This document shows positions 1 through 64,000 of a DNA stretch of 64,000 bases, piece after piece. The DNA is from an uncultured Prevotella sp. (lineage in GTDB: Bacteria; Bacteroidota; Bacteroidia; Bacteroidales; Bacteroidaceae). The stretch is taken from assembly GCA_946614435.1 (NCBI GenBank), contig CAMOGW010000001.1, positions 161,157 through 225,156 on the forward strand, written 5' to 3'. Position 1 is the first letter of the stretch. Each line of letters opens with the position of its first letter. Both the position numbers and the translations under genes were made by a program. A model generated the notes under the pieces. That model was given only the letters and a program-made list of their open reading frames with translations, was not told where the DNA came from and ran no database searches.

Positions 1-2
1 CA

Positions 3-128
3 ACAACAATAGCAGACATCCCTAAGGACAGACCACAGTCGAGAGCCATATATGATCTGACAGGAAAAAAAGTCAGCACGGTAGGTCATGGGGTGTATAT
101 CGTAGATGGCAAAAAGGTTGTTTACTAA
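3..128 (+). CDS. C-terminal end of a secreted/surface protein cut by the window start (sorting-tail-like ...AIYDLTGKKVSTVGHGVYIVDGKKVVY*)
   Basis: Open frame from base 3 to TAA at 126-128; tail resembles Bacteroidetes secretion C-terminal domains. Confidence 0.55.
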   Translation, partial: TTIADIPKDRPQSRAIYDLTGKKVSTVGHGVYIVDGKKVVY

Positions 129-152
129 CTGAACCATAGAAAGTATAAAATG

Positions 153-196
153 AAAAGAGGAAGTGGTGCGCTTTGCGTATGCACTTCCTCTTTTTT
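153..196 (+). terminator. Rho-independent terminator
   Basis: Perfect 13-bp inverted repeat AAAAGAGGAAGTG / CACTTCCTCTTTT followed by T-run. Confidence 0.8.
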
Positions 197-594
197 GTGG
201 TTTCTTGTATAAAACCGCTCAAGGCCAAGGACAACTTTCCCCCCCCTCAATGTCTTCGGTAATTCCGCCTCGACGGATGATAGACACCGATGAATTTACG
301 CGAATGGCAAGAGAGTTTTTCGACCAGAAGTAACAATCATATACAATATTAGTTGGTGGTGTAATGTTAAATATGTATTTTTGTGTTCAATTTTAGTACT
401 GATGCGATAATTTCTGATTTCATTCAAAAATGCAAACATCTACGCGTATTTACAGGGCTAAACGAAGTTGGAAATCCAAATTTCGAAGTAGAGCCATTTC
501 AAATCGAAAAATGTTTAAATCTTCCACAATGCCCATATATAAAGCGTTTGACGAATTTGATTTCATTTTTATCGCATCAGTAGTAATTCTCACT

Positions 595-676
595 TATCAT
601 TGTCTTGAGAAGAAGGCAACGCTGTTACGGCAGGAAGATACCACAAAACCGTATTAATATGCACAAATAAAGGACA
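595..676. repeat. Left copy of 82-bp direct repeat (about 78/82 identical to 42095-42176)
   Basis: TATCATTGTCTTGAGAAGAAGGCAACGCTGTTACGGCAGGAAGATA...AAAGGACA in both places. Confidence 0.9.
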
Positions 677-1272
677 TACTGAACAATGCTCTATGTTATG
701 CCAATGAGACTCAAAACACTAACAATCTTTTGCGAGTTACACGCAAATTAGCAGATATAGAGACTTATGAGGGTAAATGCAAAGATGCCGTTGAAAGGAT
801 AGAGCAATATATAACTGCTGACTCATGCATAGATAAAAGGTATGATGTGTATTTGTTGGCTTCACTAGGAGAGGCATACAGGAAAAGTGGTAATTTAGAG
901 ATTGCCCGAAAATGCTTCGAGAAAGTCTTAAAGGCCAGCAGAGAAAAGAACATTCCTGGATGGATTGCACACGCAGAGCTGGCAATGGCAATGATTGATT
1001 ATGATTTGAAGTGCTACTCCAAAGTCATCGAATCTACCATGTTAGTAGAAAAAGCTTATGCTTCAATTAATCATGAGTGGGGTATTATCAATTCGCAAAC
1101 ACTTAACATGATTGCAAATTATAAAGCCAATGGTTTTACATCGCAGATAGCAAGCAAAGTTGAATACTTGATAGAACGTTCCACAAAAATGAACTATCGG
1201 TATAATATCTCTATTCTAGAGGAATTCAAGAAGTCCAAGGACATTGAATATTACCAATTATTTTTCTTGTAA
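658..1272 (+). pseudogene. N-terminally truncated TPR-like helical repeat protein
   Basis: Frame open from just after TAA (655-657), no ATG start; coding-like sequence begins inside or right after the direct repeat. Confidence 0.5.
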
Positions 1273-1292
1273 AACAGTACATTACATATATT

Positions 1293-2186
1293 ATGGGTAA
1301 AATTATTAAAATTGAGAACAATGAAATAACCAAAGCTATGGAAGGGGTTACTAGACAATATCTTGTTGGGAACCTAAAACTTCCACAGAAGTTGCAGCAT
1401 ATCAAATCTGAAGATTTAGAAATTGGAATTAGTTCATATTCCAAATACACCGAAGAACCGCCTCATAAGCACTCCTTGGCTACAGAATATCAATATGTTT
1501 TATCTGGATGGACGAAATATATTGATACAGAAAATATGGTTGAATATGAATTTAAGAAAGGAGACTTCTATGCCATTGAGACAAACACCTCCTATGCTCA
1601 GAAATGTAAAGCTGGAACAAACATCTTATTCATAAAGGTCCCTTCAATTAACGACAAAGAAGTTGTAGATGTTACTGAGACTATTCAAGCATGGTATGAT
1701 GACGGTCTGAAAACAGTCAGAAAAGACTATGCTCATTTACCTGATATGCCAAAGGCTAATTCAATGAAACCTGCGGCGGCTGTTGCAATCATAAATGACA
1801 GCAAGGTTCTCATGCTTAAACGTAAGGACAACAAAAAATGGACACTTCCCGGGGGTACTCTCGAATTAGATGAAAGTCTGAGTGACTGTGCCATTCGAGA
1901 AATCAAAGAGGAATGCGGCCTTGATGTCGTTATTACAGATATTATCGGAACATACACAGATCCCGATATAAGAATAGAATACTCTGACGGTGAAGTCAGA
2001 CGTGAATTTACGATTGTCTTTCATGGCATCGTGCAATCTGACGATGTAATTCTTGACGAAGAATCATCCGCCTATCAGTAGATTAGTTTAGATAATGTGG
2101 GAGATTTGCCTATGGCAGAATCTCAGAAGAAAAGAATTGCTGATGTTATAGAGTACTTCCATACACAAAAAAAGGTCTTCAAATGA
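1293..2186 (+). pseudogene. Cupin + NUDIX hydrolase fusion interrupted by in-frame TAG at 2079-2081
   Basis: NUDIX box GGTLELDESLSDCAIREIKEECGL; cupin-like N-terminus; frame continues after TAG to TGA at 2184-2186. Confidence 0.75.
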
Positions 2187-2662
2187 TGAAATTTACAGAT
2201 TCAAGATTAAACCACAGCCTGAATGTGGCTCGTAAAATGAAGGAAATCATACAAAACAATCCGGACTTATTTACTTGTAAGCCGGAAGAGGGCTTCTATT
2301 TGGGCATCGTTCACGATATTGCATATGAATTTGTCGAAGACCCTATTTTTCACGAACACAAAGGAGGAGAACTATTAAAAGAACTTGGTTTTAAGTATTG
2401 GAGGGAAGTATATTATCATGGTGATCCTGATGCAAATTACATTTCACCAGAATTGATGCTATTAAACTATGCTGATTTAATAACTGGTCCTAATGGTGAA
2501 AATTTGACAATATCCGAAAGGTTAATTGATATTGCGAACAGATATGGAGAATCGTCCATACAATATATCAAGGCCAAAAGGCTTTCAGAGAAAGTCATTT
2601 GTGAATTTGTTCCAAAAATAAAAAAGCCCATCAGTGATTCTAATGTCCCCTTATACTATTAA
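2183..2662 (+). CDS. HD-domain phosphohydrolase (YqeK-like)
   Basis: RLNHSLNVA...LGIVHDIAYE motif; ATGA overlap with preceding frame. Confidence 0.65.
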   Translation: MMKFTDSRLNHSLNVARKMKEIIQNNPDLFTCKPEEGFYLGIVHDIAYEFVEDPIFHEHKGGELLKELGFKYWREVYYHGDPDANYISPELMLLNYADLITGPNGENLTISERLIDIANRYGESSIQYIKAKRLSEKVICEFVPKIKKPISDSNVPLYY

Positions 2663-2748
2663 TGGTTTCATTTCCTGCAAAAAAGCATCGATAAACATTT
2701 AAAAAAGCGGTTTTTCTCATCTTAATAGAATTTATTCTATTTTTTTCG

Positions 2749-2756
2749 TACTTTTG
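2749..2756 (+). promoter_or_regulatory. Bacteroidetes -7 box (TACTTTTG) upstream of sigma factor operon
   Basis: Matches TAnnTTTG, about 20 nt before start codon of 2776 ORF. Confidence 0.6.
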
Positions 2757-2775
2757 TACCCAAATTATAGGTTTT

Positions 2776-3330
2776 ATGACTGACCAAGAAATTGTAAAAG
2801 GACTGATAGAACGTGACAAGCGCATAACGGAGGATTTTTTCTTCGTTAAATGCAGACCATTGTTCTGCAGTATCATGAACATCGTATTCGACTATGAAGT
2901 GGAATACGATGAAATGGTCAATGAACTCTATGTATACCTTATGGAAGACGATGCCATTAAATTACGTAACTTCGAATATCGTAGTTCCGTTTACCAATGG
3001 TTGAAGATTCTCGCCATTCGCTTTTTCATTAAGAAAAGGGCTCGACTGATAGATAATTCCAGTGGTGAGCCTCCTTATGACAAAAGAGATCAAATAGCTG
3101 CACCAAAATCAGATGTAGCAGTAGAACATGATATCGAACGGCTTTTCGAGGCCATGCCGACCAAGAGATATGTGTACGTAATCCGTCGGCTGATACTTGA
3201 AGAATGTGAACCAGAAGAACTGGCGCGGGAGATGAACATAACAACCGCGAACCTGTACAATATAAAACGGCGCTCTATGGCTCAACTGACTCGTATCGCC
3301 CTTAACGACAGAAGAAAATATGGCAAATAA
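2776..3330 (+). CDS. RNA polymerase sigma-70/ECF-like factor
   Basis: Region 2-like N-terminus and C-terminal HTH (CEPEELAREMNITTANLYNIKRRSMAQL). Confidence 0.7.
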   Translation: MTDQEIVKGLIERDKRITEDFFFVKCRPLFCSIMNIVFDYEVEYDEMVNELYVYLMEDDAIKLRNFEYRSSVYQWLKILAIRFFIKKRARLIDNSSGEPPYDKRDQIAAPKSDVAVEHDIERLFEAMPTKRYVYVIRRLILEECEPEELAREMNITTANLYNIKRRSMAQLTRIALNDRRKYGK

Positions 3331-4267
3331 AGACTTGATATCCGACGAATTGCTGGCCGCCTATCTTGATGGCAACACCAGTGAAGAGGAAACGAAGCAG
3401 GTGCTACAGGCTCTAAAGACTGATAAGCAGTTGCAAGAGGTTCTTAACGTCGCTCTTCAGGCAGAGGATGAAGCATCGATAATTCCACTGCGAAGTGAAG
3501 TTTTACCCATGCTTCAGATGGCAGCACTAAGCGGTGAAAACGTCTGCGCCGTGCTATGTGAAATCTTCATTCTCCAACATCATAATATCTCCTACGACAA
3601 AGAAAATCTTATCAATACTGCAAGAAAGAACGATTGGCTAAAGCCAGAGGGTACACCTCTCTATTGCTTAGGCAACTTGCTGGCTTATTCCGGAATGTTT
3701 GTTAGCAGGAGATATGATTCAACACTGGATGATATCCGCAGTGCACTTGAAAAAGACAATGATGTAGTTATTGGTGTTGATCGTGAAAAACTATATGCTG
3801 AGGAAATTGATCTGGAGGACTTGACCAATCATGCTGTCGTAGTAACAAAGATAGAAAGCGATGCCGTTACCATCTTTGACCCCTACGAAGATCCTTACGT
3901 CAAGAAGGTTCCTATTTCAGATTTCCTTAATGCCTGGAAGGAGTCTCATAACTACATGATTCAGGTATTCCAGTCTGTGGAAGAATATGAACCCCATCCT
4001 ATTAATGTGGACTCTATTCCCCTTAATGAGAACCTTGAAGAACTTATAGAAGCCATTGCTGAGAACGCCCATGACATTTGGGCAGAAAAGATGATAGGAC
4101 GTGGATGGTCATACGGTAAGGTGAGGGATGAAGAGAAGAAACAAGACCCTTGCATACTTCCCTATACAGCACTTCCTGATGATGAAAAGGAATACGACCG
4201 TCTCATGGCTTATAACACTATAAAGTTAGTTAAGAAATTAGGTTTTACCAGTTCTGGCAACGGCTGA
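3320..4267 (+). CDS. C39-like papain-fold peptidase domain plus C-terminal RyR domain; anti-sigma-like N-terminal helix
   Basis: C39-like pattern (ENVCAVLCE...NHAVVVTKIE...IFDPYEDPYVKKVP); RyR motif IWAEKMIGRGWSYGKVRDEEKKQDPCILPYTALPDDEKEYDRLMAYNTIKLVKKLGF; overlaps sigma gene by 11 nt. Confidence 0.7.
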   Translation: MANKDLISDELLAAYLDGNTSEEETKQVLQALKTDKQLQEVLNVALQAEDEASIIPLRSEVLPMLQMAALSGENVCAVLCEIFILQHHNISYDKENLINTARKNDWLKPEGTPLYCLGNLLAYSGMFVSRRYDSTLDDIRSALEKDNDVVIGVDREKLYAEEIDLEDLTNHAVVVTKIESDAVTIFDPYEDPYVKKVPISDFLNAWKESHNYMIQVFQSVEEYEPHPINVDSIPLNENLEELIEAIAENAHDIWAEKMIGRGWSYGKVRDEEKKQDPCILPYTALPDDEKEYDRLMAYNTIKLVKKLGFTSSGNG

Positions 4268-4308
4268 AATATAGCACAATTATAATTTTTTTGTTTGGCA
4301 TGATAGAA

Positions 4309-4336
4309 AGGGCTACTTCGGTGGCTCTTTTTTTTT
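4309..4336 (+). terminator. Internal intrinsic terminator/attenuator with TTCG tetraloop
   Basis: AGGGCTAC-TTCG-GTGGCTCT then T8; lies 18 nt upstream of AAA+ start codon. Confidence 0.6.
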
Positions 4337-4353
4337 GTATTCATTCTGGAAAT

Positions 4354-6573
4354 ATGGACAGTATCACGCAAAATTTCACCGATCAAGAACTCATGAACAG
4401 GCTTCATGAGTTGATGGAAGCCCCTCATCCGCAAATGGATGCCTCTCTCTTTGATTCTGAGGAGAGCATATCAAGTAAAACCATTAGTACTCCCAATTTG
4501 AAGGACATTAGGAAAATTGAACTATCATTATCAACAAGCGATTCAGCAGACTATACTGACGGTTGTGTTATTGTAAGCATCCAGGCAAGGAAAGGCTCGA
4601 TGATTAAGGAGGGTCGTTTCACTTGCTTTGTCTACACAGATGACTATTCACCGATGTGCAACAGCGATGTGACATATAAGTTCAATCGCGAAAACAGTAT
4701 CAATGTGAGTATCGTCATGCTTTCTTTCCGCATTTGGTTGCCAGGGAAATACTTCCTTTTGGTTCGTGATAAGAATAATGGTTCTCTTGCACGTATTGAC
4801 TTCGAGGTGGACAAGTCAATGAATATTATTCAGCAGCCACTAACGATGTGTCCAATCTGTAGTATAGAAGACATCCTTACCACTAGTGTGGAAAACGCAG
4901 AGTCGAGCTGGGATGTTCTCTCAACAACTCCCGGAACCGCCGAGTTAAGAAAATATGCTCTGGAGAGTAGGCGGTTGAAAATCTACAATGAGTTTCGGAA
5001 GGGACTAAGTGGCAGAGAATTGAAAGTCAGCCGAAATCTTCTGATCTATACCACGAACAGGGACTGGAACGCCGAAATCCTTCAGTCTTTCCAGAAACTC
5101 GCTGTACCAGGCTACTACTATATTCACATTGACTGCAACACGCTCTACAACGCAGCCCTACAAAATCCCTTTGAGCCCTTGAACGAAAAGCTGAACAATA
5201 CAACCAATCAGGTCTTTTGCCTGACAAGCCCAGGAGCATTGCTCAGCACAGGAGGAAAAGTGGTCACGCGACAGATTGTAGAGAAAATCTGTGAAGACAA
5301 GGAGAAATACAAGCTTTGGCTATGTGGCGGCAAACAAGAAATCGAGAGTGTTCTGGATGTCTATCCTTCACTGAAAGAATTGTTTCTTTGCGGAAACGCC
5401 TTAACCCAACAGCCCTACAGCGGCTTTGAACTTGTACAGGCTTTCATCAAGGAACTGGATAATGAGCATCTTGATCCATCCGAGGCTACTATGGATACGC
5501 TTGCCAGAGCAATACTGGAACATCATGAACACGGATGTTTCTCAACATGGTCACTAAGCAGCATCCGCCGATATGTTGCTGAAGAAGTTTCTCCTCGTTA
5601 CCTCTGCCGTGCACTTGAAGGTATCATGTCGGAGAAGGGGGAATTGCCAAAGTTACCTATTGAAGACATCCCCTTCGACCTCCTACCCAACTCAACATCG
5701 GAGTTCGAGGAAAGCATCAAGGAACTTAATGAAATGGTGGGACTTGACGACATCAAGAAGAGTATTACGACGATTGCTAACCAGTCCCGTTTTTTCATAG
5801 AGCGAAGCAAGGCAGGATTCCATACGTCAAACAAGGCTGCGCAACATGCCATTTTCACAGGCAATCCAGGTACTGGCAAAACGACAGTTGCTAGAATGCT
5901 TGGAAAGATTTACCACTCCATCGGCCTGCTTTCAAAAGGCGATGTGATATGTGCAGACCGCACAAGACTTGTAGGCCGCTATATCGGCGAGACCGAAGAG
6001 AACATGAAGGCAGTTTTGGAAGAAGCGAGAGGAAACGTGCTCTTCATTGACGAGGCATACAACCTCTATGAGGGTACAGCAGACAGAAAAGACTATGGTG
6101 CCAAGGTCATCGACAGTCTACTGACCGTTCTTTCACAGCCCAATCCCGATATGGTCATCATCTTTGCAGGCTATGAGAAGGAAATGGATGCTATGCTGAC
6201 TTCCAACCCCGGACTGATGGGACGTTTCCCATATAAGTATCGCTTCAGCGATTACGATGCTGACCAATTGATGGAGATTGCACTTCACCTATTTGCCAAA
6301 GACGAATACATTCTCAATGAGGAAGCCAAAACCACGCTACGCCAGAGGATAAGCGATACACTATCTCAACGCACCAAGAACTTTGGCAATGCCCGTTGGG
6401 TGGAGCAGTTCATCAGAAATGGTATCATCCCCGCAATGGCAAACCGTGTCACACAGGATTCCGTCAAGGATTACCAGCATATCCTCGCCTCGGATATTGA
6501 GGAAGGCTATAAGAAGTTTAACCCTCGCATGATAGAACTGAAGCCCCGCCGCCAAGTGGGTTTCAATTCCTAA
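4354..6573 (+). CDS. CbbX/SpoVK-like AAA+ ATPase with N-terminal extension
   Basis: Walker A GNPGTGKT, Walker B VLFIDEAY, IGETEENMKAVLEEA; start set at MDSITQNF. Confidence 0.85.
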   Translation: MDSITQNFTDQELMNRLHELMEAPHPQMDASLFDSEESISSKTISTPNLKDIRKIELSLSTSDSADYTDGCVIVSIQARKGSMIKEGRFTCFVYTDDYSPMCNSDVTYKFNRENSINVSIVMLSFRIWLPGKYFLLVRDKNNGSLARIDFEVDKSMNIIQQPLTMCPICSIEDILTTSVENAESSWDVLSTTPGTAELRKYALESRRLKIYNEFRKGLSGRELKVSRNLLIYTTNRDWNAEILQSFQKLAVPGYYYIHIDCNTLYNAALQNPFEPLNEKLNNTTNQVFCLTSPGALLSTGGKVVTRQIVEKICEDKEKYKLWLCGGKQEIESVLDVYPSLKELFLCGNALTQQPYSGFELVQAFIKELDNEHLDPSEATMDTLARAILEHHEHGCFSTWSLSSIRRYVAEEVSPRYLCRALEGIMSEKGELPKLPIEDIPFDLLPNSTSEFEESIKELNEMVGLDDIKKSITTIANQSRFFIERSKAGFHTSNKAAQHAIFTGNPGTGKTTVARMLGKIYHSIGLLSKGDVICADRTRLVGRYIGETEENMKAVLEEARGNVLFIDEAYNLYEGTADRKDYGAKVIDSLLTVLSQPNPDMVIIFAGYEKEMDAMLTSNPGLMGRFPYKYRFSDYDADQLMEIALHLFAKDEYILNEEAKTTLRQRISDTLSQRTKNFGNARWVEQFIRNGIIPAMANRVTQDSVKDYQHILASDIEEGYKKFNPRMIELKPRRQVGFNS

Positions 6574-6591
6574 ACAAATCTGTTTTCACAC

Positions 6592-7719
6592 ATGATAAAG
6601 CAATTGCCATCATACGAAACAACCATCAAGGCCATTAGGGGAGGTAAAGACCCTATGGCCTTCCTCCACCTTGGCATTCTTTATGCCCAGGGCATTGGTA
6701 CTGAACAAAATGATGTACTTGCTGACTACTTCTTGAAAAAATCACTTGATATGGGATGTAAAGAGGCAGAAGAATATCTCGTCGTTGAATACGAATCTGG
6801 GAAAAAGGACTTTGCAGCAGAGTTTAAATCTTACATCGGTGAGGATGGTTCCGCATCACGAGAAACGATAGCCAAACTTAGGGCAAGAGTTGAAGTTGAG
6901 AGAAAGGCAAAAAACTATGGGAATCTCTCAAGAATCCGTAATCATCTGACGATAATCTATCCAGAGTACAATCGTGAGAAAGCTATTAAGGACATTCTGC
7001 ACAGTCGAGATTCCATTGATGCTGACATTCTTTACACCCTCAGTACCGCTGACAATAGATCGGAAGTCTTCTTGAAATCTCAGGACAGGCTACTACAGCA
7101 ACTCTATGCCCCAATTACCACTGACTCGTGGCTTTATGATACTATAACAAAACTTGACGACATCGATTTGCTGGGAAAGGATGAGAGTGAGCTAGCACAG
7201 TGTATTGTAAACCTCACCTCTTCTTACAAAACAATTTGCAAGAAAAACGCCATAGAACCCAAGGAAATATATTCTTTGGACTCTTTAAGATTATATCCGT
7301 ACATCAGGATTTCAGATTTAGTCCTATTAAGATGGCAGGGATTAAAGGGCTTGTTGTCCATAAAGGACGTAGAGCCAGCCATACATGATAAGTTCTTAAA
7401 TTGTCTGGATAGTGATGAAAAGTTGCTTAATGTCTGCGAAGAGGTGAAAGATCAAGACCTCCAATTGTTCCTTATCTCATTTGTGGAACTGAACATAGAT
7501 ATTGAATCACTTGAAATCGATTCATTAGCTTTGTTGAAAGCCTATCGCAACAAAGATCTCGAACCTCTTGCAAAACACATTAATGCCTTTTTAGACAGAT
7601 TGAATAAGGTTGGCATCAAACACTATCTTTCACATTATACAGTAGGACGACTCCCACCTATCGATTTATCTAAAGAATATGCAGATTCCAGTGTCCAACA
7701 AAATAGTATTAACAATTAA
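6592..7719 (+). CDS. Sel1-like repeat protein
   Basis: AFLHLGILYAQGIGTEQNDVLADYFLKKSLDMGCKEAEEYL. Confidence 0.6.
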   Translation: MIKQLPSYETTIKAIRGGKDPMAFLHLGILYAQGIGTEQNDVLADYFLKKSLDMGCKEAEEYLVVEYESGKKDFAAEFKSYIGEDGSASRETIAKLRARVEVERKAKNYGNLSRIRNHLTIIYPEYNREKAIKDILHSRDSIDADILYTLSTADNRSEVFLKSQDRLLQQLYAPITTDSWLYDTITKLDDIDLLGKDESELAQCIVNLTSSYKTICKKNAIEPKEIYSLDSLRLYPYIRISDLVLLRWQGLKGLLSIKDVEPAIHDKFLNCLDSDEKLLNVCEEVKDQDLQLFLISFVELNIDIESLEIDSLALLKAYRNKDLEPLAKHINAFLDRLNKVGIKHYLSHYTVGRLPPIDLSKEYADSSVQQNSINN

Positions 7720-7731
7720 AACAGTACGATT

Positions 7732-8823
7732 ATGAAATTCTGTAAGTTTTCAAAGATGCGCAATCTTCGCATCCTCGTGTACCTCAAGAAGGTTGGTTGT
7801 ATTATCTTGTATGCTTTCTTTATCCTGTGCTTCATCACAGGCTGTTACAACATCTGTCATCGCCCGTTTAGCGGCTTCGTCCATTCTGTCATTCTCGATG
7901 ACCGTTATGACCGCTACTATCACAAGGAAGAACTCAACGAACACATCACCTTCTATAGCAATGGTGCTCATGGCTATGTCAAGAACAACTATACCGACAA
8001 GAAGGTGCTTCGTGATGTCAAATGGGTCATTAAATCAGATAACATGGAAGACACATTGGCGTGTTATGCAAGCAACGGCTTCCGTGGTTTCCTCGATGTT
8101 CGCACTGGCCGTTCTGTTATCCCCGCCGAACGTTATACAAAAGCGTGGCTTTTCTCTGAAGGACTTGCTGCAGTAATGGAGAAAGATAGCACCATTAAGT
8201 TTATCGATACTCATGGCCAGGTGGTCATCAGTAATAAGGACTTCCGCTATCCTGTTTTCTCTTATGGTTATCTTTTCTATGACAGTCTTTGCGCTATGAC
8301 TGATACATCAGGCAAATGGGGCATCATCAACAGAAATGGCGACTGGGTTGTTCGTCCCGAATACGATGGTATCGCACATGTGCAGACAGGACATTGGAAA
8401 CTGAGCAAGAATGAACAAAAAGGCCTGCTTGATAAGAAAGCTAACCCCATTCTCCCACTGGAGTATCGTGATATCAACGTGATGGAACAGGGCATTTCGG
8501 TTGTATTTGATGACTACTCTATGCAGATGATGACTCTCGACGGATCCCTGAAGTATCAGTTCGTCTCTGGAGATATTGATGATATTTATTACACTACTCA
8601 AGAGACAAATGAGATGGGGGATGACATACGTAAGTTGACACCATGCAAGGCCTATTCCACCTATGCAGGCCGCTGCGGCTTGCTCAGTCCAGAGGGAAAG
8701 CCATTGACGAAACCCGATTTCACTTCTATTACTAGCATCGGCCCCAACCTCTACTATTGTGTTTACGATTTTACAAACACAGGTATTATCCTCGATGACA
8801 AAGGGAATCATGTAAACGAGTAA
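7732..8823 (+). CDS. WG-repeat protein with N-terminal signal/TM
   Basis: GKWGIINRNGDWVVRPEYDGI-type repeats; hydrophobic N-terminus. Confidence 0.75.
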   Translation: MKFCKFSKMRNLRILVYLKKVGCIILYAFFILCFITGCYNICHRPFSGFVHSVILDDRYDRYYHKEELNEHITFYSNGAHGYVKNNYTDKKVLRDVKWVIKSDNMEDTLACYASNGFRGFLDVRTGRSVIPAERYTKAWLFSEGLAAVMEKDSTIKFIDTHGQVVISNKDFRYPVFSYGYLFYDSLCAMTDTSGKWGIINRNGDWVVRPEYDGIAHVQTGHWKLSKNEQKGLLDKKANPILPLEYRDINVMEQGISVVFDDYSMQMMTLDGSLKYQFVSGDIDDIYYTTQETNEMGDDIRKLTPCKAYSTYAGRCGLLSPEGKPLTKPDFTSITSIGPNLYYCVYDFTNTGIILDDKGNHVNE

Positions 8824-8874
8824 TATGTAATCATATGAATCATGAAAAAGCATGAGCTGATAAGGCTCTCTCAT

Positions 8875-8909
8875 AACCCAGCTTTGATAGATAAAGTCAA
8901 AGTTGGGTT
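8875..8909. terminator. Bidirectional hairpin between convergent operons
   Basis: AACCCAGCTTTGA / TCAAAGTTGGGTT inverted repeat. Confidence 0.55.
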
Positions 8910-8998
8910 AATGCCCGATGGAGCATGTTGTATGAAAAGAAGTCTAAATTCCTCATGACCTCCTCAATGTGCTTATATGATATTTCATTAATTGTTTA

Positions 8999-10042
8999 TT
9001 ATTTGAAAAGTGATTTTGACATGTCTGCGAGAACCATATTCCTAAACAACCAATGAGCCATTCCACCAGGAATGCGTAAAACACGTTTATTGTTGAGATC
9101 CTCTATGTAAATCGGCCTAATACGCCAACTTGAGTTATAGCGATTTTGCCAGTCATACATACAATATTCCCACCATTCTCTATCTCCTCGCCACCATTCT
9201 CCTGTTACATATCCATGGTTTAATCCCCATTTTGTAGAATCTAACGCATCTGCAGAACCACATTGGTTATAAACGTATTTAGGAGCCATGCCAAGATCAA
9301 TTACTTTACCTAATGACACACGACAAATAATTAATGCTTTGTAAGTATTACTCCTAGCATAATATTCTGCTGTACTACGTATGGGGGCAAAATAAATTCC
9401 ATTGCCTGCAAAATTTCCTCCACCGACCCTCCATATTCCGTCATACCAACTCTTTGAACCGATACGTCCAGGACTTTGACAGATACTTACACTGGCAGAT
9501 TGCTCTGTTCCATGATATAAGGTAAGTGCAGGCACAATGGTATCTATCACTGTCCAGAAAACACTCTCAGCAAGTGAAAGCAGGTAGTGCCATCCATATT
9601 TGACCAGTCTTAAAGGTAACAAAAGTAACCACGTGATAAAATTAGCACCGCCTTCTTTAGATGAAGTTGGGTCGAAAATTTCACCCATGTAATTAAAGAA
9701 CTCAAAACTGCTATGAACAACTATGTTATAGAAGAAAGCATTGACAAAGCGGAGAGGTGTTAGTACCACATAAAGAGGAATCTTCATAACAGTCCAGAAA
9801 CCGCGCATGAATTTGTTAAACCCATCTGAACCATGATGCCTCTTATAAAGTGGTCTCCAAGGCTTTGACAAATGGCGTTGCAACCCATTTAGGAAACTGA
9901 AGAGAAAAGATAGTACCCTGAAAAAAGCATAATATAACACTCCTAACACCGGGACACTTCGTCGCAATAACAGTCTAAGCAGAATGAGACCTACTACAAT
10001 GATAACACCCCAGAAACCAAGTTCTATAAGTTCATTGTCCAT
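8999..10042 (-). CDS. Membrane-anchored PARP-like ADP-ribosyltransferase
   Basis: N-terminal TM segments; LYHGT (H), GNGIYFAPIRSTAEYYA (Y), WEYCMYDWQNRYNSSWRIRPIYI (E) = H-Y-E triad. Confidence 0.75.
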   Translation of the reverse strand: MDNELIELGFWGVIIVVGLILLRLLLRRSVPVLGVLYYAFFRVLSFLFSFLNGLQRHLSKPWRPLYKRHHGSDGFNKFMRGFWTVMKIPLYVVLTPLRFVNAFFYNIVVHSSFEFFNYMGEIFDPTSSKEGGANFITWLLLLPLRLVKYGWHYLLSLAESVFWTVIDTIVPALTLYHGTEQSASVSICQSPGRIGSKSWYDGIWRVGGGNFAGNGIYFAPIRSTAEYYARSNTYKALIICRVSLGKVIDLGMAPKYVYNQCGSADALDSTKWGLNHGYVTGEWWRGDREWWEYCMYDWQNRYNSSWRIRPIYIEDLNNKRVLRIPGGMAHWLFRNMVLADMSKSLFK

Positions 10043-10047
10043 GATAC

Positions 10048-10275
10048 CTAATCAATATATACTATCTTCCGTCCGCTAATCTCACCCTCATAGACTTTTT
10101 CACCCTGAACATAAATAGTGCCATTCCCATTGTCATAGTCAAAATGGGCTTCTCCTTCTCTGTCCGTATAAACATCTTTAGTACAACCACGGAAGAATCC
10201 TTTAAAGACTATTCCTACTTTCTTGTAATAAGCAGGTTTCCCTGTTCTTTTTTCAAACACTTGAACTGTAAACAT
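10048..10275 (-). CDS. Small predicted beta-rich protein
   Basis: 75-aa ORF in operon context. Confidence 0.5.
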   Translation of the reverse strand: MFTVQVFEKRTGKPAYYKKVGIVFKGFFRGCTKDVYTDREGEAHFDYDNGNGTIYVQGEKVYEGEISGRKIVYID

Positions 10276-10330
10276 AATTTATTTGGATTAATTTTAATAA
10301 TGCTCATCTCCATTTTACCTTTTGCTGGTT

Positions 10331-11221
10331 TTATGAATCAGGAAGATCGTTAAGATTTACAACGATTCCCTTTTCATCCTTTATCGTGGACGATACTATA
10401 GACCTAATAGAACCCAAAATATCTCCCAACTTGCACTTATTTAGGAACTTTCTTGGAATAGTAATTTGTGCACCGACTCGTCTATCACTCCAAAATGCGC
10501 CAGATTCAATCATGTCCACTGATGACGGAATACATAAAAACTTTAAACTGTCGCATCCTTGAAAAGCCCCTTGCCCAATGCAAGACACGGACTTTGGTAT
10601 AATAACACTTGTAAGAGCCTTGCAGCCATCAAATGTATTGTCACTGATACATGTTATATAATCTGGAATGGAAACGGTTGTTAATTTTGCACAGCCTTCA
10701 AAGGCACTCTTCCCAATGTGATTCACAGAGCTCGGAATTTTCACATTAGTAAGAGCTGAGCAATAAGCGAATGTACCGTCGCTTATGCTTGTTATGGTAT
10801 CAGGAATGACAATAGATGCGAGTTTATTACAATTCTCAAAAGCTCCAACTCCAATGTGGGTTACGGAACTTGGTATTTTTATACTTGTGAGTCCTATGCA
10901 ATCCTGAAATGCTGAATCACCAATTATTGTGACTGTTTCTGGAATAGAAACCGATAACAACCCACGACAATCCCTAAAAGCATCCCGGCCTATTGCTGTT
11001 ATCCTTTGGCCATCCATGTAAGGAGGAATATCAATAATTCCGGTAAAATCCTGCATAGTACAAAATACATTTCCGTATTCCACCCGCAGTGGAAGATTGG
11101 GCTGCGGATTCGACATCTGAGGGGATTCTTTAATTTGAATCCCTTTAGGAGAAATCCCACAATAGATGCACTTCCCGTTTCTTAAGATTAACTGCTTTCC
11201 GCAGTTTTTACATATTGCCAT
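10331..11221 (-). CDS. Zinc ribbon + BspA-type leucine-rich repeat protein
   Basis: MAICKNCGKQLILRNGKCIYCG; repeats IPSSVTHIGVGAFENCNKLASIVIP. Confidence 0.85.
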   Translation of the reverse strand: MAICKNCGKQLILRNGKCIYCGISPKGIQIKESPQMSNPQPNLPLRVEYGNVFCTMQDFTGIIDIPPYMDGQRITAIGRDAFRDCRGLLSVSIPETVTIIGDSAFQDCIGLTSIKIPSSVTHIGVGAFENCNKLASIVIPDTITSISDGTFAYCSALTNVKIPSSVNHIGKSAFEGCAKLTTVSIPDYITCISDNTFDGCKALTSVIIPKSVSCIGQGAFQGCDSLKFLCIPSSVDMIESGAFWSDRRVGAQITIPRKFLNKCKLGDILGSIRSIVSSTIKDEKGIVVNLNDLPDS

Positions 11222-11240
11222 AGTTTCTTTGTTTTTTTAA

Positions 11241-12026
11241 TTATCTACCTTTAGCGAATTCAGAGTTGCTGACATCCTCCGTTGTGGCCAAGGCAAACTC
11301 AACGATTTCAAAATCATAGTTTTTTAAGAGAGTATAGAATGCTTTTGATACCACCTTGGGGTCATTCTTAAACACGCCGCATCCCCACTTTCCAAGGATC
11401 AAAACCTCAACCAATTCCTTTGCTGCCACATCTATAATTTTCTTGATACGCGAATAAATGATTTGCTCATATACCTCGGATGGAAAGCTATCATACCTGA
11501 ACAACTCAGGTGCAGCACAAGTTATAACATCCACCTTATACCAATCTTTTTTATCCATCATCTTTGGAACAATTGGTCCTGTTCGTTCATCAGTCTTGAA
11601 TACTACTACATCGGGTGTGTAAATCAAGTCATCGTTACCCATATAATCCATCTCTCCATTCCTTATTTGTCTTTTATGTTGGTTATAGAATGGCTCTCGC
11701 ATAGCTTCAAGGCAAGGATATAGGGTGGAACATCTGCACAGAGCCTCTTCTTGAGCATTAGCATAGAAAGGATTACCACCAATTGAGCGATTGTTCGCAT
11801 AGTTTAACACTGCGGTCTTTTTGCCTTTGTATGATTTGGCTGCCTCGAAACTTCTTTTACCTGAGCAGACATAGATGGTTTTGCTCTCATTTACGATCGG
11901 CTGATCGATATTCTCTTCATGGGCAACAATATACTGCCTTTGAATAGAACTTCTTACAGCCTCTATTAATTCTGGAATTGACTCATATTGCTTTTTCGTA
12001 TCAGTCATCACTTCATAATTACTCAT
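11241..12026 (-). CDS. PARG-like macrodomain protein, TIGR02452-like
   Basis: TAVLNYANNRSIGGNPFYANAQEEALCRCSTLYPCL signature; C-terminal LILGKWGCGVFKNDP. Confidence 0.85.
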   Translation of the reverse strand: MSNYEVMTDTKKQYESIPELIEAVRSSIQRQYIVAHEENIDQPIVNESKTIYVCSGKRSFEAAKSYKGKKTAVLNYANNRSIGGNPFYANAQEEALCRCSTLYPCLEAMREPFYNQHKRQIRNGEMDYMGNDDLIYTPDVVVFKTDERTGPIVPKMMDKKDWYKVDVITCAAPELFRYDSFPSEVYEQIIYSRIKKIIDVAAKELVEVLILGKWGCGVFKNDPKVVSKAFYTLLKNYDFEIVEFALATTEDVSNSEFAKGR

Positions 12027-12066
12027 CTTACTATACTTTTTAGTTTAACAGATATTACATATGATT

Positions 12067-12612
12067 TTAGAAATCCCATTGGTTATAACCGGCAGTTTTT
12101 TCTATACAGTGCGCTCCAACAATAGGCCAAACGCCAGTAAGTAGATTGAATAACAATATCCATGTCTCGTCGTAATTGTACAGCACTAGATATCCCACCA
12201 CGGCAAATATGATTTCAACGGGGTAATGAATCCATTCATAATATATACGCCATGTTTTATTTCTGCTGGAAAAATGCCCTCGAACAGCATAGACCATTGT
12301 TATAACAGACCAGAGAACAATTGATCCATTTACACTATACATTGTGGCGATTCCCCACCATGATCCGTTCTTTGTTTCGTATTCTGCGAAACTTATAGGA
12401 ATAATAATAGCTAACACCATGAAAACCAAAAAGATTTGGTATATCAGATTTGGCTTATTGTCTTTACTGTCATATCGTTGCCTTTTCCTTTGTGAATAAC
12501 CATTATACTGCCCCGAATTATTTGCACAATCCCCATCAGGAACTGCGCCACAATATACACATTTCCCATTTCTTATAATGAGACCTTTCCCGCAATTTTT
12601 ACATATTGCCAT
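12067..12612 (-). CDS. Zinc ribbon + multi-TM protein
   Basis: MAICKNCGKGLIIRNGKCVYCG and several hydrophobic helices. Confidence 0.75.
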   Translation of the reverse strand: MAICKNCGKGLIIRNGKCVYCGAVPDGDCANNSGQYNGYSQRKRQRYDSKDNKPNLIYQIFLVFMVLAIIIPISFAEYETKNGSWWGIATMYSVNGSIVLWSVITMVYAVRGHFSSRNKTWRIYYEWIHYPVEIIFAVVGYLVLYNYDETWILLFNLLTGVWPIVGAHCIEKTAGYNQWDF

Positions 12613-12650
12613 ATATTGATCTGTTAGAATTTATTGTATTATCAATTACC

Positions 12651-13433
12651 CTACATATTATTTCGGTAAAGACTTTCTGCATAAGAAATCTTTGAAGATG
12701 CTACAGAACTGCCAAGTTGATAGGCTTTCTGATAACAATTTCTTGCCTTGATGATAAATAATAACTTAGCTTTCTTAATAGGCTTCATGTTTCCATGCCC
12801 TTTCACTTTCGGAAGGGTTTCTGCAGCATTGATTAACTCATCCCCCATGCTAATCCATGAATTGATTTCGCTTTCGCGTAATTTTTCCCGTGTATCTGCT
12901 AATGCAGCATTACTCTCCATCAATTGCTGATTGGTTTGTCCAAGTTCGTTGTCAAGAGATGACACTTGATTGTCTAATCTTGAGATTTGCTCATCCTTTT
13001 CACGGATGATGTCTTTTAATTCATCAACCTCTTTCTGTTTTTGTTCAATGGTTGCCTTCAACTTGGCAATAACCATCTTTGTACTCTTGTCAAACTTCTC
13101 TAACTCTTCTGCACGTTCAATTTTCTCTTTGATAAGAGTAATATCCTGGGCAATCTCATCTGCCTTTTGACGATTATCATCACTTGTATTCTCTTCTAAG
13201 GAGTGCTCAAGTGAAGCAGTTCGACCTGATATAGAATTAATAGATGCGAAGATATTGTCAATTAATTCTTGCGCTTCCACATTGTTCTCCAATGCTTTTG
13301 CGCGATCTTGTCGCAACATCTCACATTCTCTCTGCAATTCCGACAAATCCATATTGGATGTGTCTTTCTGCCCACAAGACTGGAGTAAAAGCCCAGCCAG
13401 ACCTAATACAATGATTATTTTACAAGTTTCCAT
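12651..13433 (-). CDS. Coiled-coil lipoprotein
   Basis: Lipobox LLLQSC at N-terminus; long heptad-rich region. Confidence 0.7.
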   Translation of the reverse strand: METCKIIIVLGLAGLLLQSCGQKDTSNMDLSELQRECEMLRQDRAKALENNVEAQELIDNIFASINSISGRTASLEHSLEENTSDDNRQKADEIAQDITLIKEKIERAEELEKFDKSTKMVIAKLKATIEQKQKEVDELKDIIREKDEQISRLDNQVSSLDNELGQTNQQLMESNAALADTREKLRESEINSWISMGDELINAAETLPKVKGHGNMKPIKKAKLLFIIKARNCYQKAYQLGSSVASSKISYAESLYRNNM

Positions 13434-13984
13434 CCTTCAAATGTTATTTCTATTTCGTTAGTTATTGTTTTTATTCTAACTTTCCCCCTCCCAAGTTCCT
13501 GAGAATGTATCTCACCGTTTGATGGATTATATGAGAAAGTGTATTTTTTCGTAATCTTGGAAGAATATACGTTCATTGTATAATCGCTGCCTTCATTGTA
13601 TATTTTAATTGTAGCATTTACATTCTCACTACCATTCATCATTCTTACGAAATAATTACCAGTGATGTTCTGTGGATATGAACCTGTCTCAGTTGTTCCT
13701 ACTACGGTTGTTTCCTTCGGAAGGGGTTTCTCTTTTGAGAATACAGAATTAAACAGCATGTAAAACAGGATCAGCAAGATTATGAAAATCGCGCCAATAA
13801 CCCATTTCTTAATACTTTCATCTACCTTATATTCTCGACTTTTACCTTGTCGATTATTCGCAGTACCGTATTTGGGCTTTGCCTCTCCTCCTTCTCCGAC
13901 AGGATCGCTAGTTTTTTTATGACAATATATACATTCCCCGTTGCTCAATATCAGTGGATTACCACAATGTTTACAATACGCCAT
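13415..13984 (-). CDS. Zinc ribbon + single TM + beta domain protein
   Basis: MAYCKHCGNPLILSNGECIYC; TM WVIGAIFIILLILFYML. Confidence 0.75.
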   Translation of the reverse strand: MAYCKHCGNPLILSNGECIYCHKKTSDPVGEGGEAKPKYGTANNRQGKSREYKVDESIKKWVIGAIFIILLILFYMLFNSVFSKEKPLPKETTVVGTTETGSYPQNITGNYFVRMMNGSENVNATIKIYNEGSDYTMNVYSSKITKKYTFSYNPSNGEIHSQELGRGKVRIKTITNEIEITFEGWKLVK

Positions 13985-14030
13985 AATATCAGTATTTACA
14001 ATTTGACCTTTGTATATTTAAGCCTACTTT

Positions 14031-15146
14031 TTATGTTATCGGTAAATCCATGTAATTTACGACATTTCCGTATTCATCTTTTAAAATAGTATTCTCACAT
14101 TCCTCACGTTTACCAATAGCCCAACATATCGTTTTTTGATTTAAATGCTTTTTCGGGAGAATGATCTGTCTTGAGCTTCTTCTTGGGTTTGAGAAGGCCC
14201 CGTATTCTATTATTTTCACTGATGACGGGATGGTTATTGACGACAAACTGTCGCAATCGCTAAATGCTTCACTACCAATGCGAGTCACTGAGTTCGGAAT
14301 GACTATTGATGCTAGGTTTTCACATAGGTAGAAGGATCTATCTCCGATGTTAGTTACAGAGTTCGGAATGGCTATTGATGTTAGGTTATGACAACGCGAG
14401 AAAGCCGCATCTCCGATTTTAGTTACAGAGTTCGGAATGATTAAACTAGTCAGCCCGGTATCTGCGAAAGCCCCACCTCCGATGTTTGTTACAGAGTTCG
14501 GTATGACTATTGATGTTAGGTTATGACAACCCGAGAAAGCTCCGTTCCCGATTGTAGTTACAGAGTTCGGAATAACTATTGATGTTAGGTTTTCACATTG
14601 GCTGAAAGCATTATCTCCAATGTTAGTTACAGAGTTCGGAATGACTATTGATGTTAGTTTATGACAGCCTGAGAAAGAATGTATCCCTAAGTATGTAACA
14701 GAATCTGGGATATTCACATTAGCAAGATTAAAGCAACCGGAAAATGCCTCGTCCCCGATAATTGAAACTGTTTCAGGAATAGAGACTGACAATAACCCCT
14801 TGCAACGCAGGAAAGCCTCCCTGCCAATAGCTGTTACCCGTTGCCCATCTATGCAGGACGGTATATCAATAGAGCCAGTAAAGTTTTCCATAGTACAAAA
14901 AACATTTCCGTATTCTATACGAAGCGGAAGGGGAGGCGATGGCACATTTTGATTAAGTAAAGCCGATCCACAATTACTACAGAATTTTGCACCTGATGGA
15001 TGCGGGGTCCCACAATTCTTGCAGGTAAATACAGTTTGGGGTTGGCTATTATTACTGGATGCCTGTTGTTCCTGGGATAATCCGCAATAGATGCATTTCC
15101 CCCCACTTAAAATTAGCGGTTTGCCGCAATGTTTACATGTTGCCAT
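14031..15146 (-). CDS. Double zinc ribbon + BspA-type leucine-rich repeat protein
   Basis: MATCKHCGKPLILSGGKCIYCG and FTCKNCGTPHPSGAKFCSNCG; repeated IVIPNSVTNIGDNAFSQCENLTS. Confidence 0.85.
   Translation of the reverse strand: MATCKHCGKPLILSGGKCIYCGLSQEQQASSNNSQPQTVFTCKNCGTPHPSGAKFCSNCGSALLNQNVPSPPLPLRIEYGNVFCTMENFTGSIDIPSCIDGQRVTAIGREAFLRCKGLLSVSIPETVSIIGDEAFSGCFNLANVNIPDSVTYLGIHSFSGCHKLTSIVIPNSVTNIGDNAFSQCENLTSIVIPNSVTTIGNGAFSGCHNLTSIVIPNSVTNIGGGAFADTGLTSLIIPNSVTKIGDAAFSRCHNLTSIAIPNSVTNIGDRSFYLCENLASIVIPNSVTRIGSEAFSDCDSLSSITIPSSVKIIEYGAFSNPRRSSRQIILPKKHLNQKTICWAIGKREECENTILKDEYGNVVNYMDLPIT
14290..14702. repeat. Near-identical 69-bp coding repeats within the leucine-rich repeat gene
   Basis: GAGTTCGGAAT starts at 14290, 14359, 14428, 14494, 14563, 14632. 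Confidence 0.85.
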
Positions 15147-15154
15147 ATCTATAA

Positions 15155-16099
15155 TTATTTATGTCTTAACGATTCGAGCAGTCCTGCCCATCCTAATTTC
15201 TCAAATCTTTCTTTCTGGAGGCGATAGCCGTCACCGTAAATACGGTCTTCAGATTCATACATCCGTTTGAGCAAGTACTTTGACAAGTCAGTATTTATTC
15301 TTTGATATACCCAGGCACAGCCCAAATTACAGAACCCCTCACATTCTTCGTCAGTAACTTCTCGACCATATAATACCAGCCATGAATGTAACAATTCGTG
15401 TGCTAATACACCTTGAAAGTGATCCTCAGGGAGGCCACAGGTTATATCAATGTGAAAATTGGAAAAGATGCGTAATCCAGACCTTGAATAATGTATGCGA
15501 CCTTCGGCGCCCTCCATTAAATCTTTATTCTTCAATTTTATAGGGATGTCTTCTGGAACTCCATTAATACCGAATGATTTAAACATCGAGAGCACCTTGG
15601 CTCGGCATGCCTCTATTTGAGTAGATGTAGTAACTGATGACTTGGCGCATACGCTACACAATACTGCATTTTTGCCAATTTGCTTAGCTGATCCAGATAT
15701 AATACGACCGCATGTGTCGCAATGTTTAGTTTTCTCTGTACCATGCGTTGTATGTGCACAATTTCCCCAATCATCTATAGTATAAGTTCCATCTATTGGT
15801 TTTCCGCATACAGAGCAGATTTTCTCCACATGTTTGTGAAAGCAATCTTTATGATAGTGTTTCCCCTTCGAATCATAATAGGAACCGGAGATGGGCTTAC
15901 GACAAACGGCACATACTTTCTTTCCCGAAGCAGGGTTACACTCAGTATGATACAGATTCCCCCTATACGTCACAAAAGAACCTGTCAACTTTGCACCGCA
16001 ATATGAACAGACAAGACAGTCCTTGTGATAACGCTTCCCTCCGAGAGAAACGCCATCACCTTTTATAAACTTCTTGCATTTAGCGCATCGATTAATCAT
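15155..16099 (-). CDS. LIM-domain zinc metallopeptidase, DA1-like
   Basis: Several LIM-type Cys/His modules; VLAHELLHSWLVLYGREVTDEECEGFCNLGCAWVY (HExxH). Confidence 0.8.
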   Translation of the reverse strand: MINRCAKCKKFIKGDGVSLGGKRYHKDCLVCSYCGAKLTGSFVTYRGNLYHTECNPASGKKVCAVCRKPISGSYYDSKGKHYHKDCFHKHVEKICSVCGKPIDGTYTIDDWGNCAHTTHGTEKTKHCDTCGRIISGSAKQIGKNAVLCSVCAKSSVTTSTQIEACRAKVLSMFKSFGINGVPEDIPIKLKNKDLMEGAEGRIHYSRSGLRIFSNFHIDITCGLPEDHFQGVLAHELLHSWLVLYGREVTDEECEGFCNLGCAWVYQRINTDLSKYLLKRMYESEDRIYGDGYRLQKERFEKLGWAGLLESLRHK

Positions 16100-16125
16100 A
16101 TCAAGAATTACAATCTTTATAGCTC

Positions 16126-17085
16126 TTATTCTGGATGATATCCAAACCTTTCAATATTTGCCAACCAAGCTGCGCAATTCACCACAAATCTATCTGTACC
16201 AGCTTTAACAAATAAATCATTGTATAATCTTGTCCAACCACCATCAACTAAGCACTTCTTGCCACAGGTTTCATAATAGGCTGTTACTATCAGTCCATCA
16301 GAACTATAGACTAATGGCCTAAGCCCTTTATTCATCTTTACATTTGAGATGGTTACTCCCTCATAGAAATTTTGAATTCCAGTTGTAATGTAATGGTTCT
16401 TTATAATTCCTGGTGACTGGGGGGTGTTCTGAATGGTGAGCACATGATCTGCCATATATTCTCCACTCATTTGGGTGTTGAATAGATAAGAAAGCATAAC
16501 ATTTGCATCAGCATACAATGGATAATTGTCCGACCAGATGTAAACACCCCCACCTCTGTTTAAATGCTCATATACTAAAGTGTAGTCATTTTGATTCATT
16601 AGACATTTCTCACCTGAAATGATCCATAATTGACTTCTTTCATTAAGTAGTTCTTTAACATCAGCATACGGGAATCTGCCTTGACTATAACCATCAAAAA
16701 CAATCACGGAAAACCCTTTCCTTCCCAATGCTGCTATTGGACTTGTCTGGTTTTTAAAGTTCATCCTTGATAGGTCAACAACTACAATCTTATACCCTTT
16801 AAAGGCCCCGTCCTTTGCAAGATCATACTGTGAACCTTGGGGATTGCCATACCGATCGGTTTTGGCTCCAGAGATAATGCTTTGTCCGGCATATTGTGAA
16901 TAAGGACTCTGTCCTCCTTGATTTACAAAACTTCTTCTTTGTATAATAGGTCTGGATTTCTTGATGCCTGATTTAGGTTGTTCCACAGGAATGTCCTGTG
17001 TTGAAGACGCTACTTCTGCACCACAGTATATACATTTTCCTTTATTTACGATTAGCGGCTTCCCGCAGTCCTTACATGTTGCCAT
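16126..17085 (-). CDS. Zinc ribbon + glutamine amidotransferase-like (ThuA/DUF4350-like) domain
   Basis: MATCKDCGKPLIVNKGKCIYCG; VYEHLNRGGGVYIWSDNYPLY-type fold by eye. Confidence 0.55.
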   Translation of the reverse strand: MATCKDCGKPLIVNKGKCIYCGAEVASSTQDIPVEQPKSGIKKSRPIIQRRSFVNQGGQSPYSQYAGQSIISGAKTDRYGNPQGSQYDLAKDGAFKGYKIVVVDLSRMNFKNQTSPIAALGRKGFSVIVFDGYSQGRFPYADVKELLNERSQLWIISGEKCLMNQNDYTLVYEHLNRGGGVYIWSDNYPLYADANVMLSYLFNTQMSGEYMADHVLTIQNTPQSPGIIKNHYITTGIQNFYEGVTISNVKMNKGLRPLVYSSDGLIVTAYYETCGKKCLVDGGWTRLYNDLFVKAGTDRFVVNCAAWLANIERFGYHPE

Positions 17086-17111
17086 AAATGATATATTTGT
17101 AGTTAACTTGA

Positions 17112-18446
17112 TTAATTGACTACGATTTCTCCGTCTAATACCTTAATATAATAAGGAATACTCATGGATTGATCTTTAATTACAACCTTGCGCAGCGAAG
17201 CATTCTCCATGGGAATCGATCTGAAATGCTGGTGCTCTTTATTCTCAATGCTCTGCACCATTATCCTTCCAAGTGATTTATGAGTAACGACCAAGACTCT
17301 TTTACCATGTGCAGTTTGTGAATGAAGCATTTCTTCCAAGAAAGAATTTGCCCGTCCTTGGAGGGTTAAAAAAGTGTCTGTACTGCCTGGAATAATATAG
17401 TTCTGATCATTAACATACTTTTCATGTTCCTCTTTGGGAATATCAACTCTATTTACTCCCTCCCAAGAACCGTAGTTGGCCTCTATCAGCCTCTCATCTT
17501 CCTCAATCTTTCCTCCTGCTACACTTTGGATTTCCCTTGCAGTGTCAAGGCAGCGTCTCATTGGGCTACAATAGATAATGTCCAGACTACCAACAGTTTC
17601 TTGAAGGAATTTTCCGACATTTCGGGCTTCTATTCTCCCTCTGGTATTGATAGGCTCATTGGGAGAACCGCTGCCTATGAATCTGTCTTGAGCATTTGCA
17701 TCAGTTTGCGCATGACGCATTAAGAAGAAACCATCTTTCAAACTCTCCATCTCAAGAGATTTCAACGTATATTCTCGAACCTTTGCGTCATTACTATCTT
17801 TCCACGTTCTTAGGAATTGCTTTTCTTGCCATGGCATCAGATAGTCGTGTTTGCTCGTGATACCGTAATAGTCAGGGACTTCTATCTGATTTGACAAACC
17901 CGTTTGATAATACAGCACACATGTCCGTATTTCTTTTGCGCCGATGCCTATCAGACGCTGTTTGAATTGTTGCATTGTTTTCCCAGAGTGGTATTCTCCT
18001 GCCACGAGCAAAACCTTTTGTAACAATTCTTTGGGAATATTAATTGGATAGTACCAGTCTTCTCCAATTCTTTTACCTTGTTCATCATACAGGTATTTTC
18101 TATCCAATGCCAATAATGGCGTCTCTTTCATATAATAGGAAAAGATACTGCCATAGATAGCACCACCCCGACCGATACCAACAATTATCGTGGGTTCGTA
18201 TAACTCTTCTGCAGTTCCATTCTTCATAGTTTCTGCAGTATTCTTTGCATACTTGTAGGCATGTCGCCATGGAAATCTACGATACAGTTTAATAACGCTT
18301 TTCTTCTCCTTTTCGCCCTTCTTCGTTTTTTGTGGAATGCGAAATCCTATATAAAACCAGTCATTTAGTAACTTACTGGCGATATAAAGGAAAATCGCGC
18401 CTATGGCCGAAGCTGCCAAATTTTCAATAATACCTTCAATTATCAT
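17112..18446 (-). CDS. Phosphoribosyltransferase-like + histidine phosphatase fusion
   Basis: PTIIVGIGRGGAIYG...KVLLVAGEYHSGKTM; FFLMRHAQTDANAQDRF, SPMRRCLDTAREI, VVTHKSLGRI. Confidence 0.75.
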   Translation of the reverse strand: MIIEGIIENLAASAIGAIFLYIASKLLNDWFYIGFRIPQKTKKGEKEKKSVIKLYRRFPWRHAYKYAKNTAETMKNGTAEELYEPTIIVGIGRGGAIYGSIFSYYMKETPLLALDRKYLYDEQGKRIGEDWYYPINIPKELLQKVLLVAGEYHSGKTMQQFKQRLIGIGAKEIRTCVLYYQTGLSNQIEVPDYYGITSKHDYLMPWQEKQFLRTWKDSNDAKVREYTLKSLEMESLKDGFFLMRHAQTDANAQDRFIGSGSPNEPINTRGRIEARNVGKFLQETVGSLDIIYCSPMRRCLDTAREIQSVAGGKIEEDERLIEANYGSWEGVNRVDIPKEEHEKYVNDQNYIIPGSTDTFLTLQGRANSFLEEMLHSQTAHGKRVLVVTHKSLGRIMVQSIENKEHQHFRSIPMENASLRKVVIKDQSMSIPYYIKVLDGEIVVN

Positions 18447-18465
18447 AATTGTACTAAATATTGTT

Positions 18466-18738
18466 TTAGGAGAGTAATGCCATTATACGTTTTGCATCGC
18501 TTTTGACGAAACCTCGTGCCACGATGGGACCGCCACCTGTACTTTCGATAATGATGTCTGCGAAGAGCAAACCTGCTTTTATGCGGACACTAGCAATTCT
18601 GTGTCGCTTGATGACAATGGACTTATAACCAACGATAGTACCTTTGTAATAGATGACTCTAGTCTTGTGAATCTCAATCTTATCAGGAAATATAGTATTC
18701 CCTCCTGATGAGATACGGCTTGCCTCGAATAATTCCAT
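18466..18738 (-). CDS. Small predicted beta-rich (PH-like?) protein
   Basis: 90-aa ORF in operon; alternating beta pattern. Confidence 0.45.
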   Translation of the reverse strand: MELFEASRISSGGNTIFPDKIEIHKTRVIYYKGTIVGYKSIVIKRHRIASVRIKAGLLFADIIIESTGGGPIVARGFVKSDAKRIMALLS

Positions 18739-18750
18739 TGTATAAAATCA

Positions 18751-19284
18751 TTAATCCAATTCTGCCACGATACCTAACGCAAAAAATAATCCGACAACGC
18801 CGATAAGGCCAGGAATCAAGACTGCCCACCAGCTAATAAACATACAGACAACACCCACAACAAACATGAATCCGCCCCAAAGCTGAATCATGTTCAGCCC
18901 GTGACTCATATTTTCACGTATTTGCTCTTCATCAGCGTCGCTTGTTTCTTGTTTATCCAAGTTGATTACACCGAAACTGAAGATAGTTAGCACAATGGCT
19001 AAGACTAACATGCCCACAGAAACTATACATCCAGGCCATGGCTTGAAGATAAGCAATAAAATACCTAACAACATAGCCACCATAATTGAAATGATGGTTT
19101 TAGTCAAAGTGGTTTGAGTCCAGGTCTTCTTCTTTGCAGTTAAAGAAGTTGTCATCTTCTTGACCCATGATGATTTTGGAGGTTCAACTCCTCTTGAAGG
19201 CCCTCCTTGAATGGGTTCTCCACAATAGACGCATTTCCCGTTTCTTACAATGAGGGGCTTGTGACACTTTCTGCATTCAGCCAT
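18751..19284 (-). CDS. Zinc ribbon + multi-TM protein
   Basis: MAECRKCHKPLIVRNGKCVYCG; hydrophobic helices. Confidence 0.75.
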   Translation of the reverse strand: MAECRKCHKPLIVRNGKCVYCGEPIQGGPSRGVEPPKSSWVKKMTTSLTAKKKTWTQTTLTKTIISIMVAMLLGILLLIFKPWPGCIVSVGMLVLAIVLTIFSFGVINLDKQETSDADEEQIRENMSHGLNMIQLWGGFMFVVGVVCMFISWWAVLIPGLIGVVGLFFALGIVAELD

Positions 19285-19350
19285 TATATAACGATTTTAA
19301 ATGTTAGGCGGTTGTGTTTTGTATAAAGACACAACCGCCTTGATTCATAT

Positions 19351-20016
19351 TTAGAGTACATCAGATGCAGTCTCTACAGAAACGGTCTTACCCATCAGCT
19401 CAAGCAATTTTGCCATATTGGTACCTGACGACAGTTCTGCGTTTGGACTAGCCATCTCGTTAATCTCAGATTTAGGAACAGGTTTCAACTCCTTATATTT
19501 TGCATCTTCTGCCCCCCATAGGAATAACTTGATATGATTGTCGGCGAGATCCTTCATCAATGATTTTACATCGTTAACACCAAATGTAGACTTGGTTGAA
19601 GAATGAATGTCTTTTGTCGGGGCATCTGTAAATACAACCACAATCTTGTGGGCTCTACTACGCCATTTGGATGTCTTTGACGCATAAATGATAGCGTCAA
19701 GAGTTGATTCTGGTGCATCGCCACCGCCACACATGCTGATCCCAGCTACTTGAGACTGGAATGCAGCCACGTCTGAAACGAAGTCATTATTGTTCTGTAC
19801 TTCCTCACCAATTTCCATGTCGCCATATCCTAAGGCGCGCATGCGCCAGTCGATGGTAACACTCTGATCAGCATTCAGCCCTTCTACAAATTTGTTCACA
19901 TGTTCCTTTACATTTCCAATGCAGTCACTCATTGAACCTGTACAGTCAAAGCAGAATACGACATCTGCTACAGCTTTTGTCTTCATAACTGATGAAGCAG
20001 GCTTTTGTAATCCCAT
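19351..20016 (-). CDS. vWA domain protein (TerY-like)
   Basis: MIDAS FCFDCTGSMSD; MGLQK N-terminus. Confidence 0.8.
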   Translation of the reverse strand: MGLQKPASSVMKTKAVADVVFCFDCTGSMSDCIGNVKEHVNKFVEGLNADQSVTIDWRMRALGYGDMEIGEEVQNNNDFVSDVAAFQSQVAGISMCGGGDAPESTLDAIIYASKTSKWRSRAHKIVVVFTDAPTKDIHSSTKSTFGVNDVKSLMKDLADNHIKLFLWGAEDAKYKELKPVPKSEINEMASPNAELSSGTNMAKLLELMGKTVSVETASDVL

Positions 20017-20047
20017 AATTAAAAAGTTTTAAATTTATAAATAATGT

Positions 20048-21217
20048 TTAAGCAATCTCTATTGTGAAAGTAGCAACTTCACAACTCTTACCCGTACTGT
20101 AAATAGCAACCTTGTCACCATTCTTGACGGGTGACGGCTTGTTCGGCATTTCCACACCATTGAGAAGAATCTTGTTCTTTGCCATTCCATTAGCTGGACA
20201 GCAGATGAACAACTCTGAACCATCCTGACTTAAGCTGAGGGTGGCGTAATTCTTATCTAAGTATTTGTAGACCTCGTTGCCGTCAGCATCAGTAGTTCTG
20301 CCGAAAAGTTCCTTGAAATACTTCCGGCCATAACCGTTGCCTGGAACCATAATCAATACTTCTCCACTTGAAGAGCGAAGTTTGGCCTTTTTGGGCGGTT
20401 CACTTTTGCCTTCTAGCGTTTTTAGGATTTCATCAATAGAAGGACGGGCACTTTGATTTGGTTCGAGACAACGTTCAATGATGTCATTAAACGGCTTAGA
20501 CAAATCAGTATTAATCTTATTTGGAGTGACATAATCCTTATTCTTTACCCATTTCTCCCAAAGTTCCGGCTCATAAAGGCGAGCTTCACCCGTATCTGAA
20601 AAAACAAAGGGGTTACATCCTGTTAGCAATTCGCATAAGATAATGCCGAGGGTAAAGATGTCCGATTTGAAAGAAACCTTGTTGCCGTCAATATTTCCAT
20701 AGCCAGGCGTACCAACGTAACGTACAACCTTTCCATTGGGTATAGACCAGTCGAAATCCGTCAGGATAATACGGATGCCGGCCTTTCTTGAAGAGTCACT
20801 GATTGTCATGATTTGCTCAGGCTTCAAGTCTTGATGAATGATATTTTTCTCATGAACAGCCTTAATGATGTAACATAGCTGAATGGCAACATCCAGACGC
20901 TCGTCAATGTCATCGCATGTATCAAGCCAACCACGTAAGTTTGTTGCACCGGGGATGAATTCTTTCACCTGAAAGTATCTTCCGTCAATCTCAAAATCCT
21001 CAATAATGGTTTCCGTCTTTCCACCCAATGCTTTCAATATAGGAATCATTGTCTTCTGGTTTTTCTTGAAATCGTCATAGTCTGCGGACATTTCTGTCGG
21101 GTCTTTATATAATTTCAAGAAATAGTCTTTCCCGCTTTTACGGACTTTATACGCATCGCAAAAGGCTCCTTTATTGAGTTCCTCAACGATATCATAATCC
21201 TTAAATCTTGTTTCCAT
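20048..21217 (-). CDS. Ser/Thr protein kinase with C-terminal FHA-like domain
   Basis: HQDLKPEQI, LTDFDWS, GTPGYGN, SDIFTLGIILCELLTG; C-terminal FHA-like beta domain. Confidence 0.85.
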   Translation of the reverse strand: METRFKDYDIVEELNKGAFCDAYKVRKSGKDYFLKLYKDPTEMSADYDDFKKNQKTMIPILKALGGKTETIIEDFEIDGRYFQVKEFIPGATNLRGWLDTCDDIDERLDVAIQLCYIIKAVHEKNIIHQDLKPEQIMTISDSSRKAGIRIILTDFDWSIPNGKVVRYVGTPGYGNIDGNKVSFKSDIFTLGIILCELLTGCNPFVFSDTGEARLYEPELWEKWVKNKDYVTPNKINTDLSKPFNDIIERCLEPNQSARPSIDEILKTLEGKSEPPKKAKLRSSSGEVLIMVPGNGYGRKYFKELFGRTTDADGNEVYKYLDKNYATLSLSQDGSELFICCPANGMAKNKILLNGVEMPNKPSPVKNGDKVAIYSTGKSCEVATFTIEIA

Positions 21218-21256
21218 ACTTTACAAATCTTTGTTATGGTTATTCAAACCTTTCGA

Positions 21257-21928
21257 TTAGAAAGTCGTTCCGCCTCCACTGATTAATCCAGAAACGGTTT
21301 TTCCGATAGTTGTCATTAGAGCAGAAAAATCCATCTTCTTGTAATCATCTTCAGGATTCTCCAATTGTACAACATCTGCTCTGGGAATCTTCGTGAGAAT
21401 ATCATAGACAGGATCCTTCATGCCCCATAAGAATAGTTTGATATGATTCACATTCAGTTCCTGAGTAAGGACATCAAGGTCAGCGTCAGCTTTGTCTATT
21501 TCGCTGATGGTCTTTTCATTGACTCCTTTTGCAGCGGCATCAGTGAAAACTACCACAATTTTATGGCAGTTATCGCGCCATTCAGATTTGGACGCATACC
21601 AGATGGCATCTAATGTTGATTCAGAATCATCTCCGCCTGTGTATTCCTTAGCTTCCATGCCTGCAATTTGGGCTTTCAACTCAGCTTCGGTTGTGACAAA
21701 CGGACGGTCGTTGATAAGGTACTCTTCATCAACCTCAAAATCGCGATAGCCCAAACATCTGGCCCTCCAGTCGAGTGCAACGTCATTGGTGGCAAAGCCA
21801 TCAATCAGTTTGCCTACATTCTCCTTGACAGAGTTAATAATTTCTGTCATTGAACCTGTGCAGTCGAAACAAAAAACGATGTCGGCTACACCCTTTACTT
21901 TCACATGTGATGCTTTTTGTAATCCCAT
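21257..21928 (-). CDS. vWA domain protein (TerY-like)
   Basis: MGLQK; FCFDCTGSMTE. Confidence 0.8.
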   Translation of the reverse strand: MGLQKASHVKVKGVADIVFCFDCTGSMTEIINSVKENVGKLIDGFATNDVALDWRARCLGYRDFEVDEEYLINDRPFVTTEAELKAQIAGMEAKEYTGGDDSESTLDAIWYASKSEWRDNCHKIVVVFTDAAAKGVNEKTISEIDKADADLDVLTQELNVNHIKLFLWGMKDPVYDILTKIPRADVVQLENPEDDYKKMDFSALMTTIGKTVSGLISGGGTTF

Positions 21929-21963
21929 AATGATAATGTTTTAAATTTATTAAATAATATTAT

Positions 21964-22644
21964 TTAAATCTTCTTGATTCTAACATGCGACAAGTCATAT
22001 ACCAATTCCTTGACCACTGGCTCTTTACCAGCGAAAGCATTGCCTGATGAAACGGTAACGGCCAAACGCGTCATCAGTTCATTAAAACTGATACCAGAGA
22101 AGTTACTAACCACATTTACCTCACCCTTTGGACATTTTGTGAATTGTGAGTAATAGGGACATTGCTCGCCATAATAGATGATTTGGATATGAGAATTCAC
22201 AATCTTCTCCATCAATTTGTCAAATCGACCAGCACTTCTACTTGGGGAATAACCACCTTTAAGGTCTTCGTCCGTAAAAACGACGACAACCCTTTGGGCT
22301 CCTGTTCTCCAACTGGCATTACTGATGGCAAAATCAATCGCACCAGGTGTAAATTCGTCTCCAGATACTTCTCTTTTTTCTAATTTCTTTTTGAAGCGAC
22401 TCGTATCGTTGGCTAAATCTACAAAAATGAATTCGTCAGCAGAGTAGTTCAACAATCCGATTTGCCAGTCAACAGGCGACAGTCCTTGAACTCCCGCTTC
22501 CAATGATGCCACGAAATTACTGACAGTGTTTCTTACACCATTAATACAATCAGTCATAGAGCCCGAATTGTCAATGCAAAACATAATATCGGCCAACTTA
22601 TGTTGCGACATCATTGTCTTATTCTGTTTAATCTGTAGTCCCAT
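21964..22644 (-). CDS. vWA domain protein (TerY-like)
   Basis: MGLQ; FCIDNSGSMTD. Confidence 0.8.
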   Translation of the reverse strand: MGLQIKQNKTMMSQHKLADIMFCIDNSGSMTDCINGVRNTVSNFVASLEAGVQGLSPVDWQIGLLNYSADEFIFVDLANDTSRFKKKLEKREVSGDEFTPGAIDFAISNASWRTGAQRVVVVFTDEDLKGGYSPSRSAGRFDKLMEKIVNSHIQIIYYGEQCPYYSQFTKCPKGEVNVVSNFSGISFNELMTRLAVTVSSGNAFAGKEPVVKELVYDLSHVRIKKI

Positions 22645-22657
22645 AATAATACATATA

Positions 22658-24244
22658 TTATTTATCGTCTTTCTCTTCTTCAGTAGCAGTTGATTCTATG
22701 ATGTCCGTGTTTGGTTCTTCAACGGCTTCTTCTTTAGATGCCAATGCTTCTGTCTCTTCCTTTAATTCCTCAGATTCTTTCACGATGGTTTCAGGGGATG
22801 CCTCTTCTTGTGGTGCTGTTTCATCTTGTTCCTCGACTTGTTCTTCTTCAGTAGTGAATGCTTCAATCATATTGGTAAAGAGGCCCCGTATCTTAAGTGC
22901 ATCTTCTGCTGTACAGCAGAATTCATCATTCAACGCATATTTGCCAGCACTTTGTATGCGAATAATGCTTTCCGTAAATAAGTCAATAATCAGATCAATA
23001 ACTCCAGATAGGACAACTCGATAAATATAACTGTTTTCTATCTCATATTTTCCTTCTGCATCAATGATGGCAAAGGCCGGCTGTACATCAGCATAGCCCG
23101 ATTGCTCGTTATCGTTACCGCCCGTTGAGAAGATAGTAAAGAGTTGATTATCATAGAAAGGAGTATATCCATATTCTACGGGTTCGTGACTTCGAAACAC
23201 CCTGGACAAACGGTTCTTCTTGGCGTAGGCCTCAAACTGTTTTCTTCCAAACTGGAAGCGACCGGCCACTTGGTACTTCTCCTCATCGTTACTTGGATCG
23301 CCCCAAATCATATCATGCAGTATCTTGTTGCGTGTGTTGAGAATGTTGGCATTGAGCTTTACAGTCTTTGCTTTCAGGGAGTCATCCAGAATACTTTCCT
23401 CAACCTTCTTGTTCTCCAGATACATAAACACATCTTCAAATACGATGGCTCCAGTGTTTTGATCGAAGGAGAAAGCATCCCAGAAAATTTGTCTGGGAAT
23501 ACCGCCATGAGTTAGCAGCACGTTTTGATCTTTTACTTTCAGATAAACATAAGTGGGAAGGGTTTGATAGAAATTGCCAAAGGCTTCCAGGAATTGCTTG
23601 TTTTCGCCACAATACTCATTTAGACATGGCACGCTGTCTTGTGGTACGACACGACCTTCAAGTATTTGTTCATCTTCATTGTATGAAATCAATTCATGGT
23701 TACCTCTCAGCAAAATCATTCGTTCTCCGATGATTTCCTTTAAATCCATTAATAAAAGAAGTGGCTCAAACAACATGGCTCCGCGATCCAGATAGTCGCC
23801 CATGAATACAAAATAACCATTTTCGAAATAGTCGTATGATGAAACAGACAACTTGAGAAGTATGGCAGCCAGAGAATTATAATCACAGTGGATGTCGCCA
23901 ACAACAACAACTCGTGCGTCTGGTTTGTCATTAAGATTGAGAAGGCGATAATAATCCTCCGAATTCAGATCGTTAAAATAGTCGCCATTCTTATACTTGT
24001 TAAAATACGCCAGCATTTCTTCCTCCACAGAGGGCAAGTCCTCAACTTGAACCTCGTGACTTCTATGAAGGATGGCATTTATTACTTGTTCCTTCTTTGT
24101 CAAAGGACTATCTTTGACATTTTCAGGTAACCTTTCGGACTCCTTTGTTTCGAGAATTTGAGAAATCGCGGATTCTTCTACTATCAAGGGCTTATCTTCC
24201 AATACTGCCTGAATGTGAAGTACTAAATTAGTTAGTTTACTCAT
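22658..24244 (-). CDS. PPP-family Ser/Thr phosphatase with acidic C-terminal tail
   Basis: GDIHCDYNSL, GDYLDRG, LRGNHE, LLTHGGIP. Confidence 0.85.
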   Translation of the reverse strand: MSKLTNLVLHIQAVLEDKPLIVEESAISQILETKESERLPENVKDSPLTKKEQVINAILHRSHEVQVEDLPSVEEEMLAYFNKYKNGDYFNDLNSEDYYRLLNLNDKPDARVVVVGDIHCDYNSLAAILLKLSVSSYDYFENGYFVFMGDYLDRGAMLFEPLLLLMDLKEIIGERMILLRGNHELISYNEDEQILEGRVVPQDSVPCLNEYCGENKQFLEAFGNFYQTLPTYVYLKVKDQNVLLTHGGIPRQIFWDAFSFDQNTGAIVFEDVFMYLENKKVEESILDDSLKAKTVKLNANILNTRNKILHDMIWGDPSNDEEKYQVAGRFQFGRKQFEAYAKKNRLSRVFRSHEPVEYGYTPFYDNQLFTIFSTGGNDNEQSGYADVQPAFAIIDAEGKYEIENSYIYRVVLSGVIDLIIDLFTESIIRIQSAGKYALNDEFCCTAEDALKIRGLFTNMIEAFTTEEEQVEEQDETAPQEEASPETIVKESEELKEETEALASKEEAVEEPNTDIIESTATEEEKDDK

Positions 24245-24298
24245 ACCTTAAATGATATATTGAATGATTTTTTTTATTCTTCTATAGGATTTAACAAG

Positions 24299-25717
24299 CT
24301 AAGAGGTGAATGCTGTTTGGACTTCCTTAAATGCTTCCCTGATCTGTTTACCCTTTTCCTCGTTGCACATGAATTCATCATTTAACCTTAAATTTTCATG
24401 CTGCTTGTCCGAATACTTTTGCTTGTTGAAAAGATTGACAACATTACTTGTACCCTCTTTGATAATCTTGTATACATAACTGTTCTCAATGAAAACCTGA
24501 TTGCCTTGAATCACGGCAAAAGCTGGCTCAACTGATGGATATCCTGTTTGGGAATTCTCATGATTTCCTGTAGAAAAGATAGTATATAGCCTGTTTTCGT
24601 AAAATGTCTTATAGCCTTTTATAGCTTCCTCATGGCTACGGAACAAAAGACTAATATGATTAGATTTTGCGAAACGCTCGAACTGTTTGCTGCCAAACTC
24701 AAAGCGCCCCTCAGCCTGGATTTTCTCATCATATTCTGATGGATCCCCCCAAATCATATCCTTTAATATTGTATTCCTCATTTTCAAACGTTCTGTCGTA
24801 GGGACATCCGACTCGAATATAATACATCCGTTTGTATCATCAAAATGGAATGATGTCAGAAACTTATCGCGTGGAATAGCGGCATGGGTAAGTAGCACAT
24901 TTTTCTCCATCGCCTTTAAATAAACATAAATTGGTAGTGTGCTGTAAAAGGATGCAAACAGACGAAGGAATTCTTGGTCTTTGACACAATATTCGTTAAG
25001 ACATACACAACTCTGATTAGGTGTGACCTTCGTTGTTATCTGTTGCTTATCTTTATCATAATTAACCGACTCATGATTGCCCTTCAGCAGAATCAAGCGG
25101 TCTCCTAAAATCTCTTTTAAACGCTTCAGCAATAATAATGGTTCAAACAGCACAGAACCTCTGTCAAGATAGTCACCTAAGAATACAAAGACAGCTTTCT
25201 CAAAGTAGTTGTAGTCGGAAGCACTCAGTTTCAAGAGTGTAGCAGCCAAAGAATTGTAGTCAGAATGAATATCACCAATCACTACAACTCGGTTTTCAGG
25301 AGTGTTCCTAAGATCGATAAAACGAAAATAGGCTTTGGAAGATAAGTCTTTCGTGTAGTCCTCATTCTTGTAGTCAGAAAAATAAGACTTCAGTTCCTTC
25401 ATGATTGAAGGAAGATCCTCGGCTTCTGCTTCTTTAATAGATAGAATAGCCTCAATTACTCTTTCTTTTATAGTTTTCTTGGGTATAGGGGCAACGGGGG
25501 TTGCTTCCTTTTCTGTTTCCTTTTTAGGAGTTTGGGCAACTGTCACGTTTGGTTTATCTTCCACCTTTTCTGTTTCGGGCGTTTCTTGATTGAGGGAGTC
25601 AAACTTTGCATTTAGTTGCTTGAGCTTGGCCCAAATGCGGAACGTCATAATAAGTTGCACCACCACTATTATAAGGATGGAAATAAAAGCGATATATAGT
25701 CCCAACAATTTTATCAT
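24299..25717 (-). CDS. Membrane-anchored PPP-family Ser/Thr phosphatase
   Basis: N-terminal TM; GDIHSDYNSL, GDYLDRG, LKGNHE. Confidence 0.85.
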   Translation of the reverse strand: MIKLLGLYIAFISILIIVVVQLIMTFRIWAKLKQLNAKFDSLNQETPETEKVEDKPNVTVAQTPKKETEKEATPVAPIPKKTIKERVIEAILSIKEAEAEDLPSIMKELKSYFSDYKNEDYTKDLSSKAYFRFIDLRNTPENRVVVIGDIHSDYNSLAATLLKLSASDYNYFEKAVFVFLGDYLDRGSVLFEPLLLLKRLKEILGDRLILLKGNHESVNYDKDKQQITTKVTPNQSCVCLNEYCVKDQEFLRLFASFYSTLPIYVYLKAMEKNVLLTHAAIPRDKFLTSFHFDDTNGCIIFESDVPTTERLKMRNTILKDMIWGDPSEYDEKIQAEGRFEFGSKQFERFAKSNHISLLFRSHEEAIKGYKTFYENRLYTIFSTGNHENSQTGYPSVEPAFAVIQGNQVFIENSYVYKIIKEGTSNVVNLFNKQKYSDKQHENLRLNDEFMCNEEKGKQIREAFKEVQTAFTS

Positions 25718-25754
25718 GTCTTAAACGCTTTTATAATTTGATCGTAATATTTTG

Positions 25755-25785
25755 CAAATATACATTTTTTTTGTGGTTAAACAAA
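25755..25785 (-). promoter_or_regulatory. Bacteroidetes-type promoter for the 19-gene operon
   Basis: Minus-strand TATATTTG (25755-25762) and TTTG (25782-25785), 19-bp spacing. Confidence 0.65.
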
Positions 25786-26088
25786 AAATCCCTTCACAAA
25801 AATATAATTTTTACCTTTTTTTGAAGAAAAGTAGTATTATACGCCATAAAATTGATTGTATTGTAAAAAAGTGAATGTTTAGTTATATCTTATCTTGATG
25901 GTGTTGCCAACACACCCATAATAATGAGGTAATCTGATAAGGTGTTGATGATAGAAAACTGCAAAACCGCACCACAAACTATCCAAATATGCGAGACTTT
26001 GGAGGAAAATATAGCCGTTGGGACTGATATTTATGTTATAAAACTGTTAAAACAGCAATAAACTCGTTTATATATCACATAATATTCG

Positions 26089-26096
26089 TATCTTTG
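26089..26096 (+). promoter_or_regulatory. Bacteroidetes -7 box TATCTTTG
   Basis: Matches TAnnTTTG, about 25 nt upstream of ATG 26121. Confidence 0.6.
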
Positions 26097-26120
26097 CAAG
26101 ATAAAATATACATATCTGAC

Positions 26121-26771
26121 ATGATTTGGCAATTCATCATAAATGGCCTGATAACAGGCATCCTCTATTCGCTCTTGGCGATTGGGTTTGCCTTGGTCTA
26201 TAATACCACGAGAATCTTCCATATTGCAGCAGCTGGCATCTATGTCTTTGCGGCCTATATGTTCTGGTTCTTTGTGGCCAAAGTCGGATTGCCGGTCTTT
26301 GTGGGTTCCCTCGTGGCTATAGTATTGACAATGCTACTGAGCCTATTAACGGAACTATGTGTTTATCATCCTCTGAAAAACAAGAAAGCATCGCTCAATG
26401 TGGCCATGATAGCTTCTATAGGAGTCATGACGGTGGTTATTAACACCATCGCCATGTGCTTTGGTAATGAGACAAAAGTTGTTGAGAATGCCATTTTGCA
26501 GCCACTTACCTTTGGCGATATCATCATCACGACACCCCAAAAGTATCAAGCCTTAATAGGCATAGCTGTAATTGCGGCATTTATGATTATCCTTCAACGT
26601 ACCAATTGGGGCTTGAGATTACGTGCATTGAGTGCCGACGAAACTCTCTTCGAGACATTAGGCTACATTCCTCGACATACCGAATACTGTCATCAACTTT
26701 GTGACGACTCTGATTTTGCTTTTAGTATCATTCCCATTGGCTTCAAAATTTGCAAAGAGAAATCTTGGTGA
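26121..26771 (+). pseudogene. C-terminally truncated branched-chain amino acid permease (LivH-like)
   Basis: IINGLITGILYSLLAIGFALVYNTTRIFHIAAAGIYVFAAY; conserved sequence stops at LFETLGY. Confidence 0.7.
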
Positions 26772-27273
26772 ATTACAATTGAATGAAGAACAAATTGATG
26801 CAAACATAAACTTTGCAGGAATATGGGAATATGAAACAAACTTTCATGTAGAATCGCCAGACGACAAGACAAAAACTTTCAAACTCTTAAAATCCAACAT
26901 GGACGGTTTTGAAAAGAAAGGACTCAGTAAATGGACTCAGAACGTTTTTGAACTAAAGATAAACTTTGCATATACTGATCCTCATAAAGAGCAGACTAAA
27001 AACGCAAAGTCGGAACCGACACCACACGCTATTTGGGAATCCAACCCTATCTCATTCAATGAAAACCGTATCAATTGGTCATTCTCTGGTGAGATTTCGT
27101 GGAAGAACAACGAGAATTTCGCTAATACGTTCAGCGGAGTGGAGTCTTACACTGTTAATGAGCATGATGCTCATGGAAGGCCAAGTTATTTACAAGGTAA
27201 GTTGGTAGGTACAGTTTTAGTTGGCGAAAACTTCTATGTTGTCAGTGCAATCTCAAAATTCGTAAGGAAATAA
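26701..27273 (+). CDS. TM + soluble beta-rich protein of unknown function; start uncertain
   Basis: Overlaps livH fragment; frame opens just after a TAG upstream. Confidence 0.5.
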   Translation: MTTLILLLVSFPLASKFAKRNLGELQLNEEQIDANINFAGIWEYETNFHVESPDDKTKTFKLLKSNMDGFEKKGLSKWTQNVFELKINFAYTDPHKEQTKNAKSEPTPHAIWESNPISFNENRINWSFSGEISWKNNENFANTFSGVESYTVNEHDAHGRPSYLQGKLVGTVLVGENFYVVSAISKFVRK

Positions 27274-27312
27274 CACTATCCAGCATAATAAATATCTTAT
27301 CAATAAAATAAT

Positions 27313-27873
27313 ATGAATAATAATCACAATTTAGAAAAACTATATGACGCAGGTTGGGATCATTATGAGTCAGGAGAAAAGTCCAAGGCCTTTACTCTGT
27401 GGAAAGAGGCTGCAGATCTGGGATATACCAAGGCGCAGCACATAGTCGGCTTTTGTTGTTATTGGGGTATCGGGACAAAGAAAGATAAGTCTTTAGCTTT
27501 AGGATGGTATCAGAAAGCGGCTGAAAAAGATTACCCTCAATCCATTTGCTATCTAGCAGAATATTACGAGCACGGTGTAGCTGAAATAGAACGTAACACT
27601 GAAGAGGCGGTCAGACTGTGGAAGAAGGCTGCGGAATTAGGCGATAAAGAGGCTCCGTTCATACTGGGGAACCTCTATTATGAAGGATTCTATGTCAGCC
27701 AGGACAAAAAAGAGGCTGTGTTATGGTATCGTATGTCGGCTCAACGGCTGAACCAGAAGGCCATAAAAAAAATGCGGGAACTTGGCGAATGGATCTTCAG
27801 TGATAACGAGAATGATGAGTGGTTCGGTATCTCCTATCGCGACCACCCTATCATTCTTTTGCCAGAAGAATAA
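27313..27873 (+). CDS. Sel1 repeat protein
   Basis: AQHIVGFCCYWGIGTKKDKSLALGWYQKAAEKDYPQSICYLAEYYEHG. Confidence 0.85.
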   Translation: MNNNHNLEKLYDAGWDHYESGEKSKAFTLWKEAADLGYTKAQHIVGFCCYWGIGTKKDKSLALGWYQKAAEKDYPQSICYLAEYYEHGVAEIERNTEEAVRLWKKAAELGDKEAPFILGNLYYEGFYVSQDKKEAVLWYRMSAQRLNQKAIKKMRELGEWIFSDNENDEWFGISYRDHPIILLPEE

Positions 27874-27893
27874 TGAAGAAAAAATATAAGACA

Positions 27894-28376
27894 ATGAAAA
27901 AAGCATTATTGATAGTGGATGTTCAGAATGGCTTTGTCAACGAAAAGACAAAGCACATACCGCCGTTGGTTGAAAAACTTCAGTATGATTATGAACTGGT
28001 GATTGCAACTCGGTTTATCAATCTGCCAGATTCCCCATATCGGAGGCTCATCAAGTGGAATCATCTTTCTCCAGACACGGATGAAATTAAACTTGCATTC
28101 AGGCCTAAAGAAGGCATTATAGTGATGGACAAGTATATCTACTCGTGTATTAACGAATCTTTTGTGGATCTGTTAGAGGATAACAAGATCGATGCTGTTG
28201 ATATTTGTGGTATCGACACGGATATATGTGTGACCAAATGTGCGGTAGATCTATTCGAACGGAATATCACTCCTTATGTCCTCAAAGATTATTGCGCCAC
28301 CCACGCCGATGCAGATATACAGGAATCGGCGTTAATCATATTGGCCAGATATATCGGCAGTTCACAAATCATTTGA
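27894..28376 (+). CDS. Isochorismatase-family cysteine hydrolase
   Basis: ALLIVDVQNGFV...CGIDTDICVTKCAVDLFERN. Confidence 0.8.
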   Translation: MKKALLIVDVQNGFVNEKTKHIPPLVEKLQYDYELVIATRFINLPDSPYRRLIKWNHLSPDTDEIKLAFRPKEGIIVMDKYIYSCINESFVDLLEDNKIDAVDICGIDTDICVTKCAVDLFERNITPYVLKDYCATHADADIQESALIILARYIGSSQII

Positions 28377-28378
28377 CT

Positions 28379-29548
28379 ATGGAAGTCTATTGTACGAGCG
28401 TTATTCCTATAAAGTTCCGAAATGCAGAAATAAGAAAGGATATTGTAAGTATCTGCAAGAATCAGAAAATTCTTTCTGGTTATGATAGTTATGGCGGTGC
28501 GATTAACCTAAAGCCCATACCTGATATAAACATTAAGGATCTCGAGTTTTATCATATTCCTTCGGAAAATACCGATATCCAATGTGTGTTTAGCGATAGT
28601 ACATTAACGATTGTCCTTACATGGGAGAATACATATAACGATTATTATGAACTGGTGAACCAGTCCCTGAAGAAAAGAAAGAAACTTGTCAAAAGGGTAA
28701 TTGAGTATAATCCAAAGGATAAGAATCTTTTACCTTTAATGAAATTGCTGGAGGAATATAAAGAGTATGGGCTCAGTATCAATTATGCTTTCACTTTTTA
28801 TTCTGTATGTGACGAGCATTTTACTCAGTCCAACGAACAACATCTGAAGGTATTGGCAGAACCTTCGGTTATCAATATGGATGACATGCTGTCTTCCCAA
28901 AACACAAACAACCTATATGGCCCAAAGACTAAAATCAATAAAGAGATATTAAAAACGATAAGGGATGTTGATCTCTACAGTGAGCAAGAGACGTTTGTGA
29001 CATGGGCTTCAATCGTATCGCTAACAAAAAACCGAGATGTCTTTGTGAGAAACCATATTACACTTACTCTAATAGAAATACTCATTCAAAGAATTTGGAA
29101 TCTTTGCTATTCGCAAAATAATGACCTCAACGAATATATCACCAATATTAATGATTATTCAAAAGACATTAATAAAACCATTATCGAAACATACAGGATA
29201 TTAATTGAATCTAAGAACTGCATTTCCGCGACATACTCCAGCAGGTTATCTGGTATATATTCCGCAATTGTGGAATCAAGCCAACTCGCCAAGAATATAG
29301 AAGACTTAGAACAGAAGTTGAATTACTTGATAGTTTTCACGAATAGTATTAACCAGAGCAAGAATAGATATTTGCAACAGAGCTCAGAGATATTGCTCTT
29401 CTTCATTGCCATCGCTCAGGTAGTGCCTCTCTTCTTCGACCTTCCAATTCTTACCCACAGAGTGATTAGTATTGTGACAATGGTCGCTATTTGTATTATT
29501 GGAGTCCTTCTCATCCGCTTTAAGTATACAAGTTCAAATAATATATGA
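28379..29548 (+). CDS. Unknown protein with C-terminal 2-TM hairpin
   Basis: C-terminal FFIAIAQVVPLFF...VISIVTMVAICIIGVLLI; start set at MEVYCTS. Confidence 0.65.
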   Translation: MEVYCTSVIPIKFRNAEIRKDIVSICKNQKILSGYDSYGGAINLKPIPDINIKDLEFYHIPSENTDIQCVFSDSTLTIVLTWENTYNDYYELVNQSLKKRKKLVKRVIEYNPKDKNLLPLMKLLEEYKEYGLSINYAFTFYSVCDEHFTQSNEQHLKVLAEPSVINMDDMLSSQNTNNLYGPKTKINKEILKTIRDVDLYSEQETFVTWASIVSLTKNRDVFVRNHITLTLIEILIQRIWNLCYSQNNDLNEYITNINDYSKDINKTIIETYRILIESKNCISATYSSRLSGIYSAIVESSQLAKNIEDLEQKLNYLIVFTNSINQSKNRYLQQSSEILLFFIAIAQVVPLFFDLPILTHRVISIVTMVAICIIGVLLIRFKYTSSNNI

Positions 29549-30090
29549 TACATCGCCCCGATTTCAAATTCAGAGAAGCCCTGCTGACCAGGAAAGAGAC
29601 GAAATACATCGTAGTCCACCATGTGGGAGTACGAGGGTCGTTCTCCGCTGAAGACATACACCAAATGCATCTGAATAGGAAATGCAATCCACCCATGGCA
29701 GGAATCGCCTATCATTACTATATCCGAAAGAATGGCGAGATCTATGAGGGTAGGCCGAGATGGAAGAAAGGTGCACACGTCAATGATAAAATCCATCACT
29801 ACAACTCTGTCAGCGTAGGTATATGTTTCGAAGGGGACTTCAATCACGATAAAATGGAGGATAAGCAACTGGAAGCCTCCATCCTCCTCCTTAGTGTCCT
29901 TAGTCTGGCATACGGCAACGCCGAAATCTGCACCCATCGTTACCTCGACAGCAGAAGGGACTGCCCCGGCAAGAACTTTCCTTTTCAGGAACTACTCAAC
30001 AAAGTGCATGCGCAGAAACAGCGCTTCATTCAACTCTATGGCGACCCCAAAGATGTGGACTACAACTTCTTACTGAAGTCATTGGGTTGA
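29545..30090 (+). CDS. N-acetylmuramoyl-L-alanine amidase (PGRP-like)
   Basis: IVVHHVG...AGIAYHYYIRKNGEIYEGRP...VGICFEGDF...CTHRYLDSRRDCPG. Confidence 0.85.
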   Translation: MIHRPDFKFREALLTRKETKYIVVHHVGVRGSFSAEDIHQMHLNRKCNPPMAGIAYHYYIRKNGEIYEGRPRWKKGAHVNDKIHHYNSVSVGICFEGDFNHDKMEDKQLEASILLLSVLSLAYGNAEICTHRYLDSRRDCPGKNFPFQELLNKVHAQKQRFIQLYGDPKDVDYNFLLKSLG

Positions 30091-31023
30091 CCCTATTTCG
30101 CTTAACTGTCTGATATACGAAATGCAAGCATTGACACAATCGGAAACATACCGACTTTGAGCATATCTTGTATGGGTGGCGCAATGAGGTGACATAACAA
30201 CATTCTTTAAAGTTGAAAAAGGATAGTTGGAAGGTTTTACCCTTTGTGCTCTATCGCTTTTGTTCGCTTCATGGAACCATACGTCACTCGCATAACCGGC
30301 CAATAAACCCTTTTTTAATGATTCATAAAGAGTCTTTTCCTCAAATATCTCAGCCCTGGCTATATTGACGATAAACTTATCATTTAATAGTTGCATATTC
30401 TTGTCGTCAAACAGATTCCTTGTCGTATCATTAAGAGGCAGACATACATACAACAGATTACATTTTTCTATCAAATCCTCTAGACTCTCGACACCCCTAA
30501 CTCTTTGGGGATATTCCTTATGATAGTTTAACACATAAATGTTACTGTTCATGGGCTGAAGTAAATGATATAGTTCTTTACCGACATGGCCATACCCCAT
30601 GATACCAATAGAAAAGTCTTTTATACTTTGCCAGAAATAATTCTTTCCATCGGAACACCAAATGTTATTCTTTAGATCTTCGCAGAATTCTGGTATTCGA
30701 TGAAGCAATGCCAATGATAATGCTAATGCGTGTTCGGCTATGATATCGGCATTAGCGTGAGAATTCCACAAATAGACATTTCTCTCTCTTAGTTCAGTCA
30801 AAGGCAACAAGTCTATACCCGTCTTAGGTAGAAATACGGCTTTTAAATTGACATATCTCCTCAGTTCGTCACTTGTAAGATTAGTTGTTATTAGGATGTC
30901 ATCGTCGCATATTTCTGGGAGTTGTCCATTAATAACTATTCTGGTCTCAGCCACTGTCTGTAATTGATCCAGGTATTGATTCCAAATAGGATTCTCTTTT
31001 CGAAGTTTAATCGATATTTTCAT
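30079..31023 (-). CDS. D-2-hydroxyacid dehydrogenase-like protein
   Basis: GIMGYGHVGKELYHLL; NIARAEIFEEKTLYESL; convergent overlap with amidase gene. Confidence 0.75.
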   Translation of the reverse strand: MKISIKLRKENPIWNQYLDQLQTVAETRIVINGQLPEICDDDILITTNLTSDELRRYVNLKAVFLPKTGIDLLPLTELRERNVYLWNSHANADIIAEHALALSLALLHRIPEFCEDLKNNIWCSDGKNYFWQSIKDFSIGIMGYGHVGKELYHLLQPMNSNIYVLNYHKEYPQRVRGVESLEDLIEKCNLLYVCLPLNDTTRNLFDDKNMQLLNDKFIVNIARAEIFEEKTLYESLKKGLLAGYASDVWFHEANKSDRAQRVKPSNYPFSTLKNVVMSPHCATHTRYAQSRYVSDCVNACISYIRQLSEIGSTQ

Positions 31024-31032
31024 AATGCACCA

Positions 31033-32128
31033 TTATTTGATGATTTTACGGACAATTACACCGGTGAAGATAGTGAGCATGATAATTCCAACGACTTGTT
31101 CAAGTAAATCTAAGTTGGCAAGTCTGGGTATTATCTCTGAAGAGTTCAGATTGAAGAAATTCTCGATGGAAACCTTCACGCAACCTAACAAACTTCTTTC
31201 ATCGGATAGTCTATAATAGAAAATAGCGGCAAAAACAAGCATCATGATGACAGATGTTGATAGCGTATTGGATATTTTTACTCCCCACCCCAAGGCTCCA
31301 CCAACTATAAATTTTTCAGAAAAATGATATAGCCTGATGAAAATATTTTTACTCTCTATGCACTTAATGGCACACTCTATACTTCTCAGATTCACAAGAC
31401 ATAAATCTGCCTCGTCGAATTTGTGATCGGATTCATATTGGCTCAAGGCCGCTAAGAATAGGCTTTTCTGACATTGCGCCTCTGCCATTTTTTCGGAGAA
31501 CGTGCCTTTCGACGCCGCTCTTCTTTTTTCTTTTAACGTCTTCGTGAACTCTTTAAAAGCATGTTCTTTTTCTATGGAAAATCTTTCAAGGGTAGCACCA
31601 TTGCCCAAGGAAATGTTGCCTACTTTATGGTTAATCCTTATATATTCTACCTTACTATTGTTGATAACTACATCTCCAATGTTACCATCACGACAGTCTG
31701 TCATGTCTACATTAGAATCTCCAGTTATCGAAAGGCGGTCGATATTGGTGTTTTTCTCCAAAATGATAGTACCTACACTACATCCCTCAATATTTAGTTT
31801 CTCAATCTTTGACTTCCCGTCCAGAATCAACTTGTCAATATAGCAATCTACGAAATGGATACCTGTTTCGCACTTAAAGAACCTGACTTGTTCTATCTTA
31901 CAAGAAACAAACTTGAAACTTCTGATTTCTTCAGATTCTTCCTTGATATTGATGTATTCAAAGAAACAATGATCTAAATTTAATTTCCTATTGTCGGTCT
32001 TTGTGTTTTTTAATATAACAACTCCATCGAACTTGATACCAGAGATAGTATTAGGGATATTTTTCTTAGTCCAATCTCTTTTCTTCTCTGTATCATCTGC
32101 TAATGCAATGGACGAAAGTTCTATTCTA
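31033..32128 (-). CDS. Beta-helix-like repeat + TM protein lacking an ATG; may be expressed by frame change from upstream kinase
   Basis: Frame open from the A10 tract (32131-32140) to 31033 with no Met in the first ~100 codons; TM pair near C-terminus. Confidence 0.55.
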
Positions 32129-32786
32129 TCTTTTTTTTTTCGAGTTTCTTCAGATATCCCCAGAATTCTTCATAACCCAGAATCTCATGGGGTTCATGAT
32201 CTACATATTTAATGATGGCAGAACAGGTCTCGTTGGCATCACTATTTTTTAGAATAAGCGTATATGGCTTCTTTCCTTTATGCATCAGCTCGATATTGTC
32301 ATCAAACTCCTGCTCCATGGCGACAATTCTCTTTGCTGCCTCTTCATCATTTTTTTCCCTATTGATAATGCGGGCTCTAAGGGTTTCGGCAGTTTCCCAT
32401 AATTGAATATGGATAACCTCTAGTGAGAGGTTGTGTTTTTTCTGAAAAGCAACGATGTTGCCTAAGAAAGCCATATAGTTCTCGATACGCCCGATATGGA
32501 TAATGGGAATCTCGTCTTTCTCAAGATAAGAAAGCAGAACCTCTTCCGAGATGCCATAATACCTTCCGTATCTTTGATGATATTGGATAAAATCACCGTT
32601 GGTGATTTTTACTTCAAATTCGTCGTGACTGATATTATAATAAGTGTCTTTTATCTTATCGAATTCTCCGACAGACCGATGTTTCTTAAACGGGACGAAC
32701 CTTTTGTCCATCTCATAAATCATGTCAGATACAGTGTCCTTGCCACTTGCTGGCATGCCTGATAGAATCACTACTTTCTTATCCAT
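32121..32786 (-). CDS. Guanylate kinase-like nucleotide kinase
   Basis: P-loop GMPASGKDT; ends LKKLEKKKIE* at A10 tract. Confidence 0.65.
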   Translation of the reverse strand: MDKKVVILSGMPASGKDTVSDMIYEMDKRFVPFKKHRSVGEFDKIKDTYYNISHDEFEVKITNGDFIQYHQRYGRYYGISEEVLLSYLEKDEIPIIHIGRIENYMAFLGNIVAFQKKHNLSLEVIHIQLWETAETLRARIINREKNDEEAAKRIVAMEQEFDDNIELMHKGKKPYTLILKNSDANETCSAIIKYVDHEPHEILGYEEFWGYLKKLEKKKIE

Positions 32787-33376
32787 TTTATAACCTCCTC
32801 AACAGCTATTTCAAGATTAATATTACAATCGTTCGTGTAAATATATGCCTGATATTCATCAGCGGGGTGCAGACCATCTACTGACTTTGAGTACTCGTCC
32901 CAATGCTCCAACTTATATTTGTCACGATCGGCATCTCTCGATATCAGATTCTCTTTTTCTGTCTCAATATTATGCTCAATCCAGACAAACTTAACATCTA
33001 TGTTCCTTATTCTCGAAGCACTTTTTATTTCTTCCCACTTGGAATAGTCCTGAATCTGTGATATGAACGGAATGGTCAAAACGACGTTACAACCGTTGTC
33101 AAGAATCTCTCTACACAGCTTAAAAGTAACACTGTACTCTATAGGCAGGATTTCGCCTCTGTATAATTGCGATTCCCTGTCGCACTTTGATGACCCGCTC
33201 CTTTCCAATATAAAATCGGTATATTCCCTGGTTACGGTATCTTTGTCAATATAGCAATAACCCAACTTCTGGGCCAAAGTCTTGCCTATTGTTGTCTTTC
33301 CCGCGCCGGCACAACCAGTGATTATAACCAATTTCCTTTCGCCAGTGACTCTCGCTTTCTTTTTATTCCAAAACAT
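32771..33376 (-). CDS. P-loop AAA/nucleoside kinase-like protein
   Basis: ITGCAGAGKTTIGKTLAQKLGYCYIDKD. Confidence 0.75.
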   Translation of the reverse strand: MFWNKKKARVTGERKLVIITGCAGAGKTTIGKTLAQKLGYCYIDKDTVTREYTDFILERSGSSKCDRESQLYRGEILPIEYSVTFKLCREILDNGCNVVLTIPFISQIQDYSKWEEIKSASRIRNIDVKFVWIEHNIETEKENLISRDADRDKYKLEHWDEYSKSVDGLHPADEYQAYIYTNDCNINLEIAVEEVIKWIRK

Positions 33377-33382
33377 ACCTCA

Positions 33383-34003
33383 TCATATTTTAATTGATAA
33401 ACTGCGAAGATCTTCTGACAGTTGTTGGGAGGATACGAATCTTACTCCTGTCATCCCTATCTCCTCGGCTCCTTTTACATTAGCCATCTTGTCATCAATG
33501 AACAGACATTCTTCAGGATTAATAGCAAACTTCTTTGTCAGATGAATATAGATGTTGGGATCTGGTTTCAACATATGAACTTCTGAAGAGATTACATATC
33601 CTTTAAGAAGAGAGAATATCGGATGTTTTCTGACGACCTCATATACTTTATACGACCAGTTCGTAAGACCGTAGATTTCATATCCATAAGCAGATAGGTC
33701 TGACAACAAATCATACATGCCAGGAATTTCTCCTCCATCCATTTCGTGATAACATGTATCGTATATTGATAGGGCTTCTGCATATTCTGGATTTGCTTCT
33801 TGGGCTCTCTTGATACATTCTCCAAAATCCTCTCCAATATCCAGATGCTTTACCAAGTCGTTTAATATGATGTTATTCCTAAACCACTCGGCTTTGGATT
33901 CATCACCAAAGTAACGGTCAAATATCCTGTGACTGTTATAATCTACAAGGACACCGCCAAAGTCGAATATAAGATTCTTAATCATATAAACCTGCTTATA
34001 CAA
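33383..34003 (-). CDS. HAD superfamily hydrolase
   Basis: NLIFDFGGVLVD...LTNWSYK...LFIDDKMANVKGAEEIGM. Confidence 0.85.
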   Translation of the reverse strand: MYKQVYMIKNLIFDFGGVLVDYNSHRIFDRYFGDESKAEWFRNNIILNDLVKHLDIGEDFGECIKRAQEANPEYAEALSIYDTCYHEMDGGEIPGMYDLLSDLSAYGYEIYGLTNWSYKVYEVVRKHPIFSLLKGYVISSEVHMLKPDPNIYIHLTKKFAINPEECLFIDDKMANVKGAEEIGMTGVRFVSSQQLSEDLRSLSIKI

Positions 34004-34130
34004 ATAATTTTAGGTACAATTTATTGGCAAAAATAATGATTTAATTGTGAATTACCAAATAAAAACATGTAATCTTGTGATATTTGTTTATTTTTTCTTA
34101 AAATCACTTCTTTAGAATAATAAAAGTTAG

Positions 34131-34138
34131 TAAATTTG
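34131..34138 (+). promoter_or_regulatory. Bacteroidetes -7 box TAAATTTG
   Basis: Matches TAnnTTTG upstream of 34158 ORF. Confidence 0.55.
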
Positions 34139-34157
34139 CACCAAATAAGACAATTAT

Positions 34158-35465
34158 ATGAATATCATAATCAGAGACGACCAAGGACTTGATACCGCCC
34201 TCATGATGGACGGCTATACAAGAGAACAGCGACAAGATGCTAAGCAGGTTATCCGTGGTCAATTCAGAGATACTGCCCACAAGGTATTCGAAGAAATCTT
34301 AGGACGGTCTTTGCCCGATACCATCATTGTCAATATGTCTATCAGCGATCGTGAAGAGATCAAAGGTGAAAGTGCTGCCCGTCTGGCAAGTTTCAATGCA
34401 GAATTAAGCCGGAATGGTTCCTTGTACTTCAACATCCGCGAAATAACTGTGAAAACTGTCCTTGACAACAGCGACACAAAGTTGTTTGAGAGCACTGTCA
34501 TCCACGAAATGTTCCACGCGGCAGATTTGCAGATGTTGGGTAACGACTATCGCCTTTTTGATGCTATACGCGAAAATCTCTATGAGGAAGAGAGCTATTT
34601 TAACCGACAAGGTTCAAATAAGCACATCGCATTGCTGAGTATATTACGTATGCTTCACCATTATAGGGCTGAAGGCATTGCTATTTTGGGAGAGTCGCTG
34701 CTGATGAAAAGCAAGTTCGGTACTATCGAATATGCCACGAAACAGTTCTGCAAGGTCTTTGAACTGACGATGATGAGAGCACAGATGAGAATTGGCGGGA
34801 ACAGAGAAAAGGATGTTTTTGATAAGGAATCATTCCACCAAGCGTATGCAGTAGCTCCCATCATCCTGTTATTGGTGATGGATAAGAGAGGCGATATCCA
34901 ACATGAACTGGCCACAAAGGCACTGGATGGCCTGGTCACAGGGAACTATGAATTGACAAACAACGAGGTAATCACCATTATGCGCTCTGCTCTGGCACTT
35001 GGACTGACTGGTTTTATTCAAGGGCTGACAAGCCTAAGCGACGATGTGGCTCCGATTCGTCCATTCCTGAATTTCTGCGTATCGGTGCAGCAAGACGGAG
35101 ATGAGGATAACAATAATGCCTATCAACAACTATTATCACAACCACAATCTGAAGAAAACTTCAACGCAGCTATGGATCAGATAATGGGCAGTTGTATGCC
35201 AGAAGAGGAACTGGATGAACTATACACAAAGTTCAAGGAAAGTAGCACAAATGAAGAATCTTCATACCCTCAGATGAAGGAAAAGATGGCATTCTTATAT
35301 GCTACATTCAAGACCGACGAGAATCCTGATCGTCAGAGGTTAGCCCAGTGGGCCTTAACTTATTTCTTCGACGACAAGGACATTATCAACGATGATGTGT
35401 CTGGCCTTGGTCTCATTGACGACATGACCATCATTGACTACGCAACAAGATTGCTACAATCATAG
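34158..35465 (+). CDS. Zincin-like metallopeptidase protein
   Basis: STVIHEMFHAADLQ (HExxH); C-terminal DDVSGLGLIDDMTIIDYA possibly DUF1232-like. Confidence 0.55.
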   Translation: MNIIIRDDQGLDTALMMDGYTREQRQDAKQVIRGQFRDTAHKVFEEILGRSLPDTIIVNMSISDREEIKGESAARLASFNAELSRNGSLYFNIREITVKTVLDNSDTKLFESTVIHEMFHAADLQMLGNDYRLFDAIRENLYEEESYFNRQGSNKHIALLSILRMLHHYRAEGIAILGESLLMKSKFGTIEYATKQFCKVFELTMMRAQMRIGGNREKDVFDKESFHQAYAVAPIILLLVMDKRGDIQHELATKALDGLVTGNYELTNNEVITIMRSALALGLTGFIQGLTSLSDDVAPIRPFLNFCVSVQQDGDEDNNNAYQQLLSQPQSEENFNAAMDQIMGSCMPEEELDELYTKFKESSTNEESSYPQMKEKMAFLYATFKTDENPDRQRLAQWALTYFFDDKDIINDDVSGLGLIDDMTIIDYATRLLQS

Positions 35466-35485
35466 CAACCTTGCAAGAAAAATAA

Positions 35486-35821
35486 TCAAAATGTTGACAA
35501 CCAGTTCTTTAGGGTCTGGTTATATTCCAGTTCTCTACTATTGTAGTCAGCAGTGATTGTAGCAACAAAGGCCTCACTAAGTTTGCTATCAAAAACACCA
35601 CTATCAATGTCTTTGTCCTTGACCAAAAGGATGGGGAGTTTGTTCATCAGTCCCATACCAACCTCTAATTCATTCCATGAGGTTGACATATACTTATCCT
35701 GAATCTCAACTTCGGTAGCCGTATTGGGATGTAAAACGCCTTGCTTGATATTGATTTGCTTAAAGCCGAAGGCAATCATAGCCGATGAATTGGTAATACT
35801 TTGGCGTATTTTATGGTTCAT
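35486..35821 (-). pseudogene. C-terminal fragment, possibly TIR-like or nucleoside-deoxyribosyltransferase-like
   Basis: STSWNELEVGMGLMNKLPILLVKDKDIDSGVFD; no N-terminal domain. Confidence 0.35.
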
Positions 35822-35914
35822 CCGCTTTTCCAGTTGGTCGGGTAGGTTAACTCACTAAAAAGGAAGCCGGTATCGTTATATATTTAGATGTACCACCATT
35901 TAAATATTGACGAC

Positions 35915-35985
35915 ATGAATTCCAGCTTCCTGTACCATGCGTTTGGAGTGAAAGACTATCACTACCATGCAACCGCCTACAAAAA
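35915..35985 (+). pseudogene. N-terminal remnant of an ISL3-type transposase
   Basis: MNSSFLYHAFGVKDYHYHATAYK recalled as typical of Bacteroidetes ISL3 N-termini; then lost. Confidence 0.4.
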
Positions 35986-36093
35986 GCCCTTACTTTTGGT
36001 CAAACATCCATGTTTTTTGCCCAAACTTTTGGTTTTGGGTAGTATTTTGGATGGTTTTCTATGTTTTTTGCCCAGACTTTTGGAAATTATTTG

Positions 36094-36101
36094 TACCTTT
36101 G
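36094..36101 (+). promoter_or_regulatory. Bacteroidetes -7 box TACCTTTG
   Basis: Matches TAnnTTTG, 30 nt upstream of ATG. Confidence 0.55.
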
Positions 36102-36131
36102 CCCCGTCAAAGCATCAAAACAGAGAAGGAT

Positions 36132-37481
36132 ATGGCATATTATAAGAGACATATTGACGAACAGCTTCTTGCTTGGAAAGACTCTCCTCGCAGAAAACCA
36201 CTTCTGATTCGCGGAGCACGACAGGTGGGTAAGTCCACTGCGGTCAGGGAACTCGGAAAACAGTTCCGGTATTTCGTGGAGATCAATCTTGAAAAGCAGC
36301 CAGACCTGCTACAGATGTTTCCAGAGAATATCGACGTAAAGAAAACGTGCGAGAAACTGAGTGGTACTTTGGGGATTCCCATCGTACCAGGCGAGACACT
36401 GCTGTTCATAGATGAGATACAGATATCGAAAGAGGCCATCATGTCGCTTAGATACTTCAAGGAGGACTACCCTGAACTGCACGTCATAGCAGCAGGTTCA
36501 TTGTTAGAGTTTGCGCTTGAAGAACTACCATCTTTCGGCGTAGGGAGAATACGGTCACTCTATATGTATCCGTTCTCGTTCGACGAATTCCTGATGGCGC
36601 AAGGTCTTGACCTGACAGTCAGCTATAAAAAGAAAGCCACCAGCGAGGAACCGCTGCCTACAAAGGCGCATAAAGACCTGACAGATCAAGTGCGAACATT
36701 CTACCTGGTTGGCGGCTTGCCTGCTGCCGTGACAGAATGGATTGAGACTCACAGCTACATCGAGGTATCACGTGTCCACACAGACATCATACAGACATAC
36801 GAGGATGACTTTAATAAGTATAAGAAGCGTGTGTCCCCTGTCCTACTCCGTCAGGTACTCCGCTCGGTGGCTCTTCAGGTTGGCAATAAGTTTGTCTATG
36901 CAGAAGCTGCAAGGGATGTACACTCTTCAGTTGTAAGAGAGGCGTTGCACCTGCTGACTCTTGCAGGGCTGATAACACCTGTAAAGCACACCGACGGCAC
37001 AGGCGTACCTCTAGGAGCAGAGGAGAATAACAGTTATGTGAAGTATCTGTTCTTCGACTTGGGAGTGATGCAGACTATGCTCGACATTCCTGCTGCAGAT
37101 ATCCTGACTGCGTCTGACGTGGATTTGGTAAACAAGGGTGGCACTTCAGAGATGTTCGCAGGACTGGAAATGAAGAAGTATCGCGACTGCTTCCAGAAGC
37201 CAGAGATGCACTATTGGCAGAACACGGAAAAGGGCAGCAATGCAGAGGTGGACTACCTGAGGGTACGAGGCGGTAAAGTACTTCCTGTGGAAGTGAAGGC
37301 CAACACACAAGGGAGCATGCAGAGTCTCTGGATCTTCATGAGAAAGCGTCAGTTGCACGAAGCCATCAGGACATCGCTGGAAAACTTCGGCCAGTTTGAC
37401 CACTACGACCCTAAGGACGATTTCGAGCAGCGGCATGTCGACATTGTTCCTCTATATGCATTGAGCAATCTTGAATTGTAA
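36132..37481 (+). CDS. AAA_14/DUF4143 ATPase
   Basis: PLLIRGARQVGKSTAVRELGKQF; EIQISKEAIMSLRYFKEDYPELHVIAAGSLLE; C-terminal NAEVDYLRVRGGKVLPVEVKA. Confidence 0.9.
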   Translation: MAYYKRHIDEQLLAWKDSPRRKPLLIRGARQVGKSTAVRELGKQFRYFVEINLEKQPDLLQMFPENIDVKKTCEKLSGTLGIPIVPGETLLFIDEIQISKEAIMSLRYFKEDYPELHVIAAGSLLEFALEELPSFGVGRIRSLYMYPFSFDEFLMAQGLDLTVSYKKKATSEEPLPTKAHKDLTDQVRTFYLVGGLPAAVTEWIETHSYIEVSRVHTDIIQTYEDDFNKYKKRVSPVLLRQVLRSVALQVGNKFVYAEAARDVHSSVVREALHLLTLAGLITPVKHTDGTGVPLGAEENNSYVKYLFFDLGVMQTMLDIPAADILTASDVDLVNKGGTSEMFAGLEMKKYRDCFQKPEMHYWQNTEKGSNAEVDYLRVRGGKVLPVEVKANTQGSMQSLWIFMRKRQLHEAIRTSLENFGQFDHYDPKDDFEQRHVDIVPLYALSNLEL

Positions 37482-37874
37482 AACGTGATATTGAGAACAA
37501 AATTGTTAAAAACGAAAACTTTTCTCGGCTACGCAAAAAGATTTCGTACTTAATTTGTAACTTTGCACCCGCATTTGGAATAATGCACTTAAAACAGGTT
37601 GTAATCCTATACAGTATGAACGCGATAGCAAACATAACAACACAAGCTTTTGTTCAGAGCCAGCGACGCTTCGAACAGAGTAGTTATGTGCATCCATTTG
37701 GTACACCATGCACAAGCGGTATAGGATTACCACGTCATCAAGAACATAGTTTTTTCTTCCGGGCATCATAGGATTGCCAGTAGAGAACAGAGAAATACAG
37801 TGATAGTTGGGATTATCCTTACCGAGGGAGATTCCAACTATTTTATTTATCATTCAATGAAGAAAAAAACTATG

Positions 37875-38054
37875 CCTGCAAATAAGAATGCCTTGATAAG
37901 GTACAAAACGATAGACAACTGTTTGAGAAACAGATATAGAAGATGGACGCTTGACGATTTAGTGGATGCTTGCTGTAAGGCCCTGTATGATATGGATGGC
38001 ATCACCAAGGGAGTCTGCACCAGGACTGTACAGATGGACATACAGATCATATGA
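37875..38054 (+). pseudogene. N-terminal fragment of a WYL-type transcriptional regulator
   Basis: MPANKNALIRYKTIDNCLRNRYRRWTLDDLVDACCKALYDMDGITKGVCTRTVQMDIQII*. Confidence 0.5.
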
Positions 38055-38173
38055 CGAACTTACGTTCCTTACCGTCGATGTTGGCCAACAGATGGTAGTT
38101 TCCTTTGTATGCCTGTTCCATGCGGATGTTGGAAACCGAATGACCTTTCATTGAGAACTTAGGCAATTCGGAT

Positions 38174-39436
38174 TCATCCCATTCTCCCCCATGCTTTCAG
38201 ATGACCGATGATGGTTGTCTCTACCCTACCCGTCCATTCATCAGACACACCGTATTTCGTAGCAATCGTTCTGAACTGCTTCAGTGATGCAACCACATCA
38301 CGAATGATAGCATCAGGACGACGGATTCCGTTGTCACGGGCGAACTGAATCACATCATCACGAGTGATGTTCCGCAACTTTGCCCTGATGTAGAGGCAGT
38401 GATCTTCATTGGGCATGAAACCACCATTGTCTATGATATAGGTAATATCGTAGGCTGGTGACAGCCGCCAAGTGCCATCCTCGTTCATGATAAACGAGAA
38501 GTTTTTGTTATGGTCATCAGTATTATTAGCCAAGATATTGAAAACCATTCTTCGGAACACCTCCTGGCAATCTGACTCAGGAAGATGAAGTTTTCGACAT
38601 ACTATTAACAGCTGCTCGTAACTGTCGGCATCAGGATAAATTGCAGCTAATGTTTGAGTATAAATTTTTCTTTCTCCATCACGGTCAAAGCGCTTAGTCA
38701 AGAAATGATTATTGCCTTCAACAGGATAGAGTTCTGACTGCATCATCTGGATTCCGGCCTTTGTTGCCAACTCGTAATAGGTCATCTCCAATTCTGCGGA
38801 ACTATATTGAGAATTACCAAACTTCAAGATATAGTAATCGAAGTCTTTCAGACCAAAAATCTGTCCACTACGTATCTCGCCATTCTTACGATTGATGGCA
38901 ATAATGGCTTTAGGCTGACGACCTCCAGCAGAAGTACCGACCGTTAATAACGACTGCATCGTAATGGATTCGTCAGGCAAGATACGCGCATTCTCTCTGT
39001 CCGTATAGATTCGCATGGCTAAGTCTGCCAAAGATTTCATGTCTATCTTTGTGGCTTTCCGCTCGCGAGACAGTTCTGGTTCAAATTCCAAGGCACCCAT
39101 ACCTCGTTTACCGATGAATGAGAGTTTATCCAAAGGAGTGATGTCGGCATTTGCCAAATGGTTCTGCTGTCGCCAAAGGTCAAAGAGTTGATTACCCCAG
39201 GCATCAGGCAATGAATCTGCAACAAAAGCTGGCAACTTCTGATATATCTTCGCATCCTCGCCCCAAACTGGAGCAAGAGCACGGACTCCATCTATAGGAG
39301 CAACCAATGGAGAAATGTTGAGTCCCTTCTTAAGAAAATCTGGGTTATATATAAAATAAGACAGATGGCGACGTTCATCCCATGCCAGCCTTCCAATCTC
39401 TTCTCCCCATAGGATCACTTTCAACGTCTTCGTCAT
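38174..39436 (-). CDS. hipA: HipA-like kinase toxin
   Basis: LTKRFDRDGERKIYTQTLAAI; NTDDHNKNFSFIMNEDGTWRLSPAYDITY. Confidence 0.9.
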   Translation of the reverse strand: MTKTLKVILWGEEIGRLAWDERRHLSYFIYNPDFLKKGLNISPLVAPIDGVRALAPVWGEDAKIYQKLPAFVADSLPDAWGNQLFDLWRQQNHLANADITPLDKLSFIGKRGMGALEFEPELSRERKATKIDMKSLADLAMRIYTDRENARILPDESITMQSLLTVGTSAGGRQPKAIIAINRKNGEIRSGQIFGLKDFDYYILKFGNSQYSSAELEMTYYELATKAGIQMMQSELYPVEGNNHFLTKRFDRDGERKIYTQTLAAIYPDADSYEQLLIVCRKLHLPESDCQEVFRRMVFNILANNTDDHNKNFSFIMNEDGTWRLSPAYDITYIIDNGGFMPNEDHCLYIRAKLRNITRDDVIQFARDNGIRRPDAIIRDVVASLKQFRTIATKYGVSDEWTGRVETTIIGHLKAWGRMG

Positions 39437-39442
39437 ATCGGC

Positions 39443-39778
39443 TTACTTTTTAGGGTGACGGATTCTTTGTGCCTTCTTTTCTTCCTTACGGATGAGATAA
39501 GGCGATTCTGGCAATTCAGGCATGAGATCATCCAATGCATTGACCTGACCAACCACCTTCAGAAGCAGGATGAATGTTGACAGCGACAAGTTACCTGCCG
39601 CACCATTTTCAAACTTATAGATGGTAGTCAGTCCGATCCCCGACTGTTCGGCAACCTCCTTTTGAGTGAGATTGCATCGCATCCTGTACTCCTTGAAACG
39701 CTCACCAAGCAACCGTACAAGTTCTGGTGTAGAATATTCATAAAGGTCTGCCATAATTGCACTTTTTACATTCAGCAA
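39443..39778 (-). CDS. hipB: HipB-like HTH antitoxin
   Basis: MRCNLTQKEVAEQSGIGLTTIYKFENG; adjacent to hipA. Confidence 0.8.
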   Translation of the reverse strand: MLNVKSAIMADLYEYSTPELVRLLGERFKEYRMRCNLTQKEVAEQSGIGLTTIYKFENGAAGNLSLSTFILLLKVVGQVNALDDLMPELPESPYLIRKEEKKAQRIRHPKK

Positions 39779-39933
39779 AGTGATGATTATACATTATACA
39801 CACTATTACAATCACCTTATTACCGTTTATAAGTGCAAAAATAAGACTAATTTTTCAATTTACCAAACTTTTTCGATAAATGTGCGAATATTAGAGGATT
39901 TTTCGTACCGTAATGTCGAGGCCATTATTCCAC

Positions 39934-40512
39934 TCACTTAACCACGACCTTCTTTCCGTCCTTAATGATGATACCTGACTGTCCATCAGTTGCAATCATT
40001 CCATTCAAGGCATGCCCGAAAGAATCATTATTAGCATTGCCTGCCTTCATTGACCGTATGCCAGAGGTGCCACCTACGGTTTCCACGCGGATGGTTCCCG
40101 TGAGGCTGCTGATATTGGCAGCACCCTGGATGGCTTTGCCGAGGATATACAGGCCACTGTAGCGACTGGCCGCACCATAGAACATCACGACATTGCCCCA
40201 AGGCGAGAACAAGGCCAGCGTTCCTGCTGGACAGTCGCCCTCAATGCAGTCGGCACCATAGCTGACAGCCGTGGAAGGATAAAAAATCTTCTCGTTGTTA
40301 CTGTAGTTTTCTACCGCAACTTCCAAGGGCAACATCCCGTAGAGCGACTTGGCTGCACTGGTCTCGTTCAGTTCGTAGATAATGACATTCGTACCATCCG
40401 ATACCTTTATCTTCATCGCATCGGATATGTTATTTTCCGTAAAATTAATCTGTTGCAGCCAGCCGCTGACGAGCGAAGAGGCATTGCTTACTTGAGAGGA
40501 GCGAATCCACAA
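39934..40512 (-). pseudogene. Cyclophilin-like-fold surface protein, N-terminally truncated
   Basis: LPLEVAVENYSNNEKIFYPSTAVSYGADCIEGDCPAGTLALFSPWGNVVMFYG; sorting-tail-like GIIIKDGKKVVVK; no signal peptide. Confidence 0.5.
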
Positions 40513-41378
40513 GCTCTTGCTGTAGTAGCGGCCCTCGGGCCCTCTAAAAAACTATCTACATCAGATTGCTCCTTGACGGATATGATAGAGTTGATGGCCT
40601 TGCTGAGCAAATCAGAATATTTGCCCATGCGCAGACCGTCCCGTGTCTCTTTGTTGAAGGCACTACAGAGTTTGACATCCGGCTTCGTCATGGGCTTGCA
40701 GAGCAGACGCATCTTGTCAAGCAAGTCTTTCGGATGCAGATGGTCAACAAGCACTTCGCCATCATCCTTGATATAGACCATGTAGAACGGATGCAGCTGG
40801 TTCTTGTGGTCGATGTTCACGCCTGTTGTGCGGTTCTTCATTTTGCTATTTCCATTGATGGGATGGGTAAACTTGTCTTTCAGGTCACAGATGAGCTGTT
40901 GCAGTTTGCTGTCATGCTCGGGCGTAATGCTCTGGAGCATGAGAAGGAGCAGACGAATGATTTCAAGGTCATCCTTGATTTCCTTCTGCCACGATATATA
41001 GAACCCCATCATCTGCTCATTGGTCTTGTTGGACTTGAAACAAGATTTTTCCCGAATCCATTCTGCACACTCACGGGCAATGGCCTTTTGGGTCAGTTCA
41101 TTGCGTAGCTTCACCTCAAACTCTGAGCCGTAAAGCGTCCTTTCACGGTCTAATCGTGGGATGTAGAACTCACGCTGTTGCTTAGGGGTCTTCTCTGTTG
41201 TAAACGTCGGTGACATGAAGATGAAGCGTAACTCCTTGATGTCCTTCAATGCCTCCTTCAGTTCTTGGAAAGCATAGATGGAGAAGCAAGATGCCGCTAC
41301 GGATAGTCGGCTTCCGGCTTTCATTTGCGCTACGATATCATCCCGTAGTGTCTTGCTGATGTTGTTAATTAACTCCAT
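40488..41378 (-). pseudogene. Relic of a PLD-helicase (SNF2/DEAD) gene with internal deletions
   Basis: PLD-like N-terminus KAGSRLSVAASCFSIYAFQELKEAL; later SITPEHDSKLQQLICDLKDKFTHPINGNSK and HPFYMVYIKDDGEVLVDHLHPKDLL without helicase motifs. Confidence 0.55.
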
Positions 41379-41501
41379 CTCTATCTTCGTGCGCTAACTT
41401 TATGTGCGCAAATTTAATAAAAATAGAGCAAATAATGGCTTAAAGCCATATTAAATAAGGTAAATTTAGTACTTTTGCAACTCAGAAACCACAAACAAAC
41501 G

Positions 41502-41951
41502 ATGAAACAGTTATTTCAGTTCAAAGAGGTGCCTGCCGACTGGGCACTCTGTTTTCGAGACGAATGTCCCGTGCACGAGCAATGTCAGCGATGGCTGGCC
41601 GGTTCGTATGCACCGAAGACACTGGCTATACACCCTTGCGTGACACCCATGACGGTGAAGAAAGAACGGCCATGCAAATACTACGTGAAGCCGGAACCCG
41701 TCACACTGGCATACGGATTCGGCGACCTGTTCAGCCAAGTAAGACGCAATGAGTATGAACCGCTGCGACGCGCCGTCTATCGCATCTTCGGCAGCGAGAG
41801 CAGCTACTACCGCTGCAAACGCGGAAAACGACCTATCTCACCAGAACAACAGGAATCCGTCAAGAAGCTGTTCAGAGAGCACGGATATGAGCATCTGGTG
41901 ACATTTCTGCGCACTCAGGAGACTTACAACTTCCCTCCTGCCACTCCGTAA
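41502..41951 (+). CDS. Conserved hypothetical protein, DUF6078-like
   Basis: FKEVPADWALCFRDECPVHEQCQRWLAG... Confidence 0.55.
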   Translation: MKQLFQFKEVPADWALCFRDECPVHEQCQRWLAGSYAPKTLAIHPCVTPMTVKKERPCKYYVKPEPVTLAYGFGDLFSQVRRNEYEPLRRAVYRIFGSESSYYRCKRGKRPISPEQQESVKKLFREHGYEHLVTFLRTQETYNFPPATP

Positions 41952-42059
41952 AAAGGCTTTCAGAAGAGGGGTTTCCGACTGTCAGCAGACTGTCATGCCG
42001 TGACAACGAGACCGTCACGCCAAGACAGTAATGCTGTCACAACAAGACAACAAGGCTGT

Positions 42060-42090
42060 CTCGCCAAGACAAGCTTGCTGTCTTGGCGAG
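42060..42090. terminator. Strong hairpin CTCGCCAAGACA-AGCTTGC-TGTCTTGGCGAG
   Basis: 12-bp perfect stem, 7-nt loop downstream of 41951. Confidence 0.5.
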
Positions 42091-42094
42091 AACG

Positions 42095-42176
42095 TATCAT
42101 TGTCTTGAGAAGAAGGCAACGCTGTTACGGCAGGAAGATACTGCAAAACCGTATTAATATACACAAACAAAGGACA
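42095..42176. repeat. Right copy of 82-bp direct repeat
   Basis: About 78/82 identical to 595-676. Confidence 0.9.
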
Positions 42177-42293
42177 AAAAGTGAATAAAAGCATATCCAC
42201 AGCAAAATTTTAGGAAATTTATTCGTTTATTCGCAAATAAAAATGTAATTTTGCATGCATATACGAAACAATCACTTATCAACATCAAAAATT

Positions 42294-43655
42294 ATGAGCA
42301 GACAAAAGAAATTCATTCTCCAAGAAAACGAGATTCCCACACAGTGGTATAACATACAGGCCGACATGCCCCACAAGCCCATGCCACCCATTCATCCGGC
42401 TACGAAGCAGCCCATGACGGTTGACGACCTGGCTCACGTGTTCCCACGCGAGTGCTGCGTGCAGGAGCTGGATCAGGAGCATGCGTGGATTGACATTCCT
42501 GAGGACGTGCTGGAGCGCTACAAATACTACCGCTCTACTCCACTCGTGCGTGCCTACGCGCTGGAGGAGGCACTGGGCACTCCTGCCCACATCTACTTCA
42601 AGAATGAATCGACCAATCCGCTGGGCTCACACAAGATTAACTCTGCCATCCCTCAGTGCTACTATGCCAAGATGGAGGGCACGACCAACGTGACCACCGA
42701 GACGGGTGCCGGACAGTGGGGAGCCGCACTGAGCTATGCAGCCAAGATCTACGGACTGGACTGCGCGGTGTATCAGGTGAAGATCACGATGCAGCAGAAG
42801 CCTTACCGCTCGAGCATCATGCGCACGTTCGGGGCTGTGGTGGAGGGCTCGCCCTCCATGTCAACACGTGCCGGCAAGGACATCCTGACCAAAGACCCGA
42901 ACCACACGGGATCGCTGGGAACGGCCATCAGCGAGGCCGTGGAGCTGGCTACGACCACCCCCAATTGCAAATACACGCTGGGCTCGGTGCTCAACCACGT
43001 GGCCCTGCACCAGAGCATCATAGGACTGGAGGCCGAGAAGCAGATGCAGATGGCTGGCGAATATCCCGACATGGTGATTGGCTGCTTCGGCGGCGGCTCG
43101 AACTTCGGCGGCATAGCCTTCCCCTTCATGCGCCACAACCTGAAGGACGGAAAGACCACTGAGTTCATTGCAGCCGAGCCCGACAGCTGTCCGAAGCTGA
43201 CACGCGGACAGTTCCGCTACGACTTCGGCGACGAGGCTGGCTACACGCCCCTGCTGCCCATGTTCACGCTGGGCCACAACTTCAAGCCGTCAAATATTCA
43301 CGCTGGCGGTCTGCGCTATCACGGAGCAGGCATGATTGTGTCGCAGCTCATCAAGGACGGACTGATGCACGGTGTGGATATTCCGCAGCTTGAGACCTTC
43401 GAGGCCGGCATGTTCTTCGCCCGCACCGAGGGCATCATCCCTGCCCCCGAGAGCTGCCACGCCATCGCGGCCACCATTCGTGAGGCCAAGAAGTGTAAGG
43501 AGACTGGCGAGGAGAAGGTGATTCTCTTCAACCTCTCAGGCCACGGACTGATAGACATGCCCAGCTACGAGTCGTTCATCAAGGGTGACCTGCAGAACTA
43601 CACCGTCACCGACGAGATGATCGCCCAGAACTTGGCTGAACTCGACAAAGAATAG
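42294..43655 (+). CDS. trpB: Tryptophan synthase beta chain, TrpB2-type
   Basis: NPLGSHKINSA, TETGAGQWGAALSYAAK, GCFGGGSNFGG. Confidence 0.9.
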   Translation: MSRQKKFILQENEIPTQWYNIQADMPHKPMPPIHPATKQPMTVDDLAHVFPRECCVQELDQEHAWIDIPEDVLERYKYYRSTPLVRAYALEEALGTPAHIYFKNESTNPLGSHKINSAIPQCYYAKMEGTTNVTTETGAGQWGAALSYAAKIYGLDCAVYQVKITMQQKPYRSSIMRTFGAVVEGSPSMSTRAGKDILTKDPNHTGSLGTAISEAVELATTTPNCKYTLGSVLNHVALHQSIIGLEAEKQMQMAGEYPDMVIGCFGGGSNFGGIAFPFMRHNLKDGKTTEFIAAEPDSCPKLTRGQFRYDFGDEAGYTPLLPMFTLGHNFKPSNIHAGGLRYHGAGMIVSQLIKDGLMHGVDIPQLETFEAGMFFARTEGIIPAPESCHAIAATIREAKKCKETGEEKVILFNLSGHGLIDMPSYESFIKGDLQNYTVTDEMIAQNLAELDKE

Positions 43656-43657
43656 AA

Positions 43658-43853
43658 TCTTCGACCACGAATTTATCGAATTTTACGAATGTAATTATTC
43701 CCTGTGAGAGCAATAAAATCTTATAACCACGAATTTATCGAATTTTACGAATGTCTATTTATAGTAGCGCAGCCAAAATTCGATAAAATTCGAAACAAAT
43801 AATATAGCAGCGCAGCTAAAATTCGTAAAATTCGATAAATTCGTGGTCGAAGA
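43658..43853. repeat. Palindromic intergenic element with perfect 33-bp terminal inverted repeats and internal word copies
   Basis: TCTTCGACCACGAATTTATCGAATTTTACGAAT (43658-43690) = reverse complement of 43821-43853. Confidence 0.9.
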
Positions 43854-43897
43854 AAAAAAATTCGTGGTCGAAAAAAAATCCGTAGTCGAAGATAAGA

Positions 43898-44938
43898 TTA
43901 ATTCGTGGTGATGTGCAGGAAGCGGTTCACCTTGCCCACAAGGCTGCGGTCCATGTTGTCGATGAAAGCATCGAGCACGCGCGTCTTGCCCTCAACAGGA
44001 ATCACGTCATAATTGGCAATAGCTGCCGGAATGAGGCAGCTGTTGCCTGTTTTCAAGAGAATCTCGTCGCCCGTGTGGCGGATGCGAATACGGCAGTCGC
44101 CCTCTATGCAAGCGGAGATCACGAAGCTGTCGTACTTCAGCAGATTGCGATGGAACACGCCCGTCATCTCAGTCACGCGCACATCGAAATAAGGTGAGTC
44201 TATGATCTGCACGGCCTGGTCTTTCTTGTCACTATACACCGTGCGATACTCCTTTTCCACATGATAGTCGAGCGCCTGTGCAGCCTGTTCGGTGTGCAGC
44301 TCGCGCGGCTTGCCGTCCAAGCCGGGGCGGTTGTAGTCGAAGATGCGATAAGTGACATCCGACGACTGCTGCACCTCAGCCAGCAGGATGCCTCCGCAGA
44401 TGGCATGCACGCGCCCGGCAGGAATATAGAACACGTCGCCAGCCTTCACCTCGTGGCGAGCCAGCACCTCGGTGATGCTGCCGTCCTCTACTCGGCGCTG
44501 ATACTCGTAGGGCGTGATGTGCTCCTTGAAGCCGGCATAGAGAAAGCTGCCAGGCTGGGCCTGAATGACATACCACATCTCAGACTTGCCCATCTTGCCA
44601 TGAACGCGCTGCGCCATCTCGTCGTTGGGATGAACCTGAATGCTCAGGTCGCGCTTGGCATCGATGAACTTCACCAGCAAGGGCAGTTTGCCGTCGTAGC
44701 GCTGACTGACCGCACGGCCCAGTATCTCGACAGGCGCTTCATTGATGACTTCAATCAGATTGCGACCTTTCAGCGCCCCATTGCTCACGATGCTGATGCT
44801 CGAAGGCACAGCGCTCACCTCCCAGCTCTCACCTATCGGTTCCGACACTGGCTCCAGCCCTTTGTAGGGACACAACTGCTCGCCTCCCCACACCACGGGA
44901 TGCAGATTCGGTTCAAAAAGCAACGGATATAGTTTCAT
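43898..44938 (-). CDS. manA: Mannose-6-phosphate isomerase, type I
   Basis: LLVKFIDAKRDLSIQVHPNDEMA; DVFYIPAGRVHAICGGILLAEVQQSSDVTYRIFDYNRPG. Confidence 0.9.
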   Translation of the reverse strand: MKLYPLLFEPNLHPVVWGGEQLCPYKGLEPVSEPIGESWEVSAVPSSISIVSNGALKGRNLIEVINEAPVEILGRAVSQRYDGKLPLLVKFIDAKRDLSIQVHPNDEMAQRVHGKMGKSEMWYVIQAQPGSFLYAGFKEHITPYEYQRRVEDGSITEVLARHEVKAGDVFYIPAGRVHAICGGILLAEVQQSSDVTYRIFDYNRPGLDGKPRELHTEQAAQALDYHVEKEYRTVYSDKKDQAVQIIDSPYFDVRVTEMTGVFHRNLLKYDSFVISACIEGDCRIRIRHTGDEILLKTGNSCLIPAAIANYDVIPVEGKTRVLDAFIDNMDRSLVGKVNRFLHITTN

Positions 44939-45071
44939 AAACAAGATAATGCAAAAAAAAGTGATATAGACTAAATCTTAACTCTGCAAAGATAAGAAAT
45001 AAATCTATATCACTCAAATTATTTGGCCAACTTTTCTTCTAAATGGCCGTTTTTAGGGGAGATGCCGGTGC

Positions 45072-45500
45072 TTATCCGATCTCAATCTGACGGCTCACCT
45101 TCACTTTTTCCTCCACAAGCTTAGGCAGCTCAACGGTCAGCACTCCGTTCTCCACACGTGCTGCGATGTCCTCCTTCTTCACGTCGTCGGGCAGAATCAA
45201 GGTCTGTTCAAATTTGGTGTAAGAGAACTCACGGCGCAGATAGCGTGCGCTCTTGTCTTCCTCCTTGTTCTCCTGTTTCTTCTCCATCTTGATGATGAGG
45301 TTGCCCTCGTCGTTGATGTGAACATTGAAGTCTTCCTTCGTCATGCCTGGAGCGGCCAGTTCTACGGTGTAGCCCTTATCGCTCTCCTTCACGTTGATGG
45401 CAGGTGCTGTGGCATTTGCCTTCGGCATGAAATCGGTATCAAACAAATCGTTGAAAACACTGGGCAGCCAAGCTGCGTTACGTCTCATCATTGGTGTCAT
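45072..45500 (-). CDS. Hsp20/alpha-crystallin small heat-shock protein
   Basis: VELAAPGMTKEDFNVHI...GVLTVELPK. Confidence 0.9.
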   Translation of the reverse strand: MTPMMRRNAAWLPSVFNDLFDTDFMPKANATAPAINVKESDKGYTVELAAPGMTKEDFNVHINDEGNLIIKMEKKQENKEEDKSARYLRREFSYTKFEQTLILPDDVKKEDIAARVENGVLTVELPKLVEEKVKVSRQIEIG

Positions 45501-45697
45501 AATTTTGTCCTCCTAATTATTTTTAATTGGTTATACATTTTTGTTGTCTTTTCTGAGCGTCTCTTTTCAGCGCCGCTCACTTACTGTAATGCAACGTTCG
45601 TGCCAACGTGAAAACAGAAGACAAAATGACAGATGCAGCAGACAAAGTGTCAGACGTATCACCCGAAGACCGTCTATCGCGAGTTCTACTTCTGTTT

Positions 45698-45765
45698 CCA
45701 TCTGCTCCCATCTGCAACCCTTGTAAACATTTGAAAAACAAGCGATTGCAGATGGGAGCAGATGG
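45698..45765. repeat. Palindromic intergenic element, perfect 20-bp arms
   Basis: CCATCTGCTCCCATCTGCAA / TTGCAGATGGGAGCAGATGG. Confidence 0.85.
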
Positions 45766-45816
45766 AGCAGATATTTTGTAACTTTTCTTAGTTTGAACTA
45801 ACGTCTGTTCAATCTT

Positions 45817-48800
45817 TCATCGGCCTGATGAGCTGATAGCCTGAAGCACGCGCACGGCCTCTTCTACAGTGGGCACGTCGGTGACCACCATAGAGCGCTT
45901 GCCACCCTGCTCGCGAAGATTGCAGCGACGCACGTTCTGACCTATATAGTCGAGCACGCGGCCAAATGCACGGCTCTGATAGAAGGGGCTGCGGTCATTG
46001 CTCACAAAGAACATGAACATGCGTCCCTGCTTGAGCAGAATTTTCTCGCAGCCGTGAGCCATGCCCAACCGACGCAGACGAACCACCTGCAACAGCTCTT
46101 CGGCCACATGAGGGACGGGACCGAAACGGTCCTTCAACCGCGAGCGATAGGCATCGAGTTCCTTGTCGTCGCGAATATGGTCGAGTTCACGATAGAGCAG
46201 CATGCGCTCCGAGTCGCTCGGCACATACTGATCGGGGAAATACATCTCAAGGTCGGATTCCAGCGTGCAGTCGGAGACGTATAGCAGTGACTCTCCCGTC
46301 TCCTCCGAAAGAGAGGGGCCCTTCCGGACAGAGGAATTCGACGGTCTCTCCCCTTCTTCGGAGAGGTCGGGGACGGTTTCCTCATTCCTCAACTCAGCCA
46401 TCGCCTCATTCAGAATCTTCTGATAGGTCTCATAGCCCAAGTCAGAGATGAAGCCACTCTGTTCGGCTCCGAGCAGATTGCCGGCTCCACGAATGTCGAG
46501 GTCCTGCATGGCGATGTTGATGCCCGACCCCAGACCACTGAAGTTCTCGAGTGCCTCCAGTCGGCGACGCGAGTCGGCTGGGAGCGCTGAGAGCGGCGGA
46601 GCCAGCAGATAGCAGAATGCCTTTCGATTGCCACGCCCCACTCTGCCGCGCATCTGGTGCAGGTCAGAGAGTCCGAAGTTGTGCGCCCCGTTGATGATAA
46701 TGGTGTTGGCATTGGGAATATCGATTCCGTTCTCAACAATCGTGGTGGAGAGCAGCACATCGTAATCGTAGTTAGAGAAATCGAGCACAATTTTCTCCAG
46801 ATCGTCGGGCTTCATCTGTCCATGTCCGATGGCAATCCGACAGTCGGGAATGTACTTGTGAATGGTGTCGGCCAAGCTGGTGAGGTCGCTAATACGATTG
46901 TTGACGAAATAGACCTGACCGTTGCGCGACATCTCGAAGTTGATGGCATCGACAATGATCTCGGGCGAGAACGTGTGTATCTCGGTCTGGATGGGATAGC
47001 GGTTGGGGGGCGGTGTCTGAATGACGCTCAGATCGCGAGCGCCCAACAAAGAGAACTGCAGGGTGCGCGGAATGGGAGTAGCCGACATCGTGAGCGTATC
47101 GACATTGGTCTTCATCTGGCGCAACTTCTCCTTGGCTGACACGCCGAATTTCTGTTCCTCATCTATAATCAGAAGTCCCAAGTCTTTGAATTTCACAGAC
47201 TTGCCAATCAGTTTCTGAGTCCCAACAAGGATATCTATCTTCCCCTCTTCCAAGTCCTTGAGCAGAGCTGTAGTCTGCTTGGCAGTGCGAGCACGAGTGA
47301 GATAATCTACCCGGACGGGCATATCCTTCAAGCGCGAGGTAAACGTGCGATAATGCTGATAAGCCAGCACCGTGGTGGGCACCAACACGGCAACCTGCTT
47401 GCCATCGACGGCAGCTTTGAAGGCAGCTCGCACAGCCACCTCGGTCTTACCGAAGCCTACATCACCGCAGACCAGACGATCCATAGGACGGGCCTTCTCC
47501 ATATCAGCCTTCACATCCTGTGTAGCCTTCAGCTGGTCGGGCGTGTCCTCATAGAGGAACGAAGCCTCCAGCTCGTGCTGCATGTAGGTGTCGTGACTGA
47601 AGGCAAAGCCGCGCTGGGTGCGACGCTTGGAATAGAGACGTATGAGGTCGCGGGCAATGTCCTTGATGTGTTTCTTGGTGCGCTCCTTGAGTCGCTCCCA
47701 CTGGCCTGTACCAAGAAACGACATGCGCGGCGGCTGGCCGTTGTCCTGAGCCTTGTACTTGGACACTTTATAGAGTGAGTGTATGGACACATAGATGCTG
47801 TCGCCGTGCTGATACTGAATCTTGATCATCTCCTGAAATGCCTGTTCACCCGTAGCGGTAGTGATGGGCATACGGACAAGGCCCATGAACTTACCGATGC
47901 CGTGATCGACATGAACGACGAAGTCGCCTATCTCAAACTGCTGAATCTCCTTCAGCGTAAGAGCCACCTTTCCGCCCCGGGCCTTATCACTCTTCAGGTT
48001 ATACTTGTGGAAACGGTCGAAAATCTGATGATCGGTGAACAGGCAAAGGCGCAGGTCGTCATCGACGAAGCCCTCATGAAGGGTACGGTCAACGGGAATG
48101 AAGCACTGCTCATCGGCAGACTTCTGACTCTTGCGAGGGGCGGCATCGGCATCTGCCGAATGGGAGAGAATCTCCTGCAAACGCTCCTGCTGCTTGTGGC
48201 TGTCAGCCAGAATATAAACGTGGTAGCCGCGCAGACGATAATCCTCGAACGTGCTACTCAGCAAGTCGAAATTCTTATGGAAAAGAGGTTGAGGGGATGT
48301 GTGGAAAGAGATGGCATCGGCACAATGACCGCTTAGCTCAACCTTGCGGAAAGGAGCGGCATCGGCATCGAACTGTGTGCCTGTGACAATCTGCAGTTCG
48401 CGACGCATCTCACGTTCCAACTCGTCGCGTTCCACCTCAGTGGCATTCTCCAAACGCTCGGTCACTGCCTGCGTGGAAAAACCCTCCTGATAGGTGCGGT
48501 CAATGACCTCGCGCACATACTGATAATTACTGAACACAAGAAGAGAGTCGGCAGGCAGGAAACGCAGCAGCGACTCCTTCTCCTCAACGGTTGACATCTC
48601 AGGCACAATATCCACACGCTCGCAACGCTCACGAGAGAGCTGGTTCTCTACCTCAAAGGTACGGATGGAATCAATATCGTCGCCAAAAAAATCGATACGG
48701 AAGGGATATTCGTGACTGAAAGAAAAAACATCGAGTATGCTGCCACGAAGCGCATACTGACCTGGCTCATAGACATAATCGACCTCACGGAAGCCGAAAT

Positions 48801-49287
48801 CGACCAGCTGACGGGTAATCGAATCAACCGAAACCGTCTGCGACTGCGTCAGCGAAAGCGTGCGACTGTCAAGGCTCTTGCGCGTTACTACCAGTTCGGC
48901 CAGCGCTTCGGGCGATGTGACCACAAAGAGTCCGCTGGCTCCACCGTTCAGTCGGCTCAACACTTCGGTACGAAGAATCTCGCTTGCGGGGTCTTTCTGG
49001 GCATACTTGATGGCCCGACGATAGGACGAGGGAAAATAGAGCACCCGTTCCTCACCCAACACCTGAACAAGATCATGATAGAAATAGCCGGCAGCCTCAG
49101 CATCATTGAGCACAAAAAGCATCGGCTGCACGCACTTAGGCGCAATGCTGCTAAAGAACAGAGGGGCTGCAGATGCATGGAGGCCATCCAGACAGATGGT
49201 CTGCGGCTTCTTTTTTTTCAGTATCTCAAGAAAGGTCTTTGCTTGCGGCAGGTGGGCATAGAGCTGTGATAGTTCCTGAATCTTCAT
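45817..49287 (-). CDS. mfd: Transcription-repair coupling factor
   Basis: 1156 aa; Mfd N-terminal, CarD-like ([20 protein letters not shown]), [33 protein letters not shown]. Confidence 0.95.
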   Translation of the reverse strand: [1156 protein letters not shown]

Positions 49288-49302
49288 TGTGCATCAGAAG
49301 AG

Positions 49303-49920
49303 CTAAAACTGCTGCAAACGCGCAATGTACTTGCCGATAATATCGAACTCAAGATTCACGACGGATCCCACTCGTATGTCGCAGAAATTGGTGTGCTCAA
49401 AGGTGTAAGGAATGATGGCCACCTGAAACGTGTCGCGCGTAGGACGGCACACGGTGAGCGAAACGCCATTGACCGTAACTGAACCTTTGTCAACCGTAAA
49501 GTACCCATTACGTGCCATTTGGGCATCGAAGGGATACTGAAACGTGAAATAGGTAGAGCCATCGGCATCTTCCATTGCAACGCAGGTGGCCGTCTGATCC
49601 ACATGTCCCTGCACGATATGGCCGTCTAAGCGCCCGTTCATGAGCATCGATCGCTCCACATTCACTTTGTCGCCCACTTGCAACAGTCCCAGATTAGAAC
49701 GGTCGAGCGTCTCCTTCATAGCCGTAACGGTGTAAGTGGCTGGACTATTACCCTGAGCAGGCACAATGCTGACCACCGTGAGACACACACCATTATGTGC
49801 CACACTCTGATCAATGGACAATTCATTTACAAACGAACAAGTAAGCGTGAAATCAATGTTCTCACGATCTTTGCGGATAGCTACAACGGTAGCAAATTCT
49901 TCTATGATTCCAGAAAACAT
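49303..49920 (-). CDS. ribE: Riboflavin synthase, alpha-type
   Basis: MFSGIIEEFATVV; GSVTVNGVSLTV. Confidence 0.9.
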   Translation of the reverse strand: MFSGIIEEFATVVAIRKDRENIDFTLTCSFVNELSIDQSVAHNGVCLTVVSIVPAQGNSPATYTVTAMKETLDRSNLGLLQVGDKVNVERSMLMNGRLDGHIVQGHVDQTATCVAMEDADGSTYFTFQYPFDAQMARNGYFTVDKGSVTVNGVSLTVCRPTRDTFQVAIIPYTFEHTNFCDIRVGSVVNLEFDIIGKYIARLQQF

Positions 49921-50189
49921 AATAATAAGAAAAAAAGAAATGGGGACGCACAGGTGATGTGATGAAAACTCCTTTATCACAGGTTATGGGTGCTCTCCGC
50001 CTTTGTAATCCATCGGCAAATGAATGCTTGGGTAATGGCCCGCCATCGGCAAAAGAAGACTGCCCGGTTTTCAAACGTTAATTGATGAGTATCCCGATCG
50101 AACCAGCACGCCCCCGTATTGATTTGCGTGCAAAGTTAACCATTTATATTGAAGAAAGAAAATTGACGGTCGAAATAAATGTTAACGCT

Positions 50190-53183
50190 TCACTCCTGCG
50201 GTGTATCGTTCTTGTGCATATCGCGATACTTCAAAGGCGAGATTCCTGTCTTCTCCTGGAAAATACGAGTGAACAATCCGGGATTAGCAAAGCCACAATG
50301 GAAAGCTATATCGGCAATGCTATCCTGAGTGTTCTCCAGCAAGTCAACTGCTTTTCGCAGACGGTAGTCAGTCACATACTCGCGCGGCTTCATGCCCGTA
50401 CTGTTATGCATCTGTTGCACGAAAGCATCTTCCGTCAGGTCTGAAGCTGTCTGAAGCTCTTCTATCGTCAGCATCGGGTCGGAATAGTGTATCTCCATAT
50501 AGTCGTTCAAGAACAGACTGAACTCATCATTCAGCTGCTGATGCTGATTCTGTCGCGGACCTTCGCGCAACAAGCGCAGTCTCTCGGCTCGTTCTCGACG
50601 GTGCTGCACCCAAAACATGAACCAGATGCACATAACAATAAATAGGAGCATATAAATCCAAATGACTCCCGAGGACAGCAGGAAGTAAGGAGGAACAATC
50701 ACCTCTATTTGGCGCATATCGAAACGGTCTGGCGATTCCAGAAGGAAAGCCTTCACCTTAAACATATAAGTGCCTGTAGGCAGATTGGCATAGGTGGCTG
50801 TACGAAGCTTGTCGGCATTCTGCCAACCATCATCATAGCCTTCCAACATATACTGATAGTGCACACGGTGCTGCAACCGATAATTGAGCGAAGCAAAACG
50901 GAACGCAATCACTTGATCGTGACGGGGAAGAGTGACACTGCGGCTATCAGGCACATAGTAATCAAACGTGTCGTTGAGACGAGGGCTCTGCAATTCATCG
51001 TTGACAAAGAAATCTGTAATGCGCAGCTTAAGCATATTTCCCGTAGCGGTGACGAGTTTGGAACGGTCCACCAGATAATAGCCGTTGACAGTACCGAAAC
51101 AGACATTTCCATTCGGCAAGCACACGGCTGCTCCTTCAGAGCATACAGTCTCATCCACGCCATCAAGATTAGAGAAACTGGTGAAGATACGCTTGCTCGT
51201 ATCGTAGGAACAAAGCACGTGATCAGTCGAGAACCACACATTGCCGCGACCATCGAACGTGATAGCACGTATTTCTTCACTGGGCAGGCCGTCCTCGGAA
51301 CCAAAATTCTCAAACAGCCAGCAACCATCGGCATCCTTACCAATAGTGTGAGCCAGTCCGCCACCGTTGGTGCCAACCCACATGCTTCCCTGACGGTCCA
51401 AAGCGAGACACACCACATCATTCGACATGAGAATATGGTCATGATCCCGTTCTGAAAATTTCAATGGTTGAATAGAGAGTTTTTTGTCATGATAGGACAT
51501 AATGAGAATACCGTCGGTTGTTCCTGCCCACACATTACCATCTTTGTCAATCGCTAACGTGCGCACTTTTGTATAGGAATTATAGGGGAAGGAACGCATG
51601 CTGTTCTTACTGTTCAAGAAGACCGTCTGACCGTGTGAATTCTTTGTCATCACATTGACACCGCCGCCAAAAGTGGCCACCCACACGTTTCCGTCCTTAT
51701 CCTCAACAGTCTTGTAAGCATGATCATCGCTCAGCGACCACTCATCATCGTTATGTCGGTAATTCACGAACGAATACCCCCCACCCTGCTGGCTCATCAG
51801 ATAGATACCATTATCCTTCGACGAAAGCCAATAGTTGCCCTTACGATCGATGTCGATGCTATAGATGCGTCCGAAAGGATGCCCCGAATCATCTTTAGCG
51901 ACGGTTCGCATTGGCTCTTCATGTCGCTGCATAAAGATGGTTCCGTTCTTGCTGGCATAGACATACTGCATTCTGCGCGGATCATAGACCATCGCACGAA
52001 TATCATTGTTCAACGAGGGTCCTTCATTAGGATAAGGTTGAATGCGGTCAATGGTCTTCTTTAGAATCTCGAGCTTCTCCAGTCCTGTTCTGCTTGTCGA
52101 TTCCCAAATGACGCCCTCGCTCAACTCCAGCGACGAATTGACCGTATTAGACAGGTTCCAAGGATTCACGGGATCGTTATGGAAGTATTCCACCTCATCG
52201 GTCTCACGGTTATAGTAACCATAGCCGCCATGATTCATTCGCATCCAAACCGTGTTGTTCACCTCGTTGAACACAGCACCGTGACCGTCATAATCAGGCA
52301 CTACTATACGTTGAACAAAATGCGTTTCTTCAGTTGAATTAGGCTTGATGCAAGACACACCTTCACGTTGATCAGAGAACCACACGATGGAATAGCTATC
52401 TACAAACAGTCTGTTGATGGCGTACTTAGCTGTATAGATGGTTTTCGGCTCCTGACCATAAGAAAAAGAGAGTATCTTACCCGATTCGGTTCCAACATAG
52501 ATATTGTAGCCATTCGAGAACATACACGTCACGTGTTCGTCGAGGAACAATCCTTTGCGTTCAACCGACAGATTGGAGATGTCCATCCGATGAACACCTT
52601 TATCCGTTCCCAACCAAATATCGTTCTGGTAGCCTTCAGCCACAGATGTCACGACAAGATCGTTCGTCGCAATGAGCTGGGAATTAACCCGATCTGCCTC
52701 AATGCGAAGCTTGTAGAGTCCCTCACCATTCACATTTACCAGCACGTTGCCAGAACTTGTGATTGTTATGGGATAGTTCGTCTTAAAATTTTCGTAACCA
52801 GGGATTCCTTCAAAAGGATTAATAATTTTGTCAATAGTGCGCTTAATAGCAAACACGCGCCCGTCATACATGCGGACCCACACATTCTGCTGATTGTCAA
52901 TGGCCATATCAATCACTCGATTGTGAAGGAAAGGAATACCGCTGGCAGCTCCTGTCTGGTAATTATAGAAATGATAGCCGTCAAAACGAGAGATACCGTT
53001 CCATGTTGACAACCAGATATATCCATAGTCGTCCTGAGCAATATAGGCGACTGCATTCGATGCAAGTCCGTTGTCGGTAGAATAATGCGACAACGATGCC
53101 TGATACTGCTGTCCATAAACGGTCTGTGGTCCTAACAGTAGGGCCACAAACAGTATGAATACATGGAACCATCTGTATCTCAT
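50190..53183 (-). CDS. Two-component-propeller sensor fused directly to AraC HTH (no histidine kinase)
   Basis: Reg_prop repeats, Y_Y_Y domain, TM, IADIAFHCGFANPGLFTRIFQEKTGISPLKYRD. Confidence 0.9.
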   Translation of the reverse strand: MRYRWFHVFILFVALLLGPQTVYGQQYQASLSHYSTDNGLASNAVAYIAQDDYGYIWLSTWNGISRFDGYHFYNYQTGAASGIPFLHNRVIDMAIDNQQNVWVRMYDGRVFAIKRTIDKIINPFEGIPGYENFKTNYPITITSSGNVLVNVNGEGLYKLRIEADRVNSQLIATNDLVVTSVAEGYQNDIWLGTDKGVHRMDISNLSVERKGLFLDEHVTCMFSNGYNIYVGTESGKILSFSYGQEPKTIYTAKYAINRLFVDSYSIVWFSDQREGVSCIKPNSTEETHFVQRIVVPDYDGHGAVFNEVNNTVWMRMNHGGYGYYNRETDEVEYFHNDPVNPWNLSNTVNSSLELSEGVIWESTSRTGLEKLEILKKTIDRIQPYPNEGPSLNNDIRAMVYDPRRMQYVYASKNGTIFMQRHEEPMRTVAKDDSGHPFGRIYSIDIDRKGNYWLSSKDNGIYLMSQQGGGYSFVNYRHNDDEWSLSDDHAYKTVEDKDGNVWVATFGGGVNVMTKNSHGQTVFLNSKNSMRSFPYNSYTKVRTLAIDKDGNVWAGTTDGILIMSYHDKKLSIQPLKFSERDHDHILMSNDVVCLALDRQGSMWVGTNGGGLAHTIGKDADGCWLFENFGSEDGLPSEEIRAITFDGRGNVWFSTDHVLCSYDTSKRIFTSFSNLDGVDETVCSEGAAVCLPNGNVCFGTVNGYYLVDRSKLVTATGNMLKLRITDFFVNDELQSPRLNDTFDYYVPDSRSVTLPRHDQVIAFRFASLNYRLQHRVHYQYMLEGYDDGWQNADKLRTATYANLPTGTYMFKVKAFLLESPDRFDMRQIEVIVPPYFLLSSGVIWIYMLLFIVMCIWFMFWVQHRRERAERLRLLREGPRQNQHQQLNDEFSLFLNDYMEIHYSDPMLTIEELQTASDLTEDAFVQQMHNSTGMKPREYVTDYRLRKAVDLLENTQDSIADIAFHCGFANPGLFTRIFQEKTGISPLKYRDMHKNDTPQE

Positions 53184-53203
53184 TCCAGACAGATTTTAAG
53201 GGA

Positions 53204-53752
53204 CTACTCCTTTACCAATTCTATGATTTTACCACCCTCTTCGAGTGCCTTCATGTTGAGGGGTATAAGATCGTGATGGCGCTCGGGCAAAGTCTTGAAG
53301 AGAGCCTTCTCCACACCACCAAAGCCTACGACGGGAGCTACTTTCAGCAGACCGCCCAGCACAATCATGTTGAACACCTTGCCGTTCTTCATTTCGGCAG
53401 CCTTGTCCATAGCATCCACCTTATACACCTTGATGTCCTTACGGGTAGGCGGATTGATGATGCCGTAGCTGTCGTAAATGAGAATGCCACCGGGCTTCAA
53501 TTTCGGTTCGAACTTCTCCAGCGAAGGCTGATTGAGCACAATTGCAATGTCATATTTACTGAGGATGGGTGACGAGATGCGCTGATCGCTCACGATGACA
53601 GTCACGTTAGCCGTACCGCCGCGCTGCTCGGGCCCATAGGCCGGCATCCATGTCACTTCCTTATCTTCCATCAGTCCTGAGTAGGCCAGAATCTTACCCA
53701 TTGAGAGCACGCCCTGCCCACCAAATCCTGCTATGATTATTTCCTTTTTCAT
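53204..53752 (-). CDS. 2-oxoacid:ferredoxin oxidoreductase gamma subunit
   Basis: IAGFGGQGVLSMGKILA; AYGPEQRGGTANV. Confidence 0.9.
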   Translation of the reverse strand: MKKEIIIAGFGGQGVLSMGKILAYSGLMEDKEVTWMPAYGPEQRGGTANVTVIVSDQRISSPILSKYDIAIVLNQPSLEKFEPKLKPGGILIYDSYGIINPPTRKDIKVYKVDAMDKAAEMKNGKVFNMIVLGGLLKVAPVVGFGGVEKALFKTLPERHHDLIPLNMKALEEGGKIIELVKE

Positions 53753-53764
53753 TTTTTCTTCAGC

Positions 53765-54532
53765 TTAGATAGTAGTGTCCTTCAAATCTCCTTTCGGATA
53801 GAAGGGGAACATATTCTCCTTCATCCACTCATTTGCCTTTACGGGAGTGAGTTTCCATCCGCTGTTACAGGTTGAAACGAACTCAACCAGCGACGAGCCC
53901 TTCCCGTCCATCGAAGCCTGAAAAGCTTTCTTCAGCGCCTTCTTTGCCTTATTGATGGAGGCAACCGACTCTACCGACTGTCGGGTGACGTAGCATGTGC
54001 CTTCTAATTGAGCAGCGATGTCAGCCATCTTCAGCGGATAGCCATGCAGCTGAGGATCGCGACCGTAAGGACAGGTTGATGTCTTCTGTCCGATAAGCGT
54101 GGTAGGAGCCATCTGTCCACCCGTCATTCCGTAAATGGCATTGTTCACGAAAATAATCACGATGTTCTCGCCACGATTCAGCGCATGAATAGTTTCACAC
54201 GTTCCGATGCAGGCCAAGTCACCGTCGCCCTGATAGGTAAAGACCAAACGGTCGGGCCACATGCGCTTGATGCCAGTCGCAATAGCGGGAGCGCGTCCGT
54301 GGGCAGCCTCCTGCCAGTCTATATCAATATAGTTATAGGCAAACACCGCGCAACCCACGGGGCTCACGCCGATCGCCTTCTCTTCCATTCCCATCTCCTC
54401 GATGACCTCAGCCACGAGCTTATGAACCACTCCGTGAGAGCATCCCGGACAGTAGTGCATGTTGGCATCGTTCAGGAGTGTCGGCTTTTTATATACCAGA
54501 TTCTCCGGTGAAATAATTTCTTTAGCTTCCAT
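53765..54532 (-). CDS. 2-oxoacid:ferredoxin oxidoreductase beta (TPP) subunit
   Basis: YCPGCSHGVVHKL; GDGDLACIGTCETIHALNRGENIVIIFVNN. Confidence 0.9.
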   Translation of the reverse strand: MEAKEIISPENLVYKKPTLLNDANMHYCPGCSHGVVHKLVAEVIEEMGMEEKAIGVSPVGCAVFAYNYIDIDWQEAAHGRAPAIATGIKRMWPDRLVFTYQGDGDLACIGTCETIHALNRGENIVIIFVNNAIYGMTGGQMAPTTLIGQKTSTCPYGRDPQLHGYPLKMADIAAQLEGTCYVTRQSVESVASINKAKKALKKAFQASMDGKGSSLVEFVSTCNSGWKLTPVKANEWMKENMFPFYPKGDLKDTTI

Positions 54533-54545
54533 ATACTTTACTTCC

Positions 54546-55634
54546 TTATTTCATTAACTTTACGCGCAAGGCTTCAACAATTTCCTCGGGTTCGGGAACA
54601 ATTCCTCCCAAACGACCGAACTGCTCAACAGGCACTGAACCGTTGACACTTAGGCGCACGTCCTGTACCATTTGTCCTGCATTAATCTCGGCCACGAGAA
54701 TGCCTTTCTTCCCCTTAGCCATCTGAGCGATTTCCTTGGTGGGGAAAGGCCACAGCGTGATAGGACGGAACAGACCTACTTTCAAGCCTTCCTCACGGGC
54801 TATCTCGATAGCTTTCTCAGTGATGCGGGCTGCAGAGCCAAATGCCACAATCACGTAATCAGCATCATCGCACTGCTGCGTCTCATAGCGCACCTCGTTC
54901 TCGCGAATCTTTGCATATTTCTCCTGCAAAGCCAGATTGCGCTTCTCCATCTCCTCGGGCTTCAGTTCCAGCGATGTGATGACACGTCTCGTCTGCCCTT
55001 TCTTCTTGCCTGTAGAGGCCCAGGGGCACTGTGCTATCACCTCTTCGTCGGTTCGACGCGGCTTAAACGGCGGCAGCACCACTTTCTCCATCATCTGACC
55101 GATAACGCCATCGCTCAGAATCATAGCCGGATTGCGATACTTGAAAGCCAGCTCGAAAGCCAAATCCACGAAGTCGGCCATCTCCTGCACGCTGGCTGGA
55201 GCCAACACAATCACATTGTAGTCGCCATTGCCACCTCCGCGTGTAGCCTGGAAGTAGTCGCCCTGCGAGGGTTGGATAGTACCCAGGCCAGGACCGCCGC
55301 GCTGCACGTTGACAAACACGCCAGGCAGTTCGGCACCAGCCATATAAGTGATGCCTTCCTGCATCAGGGCAACGCCCGGGCTCGACGACGAGGTCATGGC
55401 ACGCTTGCCTGCGCCGGCAGCACCATAGACCATATAAATAGACGCCAGCTCACTCTCAGCCTGAACCACCTGCATGCCGGTAGTTTCCCAAGGCTTCAGC
55501 TCGGCCAGCGTTTCAATCACTTCACTTTGTGGCGTGATGGGATAGCCAAAGTATCCGTCAACACCACAACGAATGGCAGCACGGGCGATTGCCTCGTTGC
55601 CTTTCATCAATACCACTTCTCTTTCTTCAGCCAT
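54546..55634 (-). CDS. vorB: 2-oxoacid:ferredoxin oxidoreductase alpha subunit (VorB-like)
   Basis: GYPITPQSEVIE; SSSSPGVALMQEGITYMAGAELPGVFVNVQRGGPGLG. Confidence 0.9.
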   Translation of the reverse strand: MAEEREVVLMKGNEAIARAAIRCGVDGYFGYPITPQSEVIETLAELKPWETTGMQVVQAESELASIYMVYGAAGAGKRAMTSSSSPGVALMQEGITYMAGAELPGVFVNVQRGGPGLGTIQPSQGDYFQATRGGGNGDYNVIVLAPASVQEMADFVDLAFELAFKYRNPAMILSDGVIGQMMEKVVLPPFKPRRTDEEVIAQCPWASTGKKKGQTRRVITSLELKPEEMEKRNLALQEKYAKIRENEVRYETQQCDDADYVIVAFGSAARITEKAIEIAREEGLKVGLFRPITLWPFPTKEIAQMAKGKKGILVAEINAGQMVQDVRLSVNGSVPVEQFGRLGGIVPEPEEIVEALRVKLMK

Positions 55635-55639
55635 AGTTC

Positions 55640-55870
55640 TTACTCCTCCACACGTTTACGATAGACCGTTATACACCCGTCGGGGCACACTATACCACAC
55701 GACGCACAGCCCACGCAAGCCTCTTCGCGTGCGGCTTCAACATACGGATAGCCATGCACATTCACCTTTCCTGCCAAAGCGATGACTTTCTGCGGGCAAG
55801 CTTCCACGCAGAGCACGCATCCCTTGCAACGGGTGGTGTCAATGACAATAGCACCTTTCATCTTTGCCAT
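55640..55870 (-). CDS. 4Fe-4S ferredoxin subunit
   Basis: Two CxxCxxCxxxCP motifs. Confidence 0.9.
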   Translation of the reverse strand: MAKMKGAIVIDTTRCKGCVLCVEACPQKVIALAGKVNVHGYPYVEAAREEACVGCASCGIVCPDGCITVYRKRVEE

Positions 55871-55983
55871 AAATAGTATTTGTTAATTTGCTTTGTTCCT
55901 ATTCTGTGAAATCAGGTTTCTGTCGCGCAAAGGTAATAATTATCAATGAACTGACAAAGAAATTGCCTGAAAAACTAATCATC

Positions 55984-56202
55984 TCAGGGATTATACATAT
56001 CCTTACAGTAGAAAGCCATAATGTCATCAAGCATTTTCTTGGCTTCCACAGCAGGACTGTCTGGATTGAGCCGGGCAGCCTCTATGTAGTAATTAATGGC
56101 TTCATGAAAGCTGCCCCGCTTCCTGCATTCGTTACCTTTCTTATATAACGCCTCGGCCTGTTCCTGTACCGAGACATGCTCTTCACGCTTCACTTCCTGC
56201 AT
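55984..56202 (-). CDS. Small TPR protein
   Basis: ALYKKGNECRKRGSFHEAINYYIEAARLNPDSP. Confidence 0.75.
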   Translation of the reverse strand: MQEVKREEHVSVQEQAEALYKKGNECRKRGSFHEAINYYIEAARLNPDSPAVEAKKMLDDIMAFYCKDMYNP

Positions 56203-56206
56203 CTCT

Positions 56207-57085
56207 CTACTTATAGTATTCCTTCTTACCAGCCGCCAACGTGTTCTTCATCAGCGAGCAGATGGTCATGGGGCCTACCCCACCCGGCACGGGAGTGATG
56301 TAGCTGCACTTGGGAGCCACTTCATCAAACTTCACATCGCCAGTCAGTCGGAAGCCGCTCTTGCGTGAGGCATCAGGCACGCGAGTTGTGCCAACATCTA
56401 CAATCACTGCACCATCTTTCACCATATCGGCAGTCACAAACTCAGGACTTCCGATAGCCGCAATGATGATGTCGGCTGCGCGACACTCTTCTTTCAGTGT
56501 CTTCGAGCGAGAATGGCACACGGTCACAGTCGAATCGCCGTACTGTTTCTGCATCATGAGCTGAGCCATCGGTTTGCCCACGATATTGCTTCGTCCAAGA
56601 ATGACGCATTTCTTGCCCGAGGTCTCAATGCCATAGCGCTTCAGCAGCGTGATAATGCCCAGTGGCGTAGCCGAGATGAAGCAAGGCAGGCCAATCGCCA
56701 TGCGTCCCACATTGATAGGATGGAAGCCGTCAACGTCCTTCCGATAGTCAATGGCCTCAATAATCTTCTGCTCATCAATATGCTTTGGCAGAGGCAGCTG
56801 AACGATGAAGCCGTCCACGTCGTCGTCACTATTCAATCGCGCCACGCAGTCCAGGAGTTCTTCTTCTGTCACATCGTCCTCATAGCGAATGAGGGTCGAT
56901 TTGAATCCGCAAGCCTCACAGGCGAGCACTTTGTTTTTCACATAGGTCTCGCTACCGCCATCGTGCCCCACGAGCACAGCAGCCAGATGGGGCTGTTTGC
57001 CACCACGAGCCACGATATTCTTCACTTCCTCAGCTATTTCGGCCTTAATAGCCGTAGCTGTAGCTTTACCGTCAATGAGTTGCAT
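56207..57085 (-). CDS. folD: Methylenetetrahydrofolate dehydrogenase/cyclohydrolase
   Basis: [32 protein letters not shown]. Confidence 0.95.
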
Positions 57086-57234
57086 AATTCTTTCCCTTAT
57101 TTTTTATTGCGCAAATTTACAAATATAATCCGAGAAACGCAAATAATTCGTCCTAAAAGAGTTACTGCAATAACCGAGGACCTAAGGTGAACGGATATTG
57201 CAGTAAGTGTCATATTCTATTTAAGCCTGAGAGA

Positions 57235-58590
57235 TTACAACTTGGGAACATTGCCTTTCATGTTCTTCATGGCAGCAGCCATCTGTGCCATCTTCGAACG
57301 GTCCATTCCAGTCACCATCTTCATCATCTTGCGTATCTGGTCGAACTGCTTCATCAGTCGGTTCACATCTTCAATCTTCGTGCCCGAGCCCTTAGCAATA
57401 CGAATGCGACGGCTCTGGTTGATGATGTCGGGATTGGCACGCTCCTTCGGTGTCATCGAGCTGATGATAGCCTCAATGCTCTTAAAGGCATTGTCGTCAA
57501 TATCTACATCCTTGATGGCCTTGCCCACTCCTGGCAGCATACCAGCCAGTTCCTTGAGGTTACCCATCTTCTTGATTTGCTGTATCTGATGCATGAAATC
57601 GTCGAAGTCGAACTTGTTCTTGCGGATTTTCTTCTCCAGCTTCTTCGCTTCTTCCTCATCAAACTGCATCTGAGCGCGTTCCACCAGTGAGACCACGTCG
57701 CCCATGCCCAGGATTCGGTCGGCCATACGCTCGGGATGGAACACGTCGATGGCCTCCATCTTCTCGCCCGTACCCACAAACATGATTGGCTTGGTCACCA
57801 CCGTACGGATGGAGAGTGCTGCGCCGCCTCGGGTGTCGCCGTCCAGCTTAGTGAGCACCACACCGTCAAAATCCAGGCGGTCATTGAACTCCTTAGCTGT
57901 GTTCACGGCATCCTGACCGGTCATTGAGTCAACCACGAAGAGCGTTTCCTCAGGATTGATGGCTTTCTTCAGCCGCTCAATCTCCTGCATCATTTCCTCA
58001 TCGACAGCCAATCGACCTGCGGTATCTACAATCACTACATTGTAGCCTTCCTGCTTAGCCTTGCGGATAGCGTTGTTGGCTATCTCCACTACATCCTTGT
58101 TGCCTTCCTCGGTATAGACGTCAACGCCTACGGTCTGGCCCACCACCTTCAACTGCTCGATAGCTGCGGGACGATACACGTCGCAAGCCACCAGCAGCGG
58201 GTTCTTATGCTGACGTGTCTTCAGCATGTTGGCCAGCTTACCCGTAAAGGTTGTCTTACCTGAACCTTGCAGACCCGACATCAGGATAACCGATGGGCGT
58301 TCCTCGAGCTTCAGTTCCGTAGCTTTTCCGCCCATCAGCTCGGTCAGTTCGTCATGCACTATCTTCACCATCAGCTGGCTTGGCTTGATGGCGGTCAGTA
58401 CATTCATACCAAGCGCCTTCTGCTTCACAGTGTCCGTGAAGTTCTTTGCCACCTTATAGTTCACGTCGGCATCGAGCAGGGCTCGACGCACATCTTTCAG
58501 CGTTTCAGCAACATTGATTTCGGTGATTTTTCCTTCACCCTTCAGTATTTTGAACGACCGTTCCAGTCGTTCCGACAGGTTTTCAAACAT
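57235..58590 (-). CDS. ffh: Signal recognition particle protein
   Basis: GLQGSGKTTFTGKLA; DTAGRLAVDEEMM; M-domain. Confidence 0.95.
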   Translation of the reverse strand: MFENLSERLERSFKILKGEGKITEINVAETLKDVRRALLDADVNYKVAKNFTDTVKQKALGMNVLTAIKPSQLMVKIVHDELTELMGGKATELKLEERPSVILMSGLQGSGKTTFTGKLANMLKTRQHKNPLLVACDVYRPAAIEQLKVVGQTVGVDVYTEEGNKDVVEIANNAIRKAKQEGYNVVIVDTAGRLAVDEEMMQEIERLKKAINPEETLFVVDSMTGQDAVNTAKEFNDRLDFDGVVLTKLDGDTRGGAALSIRTVVTKPIMFVGTGEKMEAIDVFHPERMADRILGMGDVVSLVERAQMQFDEEEAKKLEKKIRKNKFDFDDFMHQIQQIKKMGNLKELAGMLPGVGKAIKDVDIDDNAFKSIEAIISSMTPKERANPDIINQSRRIRIAKGSGTKIEDVNRLMKQFDQIRKMMKMVTGMDRSKMAQMAAAMKNMKGNVPKL

Positions 58591-58607
58591 ATATATTTGT
58601 TGTGATA

Positions 58608-58850
58608 TTATTTCTTCAGTTTAGCTGCCACCCAAAGTATCAGCACAGCTCCTACGATAGCGGTTCCTATTTGGCCGATGACGCCGCCCCAAGAGATATT
58701 CAGCAAGTCGAACACCCATCCGCCTACGATACCGCCGAAAATACCTAAGAGCAGGTTCCACCAACAGCCGTCCGACTTTTTATCCATAAGTTTGTTGGCA
58801 AAGAGTCCTGCCAACACACCCACAATAACCGATCCTATTAATCCGTTCAT
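58608..58850 (-). CDS. GlsB/YeaQ/YmgE-type small membrane protein
   Basis: 80 aa, glycine-rich TMs. Confidence 0.75.
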   Translation of the reverse strand: MNGLIGSVIVGVLAGLFANKLMDKKSDGCWWNLLLGIFGGIVGGWVFDLLNISWGGVIGQIGTAIVGAVLILWVAAKLKK

Positions 58851-58933
58851 TTAGTTCACTTATTTTTAAAAGTGGTGCAAAGGTAATCAAAATCCATGAC
58901 AGTACAAAGTATTACGGCCTTTTCTTTTGAAAA

Positions 58934-59515
58934 TCAGTCTTTTCGAACAGAGAATTCGCAGCCGCAATAGACCTGATTATAGAAGTTATATTCTTTGAGC
59001 AACTGGTTCCGGCGTTCCTGCAGTCCGCCCTTTCGCCAGTTTTGTGCCCAGAACTTAGTGCCCGGCACTGCTGTCTGAGCAGCCAGTCCCGCCCGTTCTA
59101 TCTGTTCCAGACTTTTCCAGCGCGACGATGCCAACGTGGTGGCGAAGAACTCCAGTCCCAACTCATGGGCCTTGCGTGCCGTAGCAGTCAGGCGCAGTGT
59201 GAAACAGCACTCACAACGCCGACCGCGTTCGGGCTCATGCTCCATTCCACAAATACCGCCCAGCCAGTCCTCATGACGATAGTCACCGTCTATCCAGCTG
59301 ATGCCCAAGCTTTCAGCATGACGTTTACTTTCCTCTTTTCGGATTTCATATTCCTCGCGCGGCCAGATGTTCGGATTGTAATAGAATATGGTGGGACACA
59401 CATCGTGCGCCAGCAGCCATTCCACGATAGCTGAGGAGCAGGGGGCGCAGCAAGCATGCAGCAGCACCTCTTTCAAGCCGTCGGGAACTATAATCGCAGG
59501 ATTCTTCATCTTCAT
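58934..59515 (-). CDS. queH: Epoxyqueuosine reductase QueH
   Basis: LLHACCAPCSSAIVEWL; ARKAHELGLEFFATTLASSRWKS; Cys-rich motifs. Confidence 0.9.
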   Translation of the reverse strand: MKMKNPAIIVPDGLKEVLLHACCAPCSSAIVEWLLAHDVCPTIFYYNPNIWPREEYEIRKEESKRHAESLGISWIDGDYRHEDWLGGICGMEHEPERGRRCECCFTLRLTATARKAHELGLEFFATTLASSRWKSLEQIERAGLAAQTAVPGTKFWAQNWRKGGLQERRNQLLKEYNFYNQVYCGCEFSVRKD

Positions 59516-60336
59516 TCCAACAGTCTGTCAGCCGAAATCACCAATCCTCTTGACAACCAGATACGGTCGCGAGCCTCAAGAATCTTCACGTATTTCATCT
59601 GAGCCATACGTTCCAAGTCCTCGCCCAGGATGCACATACGCTCAGGATTATACTGTTCGGCCATATATTCAAATGCAATCTGCAGTTCCTTGTCTGAAGC
59701 ATCCTCACAGGTTCCCAGCACTTTATAGGCGGCACTCAGCGAATCGTCGTACATGTTCAGCATCGAATAGAGGTCTTCAGGACGCATTTTCAGATAGATG
59801 GACAGGTCTTTCAGCGCAGCACTTTCCGCCTCGCTGATACCTTCGCTCACCTTTGCAATCATCACCAGGAAACTGAGCAGTTGCATGCGCTGCGCGTAGG
59901 TCATGATATTGGTAAGCTGTCGGCCATATTCTCCCACCATGTGCATATAACTCATGCGATTGCTCTTGCTCAGTCGCTTTCGCTCTTCACCCAGATGGTG
60001 CATGATGCACATGCCCTGCATCTCACCAAAGCGCCCGAAGTTCTCTTTCAGGAATTTTCTGATGAATTTTGTTTCAGCCGAATCAGCCGTCTGGTCTGCC
60101 GAATATACATAGTCAGCCATTACCAGCAGTGCGAAGAGGAAGCTGTCGCGCTGCTTCACGTTGACGTGCCGATGTTTCTCAAACAGTTTGCGGAAGTCTT
60201 CCGTAGTCTCCACATGTCCCAGTTCCTCACCGTCGGGAGTGTCGTTCTTCATCATCTCCCCTATCTTCACAGCCAGATCGTTCAGTGGACCAGACTGGAA
60301 GATGCTTTTCACATTTGCTATTAGCCCGTCAATCAT
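59512..60336 (-). CDS. TerB-like protein with degenerate J-like C-terminus
   Basis: Paralogous to 60343-61101; YNPER in place of HHPDR. Confidence 0.65.
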   Translation of the reverse strand: MIDGLIANVKSIFQSGPLNDLAVKIGEMMKNDTPDGEELGHVETTEDFRKLFEKHRHVNVKQRDSFLFALLVMADYVYSADQTADSAETKFIRKFLKENFGRFGEMQGMCIMHHLGEERKRLSKSNRMSYMHMVGEYGRQLTNIMTYAQRMQLLSFLVMIAKVSEGISEAESAALKDLSIYLKMRPEDLYSMLNMYDDSLSAAYKVLGTCEDASDKELQIAFEYMAEQYNPERMCILGEDLERMAQMKYVKILEARDRIWLSRGLVISADRLLE

Positions 60337-60342
60337 TGTCGC

Positions 60343-61101
60343 TTACAGGTTTCTTGCCTTCCAAATACGCTCCTTAGCAGCGTTGATTTCCTGGAATTTC
60401 TTTTCTGCAGCCTTACGCACATCGTCGCCGAGTGCAGCCACGCGGTCAGGATGATGCTCCAGAGCCAGTCGCCGATAGGCACGCCTCACATCATCGTCGG
60501 TAGCATCAGGGCTCACGCCCAGCACCTTATAGGCCGACTCCAGGTCGTCCTTCTCCAGATTGAGCATGGTGTCTATCTCCTCAGCCGGCACCTGCATCCA
60601 CTCTGCCACGTTCTTCAGGGCCGATACCTCAGTTCCGTCCACGAAGCCGTCAGCCTGAGCAATCATCACAAGGAAGTTGAGCAGTTGCAGGCGCTCGCTA
60701 TACTCCATGTTCATCGAGATCTGCAGACAGGAGTCCTTGATATTCTGCTCATAGCGGTCATCGCCCTGCTGCTTCGAAGCCTCGAACAAACGGCGCAATA
60801 TCTGATCGCCCTGCTGCACGGCCACCTCACCGAAGTTAGCACGCAACCATTGTCTCACCAGCTCCATCTCGGAGTGCATGATGCGCCCGTCGGCCTTGAT
60901 AATGTAGGAAGCGAGCACCAGCATTGACATCAGGAAGCTATTGCGATTGCCTTCTGCGGCATCGGCAAACAGCCTGTTCGACGTTTCGCCCTGCGCTTCG
61001 TCGCTACCTATCATTGAGCCAATCCAAGCTCCGATCAGTCCACCAATAGGGCCTAAGGCGACCCATCCTAATACTCCTCCTATCCAAGTTGATGCTTTCA
61101 T
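60343..61101 (-). CDS. TerB + DnaJ-domain protein (DjlA-like)
   Basis: FLVMIAQADGFVDGTEVSALKNVAEWM; AYRRLALEHHPDRVAAL. Confidence 0.85.
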   Translation of the reverse strand: MKASTWIGGVLGWVALGPIGGLIGAWIGSMIGSDEAQGETSNRLFADAAEGNRNSFLMSMLVLASYIIKADGRIMHSEMELVRQWLRANFGEVAVQQGDQILRRLFEASKQQGDDRYEQNIKDSCLQISMNMEYSERLQLLNFLVMIAQADGFVDGTEVSALKNVAEWMQVPAEEIDTMLNLEKDDLESAYKVLGVSPDATDDDVRRAYRRLALEHHPDRVAALGDDVRKAAEKKFQEINAAKERIWKARNL

Positions 61102-61164
61102 ATATTTCTCATTTTATATTAAAGTTCGCGCAAAGATACGAAGAAAAAACGGAAAACAAGAATT

Positions 61165-61959
61165 TTATCGCTTGATTTCTATGTCGCGTCTCACATTGTC
61201 GCGTATCTTCTTCAGATAGTGCCTCATGCCATCGGCATCTTTATGGTCGATAATCTCAAGGAGTTCTTTCAGTTCAGTGCGAATTTGCGACACTTGGTCG
61301 TGGGTATAGGGATTGAACAATATCTCCTGCAACAGGTAGTCGTCCTCGTTGAGTACGCCCTTGGCTATCCGCATGTGGCGCTTGAACGTGGTACCGGGGG
61401 CATCCTGATGCTTCATGACAGCTGCAAAGACAAAGGTTGAGACGAAGGGAATACTCAGCGAGTAGGCCACCGTCTTGTCGTGTTCCTCAAACGAGTATTC
61501 GTAGATGTTCAGTCCCAGCTTCTGATAGATATCCTTGAAGAACAGCCGTCCGATGAAGTCGCCCTCATTAATGATAATGGCATTCTCCTCTGACAGTTGG
61601 TTCAGGTTGGCAAACGTCGGGCCGAACATGGGGTGACTGGAGGCATAGTGCATGCCTGTCGATTCATAGAATTCCTTCAGCCCTGTCTTCACCGACGAGA
61701 TATCGGTGATGATACAGTCCTTCGGCAGATAAGGAATGATTTCCTGAAAGGCCGGGATGGTGTATTTCACGGTGACCGCATTGATGAGCAGCTCTGGTGC
61801 GAACTCGCGTACTTCCTCTAACTGTGTGAACCGCTGACAGTTATAGGTAAACCGCATGCGCATCGGATCTTTCTCGTAAACGGCCACCTCATGATCAAAA
61901 CTCAGCAGGTCGATGAAGAAGCTCCCCATCTTTCCTGCACCCATGACTAATATTTTCAT
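61165..61959 (-). CDS. Prephenate dehydrogenase-like protein
   Basis: MGAGKMGSFFIDLL; DISSVKTGLKEF; SSHPMFGPT. Confidence 0.85.
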   Translation of the reverse strand: MKILVMGAGKMGSFFIDLLSFDHEVAVYEKDPMRMRFTYNCQRFTQLEEVREFAPELLINAVTVKYTIPAFQEIIPYLPKDCIITDISSVKTGLKEFYESTGMHYASSHPMFGPTFANLNQLSEENAIIINEGDFIGRLFFKDIYQKLGLNIYEYSFEEHDKTVAYSLSIPFVSTFVFAAVMKHQDAPGTTFKRHMRIAKGVLNEDDYLLQEILFNPYTHDQVSQIRTELKELLEIIDHKDADGMRHYLKKIRDNVRRDIEIKR

Positions 61960-63020
61960 TTGTTGATGATCTCTATCTGTTGTCTTACGCTTTCCTCGTG
62001 TATGCTCTCAAAAACGTGGGCCACGAACTCTGCCCCCATGCCGCAGAGCGCTCCCTGTGCGCCGCGCTTCGACAGAATCTCATTGTAGCGGTTGGCCTGC
62101 AGCACGGTCATGTTGTGCTCCTTCTTGTATTGTCCAATCTCGCGGCATACTCGCATGCGCTTTGCCAGCAGGTCCATCAGCTGATTGTCCAGCTCGTCTA
62201 TCTGCTTGCGTAATTGCTGAATGCCCTCGGTTGTCACGTGTTCATCGCGAATCACGAGCAGCGACAGGATGTAGTCGAGCACATCGGGCGTCACCTGCTG
62301 TGCAGCATCGCTCCAAGCCTTGTCGGGATCGCAGTGGCTCTCCACAATCAGTCCGTCGAAGCCCAGGTCCATGGCCTGCTGACAGAGCGGTGCAATCAGC
62401 TCGCGTCTTCCGCCGATGTGACTGGGGTCGCTGATGATGGGCAGATCGGGAATGCGGCGGTGTAGTTCAATGGGAATCTGCCACATCGGCAGGTTACGAT
62501 AGATTTTCTTTTCGTAGGAAGAAAAGCCGCGATGGATGGCTCCCAGACGCTTCACGCCTGCCTGATTGATGCGTTCCAGCGCCCCAATCCACAGCTCCAG
62601 GTCGGGATTCACCGGATTCTTCACGAACACAGGCACGTCAACGCCCTTCAGCGAGTCGGCCAGAGCCTGCATGGCAAAGGGATTGGCACTGGTGCGTGCG
62701 CCCACCCACAGGATGTCGATGCCGTATTTCAAGGCCAGCTCCACATGCTCAGGTGTTGCCACCTCGGTCGAGACGAGCATTTTCGTTTCCTTTTTCACTT
62801 CTGCCAGCCAGGGCAGCGCCTTTTCTCCGTTACCCTCAAAGCCGCCTGGTTTCGTGCGCGGTTTCCACACACCTGCACGGAAGTTATGGCAGCCTTTCAT
62901 CGCCAGCTGGCGAGCCGTTGTCATCACTTGCTCTTCGGTCTCAGCCGAACAGGGTCCGGCAATCACGAAGGGACGTTCGTTGTCACTTGGTAAATTCAAT
63001 GGTTGAAGTTCCAGTTCCAT
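61956..63020 (-). CDS. Bifunctional DAHP synthase / chorismate mutase
   Basis: PFVIAGPCSAETEEQV...ISDPSHIGG; C-terminal IDELDNQLMDLLAKRM. Confidence 0.95.
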   Translation of the reverse strand: MELELQPLNLPSDNERPFVIAGPCSAETEEQVMTTARQLAMKGCHNFRAGVWKPRTKPGGFEGNGEKALPWLAEVKKETKMLVSTEVATPEHVELALKYGIDILWVGARTSANPFAMQALADSLKGVDVPVFVKNPVNPDLELWIGALERINQAGVKRLGAIHRGFSSYEKKIYRNLPMWQIPIELHRRIPDLPIISDPSHIGGRRELIAPLCQQAMDLGFDGLIVESHCDPDKAWSDAAQQVTPDVLDYILSLLVIRDEHVTTEGIQQLRKQIDELDNQLMDLLAKRMRVCREIGQYKKEHNMTVLQANRYNEILSKRGAQGALCGMGAEFVAHVFESIHEESVRQQIEIINK

Positions 63021-63197
63021 ATTTTGACTTTTCTAATGATTATTTCTTTTTCTGTCTAAGGATTTTAGGATTTTAAGGATTTCGATACACTTGAATCTCT
63101 ATCCATTTGCTAATCCTATCTTTTAAATCCTACAGACATAATTATTAATCCTTTAAATCCTAAAATCCTTAGACAAAAGTAATAAGTTCAATCCCCT
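62985..63197. repeat. Copy 1 of ~210-bp direct repeat (includes 5' end of DAHP synthase gene)
   Basis: Near-identical to 63718-63927; third partial copy from 63965. Confidence 0.9.
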
Positions 63198-63295
63198 ATC
63201 CTTTAAATCCTAAAATCCTTAGACAAAAGCAATAAGTTCAATCCCCTATCCTTTAAATCCTAAAATCCTTAGACAAAAGTAATAAGTTCAATCCC
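63147..63295. repeat. Tandem 50-bp repeat
   Basis: CTTTAAATCCTAAAATCCTTAGACAAAAG(T/C)AATAAGTTCAATCCCCTATC at 63151, 63201, 63251. Confidence 0.9.
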
Positions 63296-63671
63296 TATAC
63301 CGATTATTGAAAACAGGATATATTTCATCGCGAATATAGTCAGTATTAAAGTTTATCACATAGCCCATCTCACAATTCATCAGTCGCAGATAAGTGAGCA
63401 ATTGTTTTTCAAACAATTTTCTATATTCCACAACAGATTTCAGTTCCAAAATGAGCTTATTCTCAACAATAAGGTCCAATCTCAGATCATGGCATATCAG
63501 TTCACCTTTATAATAGACTGGTACTTGAACTTGATTTCTGACCTCAAGACCTTTTGAACGAAGTTCACGAATCATTGCCTGCTCATAGATACTTTCAAGC
63601 AGTCCAGGCCCAAGTTGATTATAAACCTCATAAACGCAGCCAATAACCTTATATGTAAATTCTCTATCCAT
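63288..63671 (-). CDS. GxxExxY protein (PDDEXK_3-like)
   Basis: VIGCVYEVYNQLGPGLLESIYEQAMIRELRSKGLEV...LRLDLIVENKLILELKS. Confidence 0.9.
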   Translation of the reverse strand: MDREFTYKVIGCVYEVYNQLGPGLLESIYEQAMIRELRSKGLEVRNQVQVPVYYKGELICHDLRLDLIVENKLILELKSVVEYRKLFEKQLLTYLRLMNCEMGYVINFNTDYIRDEIYPVFNNRYRD

Positions 63672-63717
63672 TTGTCAATCCTATCCTTCAAATCCCAGAA
63701 TCCTTAGACAAAAAATA

Positions 63718-63927
63718 ACTTGGTAAATTCAATGGTTGAAGTTCCAGTTCCATATTTTGACTTTTCTAATGATTATTTCTTTTTCTGTCTAAGGATTTTA
63801 GGATTTTAAGGATTTCGATACACTTGAATCTCTATCCATTTGCTAATCCTATCTTTTAAATCCTACAGACATAATTATTAATCCTTTAAATCCTAAAATC
63901 CTTAGACAAAAGTAATAAGTTCAATCC
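63718..63927. repeat. Copy 2 of the ~210-bp direct repeat
   Basis: Same sequence as 62985-63197, without a following GxxExxY gene. Confidence 0.9.
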
Positions 63928-63964
63928 CCATCCTTTAAATCCTAAAATCCTTAGACAAAAAATA

Positions 63965-64000
63965 ACTTGGTAAATTCAATGGTTGAAGTTCCAGTTCCAT
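63965..64000. repeat. Start of copy 3, cut by window end
   Basis: ACTTGGTAAATTCAATGGTTGAAGTTCCAGTTCCAT. Confidence 0.85.

What the first reader, a model, noticed from the sequence alone, without database searches (positions are those of the whole stretch)
8999..10042. Membrane-anchored PARP-type ADP-ribosyltransferase with complete H-Y-E triad
LYHGT (H), GNGIYFAP (Y) and WEYCMYDWQNRYNSSWRIRPIYI (E) line up with the three PARP catalytic motifs. The N-terminal ~170 aa are hydrophobic/amphipathic segments, so the transferase is probably tethered to the membrane. It is the last gene of an operon that also encodes a PARG-like protein, which points to a writer/eraser pair.
Basis: partly seen in the sequence, partly recalled or inferred. 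Interest (0 to 1): 0.8.

Follow-up and report, generated by a model that had tools for sequence, protein, structure and literature searches.

The report
Membrane-anchored bacterial PARP-like ADP-ribosyltransferase
This rumen-type Prevotella relative carries a rare, membrane-anchored relative of the human PARP enzymes (which tag molecules with ADP-ribose), and its real conserved partner appears to be a tiny 75-residue protein encoded just upstream rather than the nearby ADP-ribose "eraser" gene.

Summary
The ORF at 8999-10042(-) is real: 347 aa, the last of 19 closely packed minus-strand genes. Its C-terminal half is a PARP-family domain. Pfam PARP scores 31.5 bits against a cut-off of 26.7; all nine first-aligned family members hit PARP, and the catalytic-domain profile's 60 best PDB hits are all PARP-family chains. 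H177, Y217 and E292 are invariant in ten homologues. H and Y are secure. E292 is likely but unproven: E282 is also invariant, the C-terminal half alone is not significantly PARP-like, and both AlphaFold models are low-confidence. The N-terminal half is membrane-associated, with the enzyme probably cytoplasmic.

The family is rare (6/301 genomes of the family group, 3/393 of the order, 1/396 of the phylum). Most homologues are "signal peptide - SH3_3 - TM - PARP" proteins. The window copy lacks the SH3 domain. Each of the three SH3-less copies follows a 75-aa gene by 1-9 nt; none of eight SH3-bearing copies does, and that gene was absent from 90 other family genomes.

The writer/eraser idea is weak: only 2 of 11 PARP-positive genomes encode a microbial PARG homologue, and the window's has a changed signature (GGN, not GGG). 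Best reading: a membrane-tethered, stress- or conflict-activated ADP-ribosyltransferase. New variant of a known kind.

The parts
8999..10042 (-). PARP-domain membrane protein, 347 aa (the finding)
   Evidence: ORF; Pfam PARP; homologues
9965..10021 (-). N-terminal transmembrane segment, residues 8-26 (acidic residues before, arginines after: N-out/C-in)
   Evidence: hydropathy and flanking charges
9533..9955 (-). helical, partly amphipathic linker region, residues 30-170, with family-invariant residues (P61 W62 R63, T95 P96 R98 N101 A102, E130 G131)
   Evidence: conservation; all-helix in the AF2 model with pLDDT roughly 43-82
9002..9532 (-). PARP-type catalytic domain, residues 171-347
9512..9514 (-). 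His177 of LYHGT (catalytic H)
   Evidence: invariant in 10 homologues; the PDB alignment with PARP12 places this stretch on its 'qLFHGTs' motif
9392..9394 (-). Tyr217 of GNGIYFAP (catalytic Y)
   Evidence: invariant; aligned to GSGIYFS of PARP4
9167..9169 (-). Glu292 of WEYCMYD, probable third catalytic residue
   Evidence: invariant; falls on the catalytic E of canonical PARPs in full-length profile alignments, not significant alone
9197..9199 (-). Glu282 of TGEWW, second invariant Glu and rival third catalytic residue
10048..10275 (-). 75-aa cytosolic-looking protein, 5 bp upstream of the PARP gene; conserved partner of the SH3-less form
   Evidence: no Pfam, PDB or NCBIfam match
11241..12026 (-). 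PARG_cat_microb / TIGR02452 protein (candidate eraser, not a conserved partner)
8874..8910 (.). 14-bp inverted repeat between the convergent PARP and WG-repeat genes, possible bidirectional terminator
3320..4267 (+). zf-HC2 / C39-like / RyR-domain protein after a sigma factor (2776-3330); the pair is also close to the PARP in L007

Best explanation
A PARP-family (H-Y-E class) ADP-ribosyltransferase tethered to the inner membrane with its catalytic domain in the cytoplasm. In most homologues an exported bacterial SH3 domain sits on the periplasmic side, so the fuller layout reads as an envelope sensor coupled through the membrane to an NAD+-using enzyme. The window copy lacks the SH3 domain and instead follows a 75-aa cytosolic-looking protein that probably controls it, as inhibitor or adaptor. 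When released it would transfer ADP-ribose from NAD+ to a target at or near the membrane, as a stress or conflict effector. Shown here: PARP homology, the conserved H/Y/E residues, membrane segments, SH3 architecture, and linkage to the 75-aa gene. Inferred: enzymatic activity, topology, regulation by the 75-aa protein, target, biological trigger. The PARG-like gene in the same array may reverse the modification in this strain, but it is not a conserved part of the system.
For: Pfam PARP above cut-off; all nine members of A1 hit PARP and six hit SH3_3; the 60 best PDB matches of the catalytic profile are all PARP-family chains, best PARP4 E=4e-4; H177/Y217/E292 invariant across 10 homologues; full-length profile alignment with canonical bacterial PARPs puts E292 on the catalytic Glu, score 27.0 against a shuffled maximum of 19.7; TM segment with acidic N-side and arginine C-side; the 75-aa gene lies 1-9 nt upstream in all three SH3-less loci, is not found beside the eight SH3-bearing ones, and is absent from 90 other family genomes; in L007 and L008 the pair sits with RyR and MscS genes, in L007 with TIR genes too.
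Against: No activity data. The E-motif half is not significantly similar to PARPs on its own (87 of 200 shuffles as good) and Pfam finds nothing there. AlphaFold models are poor (mean pLDDT 52 and 34). The SH3-bearing loci sit mostly among housekeeping or unrelated genes, which does not favour a defence island for the whole family. No match to any PADLOC model. SH3 is presumably periplasmic while the 75-aa protein has no signal peptide, so one does not simply replace the other.
Confidence: 0.5

Rival explanations
1. Writer/eraser pair: the PARP modifies targets and the PARG-like protein of the same array removes the modification.
For: Both genes lie in one same-strand array, 1.2 kb apart; the PARG-like protein keeps the QEE catalytic motif.
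Against: PARG_cat_microb is found in only 2 of 11 PARP-positive genomes, never near the PARP elsewhere; signature GGN rather than GGG. Published surveys also find that bacterial PARG does not track PARP (PMC4245714).
Confidence: 0.15
2. Two-gene toxin-antitoxin-like module: the 75-aa protein neutralises a membrane-bound ART toxin; the two genes move together between loci.
For: Tight coupling (1-9 nt) in three genomes whose other neighbours mostly differ; small gene first, enzyme second; the 75-aa gene was found only beside this PARP.
Against: SH3-bearing homologues have no such gene and are presumably tolerated; no known antitoxin family matches.
Confidence: 0.3
3. Catalytically dead or binding-only PARP-like domain (pseudo-enzyme) used as a membrane scaffold.
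For: E-motif region diverges strongly from PARPs; several human PARPs lack the Glu or activity (own knowledge).
Against: H, Y and E292 are invariant across sequences down to about 41% identity in the catalytic domain, which suggests that they are under selection.
Confidence: 0.15

Closest known systems
Eukaryotic PARP4, PARP10/12/13-type PARP catalytic domains
   Same: best sequence matches of the catalytic profile in the PDB (PARP4, PARP12, ZAP/PARP13, PARP10); H and Y motifs align
   Different: none of their accessory domains; the C-terminal E-motif region is divergent, with a long conserved TGEW...WE[YF]C[ML].DW...YN block and a C-terminal GG...HWLF extension
Canonical bacterial PARPs (WGR-PARP_reg-PARP_cat), e.g. 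Clostridioides difficile CD160 and Herpetosiphon aurantiacus
   Same: PARP catalytic family with H-Y-E; sporadic distribution in bacteria
   Different: those are described as WGR with or without regulatory domain, or PARP alone (PMC5966428, PMC4245714); this one is membrane-anchored, lacks WGR, and mostly has SH3_3 plus TM
PARP16 and other TM-bearing eukaryotic PARPs
   Same: PARP domain tethered to a membrane (PMC4245714 describes a C-terminal TM in PARP16 and an N-terminal TM in a sponge PARP)
   Different: opposite end of the protein for PARP16; no SH3; eukaryotic
Tox-ART-PARP toxins of polymorphic/PVC systems
   Same: bacterial H-Y-E ARTs close to PARPs (PMC3482391)
   Different: those are secreted toxin modules with trafficking domains; here an inner-membrane protein without a secretion module

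Membership tests
PARP catalytic family (PF00644) | sequence match above the family's curated cut-off | tested here: met
   31.5 bits against 26.7; 9 of 9 aligned members hit PF00644
PARP catalytic family (PF00644) | H-Y catalytic pair in HGT/S and G.G.YF motifs | tested here: met
   H177 and Y217 invariant in 10 homologues, aligned to PARP12 and PARP4 motifs
PARP catalytic family (PF00644) | catalytic Glu on the last core strand | tested here: inconclusive
   E292 invariant and aligned in full-length profile comparison, but the C-terminal half is not significant alone and E282 is an alternative
PARP catalytic family (PF00644) | ART fold | tested here: inconclusive
   AF2 models with 4 sequences are low-confidence; no fold search was run on them
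Bacterial WGR-PARP (PARP1-like) | WGR and/or PARP_reg domain N-terminal to the catalytic domain | tested here: not met
   only PARP hit in the window protein; SH3_3 in 6 homologues
Microbial PARG (PF10021) for 11241-12026 | family match above cut-off | tested here: met
   78.5 bits against 23.5
Microbial PARG (PF10021) for 11241-12026 | GGG-X6-8-QEE signature (signature from own knowledge) | tested here: not met
   GGN-X6-QEE; the catalytic QEE is present, the third Gly is not
PARP/PARG writer-eraser system | conserved co-occurrence of the two genes | tested here: not met
   2 of 11 PARP-positive genomes have PF10021; no co-location outside the window among the loci read
Known anti-phage defence system | match to a PADLOC model for the PARP | tested here: not met

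The most novel reading that the evidence does not exclude
A bacterial transmembrane receptor-enzyme: a periplasmic SH3 sensor joined through the membrane to a cytoplasmic PARP, so that envelope state controls ADP-ribosylation. A second, two-gene form has a separate 75-aa cytosolic regulator in place of the SH3 domain and lies in NAD+/cADPR-type islands (TIR, RyR, MscS), linking PARP chemistry to the bacterial cADPR signalling network.
Probability: 0.3. Interest if true: 0.7.

Novelty: new variant of a known kind. Interest (0 to 1): 0.5.

Why it matters
The two surveys of bacterial PARPs read here describe soluble WGR/PARP or PARP-only proteins of unknown role. A membrane-spanning SH3-TM-PARP lineage in gut and rumen Bacteroidales, with a second form paired with a 75-aa protein, gives a small, testable system for asking what PARPs do in bacteria: the enzyme, a candidate regulator and the catalytic residues are all named, and the relevant loci are in sequenced Prevotella.

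Tried and rejected
Writer/eraser pair as a conserved system: rejected on co-occurrence. Ungapped E-motif scan against PARP1/bacterial PARPs: failed, does not pick WEYCMYD (an earlier version timed out). E-half profile comparison: not significant. Phage, plasmid and viral-contig relatives of this PARP: none. Profile search with A1 across the order mostly found unrelated SH3_3 proteins, so it was repeated with the catalytic domain only.

Full report
What is there. It is the 3'-most of 19 minus-strand genes (8999-25717) with gaps of -19 to 66 bp, and it converges with the plus-strand WG-repeat gene (7732-8823). A 14-bp inverted repeat lies between them at 8874-8910. The window is from a 56%-complete genome of 2.06 Mb. 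The nearest relatives are rumen-type Prevotella/Bacteroidales: L007, sheep MAG, 78% identity; L008, red deer MAG, 60%; L009, Prevotella sp. P5-108, 55%.

The PARP domain is real. Pfam PARP matches residues 174-253 with 31.5 bits, above the curated cut-off of 26.7. All nine members of alignment A1 match PARP. A profile of ten catalytic domains, searched against all PDB sequences, returns PARP-family chains in all of the 60 best rows shown: PARP4 first (E=4e-4), then PARP12, ZAP/PARP13, PARP10, PARP1, tankyrases and SRO1. His177 (HGT) and Tyr217 (GxGxYF) are invariant in ten homologues, and the aligned stretches fall on the corresponding PARP12 and PARP4 motifs.

The third catalytic residue is likely but not proven. 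E292 in W-E-[YF]-C-[ML]-x-D-W is invariant, but so is E282 in T-G-E-W. Profile-profile alignment of the whole domain to canonical bacterial PARPs places E292 on the catalytic Glu (N-E-[YF]-I-V-Y), with a score of 27.0 against 19.7 for the best of 59 column shuffles (similar alignment). The significant part of that score is the Tyr region. The C-terminal half alone does no better than shuffles (87 of 200), Pfam finds nothing there, and an ungapped motif scan fails. The strand it draws over residues 290-296, which contains E292, is at most a hint.

Membrane part. Residues 8-26 form a strong hydrophobic segment (2.57), preceded by three acidic residues and followed by arginines, which by the positive-inside rule puts the N-terminus out and the enzyme in the cytoplasm (inference). 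Residues 30-170 are predicted helical at moderate confidence and contain many family-invariant positions. In six homologues (L002-L006, L009) an SH3_3 domain follows an N-terminal signal-like hydrophobic stretch and precedes the TM segments. L024 and L025 show the same layout by eye. So the fuller architecture is exported SH3 - TM - helical linker - PARP, and the window copy lacks the SH3 domain.

The real partner. A 75-aa ORF (10048-10275) ends 5 bp before the PARP start. Its homologues sit 9 and 1 nt upstream of the PARP in L007 and L008, and none is found beside the eight SH3-bearing copies. It is absent from 90 other genomes of the family group, including two with SH3-type PARPs, and from plasmids and phages. 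It has no Pfam, PDB or NCBIfam match. The SH3-less copies are not clearly one clade: in a FastTree of the catalytic domain L008 branches outside window+L007 and the closer SH3-type copies, with moderate support. Linkage is therefore the best evidence of a functional link, on three loci only.

The eraser. The 11241-12026 protein is a genuine PARG_cat_microb / TIGR02452 member with the QEE motif but GGN in place of GGG. Only two of eleven PARP-positive genomes have any PF10021 protein; L009's lies on another contig. Macro proteins occur in three of eleven. No PARG-like gene was found near the PARP in the other loci. Several of these genomes are incomplete, but the four rated at least 90% complete have none. 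Published surveys likewise found that PARG does not track PARP in bacteria (PMC4245714).

Surroundings elsewhere. L007 and L008 share, besides the 75-aa/PARP pair, an RyR-domain gene, an MscS-type channel and a homologous protein of unknown type (376 and 418 aa). L007 also has TIR-domain proteins directly before the 75-aa gene and directly after the PARP. The window carries a sigma factor plus zf-HC2/C39/RyR gene pair (2776-4267) that is also found 1.2 kb from the PARP in L007 (341 and 614 bits). RyR-domain proteins of phages degrade or bind cyclic ADP-ribose signals made by Thoeris systems (PMC13232231), so these loci may belong to NAD+-based signalling. This is suggestive only, because I could not measure how common RyR and TIR genes are in these genomes. 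The SH3-type copies L009 and L012-L015 sit mostly among housekeeping or unrelated genes.

How it most likely works. A membrane-tethered, cytoplasm-facing ADP-ribosyltransferase kept in check by its membrane/linker region and, in the SH3-less form, by the 75-aa protein; once triggered it uses NAD+ to modify a target near the membrane. Homology, residues, membrane segments, architecture and gene linkage are shown; activity, topology, regulation, target and trigger are inferred. A two-gene toxin-antitoxin-like reading of the same facts is the main rival.

Novelty. The family is rare: 6 of 301 genomes of the window's family group, 3 of 393 in the order, 1 of 396 in the phylum. Two surveys of bacterial PARPs describe WGR-containing or PARP-only proteins and no SH3-TM-PARP form in the passages read (PMC5966428, PMC4245714). 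The reviews most likely to mention such a form were not held, so prior description cannot be excluded. I rate it a new variant of a known kind.

Noticed in passing
window 10331-11221, 12067-12612, 13415-13984, 14031-15146, 16126-17085, 18751-19284 (-): Six otherwise different proteins of the same array (LRR, TM and other) begin with the same ~22-residue zinc-ribbon tag, roughly MAxCKxCGKPLIxxxGKCIYCG, as if a common module recruits them.
   Followed up: partly
window 19351-25717 (-): Three VWA proteins, a Ser/Thr kinase and two calcineurin-like phosphatases in a row, resembling TerY-P triads (PMC11090510) but with calcineurin-like (Metallophos) phosphatases in place of PP2C.
   Followed up: partly
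window 15155-16099 (-): LIM-DA1-like protein (LIM and DA1-like Pfam hits), a combination better known from plants.
   Followed up: no
window 17112-18446 (-): Phosphoribosyltransferase-like domain fused to a histidine phosphatase domain.
   Followed up: no
window 2776-4267 (+): Sigma factor followed by a zf-HC2 / C39-like / RyR-domain protein; the same pair lies 1.2 kb from the PARP in L007.
   Followed up: partly
L007:3203-5523 and L008:10763-12966: MscS-type channel plus a homologous protein of unknown type (376 and 418 aa), next to RyR genes and near the 75-aa/PARP pair in both loci.
   Followed up: partly
L008:9044-10480: 478-aa protein just after the PARP, no Pfam match; its N-terminus looks TIR- or DUF4062-like by eye.
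   Followed up: no
L055-L069 (IMG/VR contigs): Fifteen viral contigs encode relatives of a canonical WGR-type bacterial PARP, at least ten of them with an intact catalytic region.
   Followed up: no
G795:C1 108139-109465 (L025, L045): An SH3-PARP homologue split between two reading frames, apparently a frameshifted gene.
   Followed up: no
window 26094-26771 (+): Start of a branched-chain amino-acid permease-like ORF (by eye) that runs into unrelated sequence, probably a gene remnant.
   Followed up: no
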